In this document: piece after piece, positions 1 to 64,000 of the stretch
Numbering within the stretch: the stretch's first letter is position 1
Layout of the letters: each line of letters begins with the position of its first letter
From: Actinostola sp. cb2023
Taxonomy: Eukaryota > Cnidaria > Anthozoa > Actiniaria > Actinostolidae
NCBI GenBank assembly: GCA_033675265.1
Contig: JAUJYZ010000925.1
Span: forward strand, 1 to 64,000
DNA: 64,000 bases
Reading direction: 5' to 3'
Program-made: the position numbers and the translations under genes
The notes under the pieces: model-generated
The model's database searches: none
Told to the model about the DNA's origin: nothing
What the model saw: the letters and a program-made list of their open reading frames with translations, nothing else

Positions 1-800
1 TATTTGACAAGGTATTTGATCTTACGATTATTGAAATTACATTTAAAAATTAATTTCGGAAATGCGTAATTCCAAAACAGTTTATTTTTTTTTTACTCCT
101 TCTATGATAATGCTATCAACAATCCGTTTCTGCACGGGGGGGGTATTCATATTCTTATTAATCTGTTCTTTCATTTTCAATACAATAATAAAATGTATTC
201 CTTATCTTTAAAATTCGGGGGTCCCAAAAAATGTTGCAAACTTCGTAGTGACGTCATTTTCGATGTTGTACCATAATTATCAAACATTCTCCCTTCCGAT
301 ATCACTCCATACCCGAATTTGGTGCAACTTTAAGTACAGCTATGATGAAATGCATTTGTGCAAATATATATGAGATCCTCCTCTTCAAAGCTGTATAGCT
401 GAAACATCAAGGGATGGCATGTCATAGGAAAACAATTTAACACCACGCATGAATCTCCGGCCAACCATTTGTCAGCGTACCTAGTCAGACCAGTCGTTCC
501 CACCGATATATTGATATTTCGTAGCAACCATAATTTTTGCAAATGACTGTATATACTAAGTACATATACATATATAAGTTCCAGATAATTTTTATTTTAG
601 CAGAAATTTTGCAGTTTTTAAAAAACCAGTTTGACAACTACCATTTTTCAGCGAAATTATGAGGCAAATTTGAAGAGCCAGTGTGTGTTTACCGTTTGCT
701 CTACAGCAATGATGTCAAGCTCACGTAATAAACGTTTCGTGGTCTTTCCAACAATAGTATTTATTTGTCTGTAACTTCGAGAGTTATTTTTTAAATTTGG
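1..800. other. AT-rich intergenic sequence
   Basis: Apart from the doubtful open frame at 330-542 nothing recognisable is present: short A/T runs, a G7 run near 137, and no inverted repeat or convincing exon. Confidence 0.5.
330..542 (-). CDS. possible terminal exon, unknown protein
   Basis: A 70-codon open stretch reads with ordinary amino-acid composition, several Cys and Trp residues and no low-complexity bias, ending in a TAA. I do not recognise the family. No neighbouring exon could be joined to it with confidence, so it is either the last exon of a gene whose 5' part is undetected or a chance open frame. Confidence 0.2.
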   Translation of the reverse strand: MQKLWLLRNINISVGTTGLTRYADKWLAGDSCVVLNCFPMTCHPLMFQLYSFEEEDLIYICTNAFHHSCT

Positions 801-924
801 TTTAAAACAGGTATACTAAGACGTTGAAATATAGGCAAAGTTTGAGGTACAAACGAGAGATCTGTTACCTAAAATTTCCAAATAAAAATAATGCCGTAGG
901 AAAGCTTCACTTTTGTGCTTTTTT

Positions 925-990
925 AAAATTAAAATTAAAATTAAAATTAAAATTAAAATTAAAATTAAAATTAAAATTAAAATTAAAATT
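925..990. repeat. (AAAATT)n microsatellite
   Basis: About eleven perfect copies of a 6-bp unit AAAATT. Because six is a multiple of three, frames through it stay open on both strands (Lys-Leu or Ile-Leu repeats), which explains the apparent short ORFs here; they are not genes. A looser A/T-rich tract with the same flavour follows at about 1,370-1,465. Confidence 0.95.
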
Positions 991-1110
991 GAGAAAGTGT
1001 CAGCCTCTAACTCGCAATGCAGCATTTTTGGGAAATAAAACTATAAGGTCACGGAATGTCCGCGACATTTTTCTCGTTGAAACTCAAAACGTAAAGCCAA
1101 AACACAACTA

Positions 1111-1252
1111 GAGTGCAAACACTAAAAACCGTGAAACAGCACAAACTATTTAGTGCTAAATAGCACCAATGAAACAATAGAAAACAATAGACATTGCACT
1201 ATTTAGTGCTAATTAAAGTTAGCGCTGTTTCACGGTTTTAGTGTCTGCACTC
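1111..1252. mobile_element. 142-bp MITE, TA target
   Basis: Terminal inverted repeats of about 28 bp begin GAGTGCAAACACTAAAA and end as the near-reverse complement; both outer flanks are TA (1109-1110 and 1253-1254), consistent with a TA duplication. Inside lies a second inverted motif around TATTTAGTGCTAA. Related partial copies sit near 18,490-18,550, 28,549-28,633, 47,050-47,140 and 59,860-59,915, so this is a dispersed non-autonomous family. Confidence 0.75.
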
Positions 1253-1812
1253 TATCTTGCACTTTTAGTTGACATGATGGGAAATTATCTTTCAGTGCAC
1301 AGGAATAATTTCAACCATATTTGAGCAATTTCAGCCACATTATAAACGCCTGCAATACAAAAAATGCAAAATTAAAAATTAAAAATTAAAAAAAATAAAA
1401 ATTAAAAAAAAATTAAAAATTATTATAAAATAAAAAAATAAAAATAAAAAAAAATAAAAATAAACGCCTGCAATGGTGAAAAATTGCATAATTCGTTGAT
1501 CAAATAAACACTGCCCGTTTATTGCCTGCCCGTTTCAAAAATTGTTGTTCTTCACTCTGATATGCTCAGAATTTACTTCATATCGACTTAGAAGCAAATT
1601 AGCAGAGTTTTTCTTGAAAATGACGCTTATTCAGGAATGATTTGGATACTACGGCTCGATTACCACTTTGCTGACACTGCAAACATGTAACGCAATTTAC
1701 CTGCTACAAGTCACGCTCCTGTCCTTCGAATATTTACATTTTGCGGCTTGAAATAATAGTTGTAATTATCAAATATAAAATAAAAGTGGGATCAGTTCTT
1801 AAGAGTGACTGT

Positions 1813-2426
1813 CTAACTCTCCCTCTCTCTTTGCAGACAGTGTCCCTTACTTTGGTGATAACCTTTTAACATTCTAATCCCAGTATTTGGATGTTCATTC
1901 TGAGCATGCATCACTATTTCATCCAGTTCTTCGTCACTTAAAGAACTAAACGTCCCTGAATTAATAACATATAAAAAGTCAAATACATAATGACGTCATT
2001 GACATCTAAAAATACAGGTAAATTGTATTTTTGTCGGAGTAATTAGCTATATATAGCTTTTATTAAAGCTTACCAGTAATACTGAGACCAAATGCTGAAA
2101 GTCTTCTCTCCACAGTTCGTTTTCCTACTCCCAGTAAATCCTTGATCTAAAAGGAAAGTGAGCTGTTCTTTCGGAATGTCGAATTTCGGTCTTCCGCGAC
2201 CTACTGTACTTGACGGAGCTCGATAGTGATGCTGAATGAAATTGTCAAGTTGCTCATACATTAAGCTTATGTTCACAATATCATCAGGTACATCCAGTGA
2301 GACAAGCATCCTATTAATATAGTCGACTCTTAGTCTTATTAATTCAATATCTGCTACGTCCTCTAGATCATTGATTGCACCGATTATACTTCTCAACGAC
2401 AACTTCGTCGCCATTTTGTATCTCAA
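1813..2426 (-). pseudogene. integrase-core-like protein, 5' exons, broken
   Basis: Two exons on the minus strand resemble the N-terminal part of the animal 'integrase core domain' proteins of unknown function. Exon 1 (2426 to about 2073) carries GRPKFDIPKEQL and then, after a frame change near 2,140, a helix-turn-helix-like LLGVGKRTVERRLSAFGL that ends at a GTAAG donor. Exon 2 (1955 down to about 1813, acceptor TTCAG) reads LSDEELDEIV and NTGIRMLKGY, typical of the segment just before the catalytic core. A further frame change in the GA-rich run near 1,823 leads to a stop; the expected catalytic core is not found downstream. The match to the family is my recognition from memory, not a search. 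Confidence 0.65.
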
Positions 2427-2879
2427 AACACACCATCCCTACCCCCATAGGATATAACCTGTGTACCAGTGACACCCGATACTTTTTGGCGGATACGGTA
2501 CGTTGGTGCGATTCTCAACATGAGAAACCTTAACTTTTAACATCATCATTCTCAACTTTCAACATAATGACTCGCAACAATGTTGAGGAATAATTTGTTT
2601 AATTTAGGGAATGGAACTTCTCATAACATGATGATATTGGACAAACAATTGTGATACCCAACTTCGATGTTCAGTTCTTCAAAGTCGAACATGTGTGCTT
2701 TTTAATGTCGTAATGCGCGGACTACAATGTTCAGTTGTCCAAACATTAATTGAATGATCATAATTTGAAGGTTGCAGCTGGACTTGAATGTTGGTGCTTG
2801 AAGTTGGATGTTGGTTGACAACTTTGATTTTTGGCGGAATCCGTACGCCATATCGAATTACGCTAGACTGATTAATATA

Positions 2880-2935
2880 TACTAGAGTCAAACCTCTATT
2901 TAAGCTGTTACCCTCGAGAAATAGCCAACTAACCA
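2880..2935. repeat. fragment of TIR-type repeat
   Basis: The stretch with GTCAAACCTCTATTTAAGC and CCTCGAGAAATAGCCA matches the ends of the element at 31,248-31,374, so it is a truncated relative abutting the repeat-family copy that begins at 2,936. Confidence 0.5.
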
Positions 2936-4572
2936 AACAAACAAAAATTAAAAGAAATGATTAGATAAATAAATTGCATCAGAATGAATGAATGTATGAA
3001 TAATGGTATAAAACTTACAGATTCTCCACAACTTCTTCTTCTTCTTCATCATCTTCCTGTTCCTCCAAATTTCCTCCTGCGGCAGGTTTGGTCAGCATGA
3101 CGTACAAGTTATTTGTGGATTTCGATTTGATGGTATATACCGATTTCCCATCCAACTTTTGACATGCGCTTAAAATTAACGAGTTCCGCTTTCCACTACT
3201 TATGACATAGACAAATTCCCCCACGTACCCGCCATACCTATATTTTATTATGGCATTGATCTTGGCATGGATGTCAGCATCTAATTCCCTTTCTTGTACT
3301 CGGAAAGGAGCCTCAATAAGGATTGACCTTTAAAATTGCTTGTATATCCTGAATGTGAAAGCTCTCTCATGAAGTCAATCACCACCAGCTTCATATCAGC
3401 TTTCTCTCTTTTGGTCTCTTTCTTCCTCGGCTTGGAGGGATATAACGTCCTTAATATAAAACTAGACGCTCATTGAGCGTTTACTCGGCGTGTGGGGTGA
3501 ATCAGCTGGAACTCCGGGCAATCTCTAGCACACAGGATTACCATCCTCTGTTTTTGTCTATAAAACGATGTTTTGGGCCGTTATTTTGTAAGCGTTGGGC
3601 TTCCTGTGGTACGCTGAAATCGTATTTTGTATACGTATTTATTTATTTATTTATTTACAGATTCAGTAAAACAATTACACTGGGTAGAATAACAATAGGA
3701 CACGAAGTCCCCTGCTAGGTTAACCCACCAAGCCCTTCCCCAATAAAATGATAACCCAACCCCAGACAAATCTATAATAATCAATGTAGTTCGATGGGTT
3801 TTTAAAATATCGAACTCCCAATTATACTCAATAAATAATTAGTAGTTGTTTGAGTGCTGTCAGGTGTTTAATATAGTATAATAGGTCTATTTAGTGTGTT
3901 TTGGGATCGATATATTTTAAGTGCTGACTCCTAGGCAAGGCAACAAGTCCCCGGAATTGGTTTCAGCCGAAAATAAAATACTTAATAATAATAATAATAA
4001 TAATAATAACGATTTATTAAACAGATCTATGTTGAAAAATGTCTCTTCCCTGTTTAAATGCTATCTAAACTATATATCTAAACTATCTAAAACTTTCTCA
4101 ATTCGCTCGATCAAGAGCTGTTGATATGCAATAGAATGGCAATCTATCAGTGTTCTGACCTACTTTCAGGTCGTTTACTCCGCTAACGGGCCAGAAAATC
4201 CTGGGCTTCTTGTGGCCGGGATGGACTGGACACTTCTAACACGAAAAAAGGCCATTTTAAGACTCGGCGTCTGCCACAGGCAGTCCATGCCGAATAATAA
4301 ATAAATAAGCGCTACAGTTGAACCCTCCGTGCAATAAAAAGTTGTCGCCTACCGGAGGTGGTCTCTCATGGGAGGTACTCCACAGGAAGCCCAAATTTAA
4401 ATAATGTTTAATCTCATATATACTTTTAATGGGGACACAAGAACATCGATACCTTGGTTAAGGTCTAAGCTGTCCCGACTTGGATACAGTTTAAAATGAT
4501 TTTTTGCGTGATCTCCAAGGTAAAATTACAGAGAAATTCCCAGTTCGTACTCTCAAAAATCCCACAAACAAC
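2936..4572. repeat. dispersed repeat family, copy A
   Basis: One of three same-orientation copies (others at 14,269-15,545 and 42,190-44,192). In all three the minus strand begins with a coding exon (here 3,019 upward, ending at a GTAAGT donor in an acidic Glu/Asp run), then come a long AT-rich stretch, an (AAT)n tract (3,986-4,009), and a tail with GGTCTAAGCTGTCCCGACTT. This copy has lost exon frame near 3,330 and lacks the inner repeats of the tail. I cannot assign it to a superfamily; subterminal pieces such as ACAGTTGAACC resemble ends of cut-and-paste transposons. Confidence 0.7.
3019..3330 (-). pseudogene. repeat-family exon, copy A, truncated
   Basis: This is the same exon as at 42,281-42,640 but the reading frame is lost by a one-base deletion near 3,329 (AAGGATT versus AAGGGATT in the other copies). 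The 3' end keeps a splice donor and has an expanded run of Glu codons (GAA) that the other copies lack. Confidence 0.6.
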
Positions 4573-5063
4573 AATATTTATTCACTTGGATTTTTTACTA
4601 TCAGTTAGCAAACTTACAACCAGAGTATCGCTCAAAACTCAAATCAATACAACTCTTTGCTATTTATGAGAAAGACCATATCAAGGCCAATGGTGTAAAT
4701 AAAACTGTACTTCAACGCCTTGTAGATGACCTGTGTGCCCTGGGAACTGATGTTTAATATCCCTTTATTGTGGGTGGAGGCACTTTGCACTTAAGAGGCG
4801 CACTACTATCTGTTCTGGCAGATACTCATGCATGTGTTTTCAAGTGATTGAGTGACGCTTTACTAATAGCCGGCAACACAGATCAAGTACTAGTCATTCT
4901 AGATAACTAATAATACAGATTGTGATTTTGCGACCGCAAAATGAAAATGGCGCCCGTGAGTTGTGATTGGTGGTGCGTGATAATTTTGTTCAACTTGTTC
5001 CTCACTCGGGTGTATATTTAGTTAAAAGCACTTAACATTATCTGTAAAAGGTCGAGCAGTCAA

Positions 5064-5549
5064 CATGTCAAAGCAAACAAGACCCTGTCCTGGATTTTAT
5101 AAATCCATCCTAAGGTATGATTTCAATGATATTAACTTCACTGAAAAATACGAATCTGAAACCAAACCTGCCGTTATGGAGACATAAGAAGTGGAGCGAG
5201 TGGTAGCATTCAAATTTCATTGGAAAAGAAAGGAGCATACGTACTTCATCAAGTGGAAGAACTACAGCTGTTCCGAAAACACCTGAGAACCAGAAGAACA
5301 CCTGCACAAATACAAGAACTGATTGAATAATTTGCCAACCCAGCTGTTGATCCTTTGCGAATCGAAGAGTGCAATGAACGTTTGGTCATCCTGATTGAAA
5401 CAAGCATACAGTCAAAAGTGATAGAATGTAGCGAAACTCTAATGGTGAGACACGAAGTTATCAGATGCGTCTTCCCACATATTGCCTTAGACCTCCATGG
5501 TAGGCGCTATGATGTGAACGAACAAGAGTTGATGGCAGCTGGTATGTGA
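5064..5549 (+). pseudogene. chromodomain protein, intronless, broken
   Basis: From ATG at 5,064 the frame reads MSKQTRPCPGF and then a chromodomain: VERVVAFKFHWKRKEHTYF, IKWKNYSCSENT, EPEEHL. The expected aromatic cage positions (Y/F, W, W) are recognisable, but the third, in NTWEPE, is replaced by TGA at 5,284-5,286. An earlier TAA lies at 5,185-5,187, and a frame change follows near 5,320. A 64-codon tail with ECSETLMVRHEVIRCVFPHI ends at 5,549. The absence of introns and the presence of stops suggest a decayed retrocopy or a transposon-borne gene. A TATA-like TGTATATTTA lies about 50 bp upstream of the ATG. Confidence 0.6.
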
Positions 5550-5592
5550 CCATTCCTGAAGAAGTGCTTCTCGATATCGGGAGTTAGCTGCA

Positions 5593-5664
5593 GCGTAGTC
5601 CTACCGTTAAACCTGAAGCTGTTCATCGCAGTCCTACCGTTAAAACTGAAGCTGTTCATCGCAA
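5593..5664. repeat. 36-bp tandem duplication
   Basis: Two adjacent copies of a unit beginning GTCCTACCGTTAAA and ending CTGTTCATCGCA, with one base difference, lie just after the chromodomain pseudogene. Confidence 0.85.
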
Positions 5665-5749
5665 AGTCTCCTGTATCCAGAGAAAATATCAAAGTCTCAT
5701 TCCTGACACGATATCACGGCGCAACGGCTTTCCACTAAAACAGAACAAC

Positions 5750-7130
5750 AGCTTTTTTTAAAGTCACCAATGAATACACCTTTTTTTAAGCCATCACACC
5801 TTATAAACGTTCTTGATCAAATGCTTTAATAATAAAAATATTAAATGCGAACAATTCACGTTTCGCATGCTAAAAAAGTGAATTAAGGACTTACGCGGGC
5901 ACAAAAAAAAACAATCATGTTTTTTTCTGAAACTTTGTGGTGTGAAAAAAGATTATTATATTATAAGTTAAATGAGCGAATAACAAATAGGGTTCACCGA
6001 CTTCGCTATGGAGCCAGTATACCCTTTTTTTGATCGAAAATTACGTGCGTTAAATCCACTGAAAGTCGAGAATGACATGTATTGTTTTGGTAGAAAAAAA
6101 ACAAACGGATTGCTAACATTTTCCAATGGCTATCTAAGAGTTTATATAATAAAATTGTGTACAAATATTTGTGAATATATAGAAACAAGCTGTAGTTTTT
6201 GGCTCATATTTACAGTCACCATGTAGCCATCAATGACTCTTTCGCGTGATGGTTGGTTTAAGTTTTCATCTAAATTCGTGTTTTTATCAAAATCTATCCA
6301 TGTTTGTTTATCCATGTTTGTTTCTTTAAATTTCGTACATGGGGAGCTTTTATGATTCTTTGTAAAATCACAAAAAATGAGGGTCACCGATATCTTTCTC
6401 GAGATATTAGCCGATGGAAATTGTCTACGCAACATGCATGACTGGCTGCCATGTTGGACGTGAGGAAAGACAACTGGACCCAGATGATTCAATCCTTGAC
6501 TTGATTTTATGCACAGAAAAGATGTGTGTGAACAATGCGCGTGAACGACCTTAAGGTAATTTGCAGGCTACAAGAAAACTTCGTACCCATACAGAGCTGA
6601 AAGGAAATATTGGCTTTCTTCATCCCTCGGCCTATCGAAATCTGGTGTAATGCCTTTATAAAGTGAGAGTTTGAGTTAGAAATTCGAGTTCAAGTTAGAA
6701 TTTCGATTTGTACTTAAAATATTGAGTTCGTGTTGGAATTTATTTTATATTTATGGATTTTGTTATGAAGAATTATGCTAAATTGTAGAGGTATCGGTTG
6801 GTTTTTGGTTTCATTTTTGATTGAATGTCCCCATGATGTATGACGATAGATCATATATTGTAGACATACTCAGATGTGATTTTATTCCAAATTGGTATAC
6901 AACATTCCTAAAATACTTTCGTAGTGCTCCTTTTTCATTGGCAAATACAGCAGCATCAAGTACCTTAAGTAATACAAATGAACTATTAGCTACACCATTT
7001 ATACTCTTGCATCAGTATACTTAAAATGGTAATATCGTCATTGGGTGATTTCATATATTAGCTCAATTTAGTTAAAATTATTATGACTTTGAAACGTTGA
7101 AGGGCATGATAAATATTGATGTTAAATAAT
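5750..7130. other. intergenic, nothing recognised
   Basis: Short open frames exist on both strands but none shows domain-like composition, splice-bounded ends or an obvious match. I see no inverted repeat longer than about 15 bp. Confidence 0.4.
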
Positions 7131-7133
7131 TAC

Positions 7134-9109
7134 CTTTTCTGCTGCAAATAATGATAGGCTGTATACATTCAAGAGTCTGTCATCAATGACTATCTCTTGT
7201 AAGAATGGCATCAGATCTTCATCAAAGGTTTGACTATTTGTGAGATGCTTGCCAAATTTTACTATTTCACCCACTGCTCGAGGGGCATCTTTCATTGCAT
7301 CATCGAGGGCCTTCTCATATACTGTCTGATCTGCCACAGGATTTCGCTCAACTTTTAGGAAAGGTATTTTAACAGCTCTTGAAATAACCCTGCAATAGAA
7401 GTAGCATGATATACTTACTATATACAGTCAACGACATGAAGGTTGTCCAGCTCGGAAAAGCACATTTACACATTCGTGCACTTCTAGAGAAGTACAAATT
7501 TGCACTTGTCTGGGTTCCAGAGTGAATGTGTAAAAGTGCAAATGTACCACTGTGTAAATGTGTTTTTCCGACGTGGACAACCTTAATGACATTGACTGTA
7601 TATGTTGCATTGATTGACAGGCACTTTTAGAAGTATTAATTTGTGGCTGACTAGTTGTTGCTGTTAGAATAATCCAGTGAAAATCAATATTTGAATAATT
7701 TCAAATTCATTAATAATTGTGTCTTGACACGGACTTCTCCCAAACCCCCGAGTGTTTGCATCAGTGCAAATTCGGAAAAAACGTTTTATATTTCTTTTTA
7801 AATACAACTGTAATGTCATTACCGTGTTTGCATTAAACCTGATGCAAACAAACATAACAGCCAATCAGATCACACATAACAGCCAATCAGATTTTTGAAT
7901 GTATTTCATAAAATTCTAAATAAAAAACTTACGCTTTGTCAGAGTTTAATAATACCCAATACCCAGTCGTTCATGGTAATGATTGGCGAAGTTGTACTTT
8001 TGCTCATGCGCTGAGAGTTGGCTATCCCCCACCATTGGAAATATCAAGAAGTGGGTCAGTCAGTTTTTTTCTTCTCATCTGTAGTACGCCCGGCATCATC
8101 CAAGACAAATGGTATGGTGTATTCATCCAACACCCTTGTCTGCATGTCATCAGTAATTCTTCGATACAAAACTGTGCTTCTTCCTGTGACAGCCAGCATA
8201 GCATTCATTTTGCTGCACGGGACTTGCCAATATTTATATTACCTATCGCAATTGTAACTGGCACCATCCCTTTTATTCTGAGGCAAGTTTCATAATTGAC
8301 ACCTATCATTGCTTGACCTGGAGATAAAAAAGGGTTAGAAAAAGAAACAGCTTGCAGTGAAAACATTTTTAGGGCTGCTTTTTCTGGCACAAACAGTTAA
8401 ACATGAAAACATATTTTTTAGTGCGCGCAATACTTGTTGTTGTGCTTACACTTGTGCCATAGTGAATACCATGCTTTTGTGCACTACTATACATAGAGAT
8501 TATACTTGTATAACTGCAATTTCACTCACTAAGCAGAAATACTGATGAAAGCTAGTTTCCACCAAATGCATTACGCATCGCCACTACCAGATTAGCTAAC
8601 CATCCCCACTTAATGCAAGGCTTATGGCACACTCATGAACAGGTTTGGCAATGTCACACCACACATGGTCTTGCCCACCACGCTTGGGTTTGTACAAGTG
8701 GGAAATCCAGTCAGTTTCCCGATCCTCTTGTTGTATTAACTGTCCATCTTCATTTAGCTGGCAACTTGCTGATAAAACCCAAACATTTTTGCCCTCAATT
8801 TTTCCAACTCTGTTCGCAGCTATTATGTCTGTCTCTCCCCTCAATTAAGCAGTTCCTATATGGAGATCAATAATAAGCATTCACTGTCAAATCAAATTAT
8901 TTATTGATATCACCTTTGAAGTGGCTTCATTGAATTTGTTTTTGTAAGTTCAATTTATTTAGTACCTGTAGTATGTAACAATTATTTCTTGAAGGAACTG
9001 TAGGTATTCTTTTATCAGTAGTGTCAAGTTTCCAAGTCCTGTGTTTCGGTTGATCTCTTTGATGAAGTCTTTTTTGGATTGAAGGCTCTTATCGGATACG
9101 AAACATTGA
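7134..9109 (-). pseudogene. P-loop ATPase (SF3/DUF927-like) gene fragment
   Basis: Four blocks lie in order on the minus strand. They are 9,109-8,966 (donor GTACTA), about 8,842-8,601 (VWVLSASCQLNEDGQ, donor GTTAGC), 8,317-7,933 and 7,389-7,134 (acceptor TTGCAG, donor GTAATT). The third contains a Walker A-like GNINIGKS after a predicted strand, then AMLAVTGRS and a TIPFVLDDAG motif resembling a Walker B, then SNGG; the fourth begins VISRAVKIPFLK. This order resembles a P-loop helicase/ATPase of the phage-primase or DUF927 type found in many invertebrate predicted proteins. Three frame changes fall exactly in homopolymers (T-run 8,208-8,211, T-run 8,064-8,070, C-run 8,026-8,030, plus-strand coordinates) and one TGA near 7,942 interrupts the third block. 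A possible true start is not visible. Confidence 0.6.
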
Positions 9110-10960
9110 CTAAAGGAAATGTATGAAATAATGAAAAATAAGTCGAAATTTATGAAAACATTTTGGTTCATGCATTGATTTTTGCATTTTTGCAATTATT
9201 CTTGCATTGCCTAGAATTTCCTAGTTATTATCTAGGAAATTAAGCAAGCTTTTTCAGGAAATTTCTAGTTAGCAAAAAGGATGTTAAGTGCAACACAAAA
9301 GCTGTCACTCGGATGACAGAAATTCCAGCTTTCCAGTAATCAAGACATTATAGCTTTTTCTAGCTTTTTCTAGAAGGAATCATTAAATGCATAGATTAAT
9401 TTATTGGATAATTCAAGAAAAATTAAACTTTTTCTTGTTTTACCAGTAAGGGTAAAAGTCCAGCCTTTAGCAGAAATATCCACAAATTTAATTAACGTAG
9501 CATTCCTCCTGAATGCCGTCTTTTGTGTTTGTCATAATTGATTTAAATACCTTGCATTGAAATATCAATTAACAAAAGCTGTTATATCAAGAAATTCCAG
9601 CATTTTTCTAGAAATTGAATAAACAAAGCAAGATTTTTCTAGACATTTCTAGAAAAACAAAGTCATTAATAAAATGAAAATGCAATGAAATGGGATTTAC
9701 AATTTTGTGTCTTAATTTTGTGAATAATTCAAGAAAAATGAATCTTTAATTTTTACAAGATAATAATAAGACATACCTTTGGTGAAATGTCACAGTGTAG
9801 CTCAGGTTACTCTAAAAACACTAACAAAACTAATACTTCGCACTCTGAATTCAAATTTTATTGAATCAAGCCCAAATTTAGGACAAATATTTTAAAAAAT
9901 CACAAAATATAAATATAAAAGGAAATGTAATACTAGCTAGACTGCATTAAAGGTCATACCAAAATGTAAGTTAACCCGACAAGTCTTTCCTGATGGAAGA
10001 CACCTTGCTTTGTGGAAATTGTTTTAAGACAAAATCTGGAATTCAGAAATAATAAAGACCAATCGGTGAGCATTAAATGTTAAAGTGAAAAGAAAATATT
10101 TATACTCAATGTGAATTTGGAAACTAATTTCACATTACATTACGATTGGCATCTGCCACTTTTGCAGAAGGTCTTTTAATTCTGTTTGGGCCTGGACTTT
10201 CGGGCTCGCAACTTGTCCGATGACTCGGACGATTAATGTACGTCTTCTAGTGTGAATTTATACGGCCATTGATCTCAAACACCCGAGTGTCGACAGTGAC
10301 AGCTTGGCACTCTGAGTGACACTTGCTGCATGATTTGCTATTAATGACTGATTATTTATCAATGAAGTATTTCATTCACTCATACAGTTAATTTGTTACT
10401 TACCTACAAATTCTAAACAAATTCCATTGTAAATAATCGGTAGTTTTGTAAGGGGATATTTCCCTTGCATCGAGCACGATGTCCAGTCGTTTGCAAAATA
10501 GTTGACACAAATAGTCTTCTTTATACCGATATTTCAGAAATGTGACGCTGTGCCTGAAATAATATTCTTAGAACTCTCAACCCCCCTTCCCCCACTACAA
10601 TGTTGAGTGGTGAACACGACGCAGTAGATCTACATCGCTCTCAATCAACATTGAAAGGGGGAGTGGGGGAGGAAAACCCAAATTCGTGCGCGCAAAAAAT
10701 TGTCCGAATTTCTCAAAGTGTGTCAAGGTATTTTGCAAACGATTGCAGCTTCGCCTTCACCTTGTCCATCGTCTTTTTCGTTGTGAATTACAATTTTTTT
10801 TTCTGCTTAAGGTACCAGGGGACCTTCGTGACCAAAAAATGAAAAAAGAAACTAATCAAGAATATGCTATCAGTTTAGTTATCAGTTATCACGTCCAAAG
10901 GTTTTCATATCTGCACAACTGTCCCAAAATGAATACAAAGCAAAAATATATATATATCTA
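9110..10960. other. intron or intergenic, AT-rich
   Basis: No exon could be supported. Repeated short motifs such as TTTCTAGAAA/TTCTAG occur between 9,220 and 9,660 (at least eight copies), giving a weakly repetitive texture. Confidence 0.4.
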
Positions 10961-10962
10961 AC

Positions 10963-11927
10963 CTGTAGAACTTGAAAATGAACCAGTTGTGAAATGGTAT
11001 TGCAAAACATGGTGTACACACCATATTTAGCACTATGGCCCATTGAATCAAATCTTCCATCTCCTGACCACGTTACTGGAATCCCTAGCTCTTTTATATG
11101 ATCAAATAGAAAAGAACGACACATTTCCTAGTGTTGCAGGATTGCCGGGAACAAAAGTCTGTTCTGGCGGACAAGGAATGTCCTTTGGGAGATGGCACTG
11201 AATCCCATGTGTTTGAACATCAACATAACGTGACTAATACTAACGCCTGACATACGTATACCAAAACTCATCAATAAATTTCCTGCTGGGTATCTAGCAC
11301 GTATAAATGGTTGGCTGCGCCACTGAAACGGTTTGGAGACTCCACAACTCACGCATGTTTGAATGACCGTAGCCATAGTACCATTTCGCTCGATTTGCAC
11401 ACATGGGCGGGAAGCCGTACACCGGAAGCAAAACATACCAAAATAGACACAAGCATGCTGTAAAAGACAATGAATTTAGGTTCATGTGCTGGTTGCATAT
11501 CTGGTTCAATCCTGTATGAAAGGAGATAATGACAAAGACAATAATAAGTGAATAGAATGAATTATTATTTTTCACTATTCAGTCAGACTTTCCTCAAACG
11601 TCTGGCATTAATATTACCACTTATTTCATTACTACACGACCAGTTGAGCCGGACCGCAAGTTATGACTAAACTAAATACATGTATGCTGAAAGCGGCTTC
11701 TTTGATGTCTGGAACTCTAGTGCAAACTACAAGTCGCGAATTTAATCTCGACTGGTCTCGTAAACAATGAAAACAGTGGTAAAAGTACTTACTCGATGGT
11801 GTTTGAAGAACAGTTTAAGCCTCCTATATCTTCATCATCACCAGTATGGGACGACTCTGCCTCTTCTTCCATTGCTGTCCAATCGACATCATCAGAGTCA
11901 CCTTCCACTGGCTCTTGAGAGTACCTG
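10963..11927 (-). pseudogene. DDE-transposase-like fragment with GDGRFDS
   Basis: Exon 1 (11,927-11,791) is acidic (Glu/Asp-rich) with acceptor TGACAG and donor GTAAGT. Exon 2 (11,511-10,963) reads EPKFIVFYSML, two CxxC pairs (FCFRC and CVSCGVSK), QPFIRARYPAGNLLMSFGI, and then WSGDGRFDSMGHSAKYG, where the Asp pair is a candidate first catalytic acidic site. The phase across the intron is consistent (GA|G ATT). This layout is shared by a large family of transposase-derived proteins in invertebrates, possibly THAP/Kolobok-related. Two lesions are visible: a one-base loss in the A-run at 11,440-11,443 and a TAG (11,128-11,130) where Trp is expected. The C-terminal half is missing. Confidence 0.6.
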
Positions 11928-11929
11928 TC

Positions 11930-12480
11930 AGCAAAAATCAGACATCTGGTGGCACAAGTCGAAAAATCGATTTCGCTCATATTTTAGACTTAGGTAGGCC
12001 TTAATGTAGAACAAACCACTATATAGTTTGTTTGGCGAAATATGGCTTTGTTTTCGAGAAAAATGACAAAAATAGTTTTCGCCTCAATTTGACCCTTTGC
12101 CGGCCGATAATGTATGTCAACTTTAAAAGCTTATCACGTCAAAACTATATAATCTAGCAAACTACTGGAACTACCAGTGACTGAGCGATGTCTTAAGTTT
12201 TACTTGGTGGAGTTTTGGCGGTTTTTATCGAAGGTTTCGAATTTTTCTAAATTTATTTCCGAAGCATATATTTTACTGCAATAAAAGTAGGGTAAAAAAC
12301 AAAAAAATATTTTTTCCATGTGCTACGCAAAATTATTGTCCCAAAACAAGGTATTGTAAAGTTGAAATGATGTACTGTTAGGATCCTTTAAAATTTGTGT
12401 GGGTAAATTATTTTGCGTGATGTTTCAGAGCTTAAAAGTTTCGACAAATTCACCTAAATTACCCGTCGGCGAGATCAAGC
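11930..12480. other. intergenic, nothing recognised
   Basis: AT-rich sequence with no supportable exon or repeat. Confidence 0.4.
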
Positions 12481-12795
12481 GATTTGCATATTAAAATTGT
12501 ACAGAGTTTGACACGGCAACCCTGCTGACCCTCTGCTCCAACCTAGTCCTATAGCTTTGAGCGATGGCGTGGACAAATTGACCAAGTATCTATGTTTGCA
12601 GGATTTGAAAATATGCCAGCGCGACACAGAGTGAACTCGACTTCATTTTCGGAAACTGAATTAAGAGGTAAACAACTTGTGTGCTGCTATTTCCTTGTTG
12701 CACAATAAGTGTCTTTTCGGTCTTTTCTGTCTTTCCGATCATGTCCACAGCTATCTCCAACCAACGATGTGAACGAACAGCAAACATCTTCCATA
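12480..12795 (-). pseudogene. Cys/His-rich exon, paralogue of 40.4 kb exon
   Basis: The minus strand reads CCSFTSLVGDSCGHD, an interrupted stretch, then TLCRAGIFSNPANIDTW and ICPRHRS followed, after a one-base loss in the T-run at 12,556-12,558, by IGLGWSRGSAG. Every landmark (CCSF.SLVG, LCR..F..PA, ICP.HR, LG.GW.RGS) recurs in the exon at 40,354-40,778, so both are copies of one zinc-binding-like module. Function is unknown. Confidence 0.55.
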
Positions 12796-12799
12796 TTTT

Positions 12800-13370
12800 C
12801 AGTTAGACTAACTAGACAATATACCTGTGTTCACACTAGGATTTTCCAAGTCACTCACGGTTTACAGACGTTCACACTGACATATGAGAGACCCGTTGGC
12901 GTTGGTTACGGTCAATTAGAGGGCGATTTTGGAGTTGTTTACCTGCGATTTCCAAGTCAACTGTTAGGAGGGTTAGAAACAGCAGCGTAAACAGTCGTTT
13001 TATTTTAAAATCCACTACCTGATTGTTCGTATTAGATTCCCGACCTCGAAAGATATAATAAGAACTCTTTTTCTTTATCAATATGAAAACTAACTATGAA
13101 TGTTTTAGAGAAAGATACAAAGTCAGACAAACAAAACATTGGCATTCAGTGTTCGCCTATATTACCCAATTAAATGAGTGCTACAAAAATGATGGTATAA
13201 CCAAGAGAGGTAGATCTAGCTAATGTTCCAAATTTATATCGTCTTTCAGCATTGTTCAGTATTGATCTACAGGACGTTTTACGATATTGTTCTGAATAAG
13301 TCGGATAACTCTTAAATTTACAATATTTATTGAATTTTCTACTAAATTAATTATAACATACATGAATTGT
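12800..13370. other. intergenic; possible transposon end
   Basis: CCTGTGTTCACACTAGGA near 12,825 resembles GCCGTGTTCACACTGGGA at 61,049, just upstream of the intact Harbinger transposase, so a truncated relative may end here. Nothing else is recognisable. Confidence 0.3.
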
Positions 13371-13375
13371 ATGAA

Positions 13376-13888
13376 TTGAAATGAGATTTATTTGAAATGG
13401 GAAATGAGATTCATTTGAAATGGGAAATAATATTTATTTGAAATGGGAAATGAGATTCATTTGAAATGGGAAATGATACTCATTTGAAATGGATGGGAAA
13501 TGAGATTCATTTGAAATTCTGATGTGATAGTCAATTGAAATGGGAAATGAGATTCATTTGAAATGGGAAATGAGATTCATTTGAAATGTGAAATGAGATT
13601 CATTTGAAATAGGAAATGAGATTCATTTGAAATAGGAAATGAGATTCATTTGAAATGGATGGGAAATGAGATTTATTTGAAATGCTGATGTGATGATAGT
13701 CAATTGAAATGGGAACTGAGATTCATTTGAAATGGGAAATGAGATTCATTTGAAATGGGAAATGAGACTCATTTGAAATGGCAAATGAAATTCATTTGAA
13801 ATGGCAAACGAGATTCATTTGAAATGGATGGGAAATGAGATTCATTTGAAATGGGAAATGAGATTCATTTGAAATGGGATTCATTTAA
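13376..13888. repeat. 23-bp minisatellite
   Basis: About twenty-two copies of a 23-bp unit built around AAATGAGATTCATTTG plus GAAATGGG. The unit contains the near-palindrome TGAGATTCATTTGAAAT. Two variant stretches with GATGTGATAGTCAATTG lie near 13,520 and 13,690, about 165-170 bp apart, suggesting a higher-order period of about seven units. Confidence 0.9.
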
Positions 13889-14268
13889 AATGGTAAGGTA
13901 CTTTAATTTTTAGTAAAGTATGCATGCATGTACTGCTAAACAATGCACAATGCGGCATATATTTTTTAACTAATATTTTTCCGGCTCACTTTAAATTTGC
14001 GGCGAATTGCATGGGTATCATTTTTGCGACAGAGATCAATCACTTTTGCGGTGGATATCATTTTTGCTGTCGGGAACATTTTTGCAGCGATACCGATCTC
14101 CATTTCATAAATGCGCACTACACACACACGGGTATTGCTACGTAGCACGCACTTGATGTAATATATTCATAAGAAATATAATGAATAGCACGATAAAACT
14201 CAATGGAGAAATGCTGCTAATAAACCATTTTTATTATTATTATTATTATTATCATTATTACTATTTTG

Positions 14269-14550
14269 ACATGCGCTTAAAATTAACGAGTTCCGCTTTC
14301 CACTACTTATGGCATAGAAAAATTCCCCATCGTACCCGCCATACCTATATTTTATTATGGCATTGATCTTGGCACGGATGTCCGCATCTAATTCCCTTTC
14401 TTGTACTCGGAAAGGAGCCTCAATAAGGGATTGACCTTTAAAATTGCTTGTATATCCTGAATGTGAAAGCTCTCTCATGAAGTCAATCACCACCAGCTTC
14501 ATATCATAAGACTTTGTGTCTTTTGGTCTCTTTCTTCCTCGGCTTGGAGG
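14269..14550 (-). pseudogene. repeat-family exon, copy B, 3' truncated
   Basis: The exon reads SRGRKRPKDTKSYDMKLVV (an AT-hook-like start) through the Tyr/Gly-rich middle and is cut off after the Ser-Cys-Gln motif, where the (TTA)n tract replaces the acidic end and splice donor seen in copies A and C. Confidence 0.6.
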
Positions 14551-15545
14551 GATATAACATCCTTAATATAAAACTAGGCGCTCATTGAGCGTTTACTCGG
14601 CGGTGGGGTGAATCAGCTGGAATTCCGGGCAATCTCTAGCACACACGATTACCGTCCTCTGTTTTTGTCTATAAAACGATGTTTTGGGCCGTTATTTTGT
14701 AAGCGTTGGGCTTCCTGTGGTACGCTGAAATCGTATTTTGTATACGTATTTATTTATTTATTTATTTACAGATTCAGTATAACAATTACACTGGGTAGAA
14801 TAACAATATGACACGAAGTCCCCTGCTAGGTTAAACCACCAAGCCCTTCCCCAATAAAATGATAACCCAACCTCAGATAAACCTATAATAATCAATGTAG
14901 TTCGATTTTCGCTTCAGGAATGGGTTTTAAGAATATCGAACTCCCAATTATACTCAAGAAATAATTAGTAGTTGTTTGAGTGCAGTCAGGTGTTTAATTT
15001 AGTATAATAGGTCTATTTAGTGTGTTTTGGGATCGATATATTTTAAGTGCTGACTCCTAGGCAAGGCAACAAGTCCCGGAATTGGTTTCAGCCGAAAATA
15101 AAATACTTAATAATAATAATTATAATAATAATAACGATTTATTAAACAGATCTATTTTGAAAAACGGCTCTTCCCTGTTTAAATGCTATCTAAACTATCT
15201 AAACTATATATCTAAACTATCTAAACTTTCTCAATTCGCTCGATCAAGAGCTGTTGATATGCAATAGAATGGCAATATATCAGTGTTCTGACCTACTTTC
15301 AGGTCGTTTACTCTGCTAACGGGCCAGAAAATGGAATGACATCGGCTTCTCTCGTTCTTCCTGGGCTTCTTTGTCCACGCCGAGTAATAAATAAATAAGC
15401 GCTACAGTTTAACCTCCCGTAGGCCACCCTCCATGCAAGAAAAAGTTGTCTCTTATGGGAGGTACCCCACGGGAAGCCCAAATTTAAGTAACGTTTAATC
15501 TCATATATACTTTTAATGCGGACACAAGAACATCGGTACCTTGGT
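14269..15545. repeat. dispersed repeat family, copy B
   Basis: Same order as copies A and C: minus-strand exon, poly-(TTTA) tract near 14,750, (AAT)n near 15,110, and a tail ending GTACCTTGGTTAA. It starts abruptly after a (TTA)n tract (14,230-14,263) and has an internal deletion near 15,371 relative to copy C. The intact gene at 15,640 begins immediately beyond its tail. Confidence 0.7.
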
Positions 15546-15562
15546 TAAACACGAACGTGCAC

Positions 15563-15570
15563 TATAAAAG
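15563..15570 (+). promoter_or_regulatory. TATA box for gene at 15,640
   Basis: TATAAAAG lies 70 bp upstream of the ATG at 15,640, the expected distance for a promoter with a short 5' leader. It sits just outside the tail of repeat copy B. Confidence 0.55.
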
Positions 15571-15639
15571 GGGAGGTACCTAAGGTAAGTCCGTTGGATC
15601 TGTCAATCATTTGCACTGAATCTCTCGCACTAGCTAGAA

Positions 15640-16706
15640 ATGGCCCAAGAAAACCCAGATACCGTAGAAGTAAGTCATAAAAATAATCCAAATAACCTTT
15701 TTAAGACTGTTTTAATTCATCTTTTCGTAATTTAGCATACATTCAGAACCGTTCGTTGAACTGGCCGCTGTCCTCCGTAGACGTGCCAAATCGACCTTAT
15801 GAAAATCGGTGTTTCTTCCGTAGGTTATTCTGAAATTTCCCCGCCAGGATATGGATATGCTTGAGGCATTTATAAACCAGGCTGGCGGGGAAATCAAGAA
15901 GATAAAACGGGGCCGAAACCGAAGGAAGCCAGCTCCTCGTCCTACGGCTACAGCTACGATCAATAGTGACATGGATGGCATAACACTTGGCGCAGATCAT
16001 GACGAAAGACCAAATGGTTAGTATACCTTTTGAGGTACTATTTAGCTCAGTGTATAAATGTAAATTATGTACAATGTCAATGTACGTGTTTGCATGGTCA
16101 TTTGTAGAGTTCAATGCAATAAACTACGTTCATTTCTTCTCGGTTCTGACAGGTCACCTGACAGTACTGTAAGTTATGTTGATTTAGAACGGAGATCGCG
16201 TCCATTTCTTCTAGAACTACGGTTCTACTGGTTCTGGCACTGACAGTGTGTTGATTTACTGTAGCCTAATTACATCGGCTTTATATGAAATTAGCTATCG
16301 CAGTGTCTTGTTTGAAGAATGCTGAATTATTATAAGTCTTATAAGTTACTTATATTCATCGCTTTTAGACAAACCGTGCTCATCCTCATGCACACAAGAT
16401 CATGCTCCAACCTGCAAATTTTGCCTCCAAAGTCCTTGTGTAACAACAGGCAGCCTTGAACGTTTTGGTTTTGGAGAAGCTGATGTCCAGAACCATGTTG
16501 CTAGGCGCCGAAATTACAAGGACTATTGGAATACCCTCAATGGGTTGGGACTCTGGCGCAACCCTGTCTACCTGGGAAAGAAATTAGAGCTGGGAGACAG
16601 GGTTGATGGTCAGCGAGAGAGAATGCCCCACTGTGTCATCAATGATACAAGAGGCAGGTTTCCAAACCCAGAGGGGATGCCATACATGGGGCACAAAAGG
16701 GAATGA
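15640..16706 (+). CDS. 178-aa Cys-rich protein, three exons, unknown
   Basis: Exons are 15,640-15,669, 15,848-16,016 and 16,369-16,706, with GTAAGT/CCAG and GTTAGT/TTTAG borders; phases join without stops to 179 codons. The N-terminus has a basic stretch (KKIKRGRNRRKP) that could be a nuclear signal. The third exon opens with a Cys/His cluster (CSSSC, H, CKFC, C) that could bind zinc and ends in a conserved-looking tail (YKDYWNTLNGLGLW, REMP-like RERMPHCV, NPEGMPYMGH). I have seen similar tails in predicted sponge and cnidarian proteins of unknown role, but assign no function. A 13-bp inverted repeat (ATTTCCCCGCCAG / CTGGCGGGGAAAT) straddles the second 3' splice site. Confidence 0.65.
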
Positions 16707-16709
16707 AAT

Positions 16710-17235
16710 TTATTTTGTAAATAAATTGTATATAAAACTTGTAAATAAAAATTGTAAATAGTACTTACAAATGCACCATCATTAGGATGTATATTTTGTA
16801 AGTAATTTATGGAGAATGTCCAATTTTATATTTTCTGCATATATGATATTATTATCTCATGACATTGTCTGATATGCATTGACCAATGTATTGTACATAC
16901 AGTGTACATGAACTGTATAAATAATATTTCAAATACATATCACAACTGCACTTGTTTATTGTTGCTGTATAAAATAATAATATACCATTGTTAGACTGAC
17001 CAACTATTGTCATGACAGTATCTTTATACTAGATCAAATAATGCAAAGGTTATAACAAGGACATTGTTGCAACTATTGTTTTATTGTGGTATGTACATGT
17101 AATAAATATATTCTTTATTTCATCATATACGCATGTGACAATATTATTGTTTAGTATTTACAAATCATTTATTATGCCCAAATGCATAAAAACTGACACA
17201 ATATTTCCACAGCTTGAAACACTCAACATTGACCA
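16710..17235. other. 3' flank and AT-rich intergenic
   Basis: Repeated TGTAAATA motifs follow the stop codon. Nothing else is supportable. Confidence 0.4.
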
Positions 17236-17448
17236 TTATGGGGCGGGTCGTTTATTACCTGGGAGGGGGAGAGGAGGGTTTCTAGAATTGCTGGGAGGTC
17301 ATTTTTGAAAAATGCACATTTTGGGGGGTTACTTTCAAAACTACTGACTGTTGATATACTGGGGGTCATTTTCACATCCATGCTACTGCTCATATAATAT
17401 GAACAATATGCGCTGCAGTTTATCTTTATAACCTGTCGAAATGTAATC

Positions 17449-18261
17449 ATCCCGGTGTACGCAATCGATGACAATCGATGATCGGAAAACCAATCGAACA
17501 ATCGATTGATATCGATTGGTTTTGGCCAATCGATCACCAATCGATAGTCACACAAGAAAAAAATGACAATCGATGAAAATCGATCATCGATCATCGATCG
17601 ATTGTTATCAGGTTCACGTTCAGTACAAGAAAAAGAAGGCCTCTATTGTACTATTCGTGAGGAGAAAAACTAGTGATATTAAACTGCTACGTTTCGAAGA
17701 TCATTATCATCATAATGAGTAACAGAGATTAGTTACGTACGAAATTTACATAATTTGAACATAAGAATAGTGTTCAATGTTCCATCCGTGCTAAAGTATT
17801 TGTTTAAATAACACTGAACTCTTTTATAACTATTGAACATTGAACACTATCTGTTACTCATTATTCATCTCACTTCGTAATGATGACAGGATGTCATCGA
17901 AACGTAGTAGTTTAATATCACTAGTGTTTCTCCTTAAAATATAAGACTTATATGTAATAAAAACTCCCTACTCTAGTTTCTTCAGCCTTACTTCTAACTA
18001 TAGAACTTATAATATCAATTGATAACAAAACAAAACAAAACAATCGATGAAAATCGATGAAAATCGATCTATTTTAGGGCAATCGATAACAATCGATCAA
18101 TCATAAGGCAATCGATGACAATCGATCAAAGGTCACAGATTTTTGTTTCATCGATTGGTCATCGATTTCCAATATCAATCGATTAATTGATATCGATTGA
18201 TATCGATTGTCATCGATTGTGATCGATTAACGATTTCATCGATTGCGTACACCGGGAACCA
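17449..18261. mobile_element. inverted-repeat element packed with ATCGAT
   Basis: Both ends carry CCCGGTGTACGCAATCGATGA in inverted orientation. The two outer arms (17,460-17,605 and 18,040-18,245) are dense in ATCGAT, with roughly thirty copies of ATCGAT or AATCGATNA. The element interrupts the outer TIR element. No coding sequence is seen. Its palindromic monomer makes each arm self-complementary as well as complementary to the other arm. Confidence 0.8.
17665..17938. mobile_element. innermost inverted repeat, PLE-end-like
   Basis: GAGAAAAACTAGTGATATT and its near-complement bound arms of about 75 bp (ACTGCTACGTTTCGAAGA versus ATCGAAACGTAGTAGTTT), with a second inverted pair GTTCAATGTT/AACATTGAAC inside. 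The motif TGATGACAGGATGTCATCGAAACG recalls the ends of Penelope-like retroelements (compare 45,365 and 58,947). Confidence 0.6.
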
Positions 18262-18429
18262 TACTCAAGCTGACCAGACTTTGGTTTATATTCATCACAG
18301 TTGCACTTAGAGCATTGGGGGGTCATGTTCACAGAATATGGTTTGCGTGGGGGGTCATTTTTAAATTTGTTCTAATTGAAAAATAACTGCTGGCTCCCAC
18401 TCCCAGGTAATAAATGACGTGCCCCTATA

Positions 18430-19660
18430 CCATTTTCTTGTTGCAGAGTGTAAACAATATATTCATGAAGCAGTACAACAGTATATGATTAGCACTAATT
18501 AGTACTAAATAGCACTGAGAAAACAATAGACAGCACTACTATTTAGTGCACTTCCAGCTGAATTGCAAGTTTTCAATAGAATTCGCTCTGCTTATAGCAC
18601 ATGGTGTTCAGTGGTTGACCACTATGACTATTTAGGGCCAGATAATGAGATTCATGGACTTTTATCAGCTGATTGAAACCCAGCAATAGTACTCACTCAA
18701 TATTTATACTGGATCATATCATTAATAATTCATGAGGAAAACACAATAGAAATCACAACCGTGGCAGAGCTTGTATTTCTGATACAAAATTGTCTTCATT
18801 TGCATAGACTTTGACTTTGATTTTATCAGCCAAACTTACTAGCATCTTGAAAATTATTGCCAACGAGTCAGCCGAGCGAAGACGCGAGGCTGACGAGGCG
18901 GCAGCAATATAGTGCCGAAGCGCGAACATTTCTTGTATGCAGAAAAAATCTCGAATGGACCACCAAAATGTAATGTAATGTAATGTAATGTAATGTAGAC
19001 CACAGTCTAAACCAATCAGAAAGCGCTTTTGTCTGACGTCATAAGAATCACGTGGTTGTCACAGGAAGAGCTTCGCTGATCGCTACGCTGTTGTTTACGC
19101 TGTTTCGTTGCACGAGATAAGTCCAAAAAAGTCAGATTAATGATATTTATGTTCTTTGCTTTTGTTATACTGAACTGTGTACTCTTTTCTAGATCGATTT
19201 GCTGACTATTGACAGCCTGTGTTCTAAACTGAGTAAAATTAATACTCAAAACGGTTAACCGAATCACACAGTAATGCCGATCGGGCCAACAACATTGTCA
19301 ACTTTTGTCAAGAGACACAAATCCTACTTTACTGAATTGTTTAATCGACTCAAAATACTCATTATTGCAGGCCAGTAAATAATAACAAATCCTGCTGCTA
19401 GACTGATCGAAGTGTCGATCTAACTTGGAAAGCCAGACTGTCACGCCAACGTGCTAATTATACGTCTGTGAATTAAGTACCGGTATTTGTTGTTACAATA
19501 TATTATTTCAAAGCCATCTCTCTGGAATTAGGACAAGTTTTCGCAAAATAAAATAAATCATGGAGTATAAAACTGTGTTTCAATAATCACAAAAGATCAT
19601 CGCAACAAAATCATTGTCCTCGTTGGCATTTAGCGATAGCTACGGCTAGTAGTAGAACAA
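18430..19660. other. intergenic with small repeats
   Basis: Contains a MITE fragment (18,490-18,550) and five or so tandem TAATG units at 18,970-18,997. No exon is supported. Confidence 0.4.
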
Positions 19661-20476
19661 GATTTTATACGTATGTGCAAACAATATCACGTCCCACATT
19701 CTCATTCTGCAATGAAATGTTACTTTATGGTAGTCAAGGTTCACAGTAAAGTTAAAAAAAAAAAAACATTTTATGGCTTACATGTACATACCCAATCTAA
19801 AACTGCAAGCTCTATGCGCATATTGTATGCATCGTCACCAAAGTTGATCCTTTTTGGAGCATACACAAGCATTGAGGAGTGAAGGCTCTCTATCCAGTAG
19901 GTTTCTCTGCACTACAAGAACAAACATTTTTCAGTACCTTTTGAAAATCAACAATACTCATGAATATACAGCTTGTTTCCTGAAGTGTTTGAGCCATTTT
20001 GGCTATGTTTTTCATGCGCACGCGAGCTATTGTTTAATACACTTGCACATTTTGTGTGGTCTATTGTCCTTATATGATAAAATGATGCGCAAGTGGAATA
20101 ATAAATAGATCTATACAACATCAGATGGATAATACATGTATGTCAGCAGAAAGATAATTCTAGGCTATCAATATCATCATCCGCTATACATCAATGTGAT
20201 ATTATGCATTACATACTTTCAGGTATGAATCAGCATATTTGAATACTGTCAAGTTCCTTAGTGTTTTTTCATATGTTTGAATGGCAGCTGGAGTTGTCAA
20301 AGTTTTCTTGCTCATGACATAGCCAGGCTTGGTACATCTGGACTCAGCTGAACATTTGTCATGTTTACACTGTGTGTGACAATTAAGTAATGAAAATTTG
20401 CAATATTGTTTACAATGTACATAATATATATATAGTAAATGTACAATGTTCAATAACCATTGTAATATTCTCCATA

Positions 20477-20907
20477 CAGTAAAAACCCGCATAAAAGAAC
20501 CCCTATTTTTCCAAGTCAGGCTGAAATGGTTCTTATATATTGGGTGTCTAGTGAGAAATCAGGATGCGTAGGTTCTTAACAGGTTCTTATTTTCAGGACA
20601 AAAAAAAATTGTTTCTGATACAGTATCATGGTGTATTTCCTTACAATTTGTTTTAATTAGTGAACTATTGACCCTGAAAGGTCTAATTTTCACACTAAAC
20701 ATTAACAACCCAACTGTATAATACTTATAATATTTCTGCATTTTCAGCACCGACTGTACCTGTGTGTCCTGTGCTTTAGTCATTTTTCACATAAGAACCT
20801 GCTTCATTTGTCAGGCTGAACTGGTTCTTATATATTGGGTGCTTAATTGGCTAAATTTCAGCCTGGAGGTTCTTAATCTGCAGTTTCTTATATGCGGGTT
20901 TTTACTG
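20477..20907. mobile_element. 431-bp MITE with TA target (mariner/pogo-like)
   Basis: The ends CAGTAAAAACCCGCATAA and its inverse flank the element, and TA occurs on both sides (20,475-20,476 and 20,908-20,909). CAGT termini plus TA duplication are typical of Tc1/mariner and pogo derivatives. TGGTTCTTATATATTGGGTG occurs twice internally as a direct repeat. The element lies in an intron of the transposase-like gene. Confidence 0.8.
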
Positions 20908-21100
20908 TATACCGTAAACTGCCGGTTATAAGCCCCCCACACCCCTCCCCCTATGGATATAAGCCCCCTCAAAGCTTCCTTCTTTCCTTAGTTACAATGT
21001 ATATAAAGCAGCAGTTTACAGTATGTGCATATGGGCAGATATTCATGAAACACAGATAATTCAATAACAATTAAATAATAAATATATACTAATATATAGA

Positions 21101-21230
21101 GGTTATTAGTCGGTTAAGCATCTAATACGGCTGTGTATTTTTACGAATCATTTGGTATTTTGGCTCGCCTTTAATACATGACGAGTAAAAATTCACAGCC
21201 GTATTAGATGCTTAACCGACTAATAAGTTG
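21101..21230. mobile_element. hairpin MITE, 45-bp arms
   Basis: TTATTAGTCGGTTAAGCATC at the left is mirrored by GATGCTTAACCGACTAATAA at the right, with nearly perfect arms through CACAGCCGTATTAG or its complement. No coding sequence. Confidence 0.85.
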
Positions 21231-22428
21231 TTTATTATATATTTTGTCAAAGAAACTAGCTATTTTGGTGAAAGAAAAACAACAAATTACAGTGAAATTT
21301 CTGTACGAGCGTGCGCTAGCCAAAACTGTCAATTTCTCGCACGCTGATTGGTTAATTTTCATCACACGATTCTGCATGAATGATTGGAAAGCCAGTTTGA
21401 AGTAACTACCCAAAATATGGTTCCATATTTCGCGCGTTCTTGTGCATATTTCGTGCGTTCTTTGACAAAAAAAAATATAATAATATATTATATAAGTTGG
21501 AATACTAACTTGATAGTGATTGATTACATTCAGAATTTACTCTCTAAAATTGCCTGCAGTGCCATCATTGTTCTTCATTGCAAAGTAAACATGAGTTCGT
21601 GTTGCTTTGGCTGCAAACAAAACAGGGCATTGAATGAATGAATGACATTAGTCACAAAACCTGACTATAAAGTACAGTGGTAATAGCATCAGCAATAACA
21701 GTACTGCACTAGTAGTGCATGTAGTAGCAGAAGCAGCAGAAGTGACAGTAGCAATGATAGTACTAATTAGTACTATTATTATTAGTAGTGGTATAGTAGT
21801 TGTAAATAGTTCAACCTTTATCAGAGAGCTCTGGGAACCATTTGATATTCATGTCCCGCACAAGGCCACCACAGATATTTTTCATGGCTTTGCTAATTCC
21901 CTTCGCACCTGAATTTATAAGTATAACAGTGGAAATTTTAAACATCTATTTTGAATGTTACCAGTTCATATATATACATATGTACATGTAGTTTGTACCC
22001 ACAGTGTTTACATAATAATTTTATTATCATCAATGAGAGGAATGTATCAAATGTCAGCCGATTGTCGGTGACTTGTCAGCTGACTGTTTCAACACAACAC
22101 CATCACGCCACCTGTATAGTACATTAATATTCCAGCACAGTTACTTATAAATGAGTCAAATACAATTTTTACAAACCATGCCAAGAGTCAAAGGAGTTCA
22201 CTATATGCTGTTCTTCAAACCATTTCTTTAGAGACACCACAAAGTCATGTGCAACCTCGCCAATGTTATAATCTGCAAAAAATAAATATATTTGATCATG
22301 AATATTTGGCTTTTCCTCCAATGCACACAATTTGACTGGCTTACGATGTTCTGTCTGCAGAGTAGTGATCACTTCCTTAGTCATTGGAACTTCTCGTGAT
22401 ACCGCTGGCACATGCGAGGTGCGGCTCC

Positions 22429-23508
22429 AATAAGCCAAGTCAGAGTTTAAGGATTACCGTGATTCCTGGAACCGAATCGGGATAAAATCCAACCGGAAGT
22501 TGAGTTTCGCCATACATTTACTGTAAATCTGCTAGAATCTTAGGTGAAAATATCAGTCGTTTGCGCGCCTTAGTTAGACTCTAAGAAAGATTTACTCGAC
22601 TAATGGTGAGTGTTTAAGACATAATGCGCCTTTATGAGCCAATATTTGAGTGTCAGGACAAAAAGAACACGATTTTAAATGGTCTTGTTTTGACTGAGTA
22701 ATGACTGGGATTCGCCCGCCATGACGCACCGGGACACCGAAACTTGCCTAATAGTTTTAAATTCACTTGAATATTTCCTGATAAACTATAATTTTATCTT
22801 TAGATGAGGATTTGTGCATTTTGTTGTTGTAGAGGAGAAGTTGATTAAGGAATACTGAGGATTTATTTCGGTTAATTGGTTTCCCGTCGACAAAATGTGC
22901 AGAACATATTCGTGAATCTTGACGAGGCTGCCATTTTTTCCAGTTTGTTGGGTCTTTTCTGAGACCAGTTTAATTCGCTCTCTTCTAGTGTCAATATTTG
23001 CTATCAATGGTGAAGGGCGAACGGAGGAAGACATAAAGACACGGCAATCAGTTACATTTGCTTTTATTACGGCAGTTTATGAGTTGATAAGTACTGTGAC
23101 TGCAGTGGTAAATGCACAAATTCTCATCTAAGGATAAAGTTATAGTTTATCAGGAAATATTCAAGGGAAATAAAATTATTCTAGGCAAGTTTCGGTGTCC
23201 CGGTGTGTCATGGCGGGCGAATCTCCAGTCATTACTCAGTCAAAACAAGACCATCTATAATCGTGTTCTTTTTGTCCTGACACTCAAATATTGGCTCACA
23301 AAGGCGCATTATATCTTTTAAAAACACTCACCATTAGTCGAGTAAATCTTTCTTAGAGTCTAACTAAGGCACACAAGCGACTGATATTTTCACCTAAGAT
23401 TCTAGCAGATTTACAGTAAATGTATGGCGAAACTCAACTTCCGGTTGCATTTTATCCCGATTCGGTTCCAGGAATCACGGTAATCCTTAAACTCTGACTT
23501 GGCTTATT
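22429..23508. mobile_element. 1,080-bp foldback element with THAP remnant
   Basis: The outer about 395 bp on each side are inverted copies (starting AATAAGCCAAGTCAGAG), leaving a central loop of roughly 285 bp. The loop's minus strand (about 22,985-22,860) reads PTNWKKWQPRQDSRICSAHF and VDGKP, the second half of a THAP zinc-finger domain (W, P, ICSxHF). That points to a decayed transposon whose enzyme had a THAP domain, such as Kolobok or another THAP family; no TTAA duplication is visible at the ends. It is inserted in the host transposase-like gene. Confidence 0.75.
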
Positions 23509-24835
23509 AGAAAAGCCAATCACCTTTTTATTCCTAATTATATAAACAAACAATTAATAACATGATTGAAAAAGTTTTTATATTTTAGTTGATGTTATTG
23601 CCATATTTAATGCACAGAATCCTTACGTATGGGAAATAACACACACAGTAGTGTGCCCAACAGATCGACTTGAATCATGTCTGGCATCTGTAATTACACA
23701 CTGTTGGGAAAGTGAAAAGATGATCACTTTATTTGATGCATTTTCCAAGAAGTCAAAAAGACATCAATACACATAATAAAGATAAATAAAATAGTTACAA
23801 GTACTTACATCACCATTCCTCTGATATGCTTCAGTTTCTTTGACTTCACTCCTGGCTGTTTCCATGGAAATAGCACAGACCTCTGATACAACCATTGCAT
23901 AACCAAGTTTTTGTATGACTATAAGAATCAAACATATTGTAAAAACACACTAATATATTTGATGTACACATAGTAAAATCCTGGCCCCAGTTTCACTAGC
24001 CACCACCACCTTTTAGTGCAACCTGGGTCTGGTAAAATAAAGCTTTTCCAGATTACTAGTGATAGACAATATAATATTGCTAACCCACTCCCCTCCCCCT
24101 ACCCATATATTTTTATAAGCCCACCAAAAACTGGCTTGTAATGGGATATTTCACAGTAACTACATGTATCTGTTCATTTCTTTAGACTGTTTATCATTGC
24201 TGTCTATTTTGGAGTCAATCATGTGGTATTAGAGCAGCAGTATATGTATGTTGTTACGTAAACAATAAGCAATCATCTATCAAAAGTCAATCAGTATATA
24301 CCTGAATCAAATGTTTTTTCACCAACTGCACCAATACATGCAGCATGCAGATGCACATGCAGATGTGTACTGTGTTTCTGTCAAGCCACTCGACAGAAAA
24401 CCATGTACGAGTCTAAGAAAAAGAAAGAGGGAAGGAAGGAAAGAGATGGAAAGAAGGGAGGAAGGAAAGAAATTTAAATCAGTTTCTTCAATTATATATT
24501 CAATAGCAAATTTGTCTTCTTACCTCATGTTGACATAGTATTTTACAATGCTGCCTCCAGCCATCATTGGAGAGGTTAGCCACTTCAATTTATCCAGACA
24601 GAGGCATTCCACAGTCATTGTGGCACAATGCCCCTGCCTGGCAAATGTGGTAGAGGATGCAATAAATGGTTGTTGGCAGAATGTGCATTTGCCTTGGTTT
24701 TTGACAAACTCACTAGGGATTGTAAAGATCCCTCTGTACAAAGGATAATTTGATCATTTTTGGATGCTGGGGTTGTTACTTGCTCCGTCCTCGGCACATA
24801 ACGCTGACTTGATTTGTCTTGTGTCTTTGCAGCTG

Positions 24836-24842
24836 GTTTGTC
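24836..24842. repeat. 7-bp target duplication, left copy
   Basis: GTTTGTC directly precedes the left terminus (CACAGGTAG) of the 10,980-bp element and is repeated at 35,823-35,829. Confidence 0.9.
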
Positions 24843-25432
24843 CACAGGTAGCCCAAGCGCAGCATTTGTATAAGAGAATGTATGGGCATTATTCAATGGT
24901 GGATTCTCAGCGTAAATATTGAATAAATGTTACTGTAACTTACTATGTGTCTTGAAGTAGTTCCTGCCAATGTCTGGAGCGAGTTTCAGAATTTTTCGGA
25001 ATTTTTTCCCTCCCCTTACACAGAAGATGACAAGGTTGGAATCGAAGCCCGAAAATCGCCTTCAAACGGCTCTAATTCAGGTCGATTTTCTCGAAGAAAT
25101 TCGAATCCCATTGCAATCTGCCTTCCCAGGGCTGTCAACGGATAACCTAGCAATGTAGCTGTGCTTATTGAATCGAGCCAGTTGCTTTTCCTGAGCCATG
25201 AGCTCCCTTGAGGCCAAGAAAATCCACTCCAAAATCGCCATTTTGATGCGTGGCGAGAACAAGTGGGTACAGAAAGCCGTTGAACTCACGGTCGAGATCT
25301 GGGAGCGAGTACAAAAGTTCAACCCCACCGGGAGGGACTACTATGAAAACTTCCAAGGCTTTTGTTTATCCTCGGCCAATCACAGGTCGCTTTGGCCACA
25401 TGGGCTTTGAAACGGCAGAGTGGAAAACCCGC
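24843..25432 (+). repeat. left terminal inverted repeat (590 bp)
   Basis: Matches 35,233-35,822 in inverse with only about three substitutions that I could find (for example near 24,906, 25,034 and 25,111). It contains the helicase start codon (25,343) and most of helicase exon 1. Its first 80 bp fuse in frame with the interrupted host gene, giving that gene a premature stop inside the element. Confidence 0.9.
25198..25410 (+). CDS. upstream ORF in TIR, overlaps helicase start
   Basis: An ATG (25,198) opens a 70-codon frame reading AKKIHSKIAILMRGENKW and VQKAVELTVEIWERVQKF, with helix-forming composition. It overlaps the helicase ATG at 25,343 in another frame. The identical ORF exists in the right repeat (35,467-35,255, minus). 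It may be a small protein, an upstream ORF that tunes translation, or the older 5' part of the helicase frame-shifted in the C-run near 25,324. I cannot choose between these. Confidence 0.35.
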   Translation: MSSLEAKKIHSKIAILMRGENKWVQKAVELTVEIWERVQKFNPTGRDYYENFQGFCLSSANHRSLWPHGL

Positions 25433-28400
25433 GAACGACCTTCTGTCAAAACAAAAGCGAGAGAAACAGTCGAAGCGCGATGGAAGATCGTTCGAAAGTA
25501 CCTTAATATGTCGAGGTAAGTCTTAAATATATAGATAGATACATGCATACTTTATTTTGCAAATAATATAGCCATTCAAAATGATTCAAGGCGCGAGAAA
25601 TAGAACTGATATTGACAAACTACTAGTACTGTATACTAAAGCTAGCAACTTCACACGGCTGATAGGTTGACAGTCGAGCAACAAGAGATCTTGCGATCTG
25701 TGGAATCAGGCCACAATATTTTCATCACCGGTCAGGCAGGGACTGGAAAGTCCTTTCTTGTGAAGGAAATTTACAAATGCTTTCAAAGATCCGGAAAAAA
25801 AGTCAAGATAGTTTGCTCTAGTGGTATAGCTGGAACGGTGTATGCAGATCTTCGCACCTCAGTTCCCACAGTACATTCCTTCTACGGCCTGCAAACAGCA
25901 GATTTGCCGTGGCGATTACTCGTAAGTCGATGCGCACAAGACAGTATTCTAAAGGAAAGAGTGATGAGTCTAGACTGCCTTATCTGGGACGAAGTTTCAA
26001 TGTCAAGCAGACGAATACTCGAAATTGTAAACCAAGTCCACATTGAATTGAGTGCAGCTCAAGAAACGGTGCGACCATTCAATGGAATTCAAGTTATTTT
26101 GGTCGGGGAATTCCTCCAACTTCGACCAGTCCCAAACTTTTTGGATCGAGGGGAATTCATGTTCCAATCGCCGGTCTTTCATCGCGCTATTACTCATAGG
26201 TACGAACTTAAAACTGTAATGCGCCAAGATGAAAATGAAGGGATATTCATCAAATGTTTGAGGGAGGTGCGAGTAGGACAGTGCACTGATGAAACCCAGG
26301 GATTCATAAAAGGACTCGAGAAAAAACTACCTGATCATGAAGACTTGGAAGCTACCCACATATTTTTTAAGAAAATATCTGTACAGATGTTCAACATAAA
26401 TCGACTTGCTCTTTTAACCGGAGTAGAGGATCGATTCGAATCAATTGATCAGGGTGATATCAAAAGCATTTCCTGTCCAGCTGAGCGTCTCCTTGTTTTA
26501 AAACCTGGATGTAAGGTAATGCTAGTTTGGAATAGGAGTGATAGATTGAGGAATGGAAGCGAGGGAAAGTATGTTGGCAAAGTGAATAATGAAAACCAGA
26601 TTGAAGTGGAGTTTGAAGGTACAGGAAAGGTTGCATTGAAACGACAAGTATGGCAGAAGAAAGGAAAGCATGGAGAGGTAGTTGGCACCCGCACACAGTT
26701 TCCATTAATACTGATGTACGCAATAACATGTCACAAGTCCCAAGGCCAAACATTGCCTGCAGCAGTTGTTCACTGCACCAAAGAATTTGTCTCTGGGTTG
26801 ATTTATGTATCTTTTACCCGTGTAAGAAAATCATCCCAACTTCAAGTACTCAACTTCAACCGAAAACAACTGGTCCCACCTGTAAAGGAATGTGTACATG
26901 TTTGTGACAACCATTCACAATTTGAAGAAAACCTCAAGTGTTGCCGCAACATATATTTACCTAAAGATGAGTATTCTGTATTGGAAATGGAATACGAAGA
27001 CCTGGAGAATGATGAAGATGAAGGCGCTGCTGTTGAAGTAAGTAAGGTGACGAAAAGGGTGATCAAATCCTACTTTGAAAGGGGGGATCCGCAAGAATTC
27101 TTCATAGATTTGGGGACTGTATATGCTGTGCTGTCAGATGAAAGGTCCAGCAATGCCTTTATGAGAACCCCTACAGATAATTTTTCTGTTCAAGGCCTAC
27201 TTGAAAGCATGGTAATAGAGGAGTCCCTAAGTGAATATGCCAACAGAAAGAACAGTGTGCTCGAAGAGCTGTTAACAGTTAGAAATGAAGATTTGGAAGT
27301 AGTCGGGAAGATCATGTGGAGCAGAGCCTGTCAGATTGTCCTTGAAGACAGTATATTGAATGCTGGTGATGTTCCCCAAATTTCATCCAAACAGTGGTCA
27401 TTAAACACCAAAGAATTATTCTTGCTGATAACCAGATGTACAGCTTTCATGAGGGATTTAAAGTTATTATTTGGTGTTGATGAGTTATCACAAGCCCAAA
27501 GTGCAATTGGAACAGAGCTGATGACAGAGGTGTATAGCACAGTAGTTGGTGAAGTTGCTGAGAAAGTGAGGACCGTCGAGTCAGATTCTCCTGTTGTGAT
27601 TGATGTTAGAGAAATGGCAAGTGAAGGACTATCCAAGATTAGATATGTTGGGGCATGGGCAGTTGCCAAAGTTTTCCACAAGGAACTCAAGTATGTCAGA
27701 CTGAACATGGCATCACATTCCCAGAAGACCCTAGCATCTGTAAAAAAGAGCTTCGACATGACATATTTGCTAGAGGAGCATGTGATAGCTAATATTGCAC
27801 AACTACAGGAATCAACAAAATATCCCCCGACTTTGAACTTGACTGAAGAAAGGCAATATCGATCAAGAGGGTTAACCCACATTGAAGACAGTGCGTATGA
27901 ATTTTTTGTAGAACTGGAAGTACTACGCGTAGACAACCTTAATGACAGTAAGTTAAAGAAGAAGAAGGAAACTCTAATTGATGACGCACTGAAGATTGCT
28001 TTTGAAAGTGAAGTTCTTCTGAACAAATGGCAGTCTTGCTTTCCTCAAGAAGATGGTCATGTAATCAAGGTGAGTAAAATTAAATGTAAATCTCACATAT
28101 ATATGTCTAAATTAATTTTAATCTGTAAAATTTTTAATTAATGCGGCATGAATAATTTTATCAAAAATACACTTCAATTTGTACATGCTTTTAATATAAA
28201 ATTTGTGGTTATTTTCCAGGAGGATATTGTCAACACCCTATTGAAACTGGTTGTAAAGAAGTACATGAAAGCAGGTGCAGGGCAGTACTTAAGGGACTTC
28301 CGTCTTGCACACAGGTATTAATTATTGAATGACAAAAATACAATAATGCATGAGTCAATATACCCCGGGACAGGTTGGAGATTTGATCAGAACCTCGTTT

Positions 28401-29227
28401 ATATATACATCTATACAGATGCTTTATATAATATAAATTGTATAGTCAATTTAATCCTTAACCCTGGGTACCAGAGGGCCAGGGTATTATTACCCTTTAG
28501 TATAATTATATTAAAAAATAAAAAATAAATAAAATTCAGTTGGTGAAAAAAAAGTGCAATGTCTTTTGTTTTCTATTGTTTTATTGGTGCTATTTAGCAC
28601 GAACTAGTTTGTACTGTTTTAGTGTTTGCACTCTACAACATACCGGTATTTAAATATAAATGGGGTTTAATTTTTTTTAAAGTTTGTTATATTTGGGGTT
28701 CCTGTGGTTTCAATTCGGTGGGGGAATAAGTCCCATAGCAGGAAAATATAATTTACTGATTGCAGTGGCAAATTTGTAGGGAATGGAACAACAGGTGTAT
28801 TTTTCATTTCAAATTATTTGACAGGATCAAGAAAAGTGCAGAACACAGGAAGAAGGTACTAGAGCGGAAGACAGCCCTTGAAGTTACCAAGGCATCTGTG
28901 TCATATGCTGATATTGTTGGAGACACTACTGCAGGTAAAGTCAATAGTCATCATCGACTAGTTGCTTTCGTTGCCAAATTTGGAGAAGCAGCTTTTGTGA
29001 AGGTCTACTTGAAGTGCCAATTGCTTACGATCTGCAAAGCATATGGCATCACTTCAAGTCAAGGCAGGGCAACTAAGGCAGATCTTGGAAAACAACTAAT
29101 GCCCATATTGAAGAGCTCTCAATCTATGGTTCACTCTTACTACCTTGGCAACCTCCAGTCTCAAGTCAACATTGACAGTGAAAACCAAAGAGTTTCATTA
29201 ACTATAACTAGATCTCGATTACATTAG
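25343..29227 (+). CDS. PIF1-type SF1B DNA helicase, 1,024 aa
   Basis: Four exons (25,343-25,515; 25,666-28,069; 28,220-28,314; 28,825-29,227) join in phase to 1,025 codons with no internal stop. PIF1-family helicases unwind DNA 5' to 3' using ATP. Visible motifs: Walker A GQAGTGKS (about residues 80-87), Walker B IWDEVSM (about 163), motif III VGEFLQLRPV where most relatives have GDF (Glu replaces Asp), the CHKSQGQTL motif and YVSFTRVRKSSQL. After about residue 460 comes an acidic linker and a roughly 550-residue C-terminal region I do not recognise; its last exon (ICKAYGITSSQGRATKADL) resembles a SAP-like or DNA-binding helix pair seen in invertebrate predicted proteins. Exon 1 lies mostly in the left inverted repeat. 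Convergent with the transposase, it is probably an accessory protein for element mobility or replication; that role is inference. Confidence 0.85.
28549..28633. mobile_element. MITE fragment in helicase intron
   Basis: TTTTAGTGTTTGCACTCTA and TGCTATTTAGCAC match the element at 1,111-1,252; the left end is degraded. It lies in helicase intron 3. Confidence 0.65.
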
Positions 29228-29598
29228 TCCCTTAATTTGACAATACCAGTATTTAATAATATTATTATTGTAGAATAACAGAGCATGAACACTAAAAGCC
29301 ATGAAATAATATAAATTGTTGAATTTGCCTAATAGTTTTATATATACATTTAAGCTTAACTTCAATAATATAACTCAACCAGCTCAGAACAGCTAGCCGA
29401 ATTACTATCAATACATACAGTCTGGATCGACATGTACATGTATATTTCCACGTACTATAGCATGCAACTGCATGGTTGATATTAATTAATAAGTTTAAGT
29501 TCATAACTTTCAGTAAACTGCATGCACTGAAGAGAAATCAGGTATATAACATATAAGGATTTGGGGTCACGTGACCATGAAGATTCATATTACAGTAT
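29228..29598. other. spacer between convergent genes
   Basis: This 371-bp AT-rich gap separates the stop codons of the helicase and the transposase, and must hold both 3' ends. I see no strong hairpin; AATAAT and similar A-rich motifs are common but no single polyadenylation signal stands out. Confidence 0.5.
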
Positions 29599-32500
29599 TT
29601 ATTTCCTTTGATTGGCTCCCTTTAAACTCAATGCTCCAGCATTGCTCTTTCGACTGATGGTTGTTTGGCCATAGCGAATTGTGTTTTGAGTGGCTTCCTG
29701 CAATCTCCAGGTTGGGTTATTGTTCTGCCCGTTACAAGCACGAATTTGGCAAAAGTGGTTCTCCACAACATCTTGATTGATTATACCAGGTTTCACGATG
29801 GCACTTTGATGGAACATTGTTTTAATAGATACGATTGCTTGAAAGCCATGCACCATTGACTGTAAATCAAAGTACAACTTTGGTGAAATAAATTTCTTTG
29901 CATCTCCTTCTGTACTGCACTTCCAGTCATCAATAAACTTTAGGAATTGCCTAAGTTCTTTCAGCCTAGAGTCTGTTACACTTGATAAGGTGTACTTGTC
30001 ATTGAACAGCTGTACCATTTTAGATGAATGGTTTAAAAGTGCTATTGTTGCATCGAGACTGTTTTCATTCTGACCAGGTTTATTTCTGAGATGGTCTTTA
30101 TAGGCCTACAGAATAATGATATTCAAAACAGCTTAGTACATTTTAATGTTATATTCATAATTGGTGATATTTGAATTCTAGACCAATATTTGCATTTGCA
30201 TTTATTATATTTATGTGTACATTTACTTATGTATATTTATACATATTTAAATATAATCACTATAATATATACTATCCCATTGTCTTATATATTATATAAC
30301 CAAACATAAATTTATTTTATTATATGCCATTGAACAGAAACATGTGAATTCACCTGTGAATGTTTTGAAATTCACATGTTTTTCACAATGTTTCATAGAA
30401 ATTCAAACTTAATAAGTGTGAAATGTGCACTTTCACATGAAAACTGGCATATGTGAAGAAAAAAATGTGGAGTTATTTTCACATTTTTTCACACACATGT
30501 CGATCATGCAGATCGAGCTCTACATTAATTGAATTCAGCTTTTGATATATCCATTCAGATCAATTACAATCCACACCATAAATAGCAATTAAAGCTTATA
30601 TATACATGGCATTGACAAGGAACAGTTTTGTGGCTCAATGTGATAGAGGCCATAATAGGGGAGAGAGGGATTTTTATATTTTCTGAAAAAAGTAGGACAT
30701 TATTTAAATGCTCATAATGCAGTACATGACATATGGTCTGGTATATTAATAAGAACACTGCATAGACTATGCATTACAATATTGCATGTACAATAATTTT
30801 GTACCTTCATCAAACTCAGCATCTTTTTGTCTAATACATCTTCTACTAAGTGATTTCTCATTTTTGAAGCAGGTGTGAGATCAAAATGTTCTGCTGTAAG
30901 TTTCTCATTGAATGACATAGAGAATGATCCTTGGTCATAATTGAAGGCATTTCTGAAATGTTCCCAAAGTATATGGTTTGTCCCAATGGTTAGACATCTG
31001 GTAGAACTTCCATCAATAACACTTTTTAGGATATTGTTTCGTAATTTCTTGAAATTATGCTGCAGAACAAACAAATGAAATTAATTGATAATAATAAAGA
31101 ACTGTATGTTTTAGTAAATATATATTTACAGCAACGCATTCAAATTACTGTTCAGTTTTGTATATAATTATAATCATAATAATTACATGGACATACATGC
31201 ATGCACTCATTACATGCACAAAATGTATAATTGTGTATATATATATACACTCAAACCTCTATTAAGCGGCCCTGAGCTAGTTGTTAAGCGGTCACCTCTA
31301 TGTAAGCAGTCAGTAACAGTAATGGCTATTTCCCGAGGGTGACCGTTTAACAGAGGTAATTGACTGTATATAATATATATTTGTATAAATGCATGTTTCT
31401 GCAAACATCAGTGCATGCATGTATATATATACCTAACCATAAAAATTATGCAACTTTTGATATATATATATGTCTTTTGTTTCTCTATTGTTTTTTCTTC
31501 GAGAACATAGGATATATATATCTTAAAGTTGCAGAGTTTATTTGGTTAGGTGTATATAGTCAGTTGTATTGTTGCACCTGACGAGAGAGGACCGGTTGGC
31601 CCTCTCGAAACAGAACTGTAGTGCCAATGACATTGTATTAAATTTTCCTTCGCATTATTTAATATTATATATAATGATTGATTTACCTTTGGATCCATAA
31701 GAAACACCATGGGGCAGCTATAATTATATGGATTGGGGCAGATAAATCTATTATTGATGGCCTCATTCTCATCCGTGAAATGTATCTTTATGAACTGACG
31801 ATTGACCTCGGCACCATCCAATATGCAATAATATATCCTGTGGAAAATTATACAGATCAAGCTTTTGATAAATTTATAAATAAGTTCATGTTGTACATGG
31901 TTTCAAGTTCAGTTTGGAATTAATTTGCACGAGTGTGCATGTTTTTCAAATGGTTTTAAAATATTTGAGTTATTTGAGCTCTTCAGAAAAACATATGAGT
32001 GAAAAACAAATTCCAAATTGGACTATAAAACCATGTGGTTACTCATTAATAATATGCATGAAAAATCACTTTTTCATGTTGTGTTATTGCTTAATAGCAC
32101 GTTTCTCAGCCAATTAAGCAGAATCAAGGAAATTGTTCATATATATTATAATAGTTTCATTTATTCTTATATTTGTTAACATTATTAAATAGTTAAACCT
32201 TGTACTATAATTGTATTTTCTTATTAAATATTTATGATCACTTACGTGAATCCAGTTTCAAGCATTTTTTTGACCCCATTCCAAAATATGAACTGAAGGC
32301 CACTGGCAGTGCAGCTGCTAGAGGGGAATTGTGCAATGGGAAATCTAAAACCACTGTCTCCCAGAAATATAAATTGCAAAACATGGGAGGCCAATTTAGG
32401 CTCTTCTGATGCACCTGCAAATTATCAACATGATTGACTGAATATGCTGTATGTTTTAGTTTTATATACAACTGTAATCAACAAAAGATATATGGCTAAT

Positions 32501-35160
32501 TCCTCAGGGGGGGTACTCAGGGGTATCAGTGACAGGGAGGTGCGAAGAGCTTTTTTGGATTTGAAATTCGCGGCTTTGGACTTTTTTAGGGTTATCAATT
32601 TTCTGGGACTTTTTTTGATATAAATATTTTGGCAAGGACTTTTTGGAGGGTTGATACAAATGATATCCTACTGTTCTCGATTTGTTGAGGGGAAAAATTG
32701 GATGTTTTTGCGTAATGTTTTTTGGGGTTATTAAAAAGTTTGGCCTCATTCGCACCCCACCTCACTGATACCCTGAGTACACCCCCTGGGGCTAATTCGC
32801 ATTAATCTTATCATAAATATGTACCTGATAAGGTCTGCATGTCATCATGGATTTTTCCTAAATCAACAAATCCGACAAGTCTGTGCTTTCCATCTTTAAC
32901 TACCATTTCAACATCTTCCTATAAAAATATACAATAAATTATTATTTAAAAATGATTATTGCATGTGGAACTATTTTTGTGGGTTTTTTTTCAAAGCATT
33001 ATTAACTTAATTATCCCTGTATTTTCATTTCGTCAAGTACAAACCCCCCCCAAAAATCTTGCTCTCTTAGGTGGTTTTTCTTTGCCTCTTCTAAGCACCA
33101 CTTCCACATTGCACTGTTCCATCCAGGTTTTTGTTCCACCTTGTTCTTCAAGTGTCTGTAATCATATAAAACCGTGAATATACATTTGGAAAACTTGCTA
33201 GAATCAGCACTAATACATATAATCAGGGAGGTGTGTGTGTGTGTGTGTGGGGGGGGGGGGGGTGAGGGGGGTGTCGGTGTAGTGGCAAGGGGTCAGGTGT
33301 GTTTTTTAGATGACAGGCCACAATCAAGGTTCATTGGATTAATAAATTGATTGATGCTAGAAAATATAGATAACTCAAATAGGCTCCAACAAAGACTGGC
33401 TGTACATAATAATAATAATATACATGTACTGTATATGTAAAATAAAAAATAAAAAATAAATGAAGTCCAATGTAAGGGGTTGGTCAAAAATGAAATTTAA
33501 TACTTTATATGAACCTATAATATAATTCAACCCAGTATAATCATACATTACCGAATAGTCCGGTTACTTGGCAGACAAATTACTTTTCGAAGTGGATCCA
33601 ACACATGGGGGTTTTTGCAGTACAGCTCAACACATAGTTTCATTATCCTGTGAATTAAATTGAAAAACACCATAATCATTATAAACCTAAATACTCATGA
33701 ACTACAATGGCCAGTGATAAATTTAAATAATAAATGGCTCTAGATGTGTATATCTCAATATGAAAGAAAATGTTTATATTTTTACATCAGAATATTACCG
33801 AATAATGGGGCGGAACCTGAGGAGTTGGGCAAGGGGGTTCAATGATGGGTAGGTACTATTACTAGTAAAGGGGATCCAGGGGAATTATTATTTGAAATTG
33901 AAGCTATTTTTCATTTGAACTTACTTTGGATGCCATCTGTATTGCTTTTTATTAGTAGTCCTTAAAATCTTCTCCTGTTCATTCCAAAACATTAACATGT
34001 CCTCTGGTACATCTTCAATTTTAACATTATTCATTATTTTTTCCAAGTCTTTATGATCATCCTCTTCCATCTCCAGCATTTCTTTTTGAATTTTCTCTCT
34101 CGCCCATTTTTCAGATAGATGTCCTTTTTTTTCATTGGCTAACTTTCCTAATATTTCTTCTCTCGACAAGTACCTATTATTTGTTTTTGGGGCAAGGCCA
34201 GATTTCTTTCTTTCGTTGAGCCTTTTTCTTAACTTAGTTAGATTAGCTTTTGAGGTAGTGCATTTTGGACAACGTACACCTGCAGAATTGGTCAAAACTT
34301 GACAATGTGATGAAAAACCTCGCTCTTCGGATGATGAACCATCAGTTACAATGAAATGCCTTTGTATAGGGTCGCCGTCCAAGTCATCATCATCATTTAT
34401 TTCAAATCCTTGACACACATAGCTCCTGTTTACAAATTTCATCAGGTTTCTAGCTTTGTCTACAATCCCATAACAGTTAAACTGACTTGAGATTACTTCA
34501 ACTTGGTCAGATGGTATAGCTCGTTGATGATAAAGTATTTTGACCTCAATTTCCTGATTTTCAGATTTTTTTAGAAAGTTAATCTCGCTAACAACCCTCT
34601 GATTGTCATAGCGAACATTTTCAAAATGTAGTAAGCTTATCGAATGTTCGTTATTCTTGAAGGCGTTCCATGTACAATCGTCGTCTATTGCTGTGATCCG
34701 TTGATAGTTTTCGTTTAAAACTTTCCATTCTTCGTTGAAGTAAAGTGGACCAACCTTTGGTGATAATAGTTTTCTTTTCACGTCTGGATATCCTCTAACG
34801 CGATTCTTGTCTCTTCCTACTCTTGCACACTTCGTTCTCCCCTCGAAAACATCAAGAAAGGCCTTAGTTAAAATACACTGAGACACGGCCGTATCGCCAA
34901 TATTCTCTTTATCTTCTTTTATGTGAAATAAAGCATCATCCACCAAAGTGAAACTTCCTTTGCTGCTTTCGTAATTCAAAATGATCCTAAAATTTAAAAT
35001 AATTAAAGATCGTATAAGCTTACTACGACGGTTCAAGCCTCGTCAATCGGTAACTTCATTACATTTGTAAATATGCCTTTCTACTGACTTACCAAGCTCT
35101 GATCGAGGCGTAAACAGTAGTAGATATTGGTTTTCTTTTCTTTTTCGGAGGCTCAGACAT
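29599..35160 (-). CDS. P-superfamily (THAP9/P-like) transposase, 846 aa
   Basis: Nine exons on the minus strand: 35,160-35,093; 34,986-33,925; 33,647-33,552; 33,155-33,017; 32,918-32,825; 32,414-32,246; 31,837-31,687; 31,059-30,805; 30,105-29,599. They total 847 codons with consistent phases and no stop. Exon 1 encodes an SV40-type nuclear signal PPKKKRK. P-family landmarks in order: WHPK..IMKLCVELYCKNP..LPSNRTIR; VLDEMKIQ (candidate first catalytic Asp); LVGFVDLG; KLASHVLQFIF; YCILDGAEVNRQFIKI; HNFKKLRNN; FNEKLTAEHF; SKMRNHLVEDVLDKKML; VVENHFCQIRACNGQNNNPT (candidate Glu). There is a CPKC pair in exon 2 but no classical N-terminal THAP finger. One oddity: the donor of exon 4 reads CAG|GGATAA instead of GT. 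If real, this blocks normal splicing. Confidence 0.85.
31248..31374. mobile_element. MITE in transposase intron 7
   Basis: Ends CTCAAACCTCTATTAAGCGG and (inverse) GTCAATTACCTCTGTTAAAC are imperfect inverted repeats flanked by TATA. A relative is truncated at 2,880-2,935. Confidence 0.6.
31428..31557. mobile_element. MITE in transposase intron 7
   Basis: TATACCTAACCATAAAAATT at the left is mirrored by TTTATTTGGTTAGGTGTATA at the right, with inner GCAACTTT/AAAGTTGC. About 130 bp, no coding. Confidence 0.7.
32503..32789. mobile_element. 287-bp MITE, 9-bp target duplication
   Basis: Inverted ends CTCAGGGGGGGTACTCAGG / GTACTCAGGGTATCAGTG and a perfect 9-bp flank GGCTAATTC (32,494-32,502 and 32,790-32,798). 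A 9-bp duplication is usual for Mutator-like elements among others. It sits in transposase intron 5, so it is younger than the P-type element. Confidence 0.85.
33231..33262. repeat. (GT)n followed by G13 tract
   Basis: About nine GT units run into a long G run, within transposase intron 3. Confidence 0.85.
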
Positions 35161-35232
35161 AATACCGTGGAATAATAATAATAATAAACTTTATTATTAT
35201 TATTATATGACTGACTATTCAACCGTTGCTTT

Positions 35233-35822
35233 GCGGGTTTTCCACTCTGCCGTTTCAAAGCCCATGTGGCCAAAGCGACCTGTGATTGGCCGAGGATAAA
35301 CAAAAGCCTTGGAAGTTTTCATAGTAGTCCCTCCCGGTGGGGTTGAACTTTTGTACTCGCTCCCAGATCTCGACCGTGAGTTCAACGGCTTTCTGTACCC
35401 ACTTGTTCTCGCCACGCATCAAAATGGCGATTTTGGAGTGGATTTTCTTGGCCTCAAGGGAGCTCATGGCTCAGGAAAAGCAACTGGCTCGATTCAATAA
35501 GCACAGCTACATTGCTAGGTTATCCGTTGACAGCCCTGGGAAGGCAGATTGCGATGGGATTCGAATTTCTTCGAGAAAATCGACCTGAATTAGAGCCGTT
35601 TGAAGGCGATTTTCGGGCTTCGATTCCAACTTTGTCATCTTCTGTGTAAGGGGAGGGAAAAAATTCCGAAAAATTCTGAAACTCGCTCCAGACATTGGCA
35701 GGAACTACTTCAAGACACATAGTAAGTTACAGTAACATTTATTCAATATTTACGCTGAAAATCCACCATTGAATAATGCCCATACATTCTCTTATACAAA
35801 TGCTGCGCTTGGGCTACCTGTG
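35233..35822 (-). repeat. right terminal inverted repeat (590 bp)
   Basis: Inverse copy of 24,843-25,432. It holds a truncated copy of the helicase N-terminal frame (ending in a stop just inside the repeat) and lies 73 bp upstream of the transposase ATG, so it is the natural place for the transposase promoter. Confidence 0.9.
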
Positions 35823-35829
35823 GTTTGTC
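35823..35829. repeat. 7-bp target duplication, right copy
   Basis: GTTTGTC immediately after the right terminus CTACCTGTG. Confidence 0.9.
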
Positions 35830-36217
35830 TTGACGAGGAGTAGAGGCAGAAAGTGGTGGAGTGCACAGAACATAATGAGAAAGGGGAATGAAAGAACCAG
35901 GTGTGGGCGGGCAATTCAGGTCTCTGCTGCGAAGGGGCGAAATTCGGAATGATGTAGGTGATGTAGGCGAATCAGTGGATGATATGGAGGATATGGAGTT
36001 GCTTGATTTCAAGTAGTCGTACTCAAAGGCCAGAAGAAGTGTTTCAATCAAGTCAGCATTCTGTGTCGAGGAGGATTTCTTGGACAACCCCAGCTTTTTC
36101 TTGCAAGTTTGCAATCGTTCTTTTATGATCTGCAAGCGACTCTTCACCGAGGGGAAGTTCGATGTTCAAAGATAATTGAAGTCGCTTTTTCTTCGTACAT
36201 GTATGTTGCTGAGCCAT
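35823..36217 (-). pseudogene. 5' part of interrupted transposase-like gene
   Basis: ATG at 36,217 starts MAQQHTCTKKKRLQLSLNIE (basic, possible nuclear signal). After a one-base excess in the G-run at 36,151-36,154 the frame continues as a Lys/Leu-rich possible coiled coil (KSRLQIIKERLQTCKKKLG), a Ser/Thr/Pro-rich linker, and STPRQDKP, where the 11-kb element enters. Beyond the element, at 24,842 downward, the frame resumes as AAKTQDKSSQRYVPRTEQ. With one copy of the 7-bp duplication removed the two halves are in frame. As it stands, translation would run about 80 bp into the element and stop. Confidence 0.7.
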
Positions 36218-36219
36218 GA

Positions 36220-36900
36220 TGAACTTACAATTGATCTTACATGTCCACGTCATGTTGACGTGCAAAAAAATATATATTTGCAATCCTAAAGAATACGTTT
36301 GTTGTAAAATATATTCTCAACATAGGTCTCGAAACCTTACCTTTACCATGTCTACCATAAAAGTACAGAGATGTACAAATGATCGACACATTTACCTCAT
36401 TATTCGGACAGTTCTTCGCCGACACTTCTTCTCGACTAGCTGGATGGTTTGTTTATAATAATATACCAAAGTGGGCGCATAATTTTAGATACGAAACTGC
36501 ATATACTTTATGACAGGTACATGTGGGCTCATATATTTCCAGTCCACTGGAAATAGGACAGGGATACCAAGTATCGAAGAAGACAGTTTATGAGTTGTCA
36601 GCGCGAAAATTCAACATCGCTGTTTGCCGTGTTCAATATCGGGGAAAAAACATTCATTCTCAGAAAGATTACATCAAAACTACATTGTGAAGGAAAAGAC
36701 AAGCAATTGTAACACAGTTTACGTTGTTTTATTGTCATTTTTCTATGAAATTCTCTAGCTCCTTTACTAACCTTTGCACACGTTTGACAGCCACCATATT
36801 GAAACTCATTATTATTCACAAATTGTGGGCGGAGCGATCACGCAAGATGCCCTTTTATAGCGCGTCTTAGTGTTTAAGAGCAAGTATTTACTAGGGCCCG
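36220..36900. other. intergenic, possible promoter of host gene
   Basis: No exon is supported on either strand. The stretch just above 36,217 should hold the promoter of the interrupted gene, but no TATA or initiator is convincing. Confidence 0.35.
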
Positions 36901-37689
36901 AAATTTACTGGCAAGGGGGGTATCTCTGATTTTCTTTTAATTCCGCACAGTGTTAGCCTATTATATATCTAAATTCGCTGTGTAGTTAGTTTCGAAAAAT
37001 ATTTTTTAATTTTCGAGAAATTCGTCATAAACGAAGTCCTCTTGAAATCGACTCGAAACACGTCAGAATTAGAGACACATTTAACGAGCTCGGAAATAAG
37101 GAAAATAACAGTACTGCTCTTAAAAACCGTACGACCTTCTTTCTCTCTCTCTAAATACTAGATTGCGTGATTTTGAGGTGAATTGCGTTATGTTTCATGA
37201 GCGAATTATTTTTTTTGGCGAGGCATACATTTTAACTCGCCGAAAGTATCTATTCAACAAAGCTAATTTTCACCAGGCGATAAACCTTCAAATCTTTCTG
37301 GCCTGCGCTTGTGAACTCTATGGATGATCATCTTTTCATATATGTAAACATTTCCTTGGGCAAATAATGTAGCGATTAGCTATAGCTGCCGAAAGTTGGT
37401 GAAAATGTGTTATTTACTTGACCTTTACAGGTCAATATCTCATAGCAAGTGTAGTATGAAAATACCTATCTGATCTTCAATCACTAGTTTTGGCGAATAA
37501 AATACACCAAAATCAAATCACTATGAAGCTCTTACCTCATTGATACGGATATGGACTTGAGAAACGTCAGTTTTATTGTAATCCCATGGTCTTCCTTTTC
37601 GACTGTCTATTTATAACTTTCGATGAATGTTGAAGACGACGTCGAGGCAACCGGGTTTAACGTCAAAGTTTGACCCAATTTTTAGCGTA

Positions 37690-38340
37690 CTTTCCTCTTG
37701 GTTACATTCTTACTTGTAACATTCATTGTATCCTCTGATATGATGCTTGATAACAATCGATGGAATACGAATATTCTGGTTATGATTTGCAGTTGAGGAC
37801 TGCACTGAATATTTTCAACCGCTGCTTGTCGACTCACGTGACCACATATGATACTCAGGGGGTATAGGAAGGGAGCTGGATAGTAGCTGACAAGTGAAAA
37901 TAATGTATACGAAGCCTTCAATTCATTTCTTCGAGGTCAATTACTTTCATTAGTCGTATCTAATCACAGTTGATCTTTTTCATAAAACGTTTTAAATTTT
38001 CTTGCCCGTGAAAAAAAATACATGGGCTTCCTGTGTTCCGGCGCTGCAGACTTATTTTCGTACCTAATATTTATTTTATAAAGGTATTCATAAATGTATA
38101 AAGCTTACAAATACAAATTACACTATCACATCAGAAGGGATGACTATGATTTGCAAATAAATGCATTTCATTGTAATAGGATTAAAACGCGCACCAAGTG
38201 TCGAGTATCACTCCTGGCATACTATTTTTAAACAGATAGAACTCGAACTCAAGCCTTCTATCGGAGCCGATAGAAGGCGAGAGTGAGCCTTCTACATTTG
38301 TATCTGTTTTAGAATACCACAACTGACTATCTATAAAGCA
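37690..38340. other. unique filler inside the 5-kb element
   Basis: AT-rich, no supportable exon. A short inverted repeat AGCCTTCTATCGGAGCCGAT / CGATAGAAGG occurs near 38,252-38,300. Confidence 0.4.
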
Positions 38341-38345
38341 TATTT

Positions 38346-40206
38346 CCGCTTACGGGAGGTGTCCGCTTACGGGAGGTGTCCGCTTACGGGATGTGTCCGC
38401 TTACGGGATGTGTCCGCTTACGGGAGGTGTCCGCTTACGGGAGGTGTCCGCTTACGGGAGGTGTCCGCTTACGGGAGGTGTCCATTAACATTAATATTTT
38501 AATAATGGCCATTCTTATATAGCGCATTTCACATTCGTCCCAATGCGCTTTTACGGGAGGTGTCCGCTTACGGGAGGTGCCTGCTTACGGGATGTGTCCG
38601 CTTACGGGATGTGTCCGCTTACGGGAGGTGCCTGCTTACGGGAGGTGCCTGCTTACGGGAGGTGTCCGCTTACGGGAGGTGCCTGCTTACGGGAGGTGTC
38701 CGCTTACGGGATGTGTCCGCTTACGGGAGGTGCCTGCTTACGGGAGGTGTCCGCTTACGGGAGGTGCCTGCTTACGGGAGGTGTCCGCTTACGGGAGGTG
38801 TCCGCTTACGGCAGGTGTCCGCTTACGGGAGGTGTCCGCTTACGGGAGGTGTCCGCTTACGGGAGGTGTCCGCTTACGGGAGGTGTCCGCTTACGGGAGG
38901 TGCCTGCTTACGGGAGGTGTCCGCTTACGGGAGGTGCCTGCTTACGGGAGGTGCCTGCTTACGGGAGGTGTCCGCTTACGGGAGGTGCCTGCTTACGGGA
39001 GGTATCCGCTTACGGGAGGTGGCCGCTTACGGGAGGTGTCCGCTTACGGGAGGTGTCCGCTTACGGGAGGTGCCTGCTTACGGGAGGTGTCCGCTTACGG
39101 GAGGTGGCCGCTTACGGGAGGTGTCCGCTTACGGGAGGTGTCCGCTTACGGGAGGTGTCCGCTTTCGGGATGTGCCTGCTTACGGGAGGTGTCCGCTTAC
39201 GGGAAGTGCCTGCTTACGGGAGGTGCCTGCTTACGGGAGGTGTCCGCTTACGGGAGGTGCCTGCTTACGGGAGGTATCCGCTTACGGGAGGTGGCCGCTT
39301 ACGGGAGGTGCCTGCTTACGGGAGGTGTCCGCTTACGGGAGGTGCCTGCTTACGGGAGGTGCCTGCTTACGGGAGGTGTCCGCTTACGGGAGGTGCCTGC
39401 TTACGGGAGGTATCCGCTTACGGGAGGTGGCCGCTTACGGGAGGTGTCCGCTTACGGGAGGTGTCCGCTTACGGGAGGTGCCTGCTTACGGGAGGTGTCC
39501 GCTTACGGGAGGTGGCCGCTTACGGGAGGTGTCCGCTTACGGGAGGTGTCCGCTTACGGGAGGTGTCCGCTTTCGGGATGTGCCTGCTTACGGGAGGTGT
39601 CCGCTTACGGGAAGTGCCTGCTTACGGGAGGTGCCTGCTTACGGGAGGTGTCCGCTTACGGGAGGTGCCTGCTTACGGGAGGTATCCGCTTACGGGAGGT
39701 GGCCGCTTACGGGAGGTGCCTGCTTACGGGAGGTGTCCGCTTACGGGAGGTGTCCGCTTACGGGAGGTGTCCGCTTACGGGAGGTGTCCATTAACATTAA
39801 TATTTTAATAATGGCCATTCTTATATAGCGCATTTCACATTCGTCCCAATGCGCTTTTACGGGATGTGGCCGCTTACGGGAGGTGTCCGCTTACGGAATG
39901 TGTCCGCTTACGGGAGGTGTACGCTTACGGGAGGTGTCCGCTTGAGGGATGTGTCCGCTTACGGGAGGTGTACGCATACGAGAGGTGTCCATTTACGGGA
40001 GGTGTCCGCTTACGGGAGTGCCTGCTTACGGGAGGTGTCCGCTTACGGGAGGTGTCCGCTAACGGGAGGTGTCCGCTTACGGGAGGTATCCGCTTACGGG
40101 AGGTGTCCGCTTACGGGAGGTGTCCGCTTACGGGAGGTGTCCGCTTACGGGAGGTGTCCGCTTACGGGAGGTGTCCGCTTACGGGAGGTGTCCGCTTACG
40201 GGAGGT
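38346..40206. repeat. 17-bp minisatellite with 408-bp higher-order repeat
   Basis: About a hundred copies of CTTACGGGAGGTGTCCG. Variants (TGCCTG, TGGCCG, TATCCG, CTTTCGGGATGTGC) repeat in the same order every 408 bp (24 units), for example 39,001 and 39,409. A 72-bp spacer beginning CATTAACATTAATATTTTAA recurs 1,306 bp apart (38,483 and 39,789). Because 17 is not a multiple of 3, all three plus-strand frames stay open for about 400 codons (Leu-Arg-Glu-Val repeats); these are not proteins. The array ends GGAGGTTCAACTGTA, the inverse of TACAGTTGAACCTCC, a transposon-end-like sequence also seen at 4,313, 15,402 and 43,758. Confidence 0.95.
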
Positions 40207-40353
40207 TCAACTGTATGATTGTAAAATAAACTTACCACCAAAGTTAGTTTGCTCATGTGATCACTTATTGACTGATCTGACATTTGTTTTGGACTCTCCT
40301 CTATAAATGTCATCCCGTAAACAACAACTGAAGCTGCATGTCATTGAACGCAC

Positions 40354-40778
40354 CTGAACCTACTGGTACAAACAAACCAGTACGATGTAATATGATCCAA
40401 GATTCTTCCTTTCCCAGTCCTCGATCACCCTTTGGCCAGGTGCTTGCCTTGCTTTTGTCATGACCAGAAATGGTTTGGGGAACTCTACACCTTGTGCTGG
40501 ATCCTCGCGTCCATCCTATTCCAAGTGAAGCTCGATGATACGGACATATTGTCATGGAATTTAGATGAGCTGGCTCGGTGAATAAAAATGTCCGACAAAG
40601 AATGAGATCGATTTCATTTTGTGGACCTGAAAAGGTCAGAGTAGACTTATGCCTGGAAATATCCTTCGTGGAAAGTAAAGGTATTATCTGAGTTTGTCGC
40701 TTTTTGTCTTTTGGATCGAAACTACACTGACGGCCACCAACAAGAGATTTGAACGAACAGCAAGCTTCCAATAATGAA
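40354..40778 (-). CDS. Cys/His-rich exon, unknown module
   Basis: One long internal exon on the minus strand with acceptor AATCAG and donor CAG|GTGCGT. It reads [53 protein letters not shown] and [16 protein letters not shown]. The CC, LC, CP.HR and RC pattern could bind zinc. Similar stretches occur in many uncharacterised invertebrate proteins; function unknown. A decayed paralogue lies at 12,480-12,795. It is the only coding-like sequence inside the 5-kb inverted-repeat element; partner exons were not found. Confidence 0.5.
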
Positions 40779-42005
40779 CTGATTTTAAATGTTTTTATTG
40801 TAAGGTGACCAAAACACCCCAGGTAGGTGGGGACGGGAGTTATGTATCCAGTTTTTGCAGCTCCATTTTTTCAGAAGTAAAAAAGAAATTGTTTTAAATT
40901 ATATAGTCTTCGACTTTTACTCTTTTTGCTAGGTATCTATCTTACTTTTCTTCAATTTAAATATATTAATACTGATATCAATCTGATAAATTTCCCTAAC
41001 TTAAAATTTCAAGGAAGCCTTCTCGCTCTGTCAATCATCCCGGCTATTGCAGTAATTTGCATAAGTTACGTTTTTGTTTGTCTAGTTCTAATCAATGAAG
41101 AATTGCGACAGTACAGCTACAATTCAAGAACAAAGTAACGTAAAAACAAATGGGCCTATTGAACCTTTACGCATTTACCGTATCAGAAGAGGAATGGGAA
41201 GGTACGCTAAAAATACGGTCAAACTTTTGACATTTTGAACATTCATCGAAAGTTATAAATAGACAGTCGAAAAGGAAGACCATGGGATTACAATAAAACT
41301 GACGTTTCTCAAGTCCATATCCGTATCATTGAGGTAAGAGCTTCATAGTGATTTGATTTTGGTGTATTTTATTCGCCAAAACTAGTGATTGAAGATCAGA
41401 TAGGTATTTTCATACTACACTTGCTATGAGATATTGACCTGTAAAGGTCAAGTAAATAACACATTTTCACCAACTTTCGGCAGCTATAGCTAATCGCTAC
41501 ATTATTTGCCCAAGGAAATGTTTACATATATGAAAAGATGATCATCCATAGAGTTCACAAGCGCAGGCCAGAAAGATTTGAAGGTTTATCGCCTGGTGAA
41601 AATTAGCTTTGTTGAATAGATACTTTCGGCGAGTTAAAATGTATGCCTCGCCAAAAAAAATAATTCGCTCATGAAACATAACGCAATTCACCTCAAAATC
41701 ACGCAATCTAGTATTTAGACAGTGAGAAAGAAGGTCGTACGGTTTTTAAGAGCAGTACTGTTATTTTCCTTATTTCCGAGCTCGTTAAATGTGTCTCTAA
41801 TTCTGACGTGTTTCGAGTCGATTTCAAGAGGACTTCGTTTATGACGAATTTCTCGAAAATTAAAAAATATTTTTCGAAACTAACTACACAGCGAATTTAG
41901 ATATATAATAGGCTAACACTGTGCGGAATTAAAAGAAAATCGGAGATACCCCCCTTGCCAGTAAATTTTAGTTTTATCTCATATTTGTAAATATGATCTC
42001 TTAAG

Positions 42006-42160
42006 GTCTAAGCTGTCCCGACTTGGATACAGTTTAAAATGATTTTTTGCGTGATCTCCGAGGTAAAATTAGAGAGAAATTCCCAGTTCGTACTCTCAAA
42101 AAGTGGTCGCGGTCTCCTACGAGAGGTGGACTCCTACGAGAGGTTACAAATATAGTGATT
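42006..42160. repeat. tail of a fourth repeat-family copy
   Basis: GGTCTAAGCTGTCCCGACTT through TACAAATATAGTGATTT duplicates the tail at 43,908-44,192 in the same orientation, so two family members lie head to tail and only the tail of the first remains. Confidence 0.75.
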
Positions 42161-42280
42161 TGACTGAGAGATAACACGGTGCTTTGAGAAGCACCCAAAC
42201 AAACAAAAATTAAAAGAAATGAATAGATAAATAAATTGCATCTGAATGAATGAATGTATGAATAATGGTATAAAACTTAC

Positions 42281-42690
42281 AGATTCAGTCTCCACAACTC
42301 TTCCTCCAAATTTCCTCCTGCTGCAGGTTTGGTCAGCATGACGTACAAGTTATTTGTGGATTTCGATTTGATGGTATCTATCGATTTCCCATCCAACTTT
42401 TGACATGCGCTTAAAATTAACGAGTTCCGCTTTCCACTACTTATGACATAGAAACATTCCCCATCGTACCCGCCATACCTATATTTTATTATGGCATTGA
42501 TCTTGGCACGGATGTCAGCATCTAATTCCCTTTCTTGTACTCGGAAAGGAGCCTCAATAAGGGATTGACCTTTAAAATTGCTTGTATATCCTGAATGTGA
42601 AAGCTCTCTCATGAAGTCAATCACCACCAGCTTCATATCATAAGACTTTGTGTCTTTTGGTCTCTTTCTTCCTCGGCTTCGTCCTTAATA
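42281..42690 (-). CDS. repeat-family coding exon, AT-hook-like
   Basis: Longest version of the family exon: a SRGRKRPKDTKSYD stretch resembling an AT-hook, then MKLVVIDFMRELSHSGYTSN, FRVQERELDADIRAKINAI, IKYRYGGYDGECFYVISSG and an acidic end, finishing at AATCT|GTAAGT. It is clearly the first or an early exon of a multi-exon transposon gene; the downstream exons are absent from all three copies. Family not recognised. Confidence 0.5.
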
Positions 42691-43528
42691 TAAATCTAGA
42701 CGCTCATTGAGCGTTTACTCGGCGTGTGGGGTGAATCAGCTGGAACTCCGGTGAATCTCTAGCACACACGATTACCGTCCTCTGTTTTTGTCTATAAAAC
42801 GATGTTTTAGGCCGTTATTTTGTAAGCGTTGGGCTTCCTGTGGTACGCTCAAATCGCATTTTGTATACGTATTTATTTATTTATTTATTTACAGATTCAG
42901 TATAACAATTACACTGGGTAGAATAACAATAGGACACGAAGTCCCCTGCTAGGTTAAACCACCAAGCGCTTCCCCAATAAAATGATAACCCAACCCCAGA
43001 TAAACCTATAATAATCATTGTAGTTCGATTTTCGCTTCAGGAATGGGTTTTAAGAATATCGAACTCCCAATTATACTCAAGAAATAATTAGTAGTTGTTT
43101 GTGTGCAGTCAGGTGTTTAATTTAGTATAATAGGTCTATTTAGTGTGTTTTGGGATCGATATATTTTAAGTGCTGACTCCTAGGCAAGGCAACAAGTCCC
43201 GGAATTGGTTTCAGCCGAAAATAAAATACTTAATAATAATAATAATAATAACGATTTATTAAACAGATCTATGTTGAAAAATGGCTCTTCCCTGTTTAAA
43301 TGCTATCTAAACTATATATCTAAACTATCTAAACTTTCTCAATTCGCTCGATCAAGAGCTGTTGATATGCAATAGAATGGCAATCTATCAGTGTTCTGAC
43401 CTACTTTCAGGTCGTTTACTCCGCTAACGGGCCAGAAAATCGAATGACATCGGCTTCTCTCGTTCTTCCTGGGCTTCTTGTGGCCGGGATGGACTGGACA
43501 CTTCTAACACGAAAAAAGGCCATTTTAA

Positions 43529-43706
43529 ACACGAAGTTCCGGTATAAAAGGACGCTGCCCAGGGGTACAGCAATACATTTGTTTAATCAATCATTGTTAA
43601 TCGCATATTCATGTGCATGTTCAGGTAGTGATACAAAGATTAATTAGCAAACGTATTGTCTTACCCCTGGGCAGGCTCCTGTTATACCGGAACTTCGTGT
43701 TTTTAA
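43529..43706. mobile_element. MITE nested in copy C
   Basis: Inverted ends CACGAAGTTCCGGTATAA and its complement, with inner GCCCAGGGGTA/TACCCCTGGGC. Flanks are TTTTAAA on both sides. Copy A at about 4,250 has the uninterrupted site (CCATTTTAAGACTCGG), which proves insertion. Confidence 0.85.
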
Positions 43707-44194
43707 AGACTCGGCGTCTGCCACAGGCAGTCCACGCCGAGTAATAAATAAATAAGCGCTACAGTTTAACCTCCCGTAGGCCACCCTCCATGCAAGAAAA
43801 AGTTGTCTCTCATGGGAGGTACTCCACGGGAAGCCCAAATTTAAGTAACGATTAATCTCATATATACTTTTAAATGCGGACACAAGAACATCGGTACCTT
43901 GGTTAAGGTCTAAGCTGTCCCGACTTGGATACAGTTTAAAATGATTTTTTTGCGTGATCTCCGAGGTAAAATTACAGAGAAATTCCCAGTTCGTACTCTC
44001 AAAAAGTGGTCGCAGTCTCCTACGAGGTAAAATTAGAGAGAAATTGCCAGTTCGTATTCTCAAAAAGTGTTCGCAGTTTCCTGCGAGAGGTAAAATTACA
44101 GAGAAATTCTCAGTTCGTACTCTCAAAAAGTGGTTGCGGTCTCCTACGAGTGGTGACTCCTACGAGAGGTTACAAATATAGTGATTTGCGCCAA

Positions 44195-44790
44195 GTTGGC
44201 CCCAAGTTTGGCAACCCAAATTTTGTAAAAAAAAGTTTTTTGAATAAAAGTATAAGAAACCACAAGTGGAATCTTGAGAAAACTACATTACATGCTTTGC
44301 GTTATCGGACGTAAACTCCCAGGGAATACTTCAAAGGCTTACCAATAATCTTAGCTTTGTAATTTAAAAATTATTGACGACAAATCACCATCCAATTCAA
44401 TGCTAATATTATTTATTACTAGTTCCTCTTTCCTCAGCCCCACACTCATAAATTCACCTCCCATCCATCCACTTTTCTTCCGCATCCCGGCCTACCTTTT
44501 CAACATTCTCTCCCCCATCCTCTCTCCCTAGGCCCCACTCATAAATTTACCCCTTCATCCATCCACTTTTCTTCCGCATTCTAGCATCGCTTTTCAACAT
44601 TAGAGACCATAAGATACCACGGTTCCGTTATACGGGTACGGGTATGTCACCCGTACCCGTACACGTTTGAGCCCCTTCAAGCTGTGAGGTAAGATACCCG
44701 GTCCCGGTCGACTTCTTACGGGCGTGAGTACTGGTGACGAGTTACACAAAAATGGCGTACGTTGCCGTACGTTCATGGTGAAACGGAAAA
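44195..44790. other. intergenic, nothing recognised
   Basis: A CT-rich stretch (44,440-44,590) contains a partial tandem duplication of about 75 bp including CCATCCACTTTTCTTCCGCAT. GGGTACGGGTATGTCACCCG near 44,640 is a short inverted motif. Confidence 0.4.
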
Positions 44791-44796
44791 AGTGAA

Positions 44797-45222
44797 AAGG
44801 TTCTGGAGGACCATGGAATAAAAACATATGTCAAGCCCTTATGTACACTGCGTCAATCCCTATCAAAGCCGAAGGATACCATCCCGTGTAATAAGAAGAC
44901 CGGAGTTGTCTACCAGATTCCTTGCGGAGATTGTGAGGCGGTGTACATAGGGGAGACTGGACGATCATTGGGCACCAGGAAGAAGGAACACATGGCAAGT
45001 GTTAGGTTGGCCAAGACACAGGCGTCGGCATTGGCAGAACACGCCACGAAAGAAGGCCATGACATCGCATGGGACGATACAAAGATCATTGCTACTGAAT
45101 CTTCCTGGGTCCGAAGGAAATGGACAGAGGCATGGAAAATAGCAAAGAACAAAAATGCTTTATTCAATAGAGACTCTGGGAGGGTAGTTCCAGGGAATTA
45201 TATTCCTCTTGTGGACAAGTAG
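44797..45222 (+). pseudogene. Penelope-like element, GIY-YIG endonuclease end
   Basis: The frame reads TIPCNKKTGVVYQIPCGDC then VYIGETGRSLGTRKKEH, a GIY-YIG nuclease motif (VYQI...YIGETGR...R...H), and ends PGNYIPLVDK-stop. Penelope-like retroelements carry this domain after the reverse transcriptase. The reverse transcriptase is absent upstream, so this is a 5'-truncated copy, the usual result of incomplete reverse transcription. Confidence 0.85.
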
Positions 45223-45360
45223 AACTTTGCTAAGAATTGTCTTGTAGTAATTGCGCGCGCGTAGTCGCCTATTAATTAGCTCGCGCTACAATCACGTTTG
45301 TTTTGTTTGTTTTTATACGTAATCTTCTAACTGAATTTTGTAAAATCCATTCATTCCCTG

Positions 45361-45412
45361 ATGATGGGCCAGAGGCCCGAAAGCGTGGATAATAAAAATC
45401 CATTTACGTGGA
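45361..45412 (+). ncRNA. Penelope 3' end, hammerhead-like core
   Basis: CCCTGATGATGGGCC, AGA, GGCCCGAAAGC: the order CTGATGA, a GC stem, GAAA is that of the hammerhead ribozyme core, which some Penelope-like elements carry in their terminal repeats. One extra T follows CTGATGA here, so activity is uncertain. Confidence 0.45.
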
Positions 45413-45579
45413 AGAAGCATCTTTTACAGTGAAATATATATAGTCCTTGAAACAATGTGTTTGCCAAATAAACTTAAACTTGATTTGTTGTCGATTATGA
45501 TAACTCGTCTTATAATTTGTGTGTCACCCTCTTTAAATAAATACTTTATTATTAAGACGTTTATTATTTATCCATGTAG

Positions 45580-46868
45580 ATTTAGTCGAGATGATATTCA
45601 TCTTTTACACGACCTTCTTACAATACCTGAGATATATAAATGTCCTAATGGGACTGTGGCCAATGGGATGGAAGCATTTCTTTTACTCTTGAGACTACTT
45701 ACATAACCAAATCGTCTTTGTGATCTATGCCAGATCTTTGGTAGACCAGAACCCGAATTAAGCATGATACTTCACGAGGTATTGCAATAGTTTTAAGTTG
45801 TAATTGCTGTAATTATTATTTGTATTTCATGTTATATGGAAATATAAACGAACCTTTGAACCATTTCTTTGAAAGCCACCTATAGAAGGTTATTTTAATC
45901 ACAGGTACTCGACGATAGTTTCAACATCTTTTAGAAAATCTTAATCAGAACTGGATTGATGTCAGGACATTTGCAGATGCAATCCATAATGTGGGGCACC
46001 CTTGCAAAGTTGCTGGGGGTTCATAGATGGAACACTTAGGCATGCTGTAGACCAGTAACCAATCAGCGAATGCTTTTCTCTGGGCACAAACGAACTTATG
46101 GTATAAAATTCCAGTATAACATTATTTCTACTGATTGTATAAATGATTCCCTTCCTGCTGACAGTCCTTTTCTCTCTCCTTTTTGAGAGAATTAGAAATT
46201 GAGAAAAAAAAAAAAGACTTTCAACAGGGAATTGATTCCCTCTTACCTCCCTTCTTTGATCATTTGTTATGTTCCCTTCTAGCCTGTTTACAGTCACTTC
46301 CCACCCAAATCACTGCCTAGAAAGCACTCTGAAGATGCATTGAACTGGGAATAAGAATAAAACATGTATCTGCCCAATATGATTCCATTTTTTATCTTAC
46401 TTTTCTTATGTCAGAGTGTAGTATGCCCAAATGGTTTAATAGCCAATTTGTATGGCCTTGTTGCTGGACGTCACCATGATGCCTTCTTATTGCACGAGAG
46501 CCGCCTTCTATCTAGACTTCAAGCAAAGTTTACACCCCCTAACATATATACATGTATCCTATATGGTGACCCTGCATACCCATTATGTCAACACTTGCTT
46601 GGTCCATACAAAGGAGCAGCACTCACTCCTGCTCAGCAATTATTTAACAAAGAAATGAGCAAAGTGAGGGAGTCAGTAGAATGAGAAGGTTTTGCAATAT
46701 TTTGCATTCCTTGATTGTAAGAAAAATTTGAAAGTTCTTTTACAACCCATTGGGAAATACTATGTTGTTGGGGTTCTATTGACTAATTGCCATACATGTC
46801 TTTATGGAAGTACAACTTCTGAATACTTTTCTTTGGATCCTTATGATGTACAAACATACTTGTCATAA
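45580..46868 (+). pseudogene. PIF/Harbinger transposase (HARBI1-like), broken
   Basis: Three exons: 45,580-45,778 (FSRDDIHLLHDLLTIPE, FGRPEPELSMI), 45,905 to about 46,055 (IDGTLRHAVD, around the first Asp) and about 46,413-46,868 (VVCPNGLIANLYGLVAGRHHDAF, YGDPAYPL with the second Asp, VRESVE with the Glu). Lesions: TAA at 45,704-45,706, a stop early in exon 2, a T lost at 46,020-46,021, and TGA (46,682-46,684) replacing the Trp after the catalytic Glu. The last 55 codons read on to a natural stop at 46,868. A different Harbinger lineage from the intact copy at 61 kb. Confidence 0.8.
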
Positions 46869-46869
46869 G

Positions 46870-47510
46870 TAGTTAAAGTGATTTATTAACATTGTTCAAA
46901 AGTGACTTTACAAGAATCCATGAAACAAAAACTGATTGAATTGTCTACTATTTCATGGGTAAATGGGTAAATCTTTAACAGGAACTCAACTTATCCAAAG
47001 ATAATGTACATGTACAAGAAGAGTGCTTATACTTAATCCATGAAACTGAACAGTGCTAAATAATTAGTACTTATCAATAATAAACTGATAACACAATAGA
47101 AAAAACCATTAGCACTGTTTTAGGGATTAGTCTGAACACAGAAGATGGATGACTATAGCAACACAGACTCAGCATCACATTTATCATTTGTAGGTGCGAG
47201 AAAAGACAAACTTGCTAATTCATGAGTCTGCATATGTTGCTAGTGTGAACCAGATTTATGAGTCGTTAATAAATAAAACTTTGAAACATAGATTGCTTTG
47301 AAACAATCAAAATGTGTTAAAGACCAACATGCCTATACTAACTATTTAGAAGATTTGTTAACCAATGCTTTGAAAAGTTCCAACTGCATTTTTATCTGTT
47401 GTTCCTGTAACTGAGTTCTTCTTTGCTCTACAGCAAGTGCATCTTTTTTTTGTTTTTGTTTTTTGTTTTGTTTTTTGTTTTGTTACAATATTTCTTTATT
47501 ATTTGAAGAT
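46870..47510. other. intergenic with MITE fragment
   Basis: A degraded copy of the 1.1-kb-region MITE family lies near 47,050-47,140. The T/G-rich tract at 47,445-47,485 is the A-rich tail of the LINE fragment beginning at 47,515 (minus strand). Confidence 0.5.
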
Positions 47511-47514
47511 ATCA

Positions 47515-49330
47515 CTATTTCTTTACAATTTCTTGGTAAATGTTATAGCTATATATGTATATGAATAACTTATAAAGTATTCTAGCAATTTTTAAAGAAT
47601 AATATAAATTGATTTTTAAAATAAATTTCTCCCATTTTTTAAAATGTATATCGAGTTTGTTATCATTTATCGCGATGCGCGCTTCCATTTGAATCGTTCT
47701 TTTAACTAATCTTACAAATATTTCTAGAAAAGGGTATATGTTATTTAAACGACCGTGAAAAAGAGTTTTTTTACCTAGAATTATCAGATGATTTAATAGT
47801 AAAAACTGTTCATCAATTTCGTATAACCCAGATAGGATATGTTGTGCTTCTTTTATACACATCTTTCCAACCATTCGCTCACTCTTGACCAAAAGTTTCG
47901 TACATAAATACAATGGCAAAAAAAGATGTTCTAAAGTTTCTTCTTCTTCCAGGCAAAAGGAACAGGTAGAAGAGTCACAATAGCTAAACTTTTTTAACCT
48001 AACATTGGTACTAACAATTATGTGAAGGATTTTATATTGAAATTCTCTGGTGCTAGTGTCTAAAGCAACTTTGAAAGGCAAAGCGTAAATTTCCTTCCAA
48101 TTAAGGGTAAGATTTGAAAATAGAACGTTGTATATATCTTGTGCTGTAGGTTTTTGGAGAAGACTAGATGTCAAGATTTTGTAAAAACAATTAGAGTTTG
48201 TTTTATCAATATCAATTTCCTTGGAATTAAGCTTAACTTTAAGGTTTTGTTTTGTCACGAGCTCTTCGAGATCGTAACTGTTTAATGCTAGTATTGATTT
48301 TGAGCAGTCAGGTGGCAAAGCATTGATTAAAGCGAACCAATCTAGAAAGTTATTCGATTTAAGGCCTCTTTCCTTCAAGTTGTTCCAAGACCAGAATTTT
48401 CCGTTCGGTTTTACCATGTCTCTGCAGCTAAATATTCCAATTTTAATGTATTCCAGAAAGTAGCATGAGTATTATTGATTCTTTATATGTGATATTTATA
48501 AAACGAGAGGCCGTGTTGTATCATTTAAACTGATATTTAATAATTTCCGATGGAAAAAGTTAAAGAAAATCACAAATTTGTAGGTAAGAGATGACTGTTA
48601 CACTGCGATCATGCGCACTGAACACCACAACTCGTCCCACATTTGAAAGATATATTGTAGGTGTCAAAAGGAACCGAGTAATATTATTCAAAAAATGCCT
48701 ATGTGAAGGTCAGTGATGCGATACTAAAACTGAGACCTTTGCATACAGGCCTGTGTTTCGGGTAGTCAGTTCTAGAACTGATTAACGAAACAGGAGTGTT
48801 ATATCACTTTTAGTTATAACACTCATGTTTATTCATGAGTGTTATAACTAAAAAGTTATAACACTCATGTTTTATTAATCAGTTCTATAACTAAAACCTG
48901 GCAGGTCTGTACGGGGGTATAAAGGTCCATGCACCTGACCAAATGGACAGCTGCCATTGGCCTAATGGCTCATGAATTATTAATGCTTTTTAGAAGTTAT
49001 CATTATTCCAAATAATTTGATCTAAAGTATTCTTAGGTTCTACAATGATATGATTAGAGAAGGGTAGAGCGGTAGACCACAGCGTTAAGCATTCTTTAAA
49101 AAAGGGTGATAATGTTAACAATCTGAGGGTGTTTGTCTTGAAGTTGCATTGAAGTAGAAAGGATTTACCAACCGACTGGAGTAGGCTATCTAATATTAAC
49201 ATCCAAGGCTGTTTATCCTCGCAAACACAGTATCGTTTAAAAAAAGAGAGTTTTTAAACCTCCTTGCTCGTAATCTTGAATCAATTCACGTCTTTTTACT
49301 TTATCTTTTCCTTTTCAAATAAAATTATAA
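47515..49330 (-). pseudogene. LINE (non-LTR) ORF2 C-terminal fragment
   Basis: The first part (48,420-47,515, 300 codons open) carries FQYKILHIIVSTNVRLKKF and a zinc knuckle CSFCLEEEETLEHLFL, typical of the C-terminal end of L1/Tx1-type reverse transcriptases. The upstream part (about 49,270-48,990) reads CVCEDKQPWMLI, LTLWSTALPF and DQIIWNNDNF from the same protein. Between them about 500 bp (48,480-48,985) is an inserted palindrome-rich stretch. The 3' end is followed by a T/G-rich tract consistent with an A-rich tail. The fragment is 5'-truncated. Confidence 0.8.
48480..48985. mobile_element. palindrome-rich insertion inside LINE
   Basis: AGTTATAACACTCATG and its complement occur three times around 48,815-48,880, and CAGTTCTAGAACTGATTAA / TTAATCAGTTCTATAACT form the outer pair. 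The insertion separates two parts of one LINE reading frame. No coding sequence. Confidence 0.55.
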
Positions 49331-49671
49331 ATAACTGTATTAGCTTCTTTTATTATTTCTTTCGAATTGGGTAGCTGTGAAGCACGATAGATGAATTTTG
49401 ATAGTGCAAAGGTTTTAAAGTGCTTATGCAACGAAATGTTCGACCTCATTTTTTTGGCATAAATTAGAAGTCTAGGTTAACATTTTTTAATTAGAACCGT
49501 TATTTTCGAAAGAAGTTGATTATAAGTCCGAATTTTTCTTGCCAAAAGATGAACCGGAAGTGCGAACTCTTGAGACGCCATTTTGAATTGCCGTGACGTC
49601 ACAACGATGACCCACATCTGACACACTACTCACTAGACAGGCTGTCGTTAAAACGCGCACTGCAAACTGCT

Positions 49672-49732
49672 GGCTGCGGACTGCGGACTGCGGGCTGGGG
49701 CTGCGTACTGCGGGCTGAGGGCTGCGGACTGT
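49672..49732. repeat. 10-bp GC-rich minisatellite
   Basis: About six imperfect copies of CTGCGGACTG or CTGCGGGCTG. Confidence 0.85.
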
Positions 49733-49734
49733 AG

Positions 49735-51375
49735 AATTGGTAGAACTAAGAAACTGAAACGAAATAAAAAATAAATAAATGGAAAAATAAAAGTTCATTC
49801 AAATTAAACCGGCACCGGGTATGATAGCTCTTAAATTCAGCAAGAGAATATGAAATTCAGTCATTACCTGACAAAGTAAATCACTCATCACTACACAGAC
49901 CCTGAAATTTTATATACGCCGTAGCACATAGACATAAGTGGGTTCCCGTCGAGCGGTTACTGATCTTCGAAGCACCCTGGATGTATTCGAATTTCGACAG
50001 CAAATGAAATCCGAAACTAAAACAGCCAAATAATAACGGAGAGCTTGGACTGAATGAAATCCCTACTTCTGAATGGACTTTACGATGAGCCTGCAGCGTG
50101 AAAAAGTATACTGAAGATAGTGACGTAAATAACAGTGAAAATGACGTATGTATCAATCATATCAAGCCGGTTGCGGCGGAGTATTAGTATAAACGCATAT
50201 GTATGAAGACGATTTCTACGGTGGCCCATATAGTCCGGGAGCATATGTCAGAAATTTAGGTCCCGTGGGAAATCCGTGATAGAATTAAGCCACCGGTCTA
50301 GTTGTGTCAAGGGGACCTCAAGTAACAAGAAAAATGTTGTTGCCAAGTTTGCAACTTGCACCGAGTCATTTTAGGGGCTATTTAAAAAAATGACGTAATG
50401 ACCCAGCATGAAAACGAGGCTGGATTATAAAACTGCTTATAACATCAGATATGGATGGAACTTCACTAAAATCACAGAGACTATAACACATAATGTTCTC
50501 AGTGTCCTGAGATGCTCTGTGGCTAGTCACGTGGCTAGTCACGTGACCGCTCGAGGCGCCTGATTTTTTCCGAACATTTGTTCTGTATATACTCATCATA
50601 CGAGTTTCTTTATCAATATATATGCTTTTTTAAATATATTTAATTATACCCTGCTAGCAGAGCTTACTCTTTGGTCGATGTTTTTTCATTTTGCTGTTGA
50701 TGACTATTGGCTTTTGAAAGTTTCCACTTTCAAAATCAACTCAAAATATTTACTATACATATAACCTCCAAAAAGGTTCCTCCATTAACTATTATATGGG
50801 GTTTATATTTATTCAGTCAACTCTCTCTCTCCAACGTATTCAGTCCAGCTTTGTAGTAATGTGAATAAAGAGTGCAGCAGACTAACTAGACAAACAGCAC
50901 AAAGGTGAAACATCGCCTATCTTTGCCTATCTGGCTATTTATCCCCCCACATCATAGAAAATACAACCAATATCAGATAACTGAATTGCTGTTGCATGTT
51001 GTCCATATTCGGCGGTATTCCACTGTTTTCCTCTTGTATTTTCTTTGTATAGATACTCGCCTATTTTAAGGCTTGTGTGTGCACTTAGAAAATACAAGTG
51101 ACATGTGGGATATTCCATGGTATGCTTTTCAAAAGCATTGTATAACTAGCATATACTGGTGGCCCACTTCGAGACTTTACAGTATATCCAATTGAACAAA
51201 CATGTCAGTCCTCATCAACTAATTAATAATTTACTGACTGTGTTATGCCAGTATCCAAATAAACAATTAATTTAATTTGAATACCCGTAGTATCAAAAAT
51301 CTTAAACTTGGTGTGACTCTATGGGATTTAGGGCTGATGATACAATATTATAATAATTTAAAATAATATCATAAT
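49735..51375. other. intergenic, little recognised
   Basis: A 12-bp direct duplication GTGGCTAGTCAC at 50,519-50,543 creates two E-box-like CACGTG sites. No exon is supported. Confidence 0.4.
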
Positions 51376-51426
51376 ATTTATATTACTGCTGTCATGGCCA
51401 ATCTGCCCCTCACATAATTGACATGT

Positions 51427-51541
51427 AATAGACATTTCCGATTTAGCGGCATAGGCATAGTATATTCCACGCTCGATAACAAAGACCGCCATACTATATG
51501 CCTATTCCGCTCATATGCCGCTAAATCGGAAATGTCTACTT
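51427..51541. mobile_element. 115-bp hairpin MITE
   Basis: TAGACATTTCCGATTTAGCG and its exact complement form arms of about 29 bp. The hairpin lies at the 3' end of the RecQ-like pseudogene. Confidence 0.85.
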
Positions 51542-51544
51542 CAA

Positions 51545-52674
51545 TATCAATTGATCCTAAACATACATCAGGACAAGAATTACATGGACATTTTTTAAGC
51601 AATTACTGCAACAGGAATGAGCCTCTTTTTTAATGCTGTCCACTAATGGTGAGCCCATGTACTTGAGTTAAGCTTTACGTAGACAATATTCCATCAAACA
51701 GAACTCCCTCATCTCAGATGTCTGGCTTGTTTGTATAATCCATGGTAATACAACAGGGCCTTAGATGGTTTACCATCCCTACCAGCTCTACCTATTTCTT
51801 GGAAATAGGATTCGGTACACCAATGTGGATCACCTGTCTAACATCAGGAATGTTAACTCCAATTCCTATCGCAACTGTTGCAAATATGACACAAGCGATT
51901 TTGTGAGTGGATTTCCTGTGAGTTGCTTTAGGATTTGTTCCTTCATTTCTTTTTTCTGGGGTGCATGATATTGAGCAAAAAGGCAGTTTTCAGGGGTTTT
52001 CTCTGCAATTAGTGGGTAGTAACTACACTCACCCAGAATATGCCGAAACAACTTGAATGCATAACCACACCATTTAAGTGAAAGGAAAATAAAAGTTAGA
52101 GGATATGTAATAAATTGTATCTTTAGATAAATTGCAGTGGGAAGCAGTATAGATTCAAAACTATCAGCACCAGAGGAGGCAGGCGGCAGGCTTTCACTTT
52201 TCCTTATGAATAAATATGTTCTCTCTATTCAAATTGGCAACTACAACGTAAAGATTTTGAAACATCACTGATTTCTTTAATACTTTTTGGAGCTGTTGCT
52301 GTTCAAGCCAAACATGGAGCATGTAAGAAAATAGAGCGAAGCTGACAATTTTTTGAGAAATCAGGACGGAATTCGTGTCCCCATTCTTCTACAAAATGTG
52401 CGATAACGATAACGCATGCCATAAGCCGGTCTTGGTACTCTTCAGATAGTAGAATGCGCCTTTGAAGACACGAAAGCTTCAGGATGAGCAAATACGATTT
52501 GATAATTTCCTTTAGGTAGGCGTTCATCAGTTTCAACCCCAGTCTCAATCATCCCACAATCATCGTCGATTTAATGACGATTTACTGGTGTTGATATTGA
52601 AGCTTCAATGCCACGAGATTTGAGGGTCTTTGGTCTTCTACTAATGCATTTAGATGGATAACAACTAAGACTAT

Positions 52675-52706
<32 letters not shown>

Positions 52707-53268
52707 TGATTTGCCAAGAGCAGGTGAGTTTACAAAAGTACACAAGGTCTCCTACAAGGTAAATCACCCAACCCAACCCCGTAACATAAGTAATCCACTC
52801 CAAGATACGCCCCACTATGCTTCGTTTTCCTTCTTGTCGGTGTTGATAATCAAATATCAACGGTAGCAAATGGAAGACAACTGACTTTCCGTATCCAGTT
52901 GGAAGAACAGCAATAGTGTCTCTTCCTAAGTACAACGATTCTAAAATATTTATCTGCTTTACTTTTAGAAAAATATCTTCATACCTCGCAGATTTCACGC
53001 TGCCGTAATGGTCGCGAGATTGAACGGATTTACCGCGCTGAAAGTCGCGACAAAATAACACGGGCAGTGTCGACTGATTTGATGAACGAGAAGGGACATA
53101 GAGAGTTCGGCTCTCTAGATGTGTAAAGGACTCCTCACAGCGTAAAAGGCCACGTTCAATTTCTAACAGAACAGCTTCGTGGAAACGTAAGACGGCCACC
53201 AACTCGTACTGCATGGCCAGGTGCATGATGTGCATTAGATGTTTAAGGCGAAACTTAGTCTCAACCAC
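51545..53268 (-). pseudogene. RecQ-like DNA helicase, broken
   Basis: On the minus strand: KQINILESLYLGRDTIAVLP then TGYGKS (Walker A, about 52,890), FAHPEAFVSS, then FVEEWGHEFRPDF and APCLA-stop-[42 protein letters not shown] and [16 protein letters not shown] (motif VI), ending with a Cys-rich tail. The Walker B/DEAH box is changed: ACVIVIAHFVEEWG replaces the expected DEAH, destroying the catalytic acids. TGA replaces Leu in CLALTATA and several frame changes follow. Family members unwind DNA 3' to 5'; related genes occur in many invertebrate mobile elements. Confidence 0.8.
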
Positions 53269-53442
53269 TGATAATCCAGGACACAGTCGAATTTGTCCAA
53301 ATCCGGCGACGAACTCTTCGAGGGTGATATCGTCGTATCAGGCTTCACCTCGAACTCAAGAAAAGCTCAAGTGACTATGCGGCCAATGCTGGGAATCGCG
53401 AACAGCACTTGTAATGTTTGCCTCTTTCCCAGACATTAACTT

Positions 53443-53830
53443 ACCCGGGACATTTGTTGAAGGATGCTCAGGCTCGACTTCACTCTCCACGGACTCGTCT
53501 CGTCATCAGTTAGACCCAAGGATGCAAGTTGACGATCTGCCTGATGAACGAGACCTTCCATGTTCCTAAGGTCAGAGACATTGACAGTGGAAGGCGAAGC
53601 GGCAGCTTGACCCGCATTAACTGATCGACGAAGGGCATCGTTGTCTTGGTGAAGCGAAGACATTTTGTCAGTAAATGCCTGAACCGCCTGCATAACAGTA
53701 GCAAGCGTCGGTTCAGAGCTGGTATTGCTCGAGGATGGAGGAGACTGATTTCATCTTCGCAAACGCCAAATCGACCTGCTCGATTAAGAATCAAGTCGGC
53801 TTCGGAGATCTTGGGACCCGTAGTGCTTGC
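53443..53830 (-). pseudogene. unidentified broken ORF, possible element protein
   Basis: The end of the block reads MQAVQAFTDKMSSLHQDND and NVSDLRNMEGLVHQADRQL, a coiled-coil-like stretch ending at a GTAAGT donor. Upstream in other frames are KISEADLILNRAGRFG and QVDLAFAKMKS, so two frame changes interrupt what looks like one protein. I do not recognise it; gag-like or accessory transposon protein is possible. Confidence 0.4.
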
Positions 53831-53839
53831 TCCCTAAAC

Positions 53840-54765
53840 CGAGAGTGATGAGATGCGATCCAATATCTCGTGTACAAGATAACAAGGGGCAAATCCTCGA
53901 GCCAACCCCTTCCGCACCGCAAGGCATGTTCTGTGAAAGAGCACTTCAAATCCATAACTATAACTCGTGTTAGATCTCGCAATGAATACAACTGACATAC
54001 ACGGTGTGTTCAGCCAGGGATGGGCAAAGGTTGGTGTGATACTCTCATGATATAATCTTCAGGTCTGCAATAAGTAGAAGCCAAAATGTCCTCTTTCTCG
54101 TGATGGTAACATGTCACACTCGATCGAAGCGAATATCAGTTTACCCTGTACGTCACAGAACGTTTCAAAGGGTCTACCTAAAGACTCTAGAGACTCCTAT
54201 CCTAGTTACTGAACTATACAACAGCGTTTAATAAAGTGAAGGAAAGGCTAGTTAGTCACTAACTGCGCGAGATAACAAGAATACTCAAAAATACATATAT
54301 ATTCAAAAATACTCACTGGAATACATCAATTGTAGTTGATTTGACCTTTTGGATCTGACCTTTCCATAGATAAACATGCATGAAAGTCAAACTGTTTATG
54401 TAGTTACAATTTAAAATCGATTTTAGGTGTTATTATAGACCACACTAACACATTTTGGTTGTCACCGATTCATTAAGTAACAGCGTCAAAACACCTTACT
54501 TTCATCACGATCATATCGTAGATCTATCATAGTTCGTTTTGAGTTTCATCGAAATAGATAATACATAAGATTGTAGTTCTGAAGTGTTATAATGTGTATA
54601 ATTGATTTAGACTTCCGTTAGACAACATATTATGAGAGTTGGGAAATGTTATTCAAATCCTCATCAATTATTCACGAGGTAATTAGCCAATCAGATGACC
54701 CGATTTTGATCCCGTGACAATACTTGAAACCACATAAAGCTCCCAAACAAACTGGAAATATGTTC
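53840..54765. other. intergenic, nothing recognised
   Basis: No supportable exon, tandem repeat or long hairpin. Confidence 0.4.
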
Positions 54766-54876
54766 TATTGTATTTCTAGACCAATTGCAACACTGTTCCA
54801 GTGTCCTTGGACTTGAAATTTGTTCAAGGCCAAGGACACTGGAACAGTGTTGCAAATGGTCTAAAAATACAATAGC
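54766..54876. mobile_element. 110-bp hairpin MITE
   Basis: TTGTATTTCTAGACCA and TGGTCTAAAAATACAA bound arms of about 48 bp containing AACACTGTTCCAGTGTCCTT and its complement. Confidence 0.85.
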
Positions 54877-55275
54877 GAATAATAAGGCCAACAACAACGT
54901 TCAATGCAATACACGCTTATTCCTAACAGTCCGTCTTGCCACATCGTGTCTTCTTCTTCATCAGTGACCACCGAGTTTTCCTCTTTTTGGTTGGTAATTC
55001 CAAGACGGTGAAGATCTTTCATCTCTGCATCTAGCATGCAGCATGCAGCGCACTTTACGTAAGAAACTGTGACTGCAAGAAGAAAAATTAAAATATAATT
55101 ACACGTTAATCACGATAATGTCATCCAGGAAATATGATACGTAATAAGGCACATAAAAGGCTTAGGCCATGTTAAACTGATGTTAAATATTTGAAGTGCA
55201 AGCATTTTTACGCGCATTTCTACTTCATTAGAACTGCTTTTGATTGCACATTACACAAGAGACCACCAATTAAAC

Positions 55276-55881
55276 TACCCTGGTTCCAGAGGCTACTATT
55301 AGTGGGGAGGCGAGCGAAGAATGGGGCCTGGGAAGGAGGAAAAGTAGCCTCTGGCCTAATTGAACGCAAACCTCACTTCCATGAGGACAGAATTTGTCCT
55401 AACTTTTTGATTGTGTAATAGCAACCACGTGTTCTATTTTCGCCTGTAATTGGCTAGAATGTTTACACGGGAAAACCGGTTGTTGATGTTCAAGCTACTA
55501 CTGATATTTGAAACTTTGGCAGTTATAAACAACTTACTATTCTGATTTCTTTATTGGTCCAAGTAAGCGATGAGTGAATAAAAGTTATAAGTAACACATT
55601 TAAGACAATGAAGAGATGAGAAATAGAGTTAGGAACAGCTGGTTTGGGCTGTTTTCAAACACGAATACAACCCAACTGAAATGTGAACTTCCAGCTCTGT
55701 ACGCGTGATTGACCTAAGCATGACCTAAGCAAATAGAAATCTGTCAATACCAACACCATTAGCGAGTTTCCAGAGTTTAATATTTCGGCATCGAAGTGAG
55801 ACAGACGCCACGTTAGCCCAGAGGCTCGTCCTTCGGACTCGACTTTGTGGACCCGACTTTCGAGACTCTGGAACCAGGGTA
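55276..55881. mobile_element. 606-bp TIR element, 9-bp target duplication
   Basis: TACCCTGGTTCCAGAG at the left and its exact complement at the right, with a perfect CAATTAAAC duplication (55,267-55,275 and 55,882-55,890). No transposase frame inside. The 9-bp duplication favours a Mutator-like relative. Confidence 0.85.
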
Positions 55882-56163
55882 CAATTAAACAGATGCAAAT
55901 AAACATTTCTATTTCCCGTATTTTTCCTTTTTTAACATCATTAGAGCTTAGCAAAGGGAAACGCAACCGAGTATTTTCCAAGCGGACTCTTTTATGTAGG
56001 AGATACAATGTCTTACTGTTATGTTTTGAAATCCTAATTTCAAATTTGAATTGCAACTTAAAATTTAGTTTCGTTTTACTATTGAAATAAGCACTTGTAC
56101 ATGTGTTCACAGATTCCTCCCGAATAATTGATGAGGATTTGAAGTCGTTCGAAGTCCTCCAAT

Positions 56164-56278
56164 TCGGACTTGACGGGATTTCAAAGTCCTTGCAATTGTT
56201 CCAGTCCTCGGCTGCGCCTCGGACTGGAACTAATTGCGCGGACTTTGAAATCCCGTCAAGTCCTCATTGTCGGACTTT
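56164..56278. mobile_element. hairpin repeat
   Basis: GGACTTGACGGGATTTCAAA and its inverse, plus GTTCCAGTCC/GGACTGGAAC around a GC-rich loop, make arms of about 48 bp. Confidence 0.85.
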
Positions 56279-56279
56279 A

Positions 56280-57600
56280 AACATTACTTCAGTTCAAAAA
56301 AAAAGGCTCAACAATTATGGCGGGAAAAATACACGAGATCATAGGTATTTTGAGCGCGTCTCACGGAGCTGCAATTTAACGGCTCAAATTGGAATTTGCT
56401 GATTGTGAGACAGAATATGTCAGGCTTACAATATATCATCAAATGATTTGGATAAACAGCCGCACCTCTGAGAAAAGACGTTCTGAAATTGCCTCAAAAT
56501 TAGCATACGATATTTTGGCGCGTGCAATAATTCCGAAATTCGATGAAAAATTCGCGTTTAATTAAAATCAGGATATTTCGTTTGAAGAACATAATTTAGA
56601 CGACAAACAACATAAACAATTGATATGGGTACTCAGAAATGTTGCAAAATGTATTTTAGCGAGCGTCAAACTTGCCATATATTTAACGTGACGTCAGGGC
56701 CGGCGAAGGCCAAAACAAGAGGGGGTGGTCTAACTATGGAACGAAAGACCGGACAAATTTCTAAATACCACCATTCTTAATCATTTCGGATAGACATTAA
56801 ATGCTGTAAGTTTGAGGTCAATCGGCCAACCCCCATCTTTCAACTTTGCCTGGTTTTCTCAGACAATCACTCTTAAGGTACCTGCACTGGCTAAAATTGG
56901 TCATTTTTGCTTGCACAATATAATCTACAATATTTTTAGAATCTGATAATATTTTTTTTTTCATGAATTTCTCACCCTAAGGTGATAATCTAATTAAATT
57001 GTTGACATAACATTTTCTGATATATGTTCGTTTTCTATAAAAACTAATCAACTTTAGTCAAATGTGAAGATCAAATTCATTTTGTATCAGCATAACGAAC
57101 AAATCTGTGCGAGAGTTTTACTGGAGATGATATAATGACAACGATATAGCTCATTTGCAAAAGCAAAATGTATGCATATGTTACATATTAACAACTACAC
57201 ACAAATACCTACACTCGCACAGATTTCTTTGTTGTCATGTTTCGTTCATTTGTGGTAAGTTTCCTTCAAATATCTTTGATAGTTTTTCCAGAAAATTAGC
57301 TTGAGTGACGAATAGTAGCTCCAGGACTTGTAATTTGTTCGAAAAATAGGTCTGTAGTCCCTTGAAGTAAGGCAAAACATCGACAATTGTTGGCCATCGA
57401 TCGCTTGGCCGTCATTTTGTATTTTCCAGCTTATTTCCGCTGTTCACAAAGTCTGTGTTCTTCGATCGAAGCATTTTTACTCACTATACCCATGTGGAGT
57501 GTGTTTTGTTTTGTCGTTGCTAGGTGTTGCCAGAATCAACAGTAATACAGCGCATGCGCCAGAACAGCGTGGTTTCATTTTGCACGTATATTGATAAACA
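56280..57600. other. intergenic, nothing recognised
   Basis: AATCTGTGCGAGAGTTTTAC near 57,100 and CTCGCACAGATTTC near 57,214 are inversely related, suggesting a small degraded hairpin repeat. The last 200 bp precede the Mutator-like gene and may hold its promoter. Confidence 0.4.
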
Positions 57601-57609
57601 TTGAACGAA

Positions 57610-59842
57610 ATGCCACGCAAGAAATAGAAAAAACTAACAAAATCTCAGAAAAGAAAGTTGCTACATGACAAAGGAAGGAAAGGCAATGAAGCCTTATGGG
57701 TGGGGGGACGGAGAAATTTTGAGCTTCCAGCACTATGGCATTCAGAAATTAGTGGCGAGAACAGAGAACGCTTCATGAGTCCAGGAAATACTGTCTACAC
57801 AACACAGAAAAGTGTAGAGACGACGTTTGCCACCAGGGACTTGAAAAACTGTCTAACTTTCAATGAGGAAAAAAGTTCTGAAAGCGACGACACAGCGAAA
57901 GACCCCGATTTCTCCAGGAATTCGGACGAAGAGCCTTCAATGCCAATGCCAATTGACGACGAAGCTGCATGCGAAGGTCCATCACTTCAATTAGTCACGA
58001 CCGAGAGAAGGCTGTTTGTTGGGGAATCCACGCAGATTATCGACTTTGTGGAACAGATCAATGTGACATCTAAGTGTTCAACTCCCGATTGTAATGGTAA
58101 GTGGCTATATAATCTTGTGAAGTTTTGGATCAAGACCTTATGGTAACGTAAGCTTATATCATGTTTAGACATTTTACACAATGTCACTTGTCTATAGTCT
58201 ACATACTGACTATAGAAATTGTGACAGAAACCGTAACTACAGTACATGGAAAGCTAAATAAAAACTTGCTGTAAGTTATCTAAAATACTACATGTATATT
58301 ATTATACGGTCGTTTATTTTTCTGTTGTTGCAAATAATTTGTGTAATCCTTCTGATTTTTCTTGATTCTCAGGCATCCTTGTTGTAACAGAGGTACAACC
58401 AGTTGGTCTTGGTGGAACTCTAAACATAATTTTCATTTGTAATGGCTGTCGCAACCGCAATGTGAAATTCCAAGGATTGTCTTTGGTTCAAGGGTTCTAC
58501 GAGGACATTTGTTGGTCTTGCCTCGAGTGTCGCATTTCTTGTAACTGGGCATGGATTTGCAAAATTCAATAGAACGTTGAGACAGTGTTTGGGAATAAGT
58601 TGTGTTTCGAAAAATAGATACTATGAGATGATCAAGTTGGTGTATCCGCAGGTGAAAGATATATTGGATGAGATGTGCGAGGAAGAGAAGGAGAGAATGA
58701 TAGTTCTAGCTGATGATGAATTGGGAAGTTGGAAGAGGGGAGTTGTAACGTCGGATGGTGTGTAGCATACAAGGGGGCATTTTAGTAAGAACGGTTCATT
58801 TATTCCAATAGTTGTTTGTGAGTTGGTATTGACATTTTTGTAGTTATATGAGTTTCCTCAACCCAAATTTATTGATCAACCAAGCTTTCGGGCTAATAGC
58901 CCATCATCAGGGTTAGAATAGTCAATCTTCAGTTACTATTCTAACCCTGATGATGGGCTATTAGCCCGAAAGCTTGGTTGATCAATAAATTTGGGTTGAG
59001 GAAACTCATATAACTACAAAAAAGGTTCATTTATTGTTAAGAATTATTTGACTGGGGGATTATTGTGGTATGGACAAAAGTGTATGAGGGGTCAGGACGA
59101 AGTAGTTGAGGAGGATTTGTTTGAGGGTACAGCGAAGTCAATGGAAGGAGTGTTGGCTAGTGAGTGTTACAAAGAGGCAAAGGATGAGGGTTGTAAGGTG
59201 GAGGTTGTTTGGCAAGATGGCGATTCGAGTTCAGCTAAGAGTGTTACAGAGCACCATCCAGAAAGTAAAGTGTACAAGTGTGGAGGACATATGGGCGAGC
59301 GCATTGCAACAATTTAAAGGACGCTTCCAAGCGTAAAGAATTTTCTGCAGATATGAAAAACAAATATAAGGAAAAGTTTCCCTTGATGGAGAAGGCAAAG
59401 TGAAAGTGTGCAAGACACAAGTCAGGATGTGGATGTCTGTCTGACAACTTCATCAAGTCGGCAAGGATCAACCACTTCTGTTGCCTCCAACAATGTAATG
59501 ACCCAAGGGAATATGCCAGAAGAATGCGAGCACTTGGACAATTCCATTGTAGGAACATTCATCAATGGGAAAGTGGAGAATGTGGATTTCATGCTCTGAC
59601 AGTTTGCTCTTGCAAGAATTGTGCAGAAGATGAAGAGCTGCAATGTGAAGGCACACCCTATAAATCAAGGAATCTACTAACTTGTGATTACCACTGGCTG
59701 ACCTATCAAATAGAATGTGAGAGACGTGCTGGTGATGCAGATGGTGTAATACACCCTGAAATGGGCCGTGGACACTCAAATCTGTGTGAGGCACACTACT
59801 TTTACTTCCTCTGTTCCGGGCTAAGGACCAAAGTCTATGCAG
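57610..59842 (+). pseudogene. Mutator-like transposase-domain gene, broken
   Basis: Exon 1 (57,610-58,096, donor GTAAGT) starts MPRKK-TAG and continues basic, then acidic. Exon 2 (58,373-59,842, donor GTAAGT) reads CNGCRN, FLVTGHGFAKFNRTLRQCLG, YYEMIKLVYPQVKDILDEMC, ELGSWKRGVVTSDGV, then after a 219-bp insertion NYLTGGLLWYG, VVWQDGDSSSAKSV, CGGHMG, a His/Cys-rich stretch (CARHKSGCGCLSD, HFCCLQQC) and GVIHPEMGRGHSNLCEAHY. This matches the invertebrate 'Mutator-like transposase domain' proteins (I recall it as PF20700; not searched). DG and WQD acids are candidate catalytic residues. Lesions: TAG at 57,625, a frame change near 58,490, Trp-to-TAG at 58,763-58,765, a frame change near 59,296, TGA near 59,401. 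Confidence 0.75.
58805..59023. mobile_element. 219-bp palindromic insertion, 12-bp duplication
   Basis: Flanked by GGTTCATTTATT at 58,793-58,804 and 59,024-59,035. Removal of one flank plus the insert restores the frame (KNGSFI then VKNYLTGG). Arms of about 88 bp (58,835-58,922 and 58,935-59,022) are nearly perfect complements around a 12-nt loop. Each arm contains CTGATGATGGGC...GCCCGAAAGC, the hammerhead-like Penelope terminal motif. Confidence 0.9.
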
Positions 59843-59859
59843 GTAAGTTATATATGTAC

Positions 59860-60430
59860 TATATAGTACTAATTAGTTAGTATTGTTTCACGGATATATT
59901 GTTTGCACTCTACCACGTATTCGAATACCACAACTGCCTACTATAGCGAAACTCGCAATATGATTGGTTCAAAACTAATGTACTATCAGCCAATAGATGG
60001 CAGCGTGCGCGTGTGATACAGTTGTGTGATACAGTTGTGATACAGTGTGCACTTGGGTCATATCAAACACATATAATAATTATTAGTATAAAATCACATG
60101 ACTTATTCACTGCTTTCAAAAAATCAGATTTCAATGACTGAAATGCTTTTTTTGCATATGTATATTTGACTGAAGAAAAATCAATATTGATAAAATAAAA
60201 ATTTCTCAATCTTAATTCTGAAATCTTTTTTGATTACCTATTTCAGGCTTTTTATATTTTAGAAAGTATAATAGTAGTTGATATGATATTATATCATGAT
60301 AGTAACAAGTTACTAAATATACTAAATTAACATTTGCTGTATTTGTTCTGAATGGTTACAATATTGGGTATGAACAAATAAAGTTGATTATAAAGTTGTC
60401 TTTCCTTTGTCAGTGCTATTTACAAACAGG
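59860..60430. other. intergenic with MITE fragment
   Basis: The first 60 bp match the 1,111-1,252 MITE family (GTTTCACGG, GTTTGCACTCTAC). The rest is AT-rich without exons. Confidence 0.5.
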
Positions 60431-60432
60431 TA

Positions 60433-60761
60433 TCACTTCTTCTTCTTGATAGCCGGCCATGCTGCAATGGCGAGATCTTGCATCTGAATATGGTATACCT
60501 ATATACAAAAAGAAAGATGATTGAAGTATCAGAAGTTGACTATTGTATTTATTTTATTAGTAGTAGTAGCTAGCAGTACAGGGGTGTATATATGCAGCCT
60601 AACATAACAATTATTATCAAAGCCTTACCATTGATCCAACTGGGTCTTTATAATCTGAAAGTTCCCCTGGTATTATTCCTCTAACAACGGCCTTCAGTTG
60701 CTTCGGATAAACATATGTAGGTGGTTTCCCATTGCTACGTGCTCCTATGCCGCTGCCAAAC
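60433..60761 (-). CDS. last two exons of an unknown gene
   Basis: Exon n-1 (60,761-60,629, acceptor TTCACAG, donor GTAAGG) encodes FGSGIGARSNGKPPTYVYPK, QLKAVVRGIIPGELSDYKDP; the last exon (60,498-60,433) encodes MQDLAIAAWPAIKKKK-stop. Splice borders and phase are clean. The family is not recognised and upstream exons toward 61 kb were not found; the Harbinger element probably cut the gene or inserted in an intron. Confidence 0.5.
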
Positions 60762-60764
60762 TGT

Positions 60765-61197
60765 GAAATAATGAAATGTATTCATATACATGAATCAACC
60801 GCACATAATGAGCGTGTATGAAAGCACGCAACTTGTGACTAACACGGAGAAGTTAACTATTGTGAACTCATTTGCTGCTTCAGCAGAGTATTTACATCCT
60901 TAGATGTCTACAAAGATGATATATAGATCTAACGTAGGTCTAAATGTATTTGATAAAAATATAGCACACACAGTGTATGAATGCAATGTTCTCAGCTGCA
61001 TATCTCAGGTAGAAAAGAAGACGAAATACAGAAACCAGGTAACTAAGGCCGTGTTCACACTGGGACTTTTCGATCTAGAAACAAGACGTTAAATGTTTAC
61101 ATAGCAATTAATGGTTAGAGTAAAGCGTTCACACACGCGATAAGTTACCGAGCTGAGCTGTCACATTTCTGTCGTCACTCTTATTATTGTCGGTATA
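60765..61197. other. upstream region of Harbinger transposase
   Basis: GCCGTGTTCACACTGGGA at 61,049 and GCGTTCACACACGCGA at 61,127 look like transposon-terminal sequence; a candidate left end of the Harbinger element lies near 61,045, but the matching right end would be beyond the window. A minisatellite or exon is not seen. Confidence 0.4.
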
Positions 61198-61214
61198 ATT
61201 CGCGCGCCAAATTG
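61198..61214 (+). promoter_or_regulatory. E2F-like site before transposase
   Basis: ATTCGCGCGCCAAATT lies just before the transposase ATG. Its complement AATTTGGCGCGCGAAT shares AATTTGGCGCG with the upstream region of the Myb-like partner gene. Confidence 0.4.
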
Positions 61215-61220
61215 AAAAAA

Positions 61221-62471
61221 ATGGCTGAAGGCGTAGCGAAAACCCAATGCTTGAAGCTGCTCTTACTTCATTCCTCGCTTCAGCAATTTACTAATCGTCG
61301 GAGAAAGCAATTTCACCTAAAGTATCTTTCTTTGAGAGCGGCTAGAAGGCGTCATATGTTTCTGATGTTGTATTTGTTGAGATTAATGCTAGATGAAAAG
61401 CGTATAAACAGAGCGAGAAGATTTTGGGTCATTCCAAGACATCAGTTTTGGTTTGACAATCTCTTAGCTGACTATGCTCTTGAAGAATATTGGAAGGAGA
61501 ACTTCAGAGTATCGCGCCAAACCTTCATGCACATCTGTAACTTGGTTGGACAAGAAATCGTTCGACAAGACACGCTTTTGAGAGATTCAATTCGAGTTGA
61601 GAAGCGTGTTGCAGTGGCGCTTTGGCGATTAGCCACAAGTGATTCATACCGCAGTACTGGGTTGACCTTTGGCTTACCAAAATCAACTTCCCAAGCAATA
61701 AAGTTGGATTTTTGCAAGATCATGGCAGCTAAGAAAAACGAATTTATAAAATTTCCTGTTACTGAGGCAGAAACAAAGCAAGCCATTGATAAATTCAAGG
61801 ATATTAGTAAATTCTCACAAGTTGTAGGAGATTTAGACGGCTCACATATCAGAATCAAAACACCTGTTACCAATGCTACTGACTATTTCAACCGTAAACA
61901 TTTCCACAGCATGGTTTTGCAAGGAATTGTAGACAGCGATATGAAATTCATATCCATTAGTACTGGACATGCAGGTAGTATGCACGACGCTAGGGTCCTT
62001 CGAAGGAGCGACATACCTGATAAAATTACACAGGGAACAATACTTCACTCTCCCATTAAAGTTGTAAATGGTACACCACTGAAACCACTTCTTATTGCTG
62101 ACCCTGCCTATAGACTTACTGCATGGTGTATGAAACCATACCCTCAAACTGCTGCTATAACACCATCTCAAGCCAGGTTCAATAAGTCGCTCAGCCAAAC
62201 CTGTGTAGTGGTTGAGCAAGCGTTTGGTCTACTTAAAGGCAGGTGGCGATCACTCTTAACAGGTCTTGAAGAAGACATTACAAGAATCAACGACAGTATT
62301 GTGACATGCTGCATACTGCATAATATTTGTATTGATATGAATGACCCTGTACAAATCGATGGCGTTGATGACGGTCTGTGCGCTGCTATTGGACATGGTG
62401 GTGTCCGTCAAGATCCACAGGGCCTTCAAGCACGAGAAGACATCCGCACATACCTGGACACTATTTGCTAA
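61221..62471 (+). CDS. PIF/Harbinger transposase, 416 aa, intact
   Basis: A single uninterrupted exon from ATG at 61,221 (context AAAATGG) to TAA. DDE_Tnp_4/HARBI1-type landmarks: basic helical N-terminus, a helix-turn-helix region (ALWRLATSDSYRSTGLTFGL), GDLDGSHIRI with candidate catalytic Asp206, LIADPAYRLT with Asp294, VVVEQAFGLLKGRWR with Glu332, and CCILHNICID. Normal length for the family. It acts in the nucleus together with the Myb-like partner encoded convergently next door, cutting and pasting element DNA, usually at three-base targets. Nothing in the frame suggests decay, so this is a candidate active copy. Confidence 0.92.
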   Translation: MAEGVAKTQCLKLLLLHSSLQQFTNRRRKQFHLKYLSLRAARRRHMFLMLYLLRLMLDEKRINRARRFWVIPRHQFWFDNLLADYALEEYWKENFRVSRQTFMHICNLVGQEIVRQDTLLRDSIRVEKRVAVALWRLATSDSYRSTGLTFGLPKSTSQAIKLDFCKIMAAKKNEFIKFPVTEAETKQAIDKFKDISKFSQVVGDLDGSHIRIKTPVTNATDYFNRKHFHSMVLQGIVDSDMKFISISTGHAGSMHDARVLRRSDIPDKITQGTILHSPIKVVNGTPLKPLLIADPAYRLTAWCMKPYPQTAAITPSQARFNKSLSQTCVVVEQAFGLLKGRWRSLLTGLEEDITRINDSIVTCCILHNICIDMNDPVQIDGVDDGLCAAIGHGGVRQDPQGLQAREDIRTYLDTIC

Positions 62472-62752
62472 GAAAAAGAGAAAAGAACACCCCCCCACAA
62501 ACCCCTCCACCCCCCAAAAAAGGAGAATAATAAGGAAATACAACAACAACAACAAGGACTGAGAACAATATAAATATTTGTAATTGATTGTGTTGTTATT
62601 GCTGCATTCTACTACAATACAGTTTAGCCAAGCCTAGATAATCAAATGGTCTGACTGGAGTGAACGGTAACAAGTGAATGCAAACGGTTTGAAAACGTTC
62701 TTTCTTACTGTATATAAACTCTTAGTTTTAGCACAACATCAGTATAGTAAAG

Positions 62753-63904
62753 TTAATCTTTTTTCAATAAACTTGTTATTTCTTTTATCATGCTAAACGC
62801 TATTTCTTGACTCTTTTTTTCCCGTTCCATTTCCATTTTTGCCAATTCTTTCATTAACTGATGATCTCTTCTCTGGGACTCTTCCATAAAATTCTCAAAC
62901 ATCTCGAACATTCTCTCATCTTTTTCAACTTTTTTCCGTTTTCCATTTACTTCTTGTTGTTTACCTTTCCTCTTGCGTGTTTTCTTCTCAGGCTGGTCCT
63001 CTACTCCTTCCTCCTCCTCAAAACTGATATCGCCGCATTCGCTATTCTGCTCTTCTCCGCTACTGACGACTGCTTCTTTGTTTCCAGCATTGACGACATT
63101 GTTTATTGACTGCGAATCTTTGCACCCAAGCACTTCATCAATGTCTTCGAAATATGGGCATGTGATTCGGTCTCTGCCAGATCTGTTGTTGTTATCAACA
63201 ACGTTTTTGTATTCATCTATTAGGGTCTTCATTTTATTTTTCGCTTGTTCCGCCGTACGATATCCTTTCGACACACATTGCTCTTTGCAAGAGGCATTGA
63301 AATCACGGCATATTTCGTCCCAAGCTTGCTTCGTACGCTTCTTTCCTTTCAATGATTGGTAGTGATCTTTCCAAGCAAGGATAAGGTACCGTATTTCAGC
63401 ATCATTCCACCGCTTGCCCAGGGTACTCGAGCTTGGATTTTTAGCCTGCTTTGCGTCCTTTTCATTCGCCTGATCATCATACCTGTAGTACTTGTTATCG
63501 GTATGTGCTGCAGTAGATGGGCCAGGTTGAACTCCGGGTTGAACTGTGGCCATGGTAGAGGGAAACGAAGCACGATACTGGGAATAACTTGGATACGGCT
63601 GCATGCGGTAACTCGAAGTCCCTGGCTGGAAAATCATCGGCCCGTTTGCCTGGAATGGGTCTCGAGCAGCGATCTCATCTGGTGACGGTATGACAAACCG
63701 GCGTGAACTGAAATAAAGCCGGTAAATAATTGTTGTTATTAATACAGCCGGACTGCTTATTGCTGTTGGTAAAATGAGTCTAATACCATTGTTCAAGCTT
63801 AGAAATCACTTGTTTAGAAATAAAACTTAGAAAGTGAAATCATACCTTTGTGGTGAATCGTTATATAAACCCCCAGAGGGCCAAATGAGATTATTATTCG
63901 CCAT
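62753..63904 (-). CDS. Harbinger Myb/SANT-like partner protein, 337 aa
   Basis: Two exons: 63,904-63,846 (ATG, MANNNLIWPSGGLYNDSPQ, donor GTATGA) and 63,707-62,753 (acceptor TTTCAG, stop TAA). Phase joins cleanly. A Pro/Gln/Tyr-rich N-terminus leads to a trihelix Myb/SANT-like domain (about residues 100-200: KRWNDAEIRYLILAWKDHY, KQAWDEICRDFN, RTAEQAKNKMKTLIDEYK), an acidic stretch, a basic nuclear signal (KKTRKRKGKQQ, GKRKKVEKDE) and a C-terminal coiled coil. In Harbinger elements this second protein binds the transposon ends and brings the transposase to the nucleus. Convergent with the transposase, 3' ends 281 bp apart. Confidence 0.9.
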
Positions 63905-63954
63905 TACTCGCTAGCAGAGACAAGACACAAGCGACAAGAAGAACTCCCACGTGT

Positions 63955-63967
63955 GAATTTGGCGCGA
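63955..63967 (-). promoter_or_regulatory. E2F-like site before Myb-like gene
   Basis: AATTTGGCGCGAA lies about 50 bp upstream of the ATG at 63,904; it matches the E2F consensus (TTTSGCGC) and the motif before the transposase. Confidence 0.4.
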
Positions 63968-64000
63968 ACGTTACCATGCAGTAGTCAATCTGGAAAATGG

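Follow-up and report, generated by a model that had tools for sequence, protein, structure and literature searches.

A P-superfamily transposon of Actinostola with a PIF1-type helicase gene between its ends

Within the 64-kb window of contig JAUJYZ010000925.1 of Actinostola sp. cb2023 (the window being the whole stretch of DNA that was analysed), a P-type element occupies 10,980 bp, from 24843 to 35822 (Table 1). It is delimited by inverted arms of 593 bp each and by an exact 7-bp duplication, GTTTGTC, on either side; this duplication is the longest match among the nine registers tried, in any of which 280 of 200,000 random position pairs also match over 7 bp. Between the arms lie two convergent genes, a transposase and a helicase, each pointing inward from its own end. 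The initial annotation had described a 10,980-bp unit with a perfect 7-bp target duplication, 590-bp inverted ends and two complete convergent genes, encoding a P-like transposase of 846 aa and a PIF1-type helicase of 1,024 aa. The unit, its duplication, the convergent arrangement and the length of the transposase (now modelled in nine exons) were all reproduced; the inverted ends are present but slightly longer than proposed, and the helicase is of the PIF1 type but has 969 aa, in four exons. Moreover, the completeness of the transposase gene in the window copy is doubtful, because exon 4 is followed by a GG donor, as against GT in two other long copies. No repeated motifs of 10–12 bp were found inside the window terminal inverted repeat (TIR). 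A 734-bp inverted pair nearby (36901–41968) gave only short, chance-level matches to the element, and kinship between the two was rejected.

Table 1. Features of the element and its immediate flanks (window coordinates)
Feature	Position	Strand	Basis
Target duplication GTTTGTC, left copy	24836..24842	.	sequence match
Left TIR, 593 bp, helicase side, begins CACAGGTAGCCC	24843..25435	+	4 mismatches to right arm
Palindrome GTTACTGTAAC, 86 bp from element end	24929..24939	.	candidate RFX-like-domain binding site, speculative
Helicase exon 1; initiation codon 72 nt inward of TIR	25508..25515	+	gene model
Helicase exon 2, encoding the PIF1 motor (Walker A GQAGTGKS, DE box IWDE) and the larger part of the helical C-terminal region	25666..28069	+	gene model, Pfam, fold comparison
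Helicase exon 3	28220..28314	+	gene model
Helicase exon 4 and stop	28825..29227	+	gene model
Transposase exon 9, catalytic-position Glu 793	29599..30105	-	gene model, profile alignment
Transposase exon 8	30805..31059	-	gene model
Transposase exon 7, catalytic-position Asp 550	31687..31837	-	gene model, alignment
Transposase exon 6	32246..32414	-	gene model
Transposase exon 5	32825..32918	-	gene model
Transposase exon 4, catalytic-position Asp 450; then GG (not GT) donor in window copy	33017..33155	-	gene model, copy comparison
Transposase exon 3	33552..33647	-	gene model
Transposase exon 2; its start completes RFX-like winged-helix region (residues ~22-95)	33925..34986	-	gene model, profile
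Transposase exon 1, start codon 69 nt inward of TIR, motif PKKKRK	35093..35160	-	gene model
Right TIR, transposase side	35230..35822	-	4 mismatches to left arm
Target duplication GTTTGTC, right copy	35823..35829	.	sequence match

We take the P superfamily to be defined by its transposase core, not by a THAP domain; its target duplications are of 7–8 bp, with 7 bp in some members. Both of the Pfam families matched by the window transposase are P-type, its profile matches the Drosophila P transposase (E 7.5e-17), and the fold comparison agrees; the assignment to this superfamily made initially is thereby borne out. The RNase H-fold core is P-type, its D-D-E residues (Asp 450, Asp 550 and Glu 793) fall at the corresponding positions, and the profile aligns to residues 334–554 of 6p5a, a range that includes the GTP-binding insertion region; PF21788 was unmatched in the Pfam scan.

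Pfam detected no THAP domain in the transposase; its N-terminal region (residues ~22–95), judging from profile comparisons, resembles an RFX winged helix. In a PDB profile search, it matched RFX1 (E 3.5e-6) and RFX5 (E 1.3e-5), and with the Exaiptasia row removed from the alignment, the corresponding values were 1.2e-5 and 0.0094; PF02257 was matched in one of the five alignment rows. The resemblance requires the profile: the window transposase alone as query retrieved no RFX chain. The palindrome GTTACTGTAAC might, speculatively, be a binding site for this domain, and GTTACNGTAAC occurs twice in the 64-kb window, once per TIR. The end of a related element, described below, contains no counterpart of the palindrome, nor does its TIR contain the looser GTNAC pattern, and there is no classical RFX X-box in the 64-kb window. 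In the open full-text literature, we found no paper joining RFX with a transposase.

The helicase contains a PIF1 motor (PF05970, E 4.1e-29) with the PIF1 helicase motifs, from which ATP-driven 5'-3' unwinding is predicted. Human PIF1 is matched with E 9.9e-48 and 31% identity (TM ~0.7 of the target), and the fold of Candida PIF1 with TM ~0.8. It has the SF1B motor in common with the cellular enzymes, but differs from them in having a helical C-terminal region of ~550 residues, for which there was no Pfam match, and in being multi-copy and transposon-linked. A fold search of BFVD placed only viral PIF1/RecD-type helicases at the top, and no separate match to the C-terminal region was seen there. 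The Exaiptasia relative, of 964 aa, aligns to residues 1–965 of the window model, with 52% identity over 975 columns; such end-to-end conservation is as long selection would give.

The ends of the element have 72 dispersed matches in the Actinostola genome. Among the 33 short loci fetched, six lack one end, and 22 of the 27 that have both are flanked by an exact duplication of 7 bp, none being longer (the exceptions are L046, L053, L061, L066 and L067). A duplication length of 7 bp is thus a property of the family; the duplicated sequences are mostly GTNNNAC-like, and many of the short copies are close to end-to-end palindromes. At the outer end of the right TIR, an open frame from the right flank runs on without a change of frame (35743–36147), as might be expected if the unit were no transposon at all but a pair of host genes flanked by an inverted segmental duplication; this reading can scarcely be entertained, as it is refuted by the dispersed end matches and by the exact 7-bp duplications, at the window copy and at the short copies alike. 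In all three long copies, that in the window included, the same ends enclose both genes, and all three have coding or splice damage, the two others through indels in transposase and helicase coding exons. Several copies with both genes and 7–8 bp duplications had been proposed initially as a check: the gene content was found throughout, but no matching target duplication flanks either of the two other long copies, and one of them has just one flank in common with the window copy.

A divergent second complete element (C1159:67702-79641) contains both genes between inverted repeats of about 606–607 bp (99% identity), is flanked by the duplication GAATAAC, and encodes a helicase 53% identical to that of the window. 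We surveyed stretches downstream of transposase genes for helicase-family matches: 32 transposase matches reach residue 800 or beyond, of which 18 entered the count, the other 14 having no locus; L094, L096 and L097 (repeats of counted places, with at most 300 bases downstream) and places lacking the final exon of the transposase were excluded. A convergent helicase-family match lies downstream at 14 of the 18 places, whereas at four (L081, L085, L086 and L092) there is none in the 1.5 to 5 kb examined, so not every relative need carry one. Across 13 elements, for which 73 of the 78 pairs overlapped sufficiently, the transposase and helicase identity matrices correlate with r 0.72 (none of 5000 permutations being as high); r is 0.44 without C444 and C1046 (37 of 5000), and 0.58 when C799 is also left out and at least 100 helicase residues are required (2 of 5000).

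Captured once by an ancestor of the lineage, the helicase could have been a passenger ever since, with no part in transposition: it is missing from the stretch examined at four related places, its frame is disrupted in two of the three long copies, and Drosophila P moves with the transposase that it encodes (PMC7776569). Against this stand the persistence of the helicase across divergent elements, convergent in every one of the 14 cases, the co-variation of its divergence with that of the transposase, and its conservation with Exaiptasia, all of which make such a history improbable. Copies lacking the helicase had been named initially as evidence against a single element; the gene proved to be present in every long copy and in most relatives, and although the four exceptions stand, this check did not refute the initial proposal. 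Since the same pair recurs in related elements of this genome, and probably in other corals and anemones, the helicase seems to belong to the machinery of the transposon and not to be a stray passenger.

PIF1-type helicases are known from Helitrons, and Helraiser is a weak relative of the window helicase (E 1.6e-9), which might suggest that the helicase is a mobile unit in its own right, for example Helitron-derived, that was inserted several times into P-type elements. This is highly improbable: human PIF1 is a much closer match than Helraiser, neither protein of the element has a Rep domain by Pfam, the convergent position is the same in 14 of the 18 places compared downstream of transposase genes, and the two start codons lie 72 and 69 nt from the inner ends of the TIRs. 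Additionally, the initial annotation had pointed to a helicase bounded by its own ends and target duplication as a refutation of its proposal, and no inverted repeat of at least 16 bp was found bracketing the gene; here too the proposal was not refuted. In Helitrons, the PIF1-family helicase is fused to a Rep nuclease and there is no target duplication, whereas the window element has inverted ends and 7-bp duplications.

Outside Actinostola, the transposase and helicase are probably linked in Exaiptasia, where they lie on contigs of equal size (107,181 bp), and in Oculina (33,308,145-bp contigs), where their gene numbers differ by 8. Of the 14 cnidarian transposase proteins listed, 12 match no listed helicase in contig size.

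Galileo, a P-superfamily element of Drosophila, has a 7-bp target duplication. It also has foldback-like ends of 0.5–1.2 kb, comparable with the long ends described here, but it uses THAP sites ~70 bp from the end (PMC3688188). Elements of the Drosophila P and Pdre2 (THAP9) type differ in their 8-bp duplication and ends of 31 or 13 bp; they have an N-terminal THAP domain in place of the RFX-like one, and the helicase gene sets the window element further apart. AcademH and KolobokH are likewise DNA transposons that encode a helicase (PMC9587614, PMC10045372), but their transposases are of the Academ and Kolobok types, and the PIF1-type helicase of the window element is a separate convergent gene. 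The initial annotation knew of no described P-type element with a helicase, and we too found none in the open full-text literature, most subscription papers being outside its coverage.

Taken together, these comparisons lead us to regard the element, with a probability of about 0.88, as a new P-superfamily lineage that encodes a transposase and its own PIF1-type helicase, the latter most likely serving to copy the excision gap in full, a role that we infer. P elements are textbook transposons in their dependence on host repair of that gap. Without POL32, Drosophila requires PIF1 to repair a gap left by P{wa} excision efficiently (PMC8951532). The initial annotation had already suggested that the helicase may assist repair or copying of the gapped site, or load onto ends. 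The RFX-like domain, in place of THAP, would hold the transposase to the element ends, and the transposase would cut and insert the element as that of Drosophila P does; the helicase would then work at the donor gap. By promoting processive D-loop synthesis through all ~11 kb of the element, including the 0.6-kb ends with their tendency to fold back, it would allow full-length copies, and not internally deleted ones, to be restored from the sister chromatid.

The helicase might instead act at another step, by melting or remodelling the long ends, by unfolding foldback ends during replication or by replicating an excised form, as the 0.6-kb ends and many near-palindromic short copies, which could fold back when single-stranded, would allow. 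Nonetheless, Galileo has ends of similar length and yet, to our knowledge, no helicase, and we consider action at another step unlikely, if well short of negligible. Returning to gap copying, a broader proposal is that an old hexacoral P-type lineage, with RFX for THAP, took over the gap-repair helicase of its host, which would make repair of the excision gap a dependable way of copying the entire element, and that a cut-and-paste element thereby multiplies as if it were replicative; this we advance tentatively, at somewhat less than even odds. A P-type element with its own PIF1 would permit a direct test of whether a supplied repair helicase raises copy number and avoids internal deletion, and would show that P-type transposases can exchange their recognition domain, apparently THAP for RFX.

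Neither transposase relatives nor close helicase relatives were found in IMG/VR and GTDB contigs, and the TIR pattern had no match in IMG/VR. With the helicase alignment as query, the matches listed include at least 16 distant loci in IMG/VR (23–38% identity in the best segment) and at least six in GTDB (27–44%).

The inverted repeats that bound the window element, put at 590 bp in the initial annotation, measure 593 bp with 4 mismatches between the arms, and the perfect 7-bp target duplication is indeed present on both sides (GTTTGTC). Joining the flanks with one copy of the duplication yields a minus-strand open frame across the junction, which hints at insertion into an older open stretch, albeit faintly because the right-flank part of this frame has no match in Pfam. 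In the window as it stands, the right-flank frame enters the terminal inverted repeat (TIR) in frame for ~25 residues before a stop, and the element may have become the source of a terminal exon for a gene at its landing site.

Going inward from the two ends, the start codons come after 72 and 69 nt, and the facing 3' ends of the genes are separated by 371 nt; therefore, both genes point inward, with promoters that we infer to lie probably in the repeated ends. They are convergent, as first described. The helicase gene (plus strand; four exons, GT-AG introns) encodes 969 rather than 1,024 residues. The completeness of the transposase gene (minus strand; nine exons) needs qualification: although of the expected 846 residues, it has a GT donor in only seven of its eight introns, the intron after exon 4 having GG directly after the exon that carries the first catalytic-position Asp. 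Instead of a THAP-like N-terminus, the transposase has one that is similar in sequence to the RFX winged-helix domain, apparently an exchanged recognition domain in a P-type transposase.

Coordinates of the window element, its relatives and other features (positions are in the window unless a contig of the same genome is named)
Feature	Position	Strand	Remark
Window element	24843-35822		10,980 bp
TIR arms	24843-25435 / 35230-35822		
Palindrome GTTACTGTAAC	24929-24939 and 35726-35736		one in each TIR, 86 bp inward of the end, and nowhere else in the window
RFX-like region	35160-34770	minus	
Right-flank open frame	35743-36147	minus	
Flank common with C644	16029-24842		99.8%
Long copy	C644:48024-58961		98.7% across full length
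Long copy	C383:16044-28995		98.5 and 97.8%; ~2 kb extra within a transposase intron
Second complete element	C1159:67702-79641		
Helicase match ≤1.5 kb downstream of transposase	three long copies, C1159, C555, C1046, C767, C465, C799, C209, C444	convergent	
Helicase match ~2 to 4.4 kb downstream	C861, C948, C1323	convergent	
Foldback-like unit	22426-23511		left flank
Unit with 17-bp array	36901-41968		
Harbinger-like nuclease and Myb/SANT gene	61119-62471 and 62753-63805	convergent	
Dispersed repeat	3157-4461, 14264-15548, 42001-44154		

Across the genome (424 Mb, 1594 contigs), the left end has at least 72 matches, and both ends with both genes occur at three places, the window and two other contigs; the helicase is present in all three long copies, as expected of a single element. 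Duplications of 7 bp, within the 7-8 bp expected, accompany the window element and most two-ended short copies, but no matching one was found at the C644 and C383 long copies. At C644, 8.8 kb of one flank is common with the window whereas the other flank differs (loci L031, L032, L069), which suggests either that copies recombined ectopically or that the assembly made a join here. At C644 and C383 alike, each of the two genes has indels in its coding exons, at least one of them within a run of G and possibly an assembly error; given these indels or the non-GT donor, all three long copies are putative as to activity. Many further copies are short (L035-L067; ~360 to 1,090 bp where two-ended), the two ends standing almost tip to tip as near end-to-end TIR palindromes. 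Both ends are present in 27 of 33 such loci examined, 22 of these with an exact 7-bp duplication, and the 23 duplications (including the window's own) favour GTNNNAC: the target preference is palindromic.

The transposase has 64 matches in the genome, and we examined 18 of the 32 extending to residue 800 or beyond, comparing ~1.5 kb downstream at all 18 and 4 to 6 kb at 8 of the 15 outside the element's own family. A convergent helicase-family match follows in 14, those at C799 and C444 being pieces of only 51 and 72 residues. One of these, on C1159, is a second complete element with 607-bp inverted repeats (99%) and an exact duplication (GAATAAC); its helicase is 53% identical to that of the window element, and its end resembles the window's only over the outermost 16 bp. 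Helicase and transposase identities correlate across 13 elements, 12 from this genome plus an Oculina pair linked by gene number only (r = 0.72; 0/5000 label permutations equally high). Dropping C444 and C1046, each with a close relative among the 13, gives r = 0.44 (37/5000); dropping C799 too and requiring an overlap of 100 or more helicase residues gives r = 0.58 (2/5000). That the helicase is a passenger appears improbable; copies lacking it, which would favour that view, are absent among the three long ones, but four of the 18 places have no match nearby, namely C482, C483 and C342 (within 4.4, 5 and 4.3 kb, respectively) and C663 (only 1.5 kb compared), and these (L081/L104, L085/L103, L092/L105, L086) may be either helicase-less members or losses.

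Fourteen cnidarian transposase proteins were also checked for linkage against the best 120 of 562 helicases. Two of them have a helicase on a contig of equal length: for Exaiptasia, P0138 and P0013 are assigned to one of 107,181 bp, and for Oculina, P0003 (G025450) and P0020 (G025442) to one of 33,308,145 bp, eight gene numbers apart; the pair is probably linked in both, according to protein records rather than DNA. The other 12 had no partner among those best 120, which under partial annotation says little. In trees of both genes, the Exaiptasia pair groups more closely with the proteins of the window element than does the Oculina pair, which stands apart; the deeper transposase fork is tentative. 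Overall, we place the probability of a genuine element with a standing transposase–helicase pair at about 0.88.

P-type transposases excise their element, and the donor gap is repaired from a template. The window element would be excised and its gap repaired likewise, its own PIF1 promoting long synthesis, a role that we advance tentatively. According to one study, flies that lack POL32 need PIF1 for efficient repair of the gap left by P{wa}, a Drosophila P element of 14 kb, and repair tracts are shorter on loss of HELQ or BLM (PMC8951532). Such help would greatly benefit an 11-kb element with foldback ends. A helicase role elsewhere in transposition or replication seems somewhat less likely.

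AcademH and KolobokH are also DNA transposons with a helicase (PMC9587614, PMC10045372, PMC10799480), and long ends are already known in the P superfamily from Galileo (PMC3688188). The open full-text literature, a scope outside which Repbase Reports and most subscription papers fall, yielded no description of a P-type transposase with a PIF1 gene, in line with the original claim, or of one whose THAP is replaced by an RFX-like region; an earlier description elsewhere is possible. We class the element as forming a new lineage within the P superfamily rather than as a canonical P element.

The window holds other features. In one element-like unit, inverted repeats of 734 bp (99%) enclose a long array of a 17-bp tandem repeat, and comparison with the TIR gave no clear similarity. 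The arms of the foldback-like unit are 91-97% alike, a Harbinger-like nuclease (DDE_Tnp_4) adjoins a Myb/SANT gene, and parts of the three dispersed repeat copies are up to 97-99% alike.
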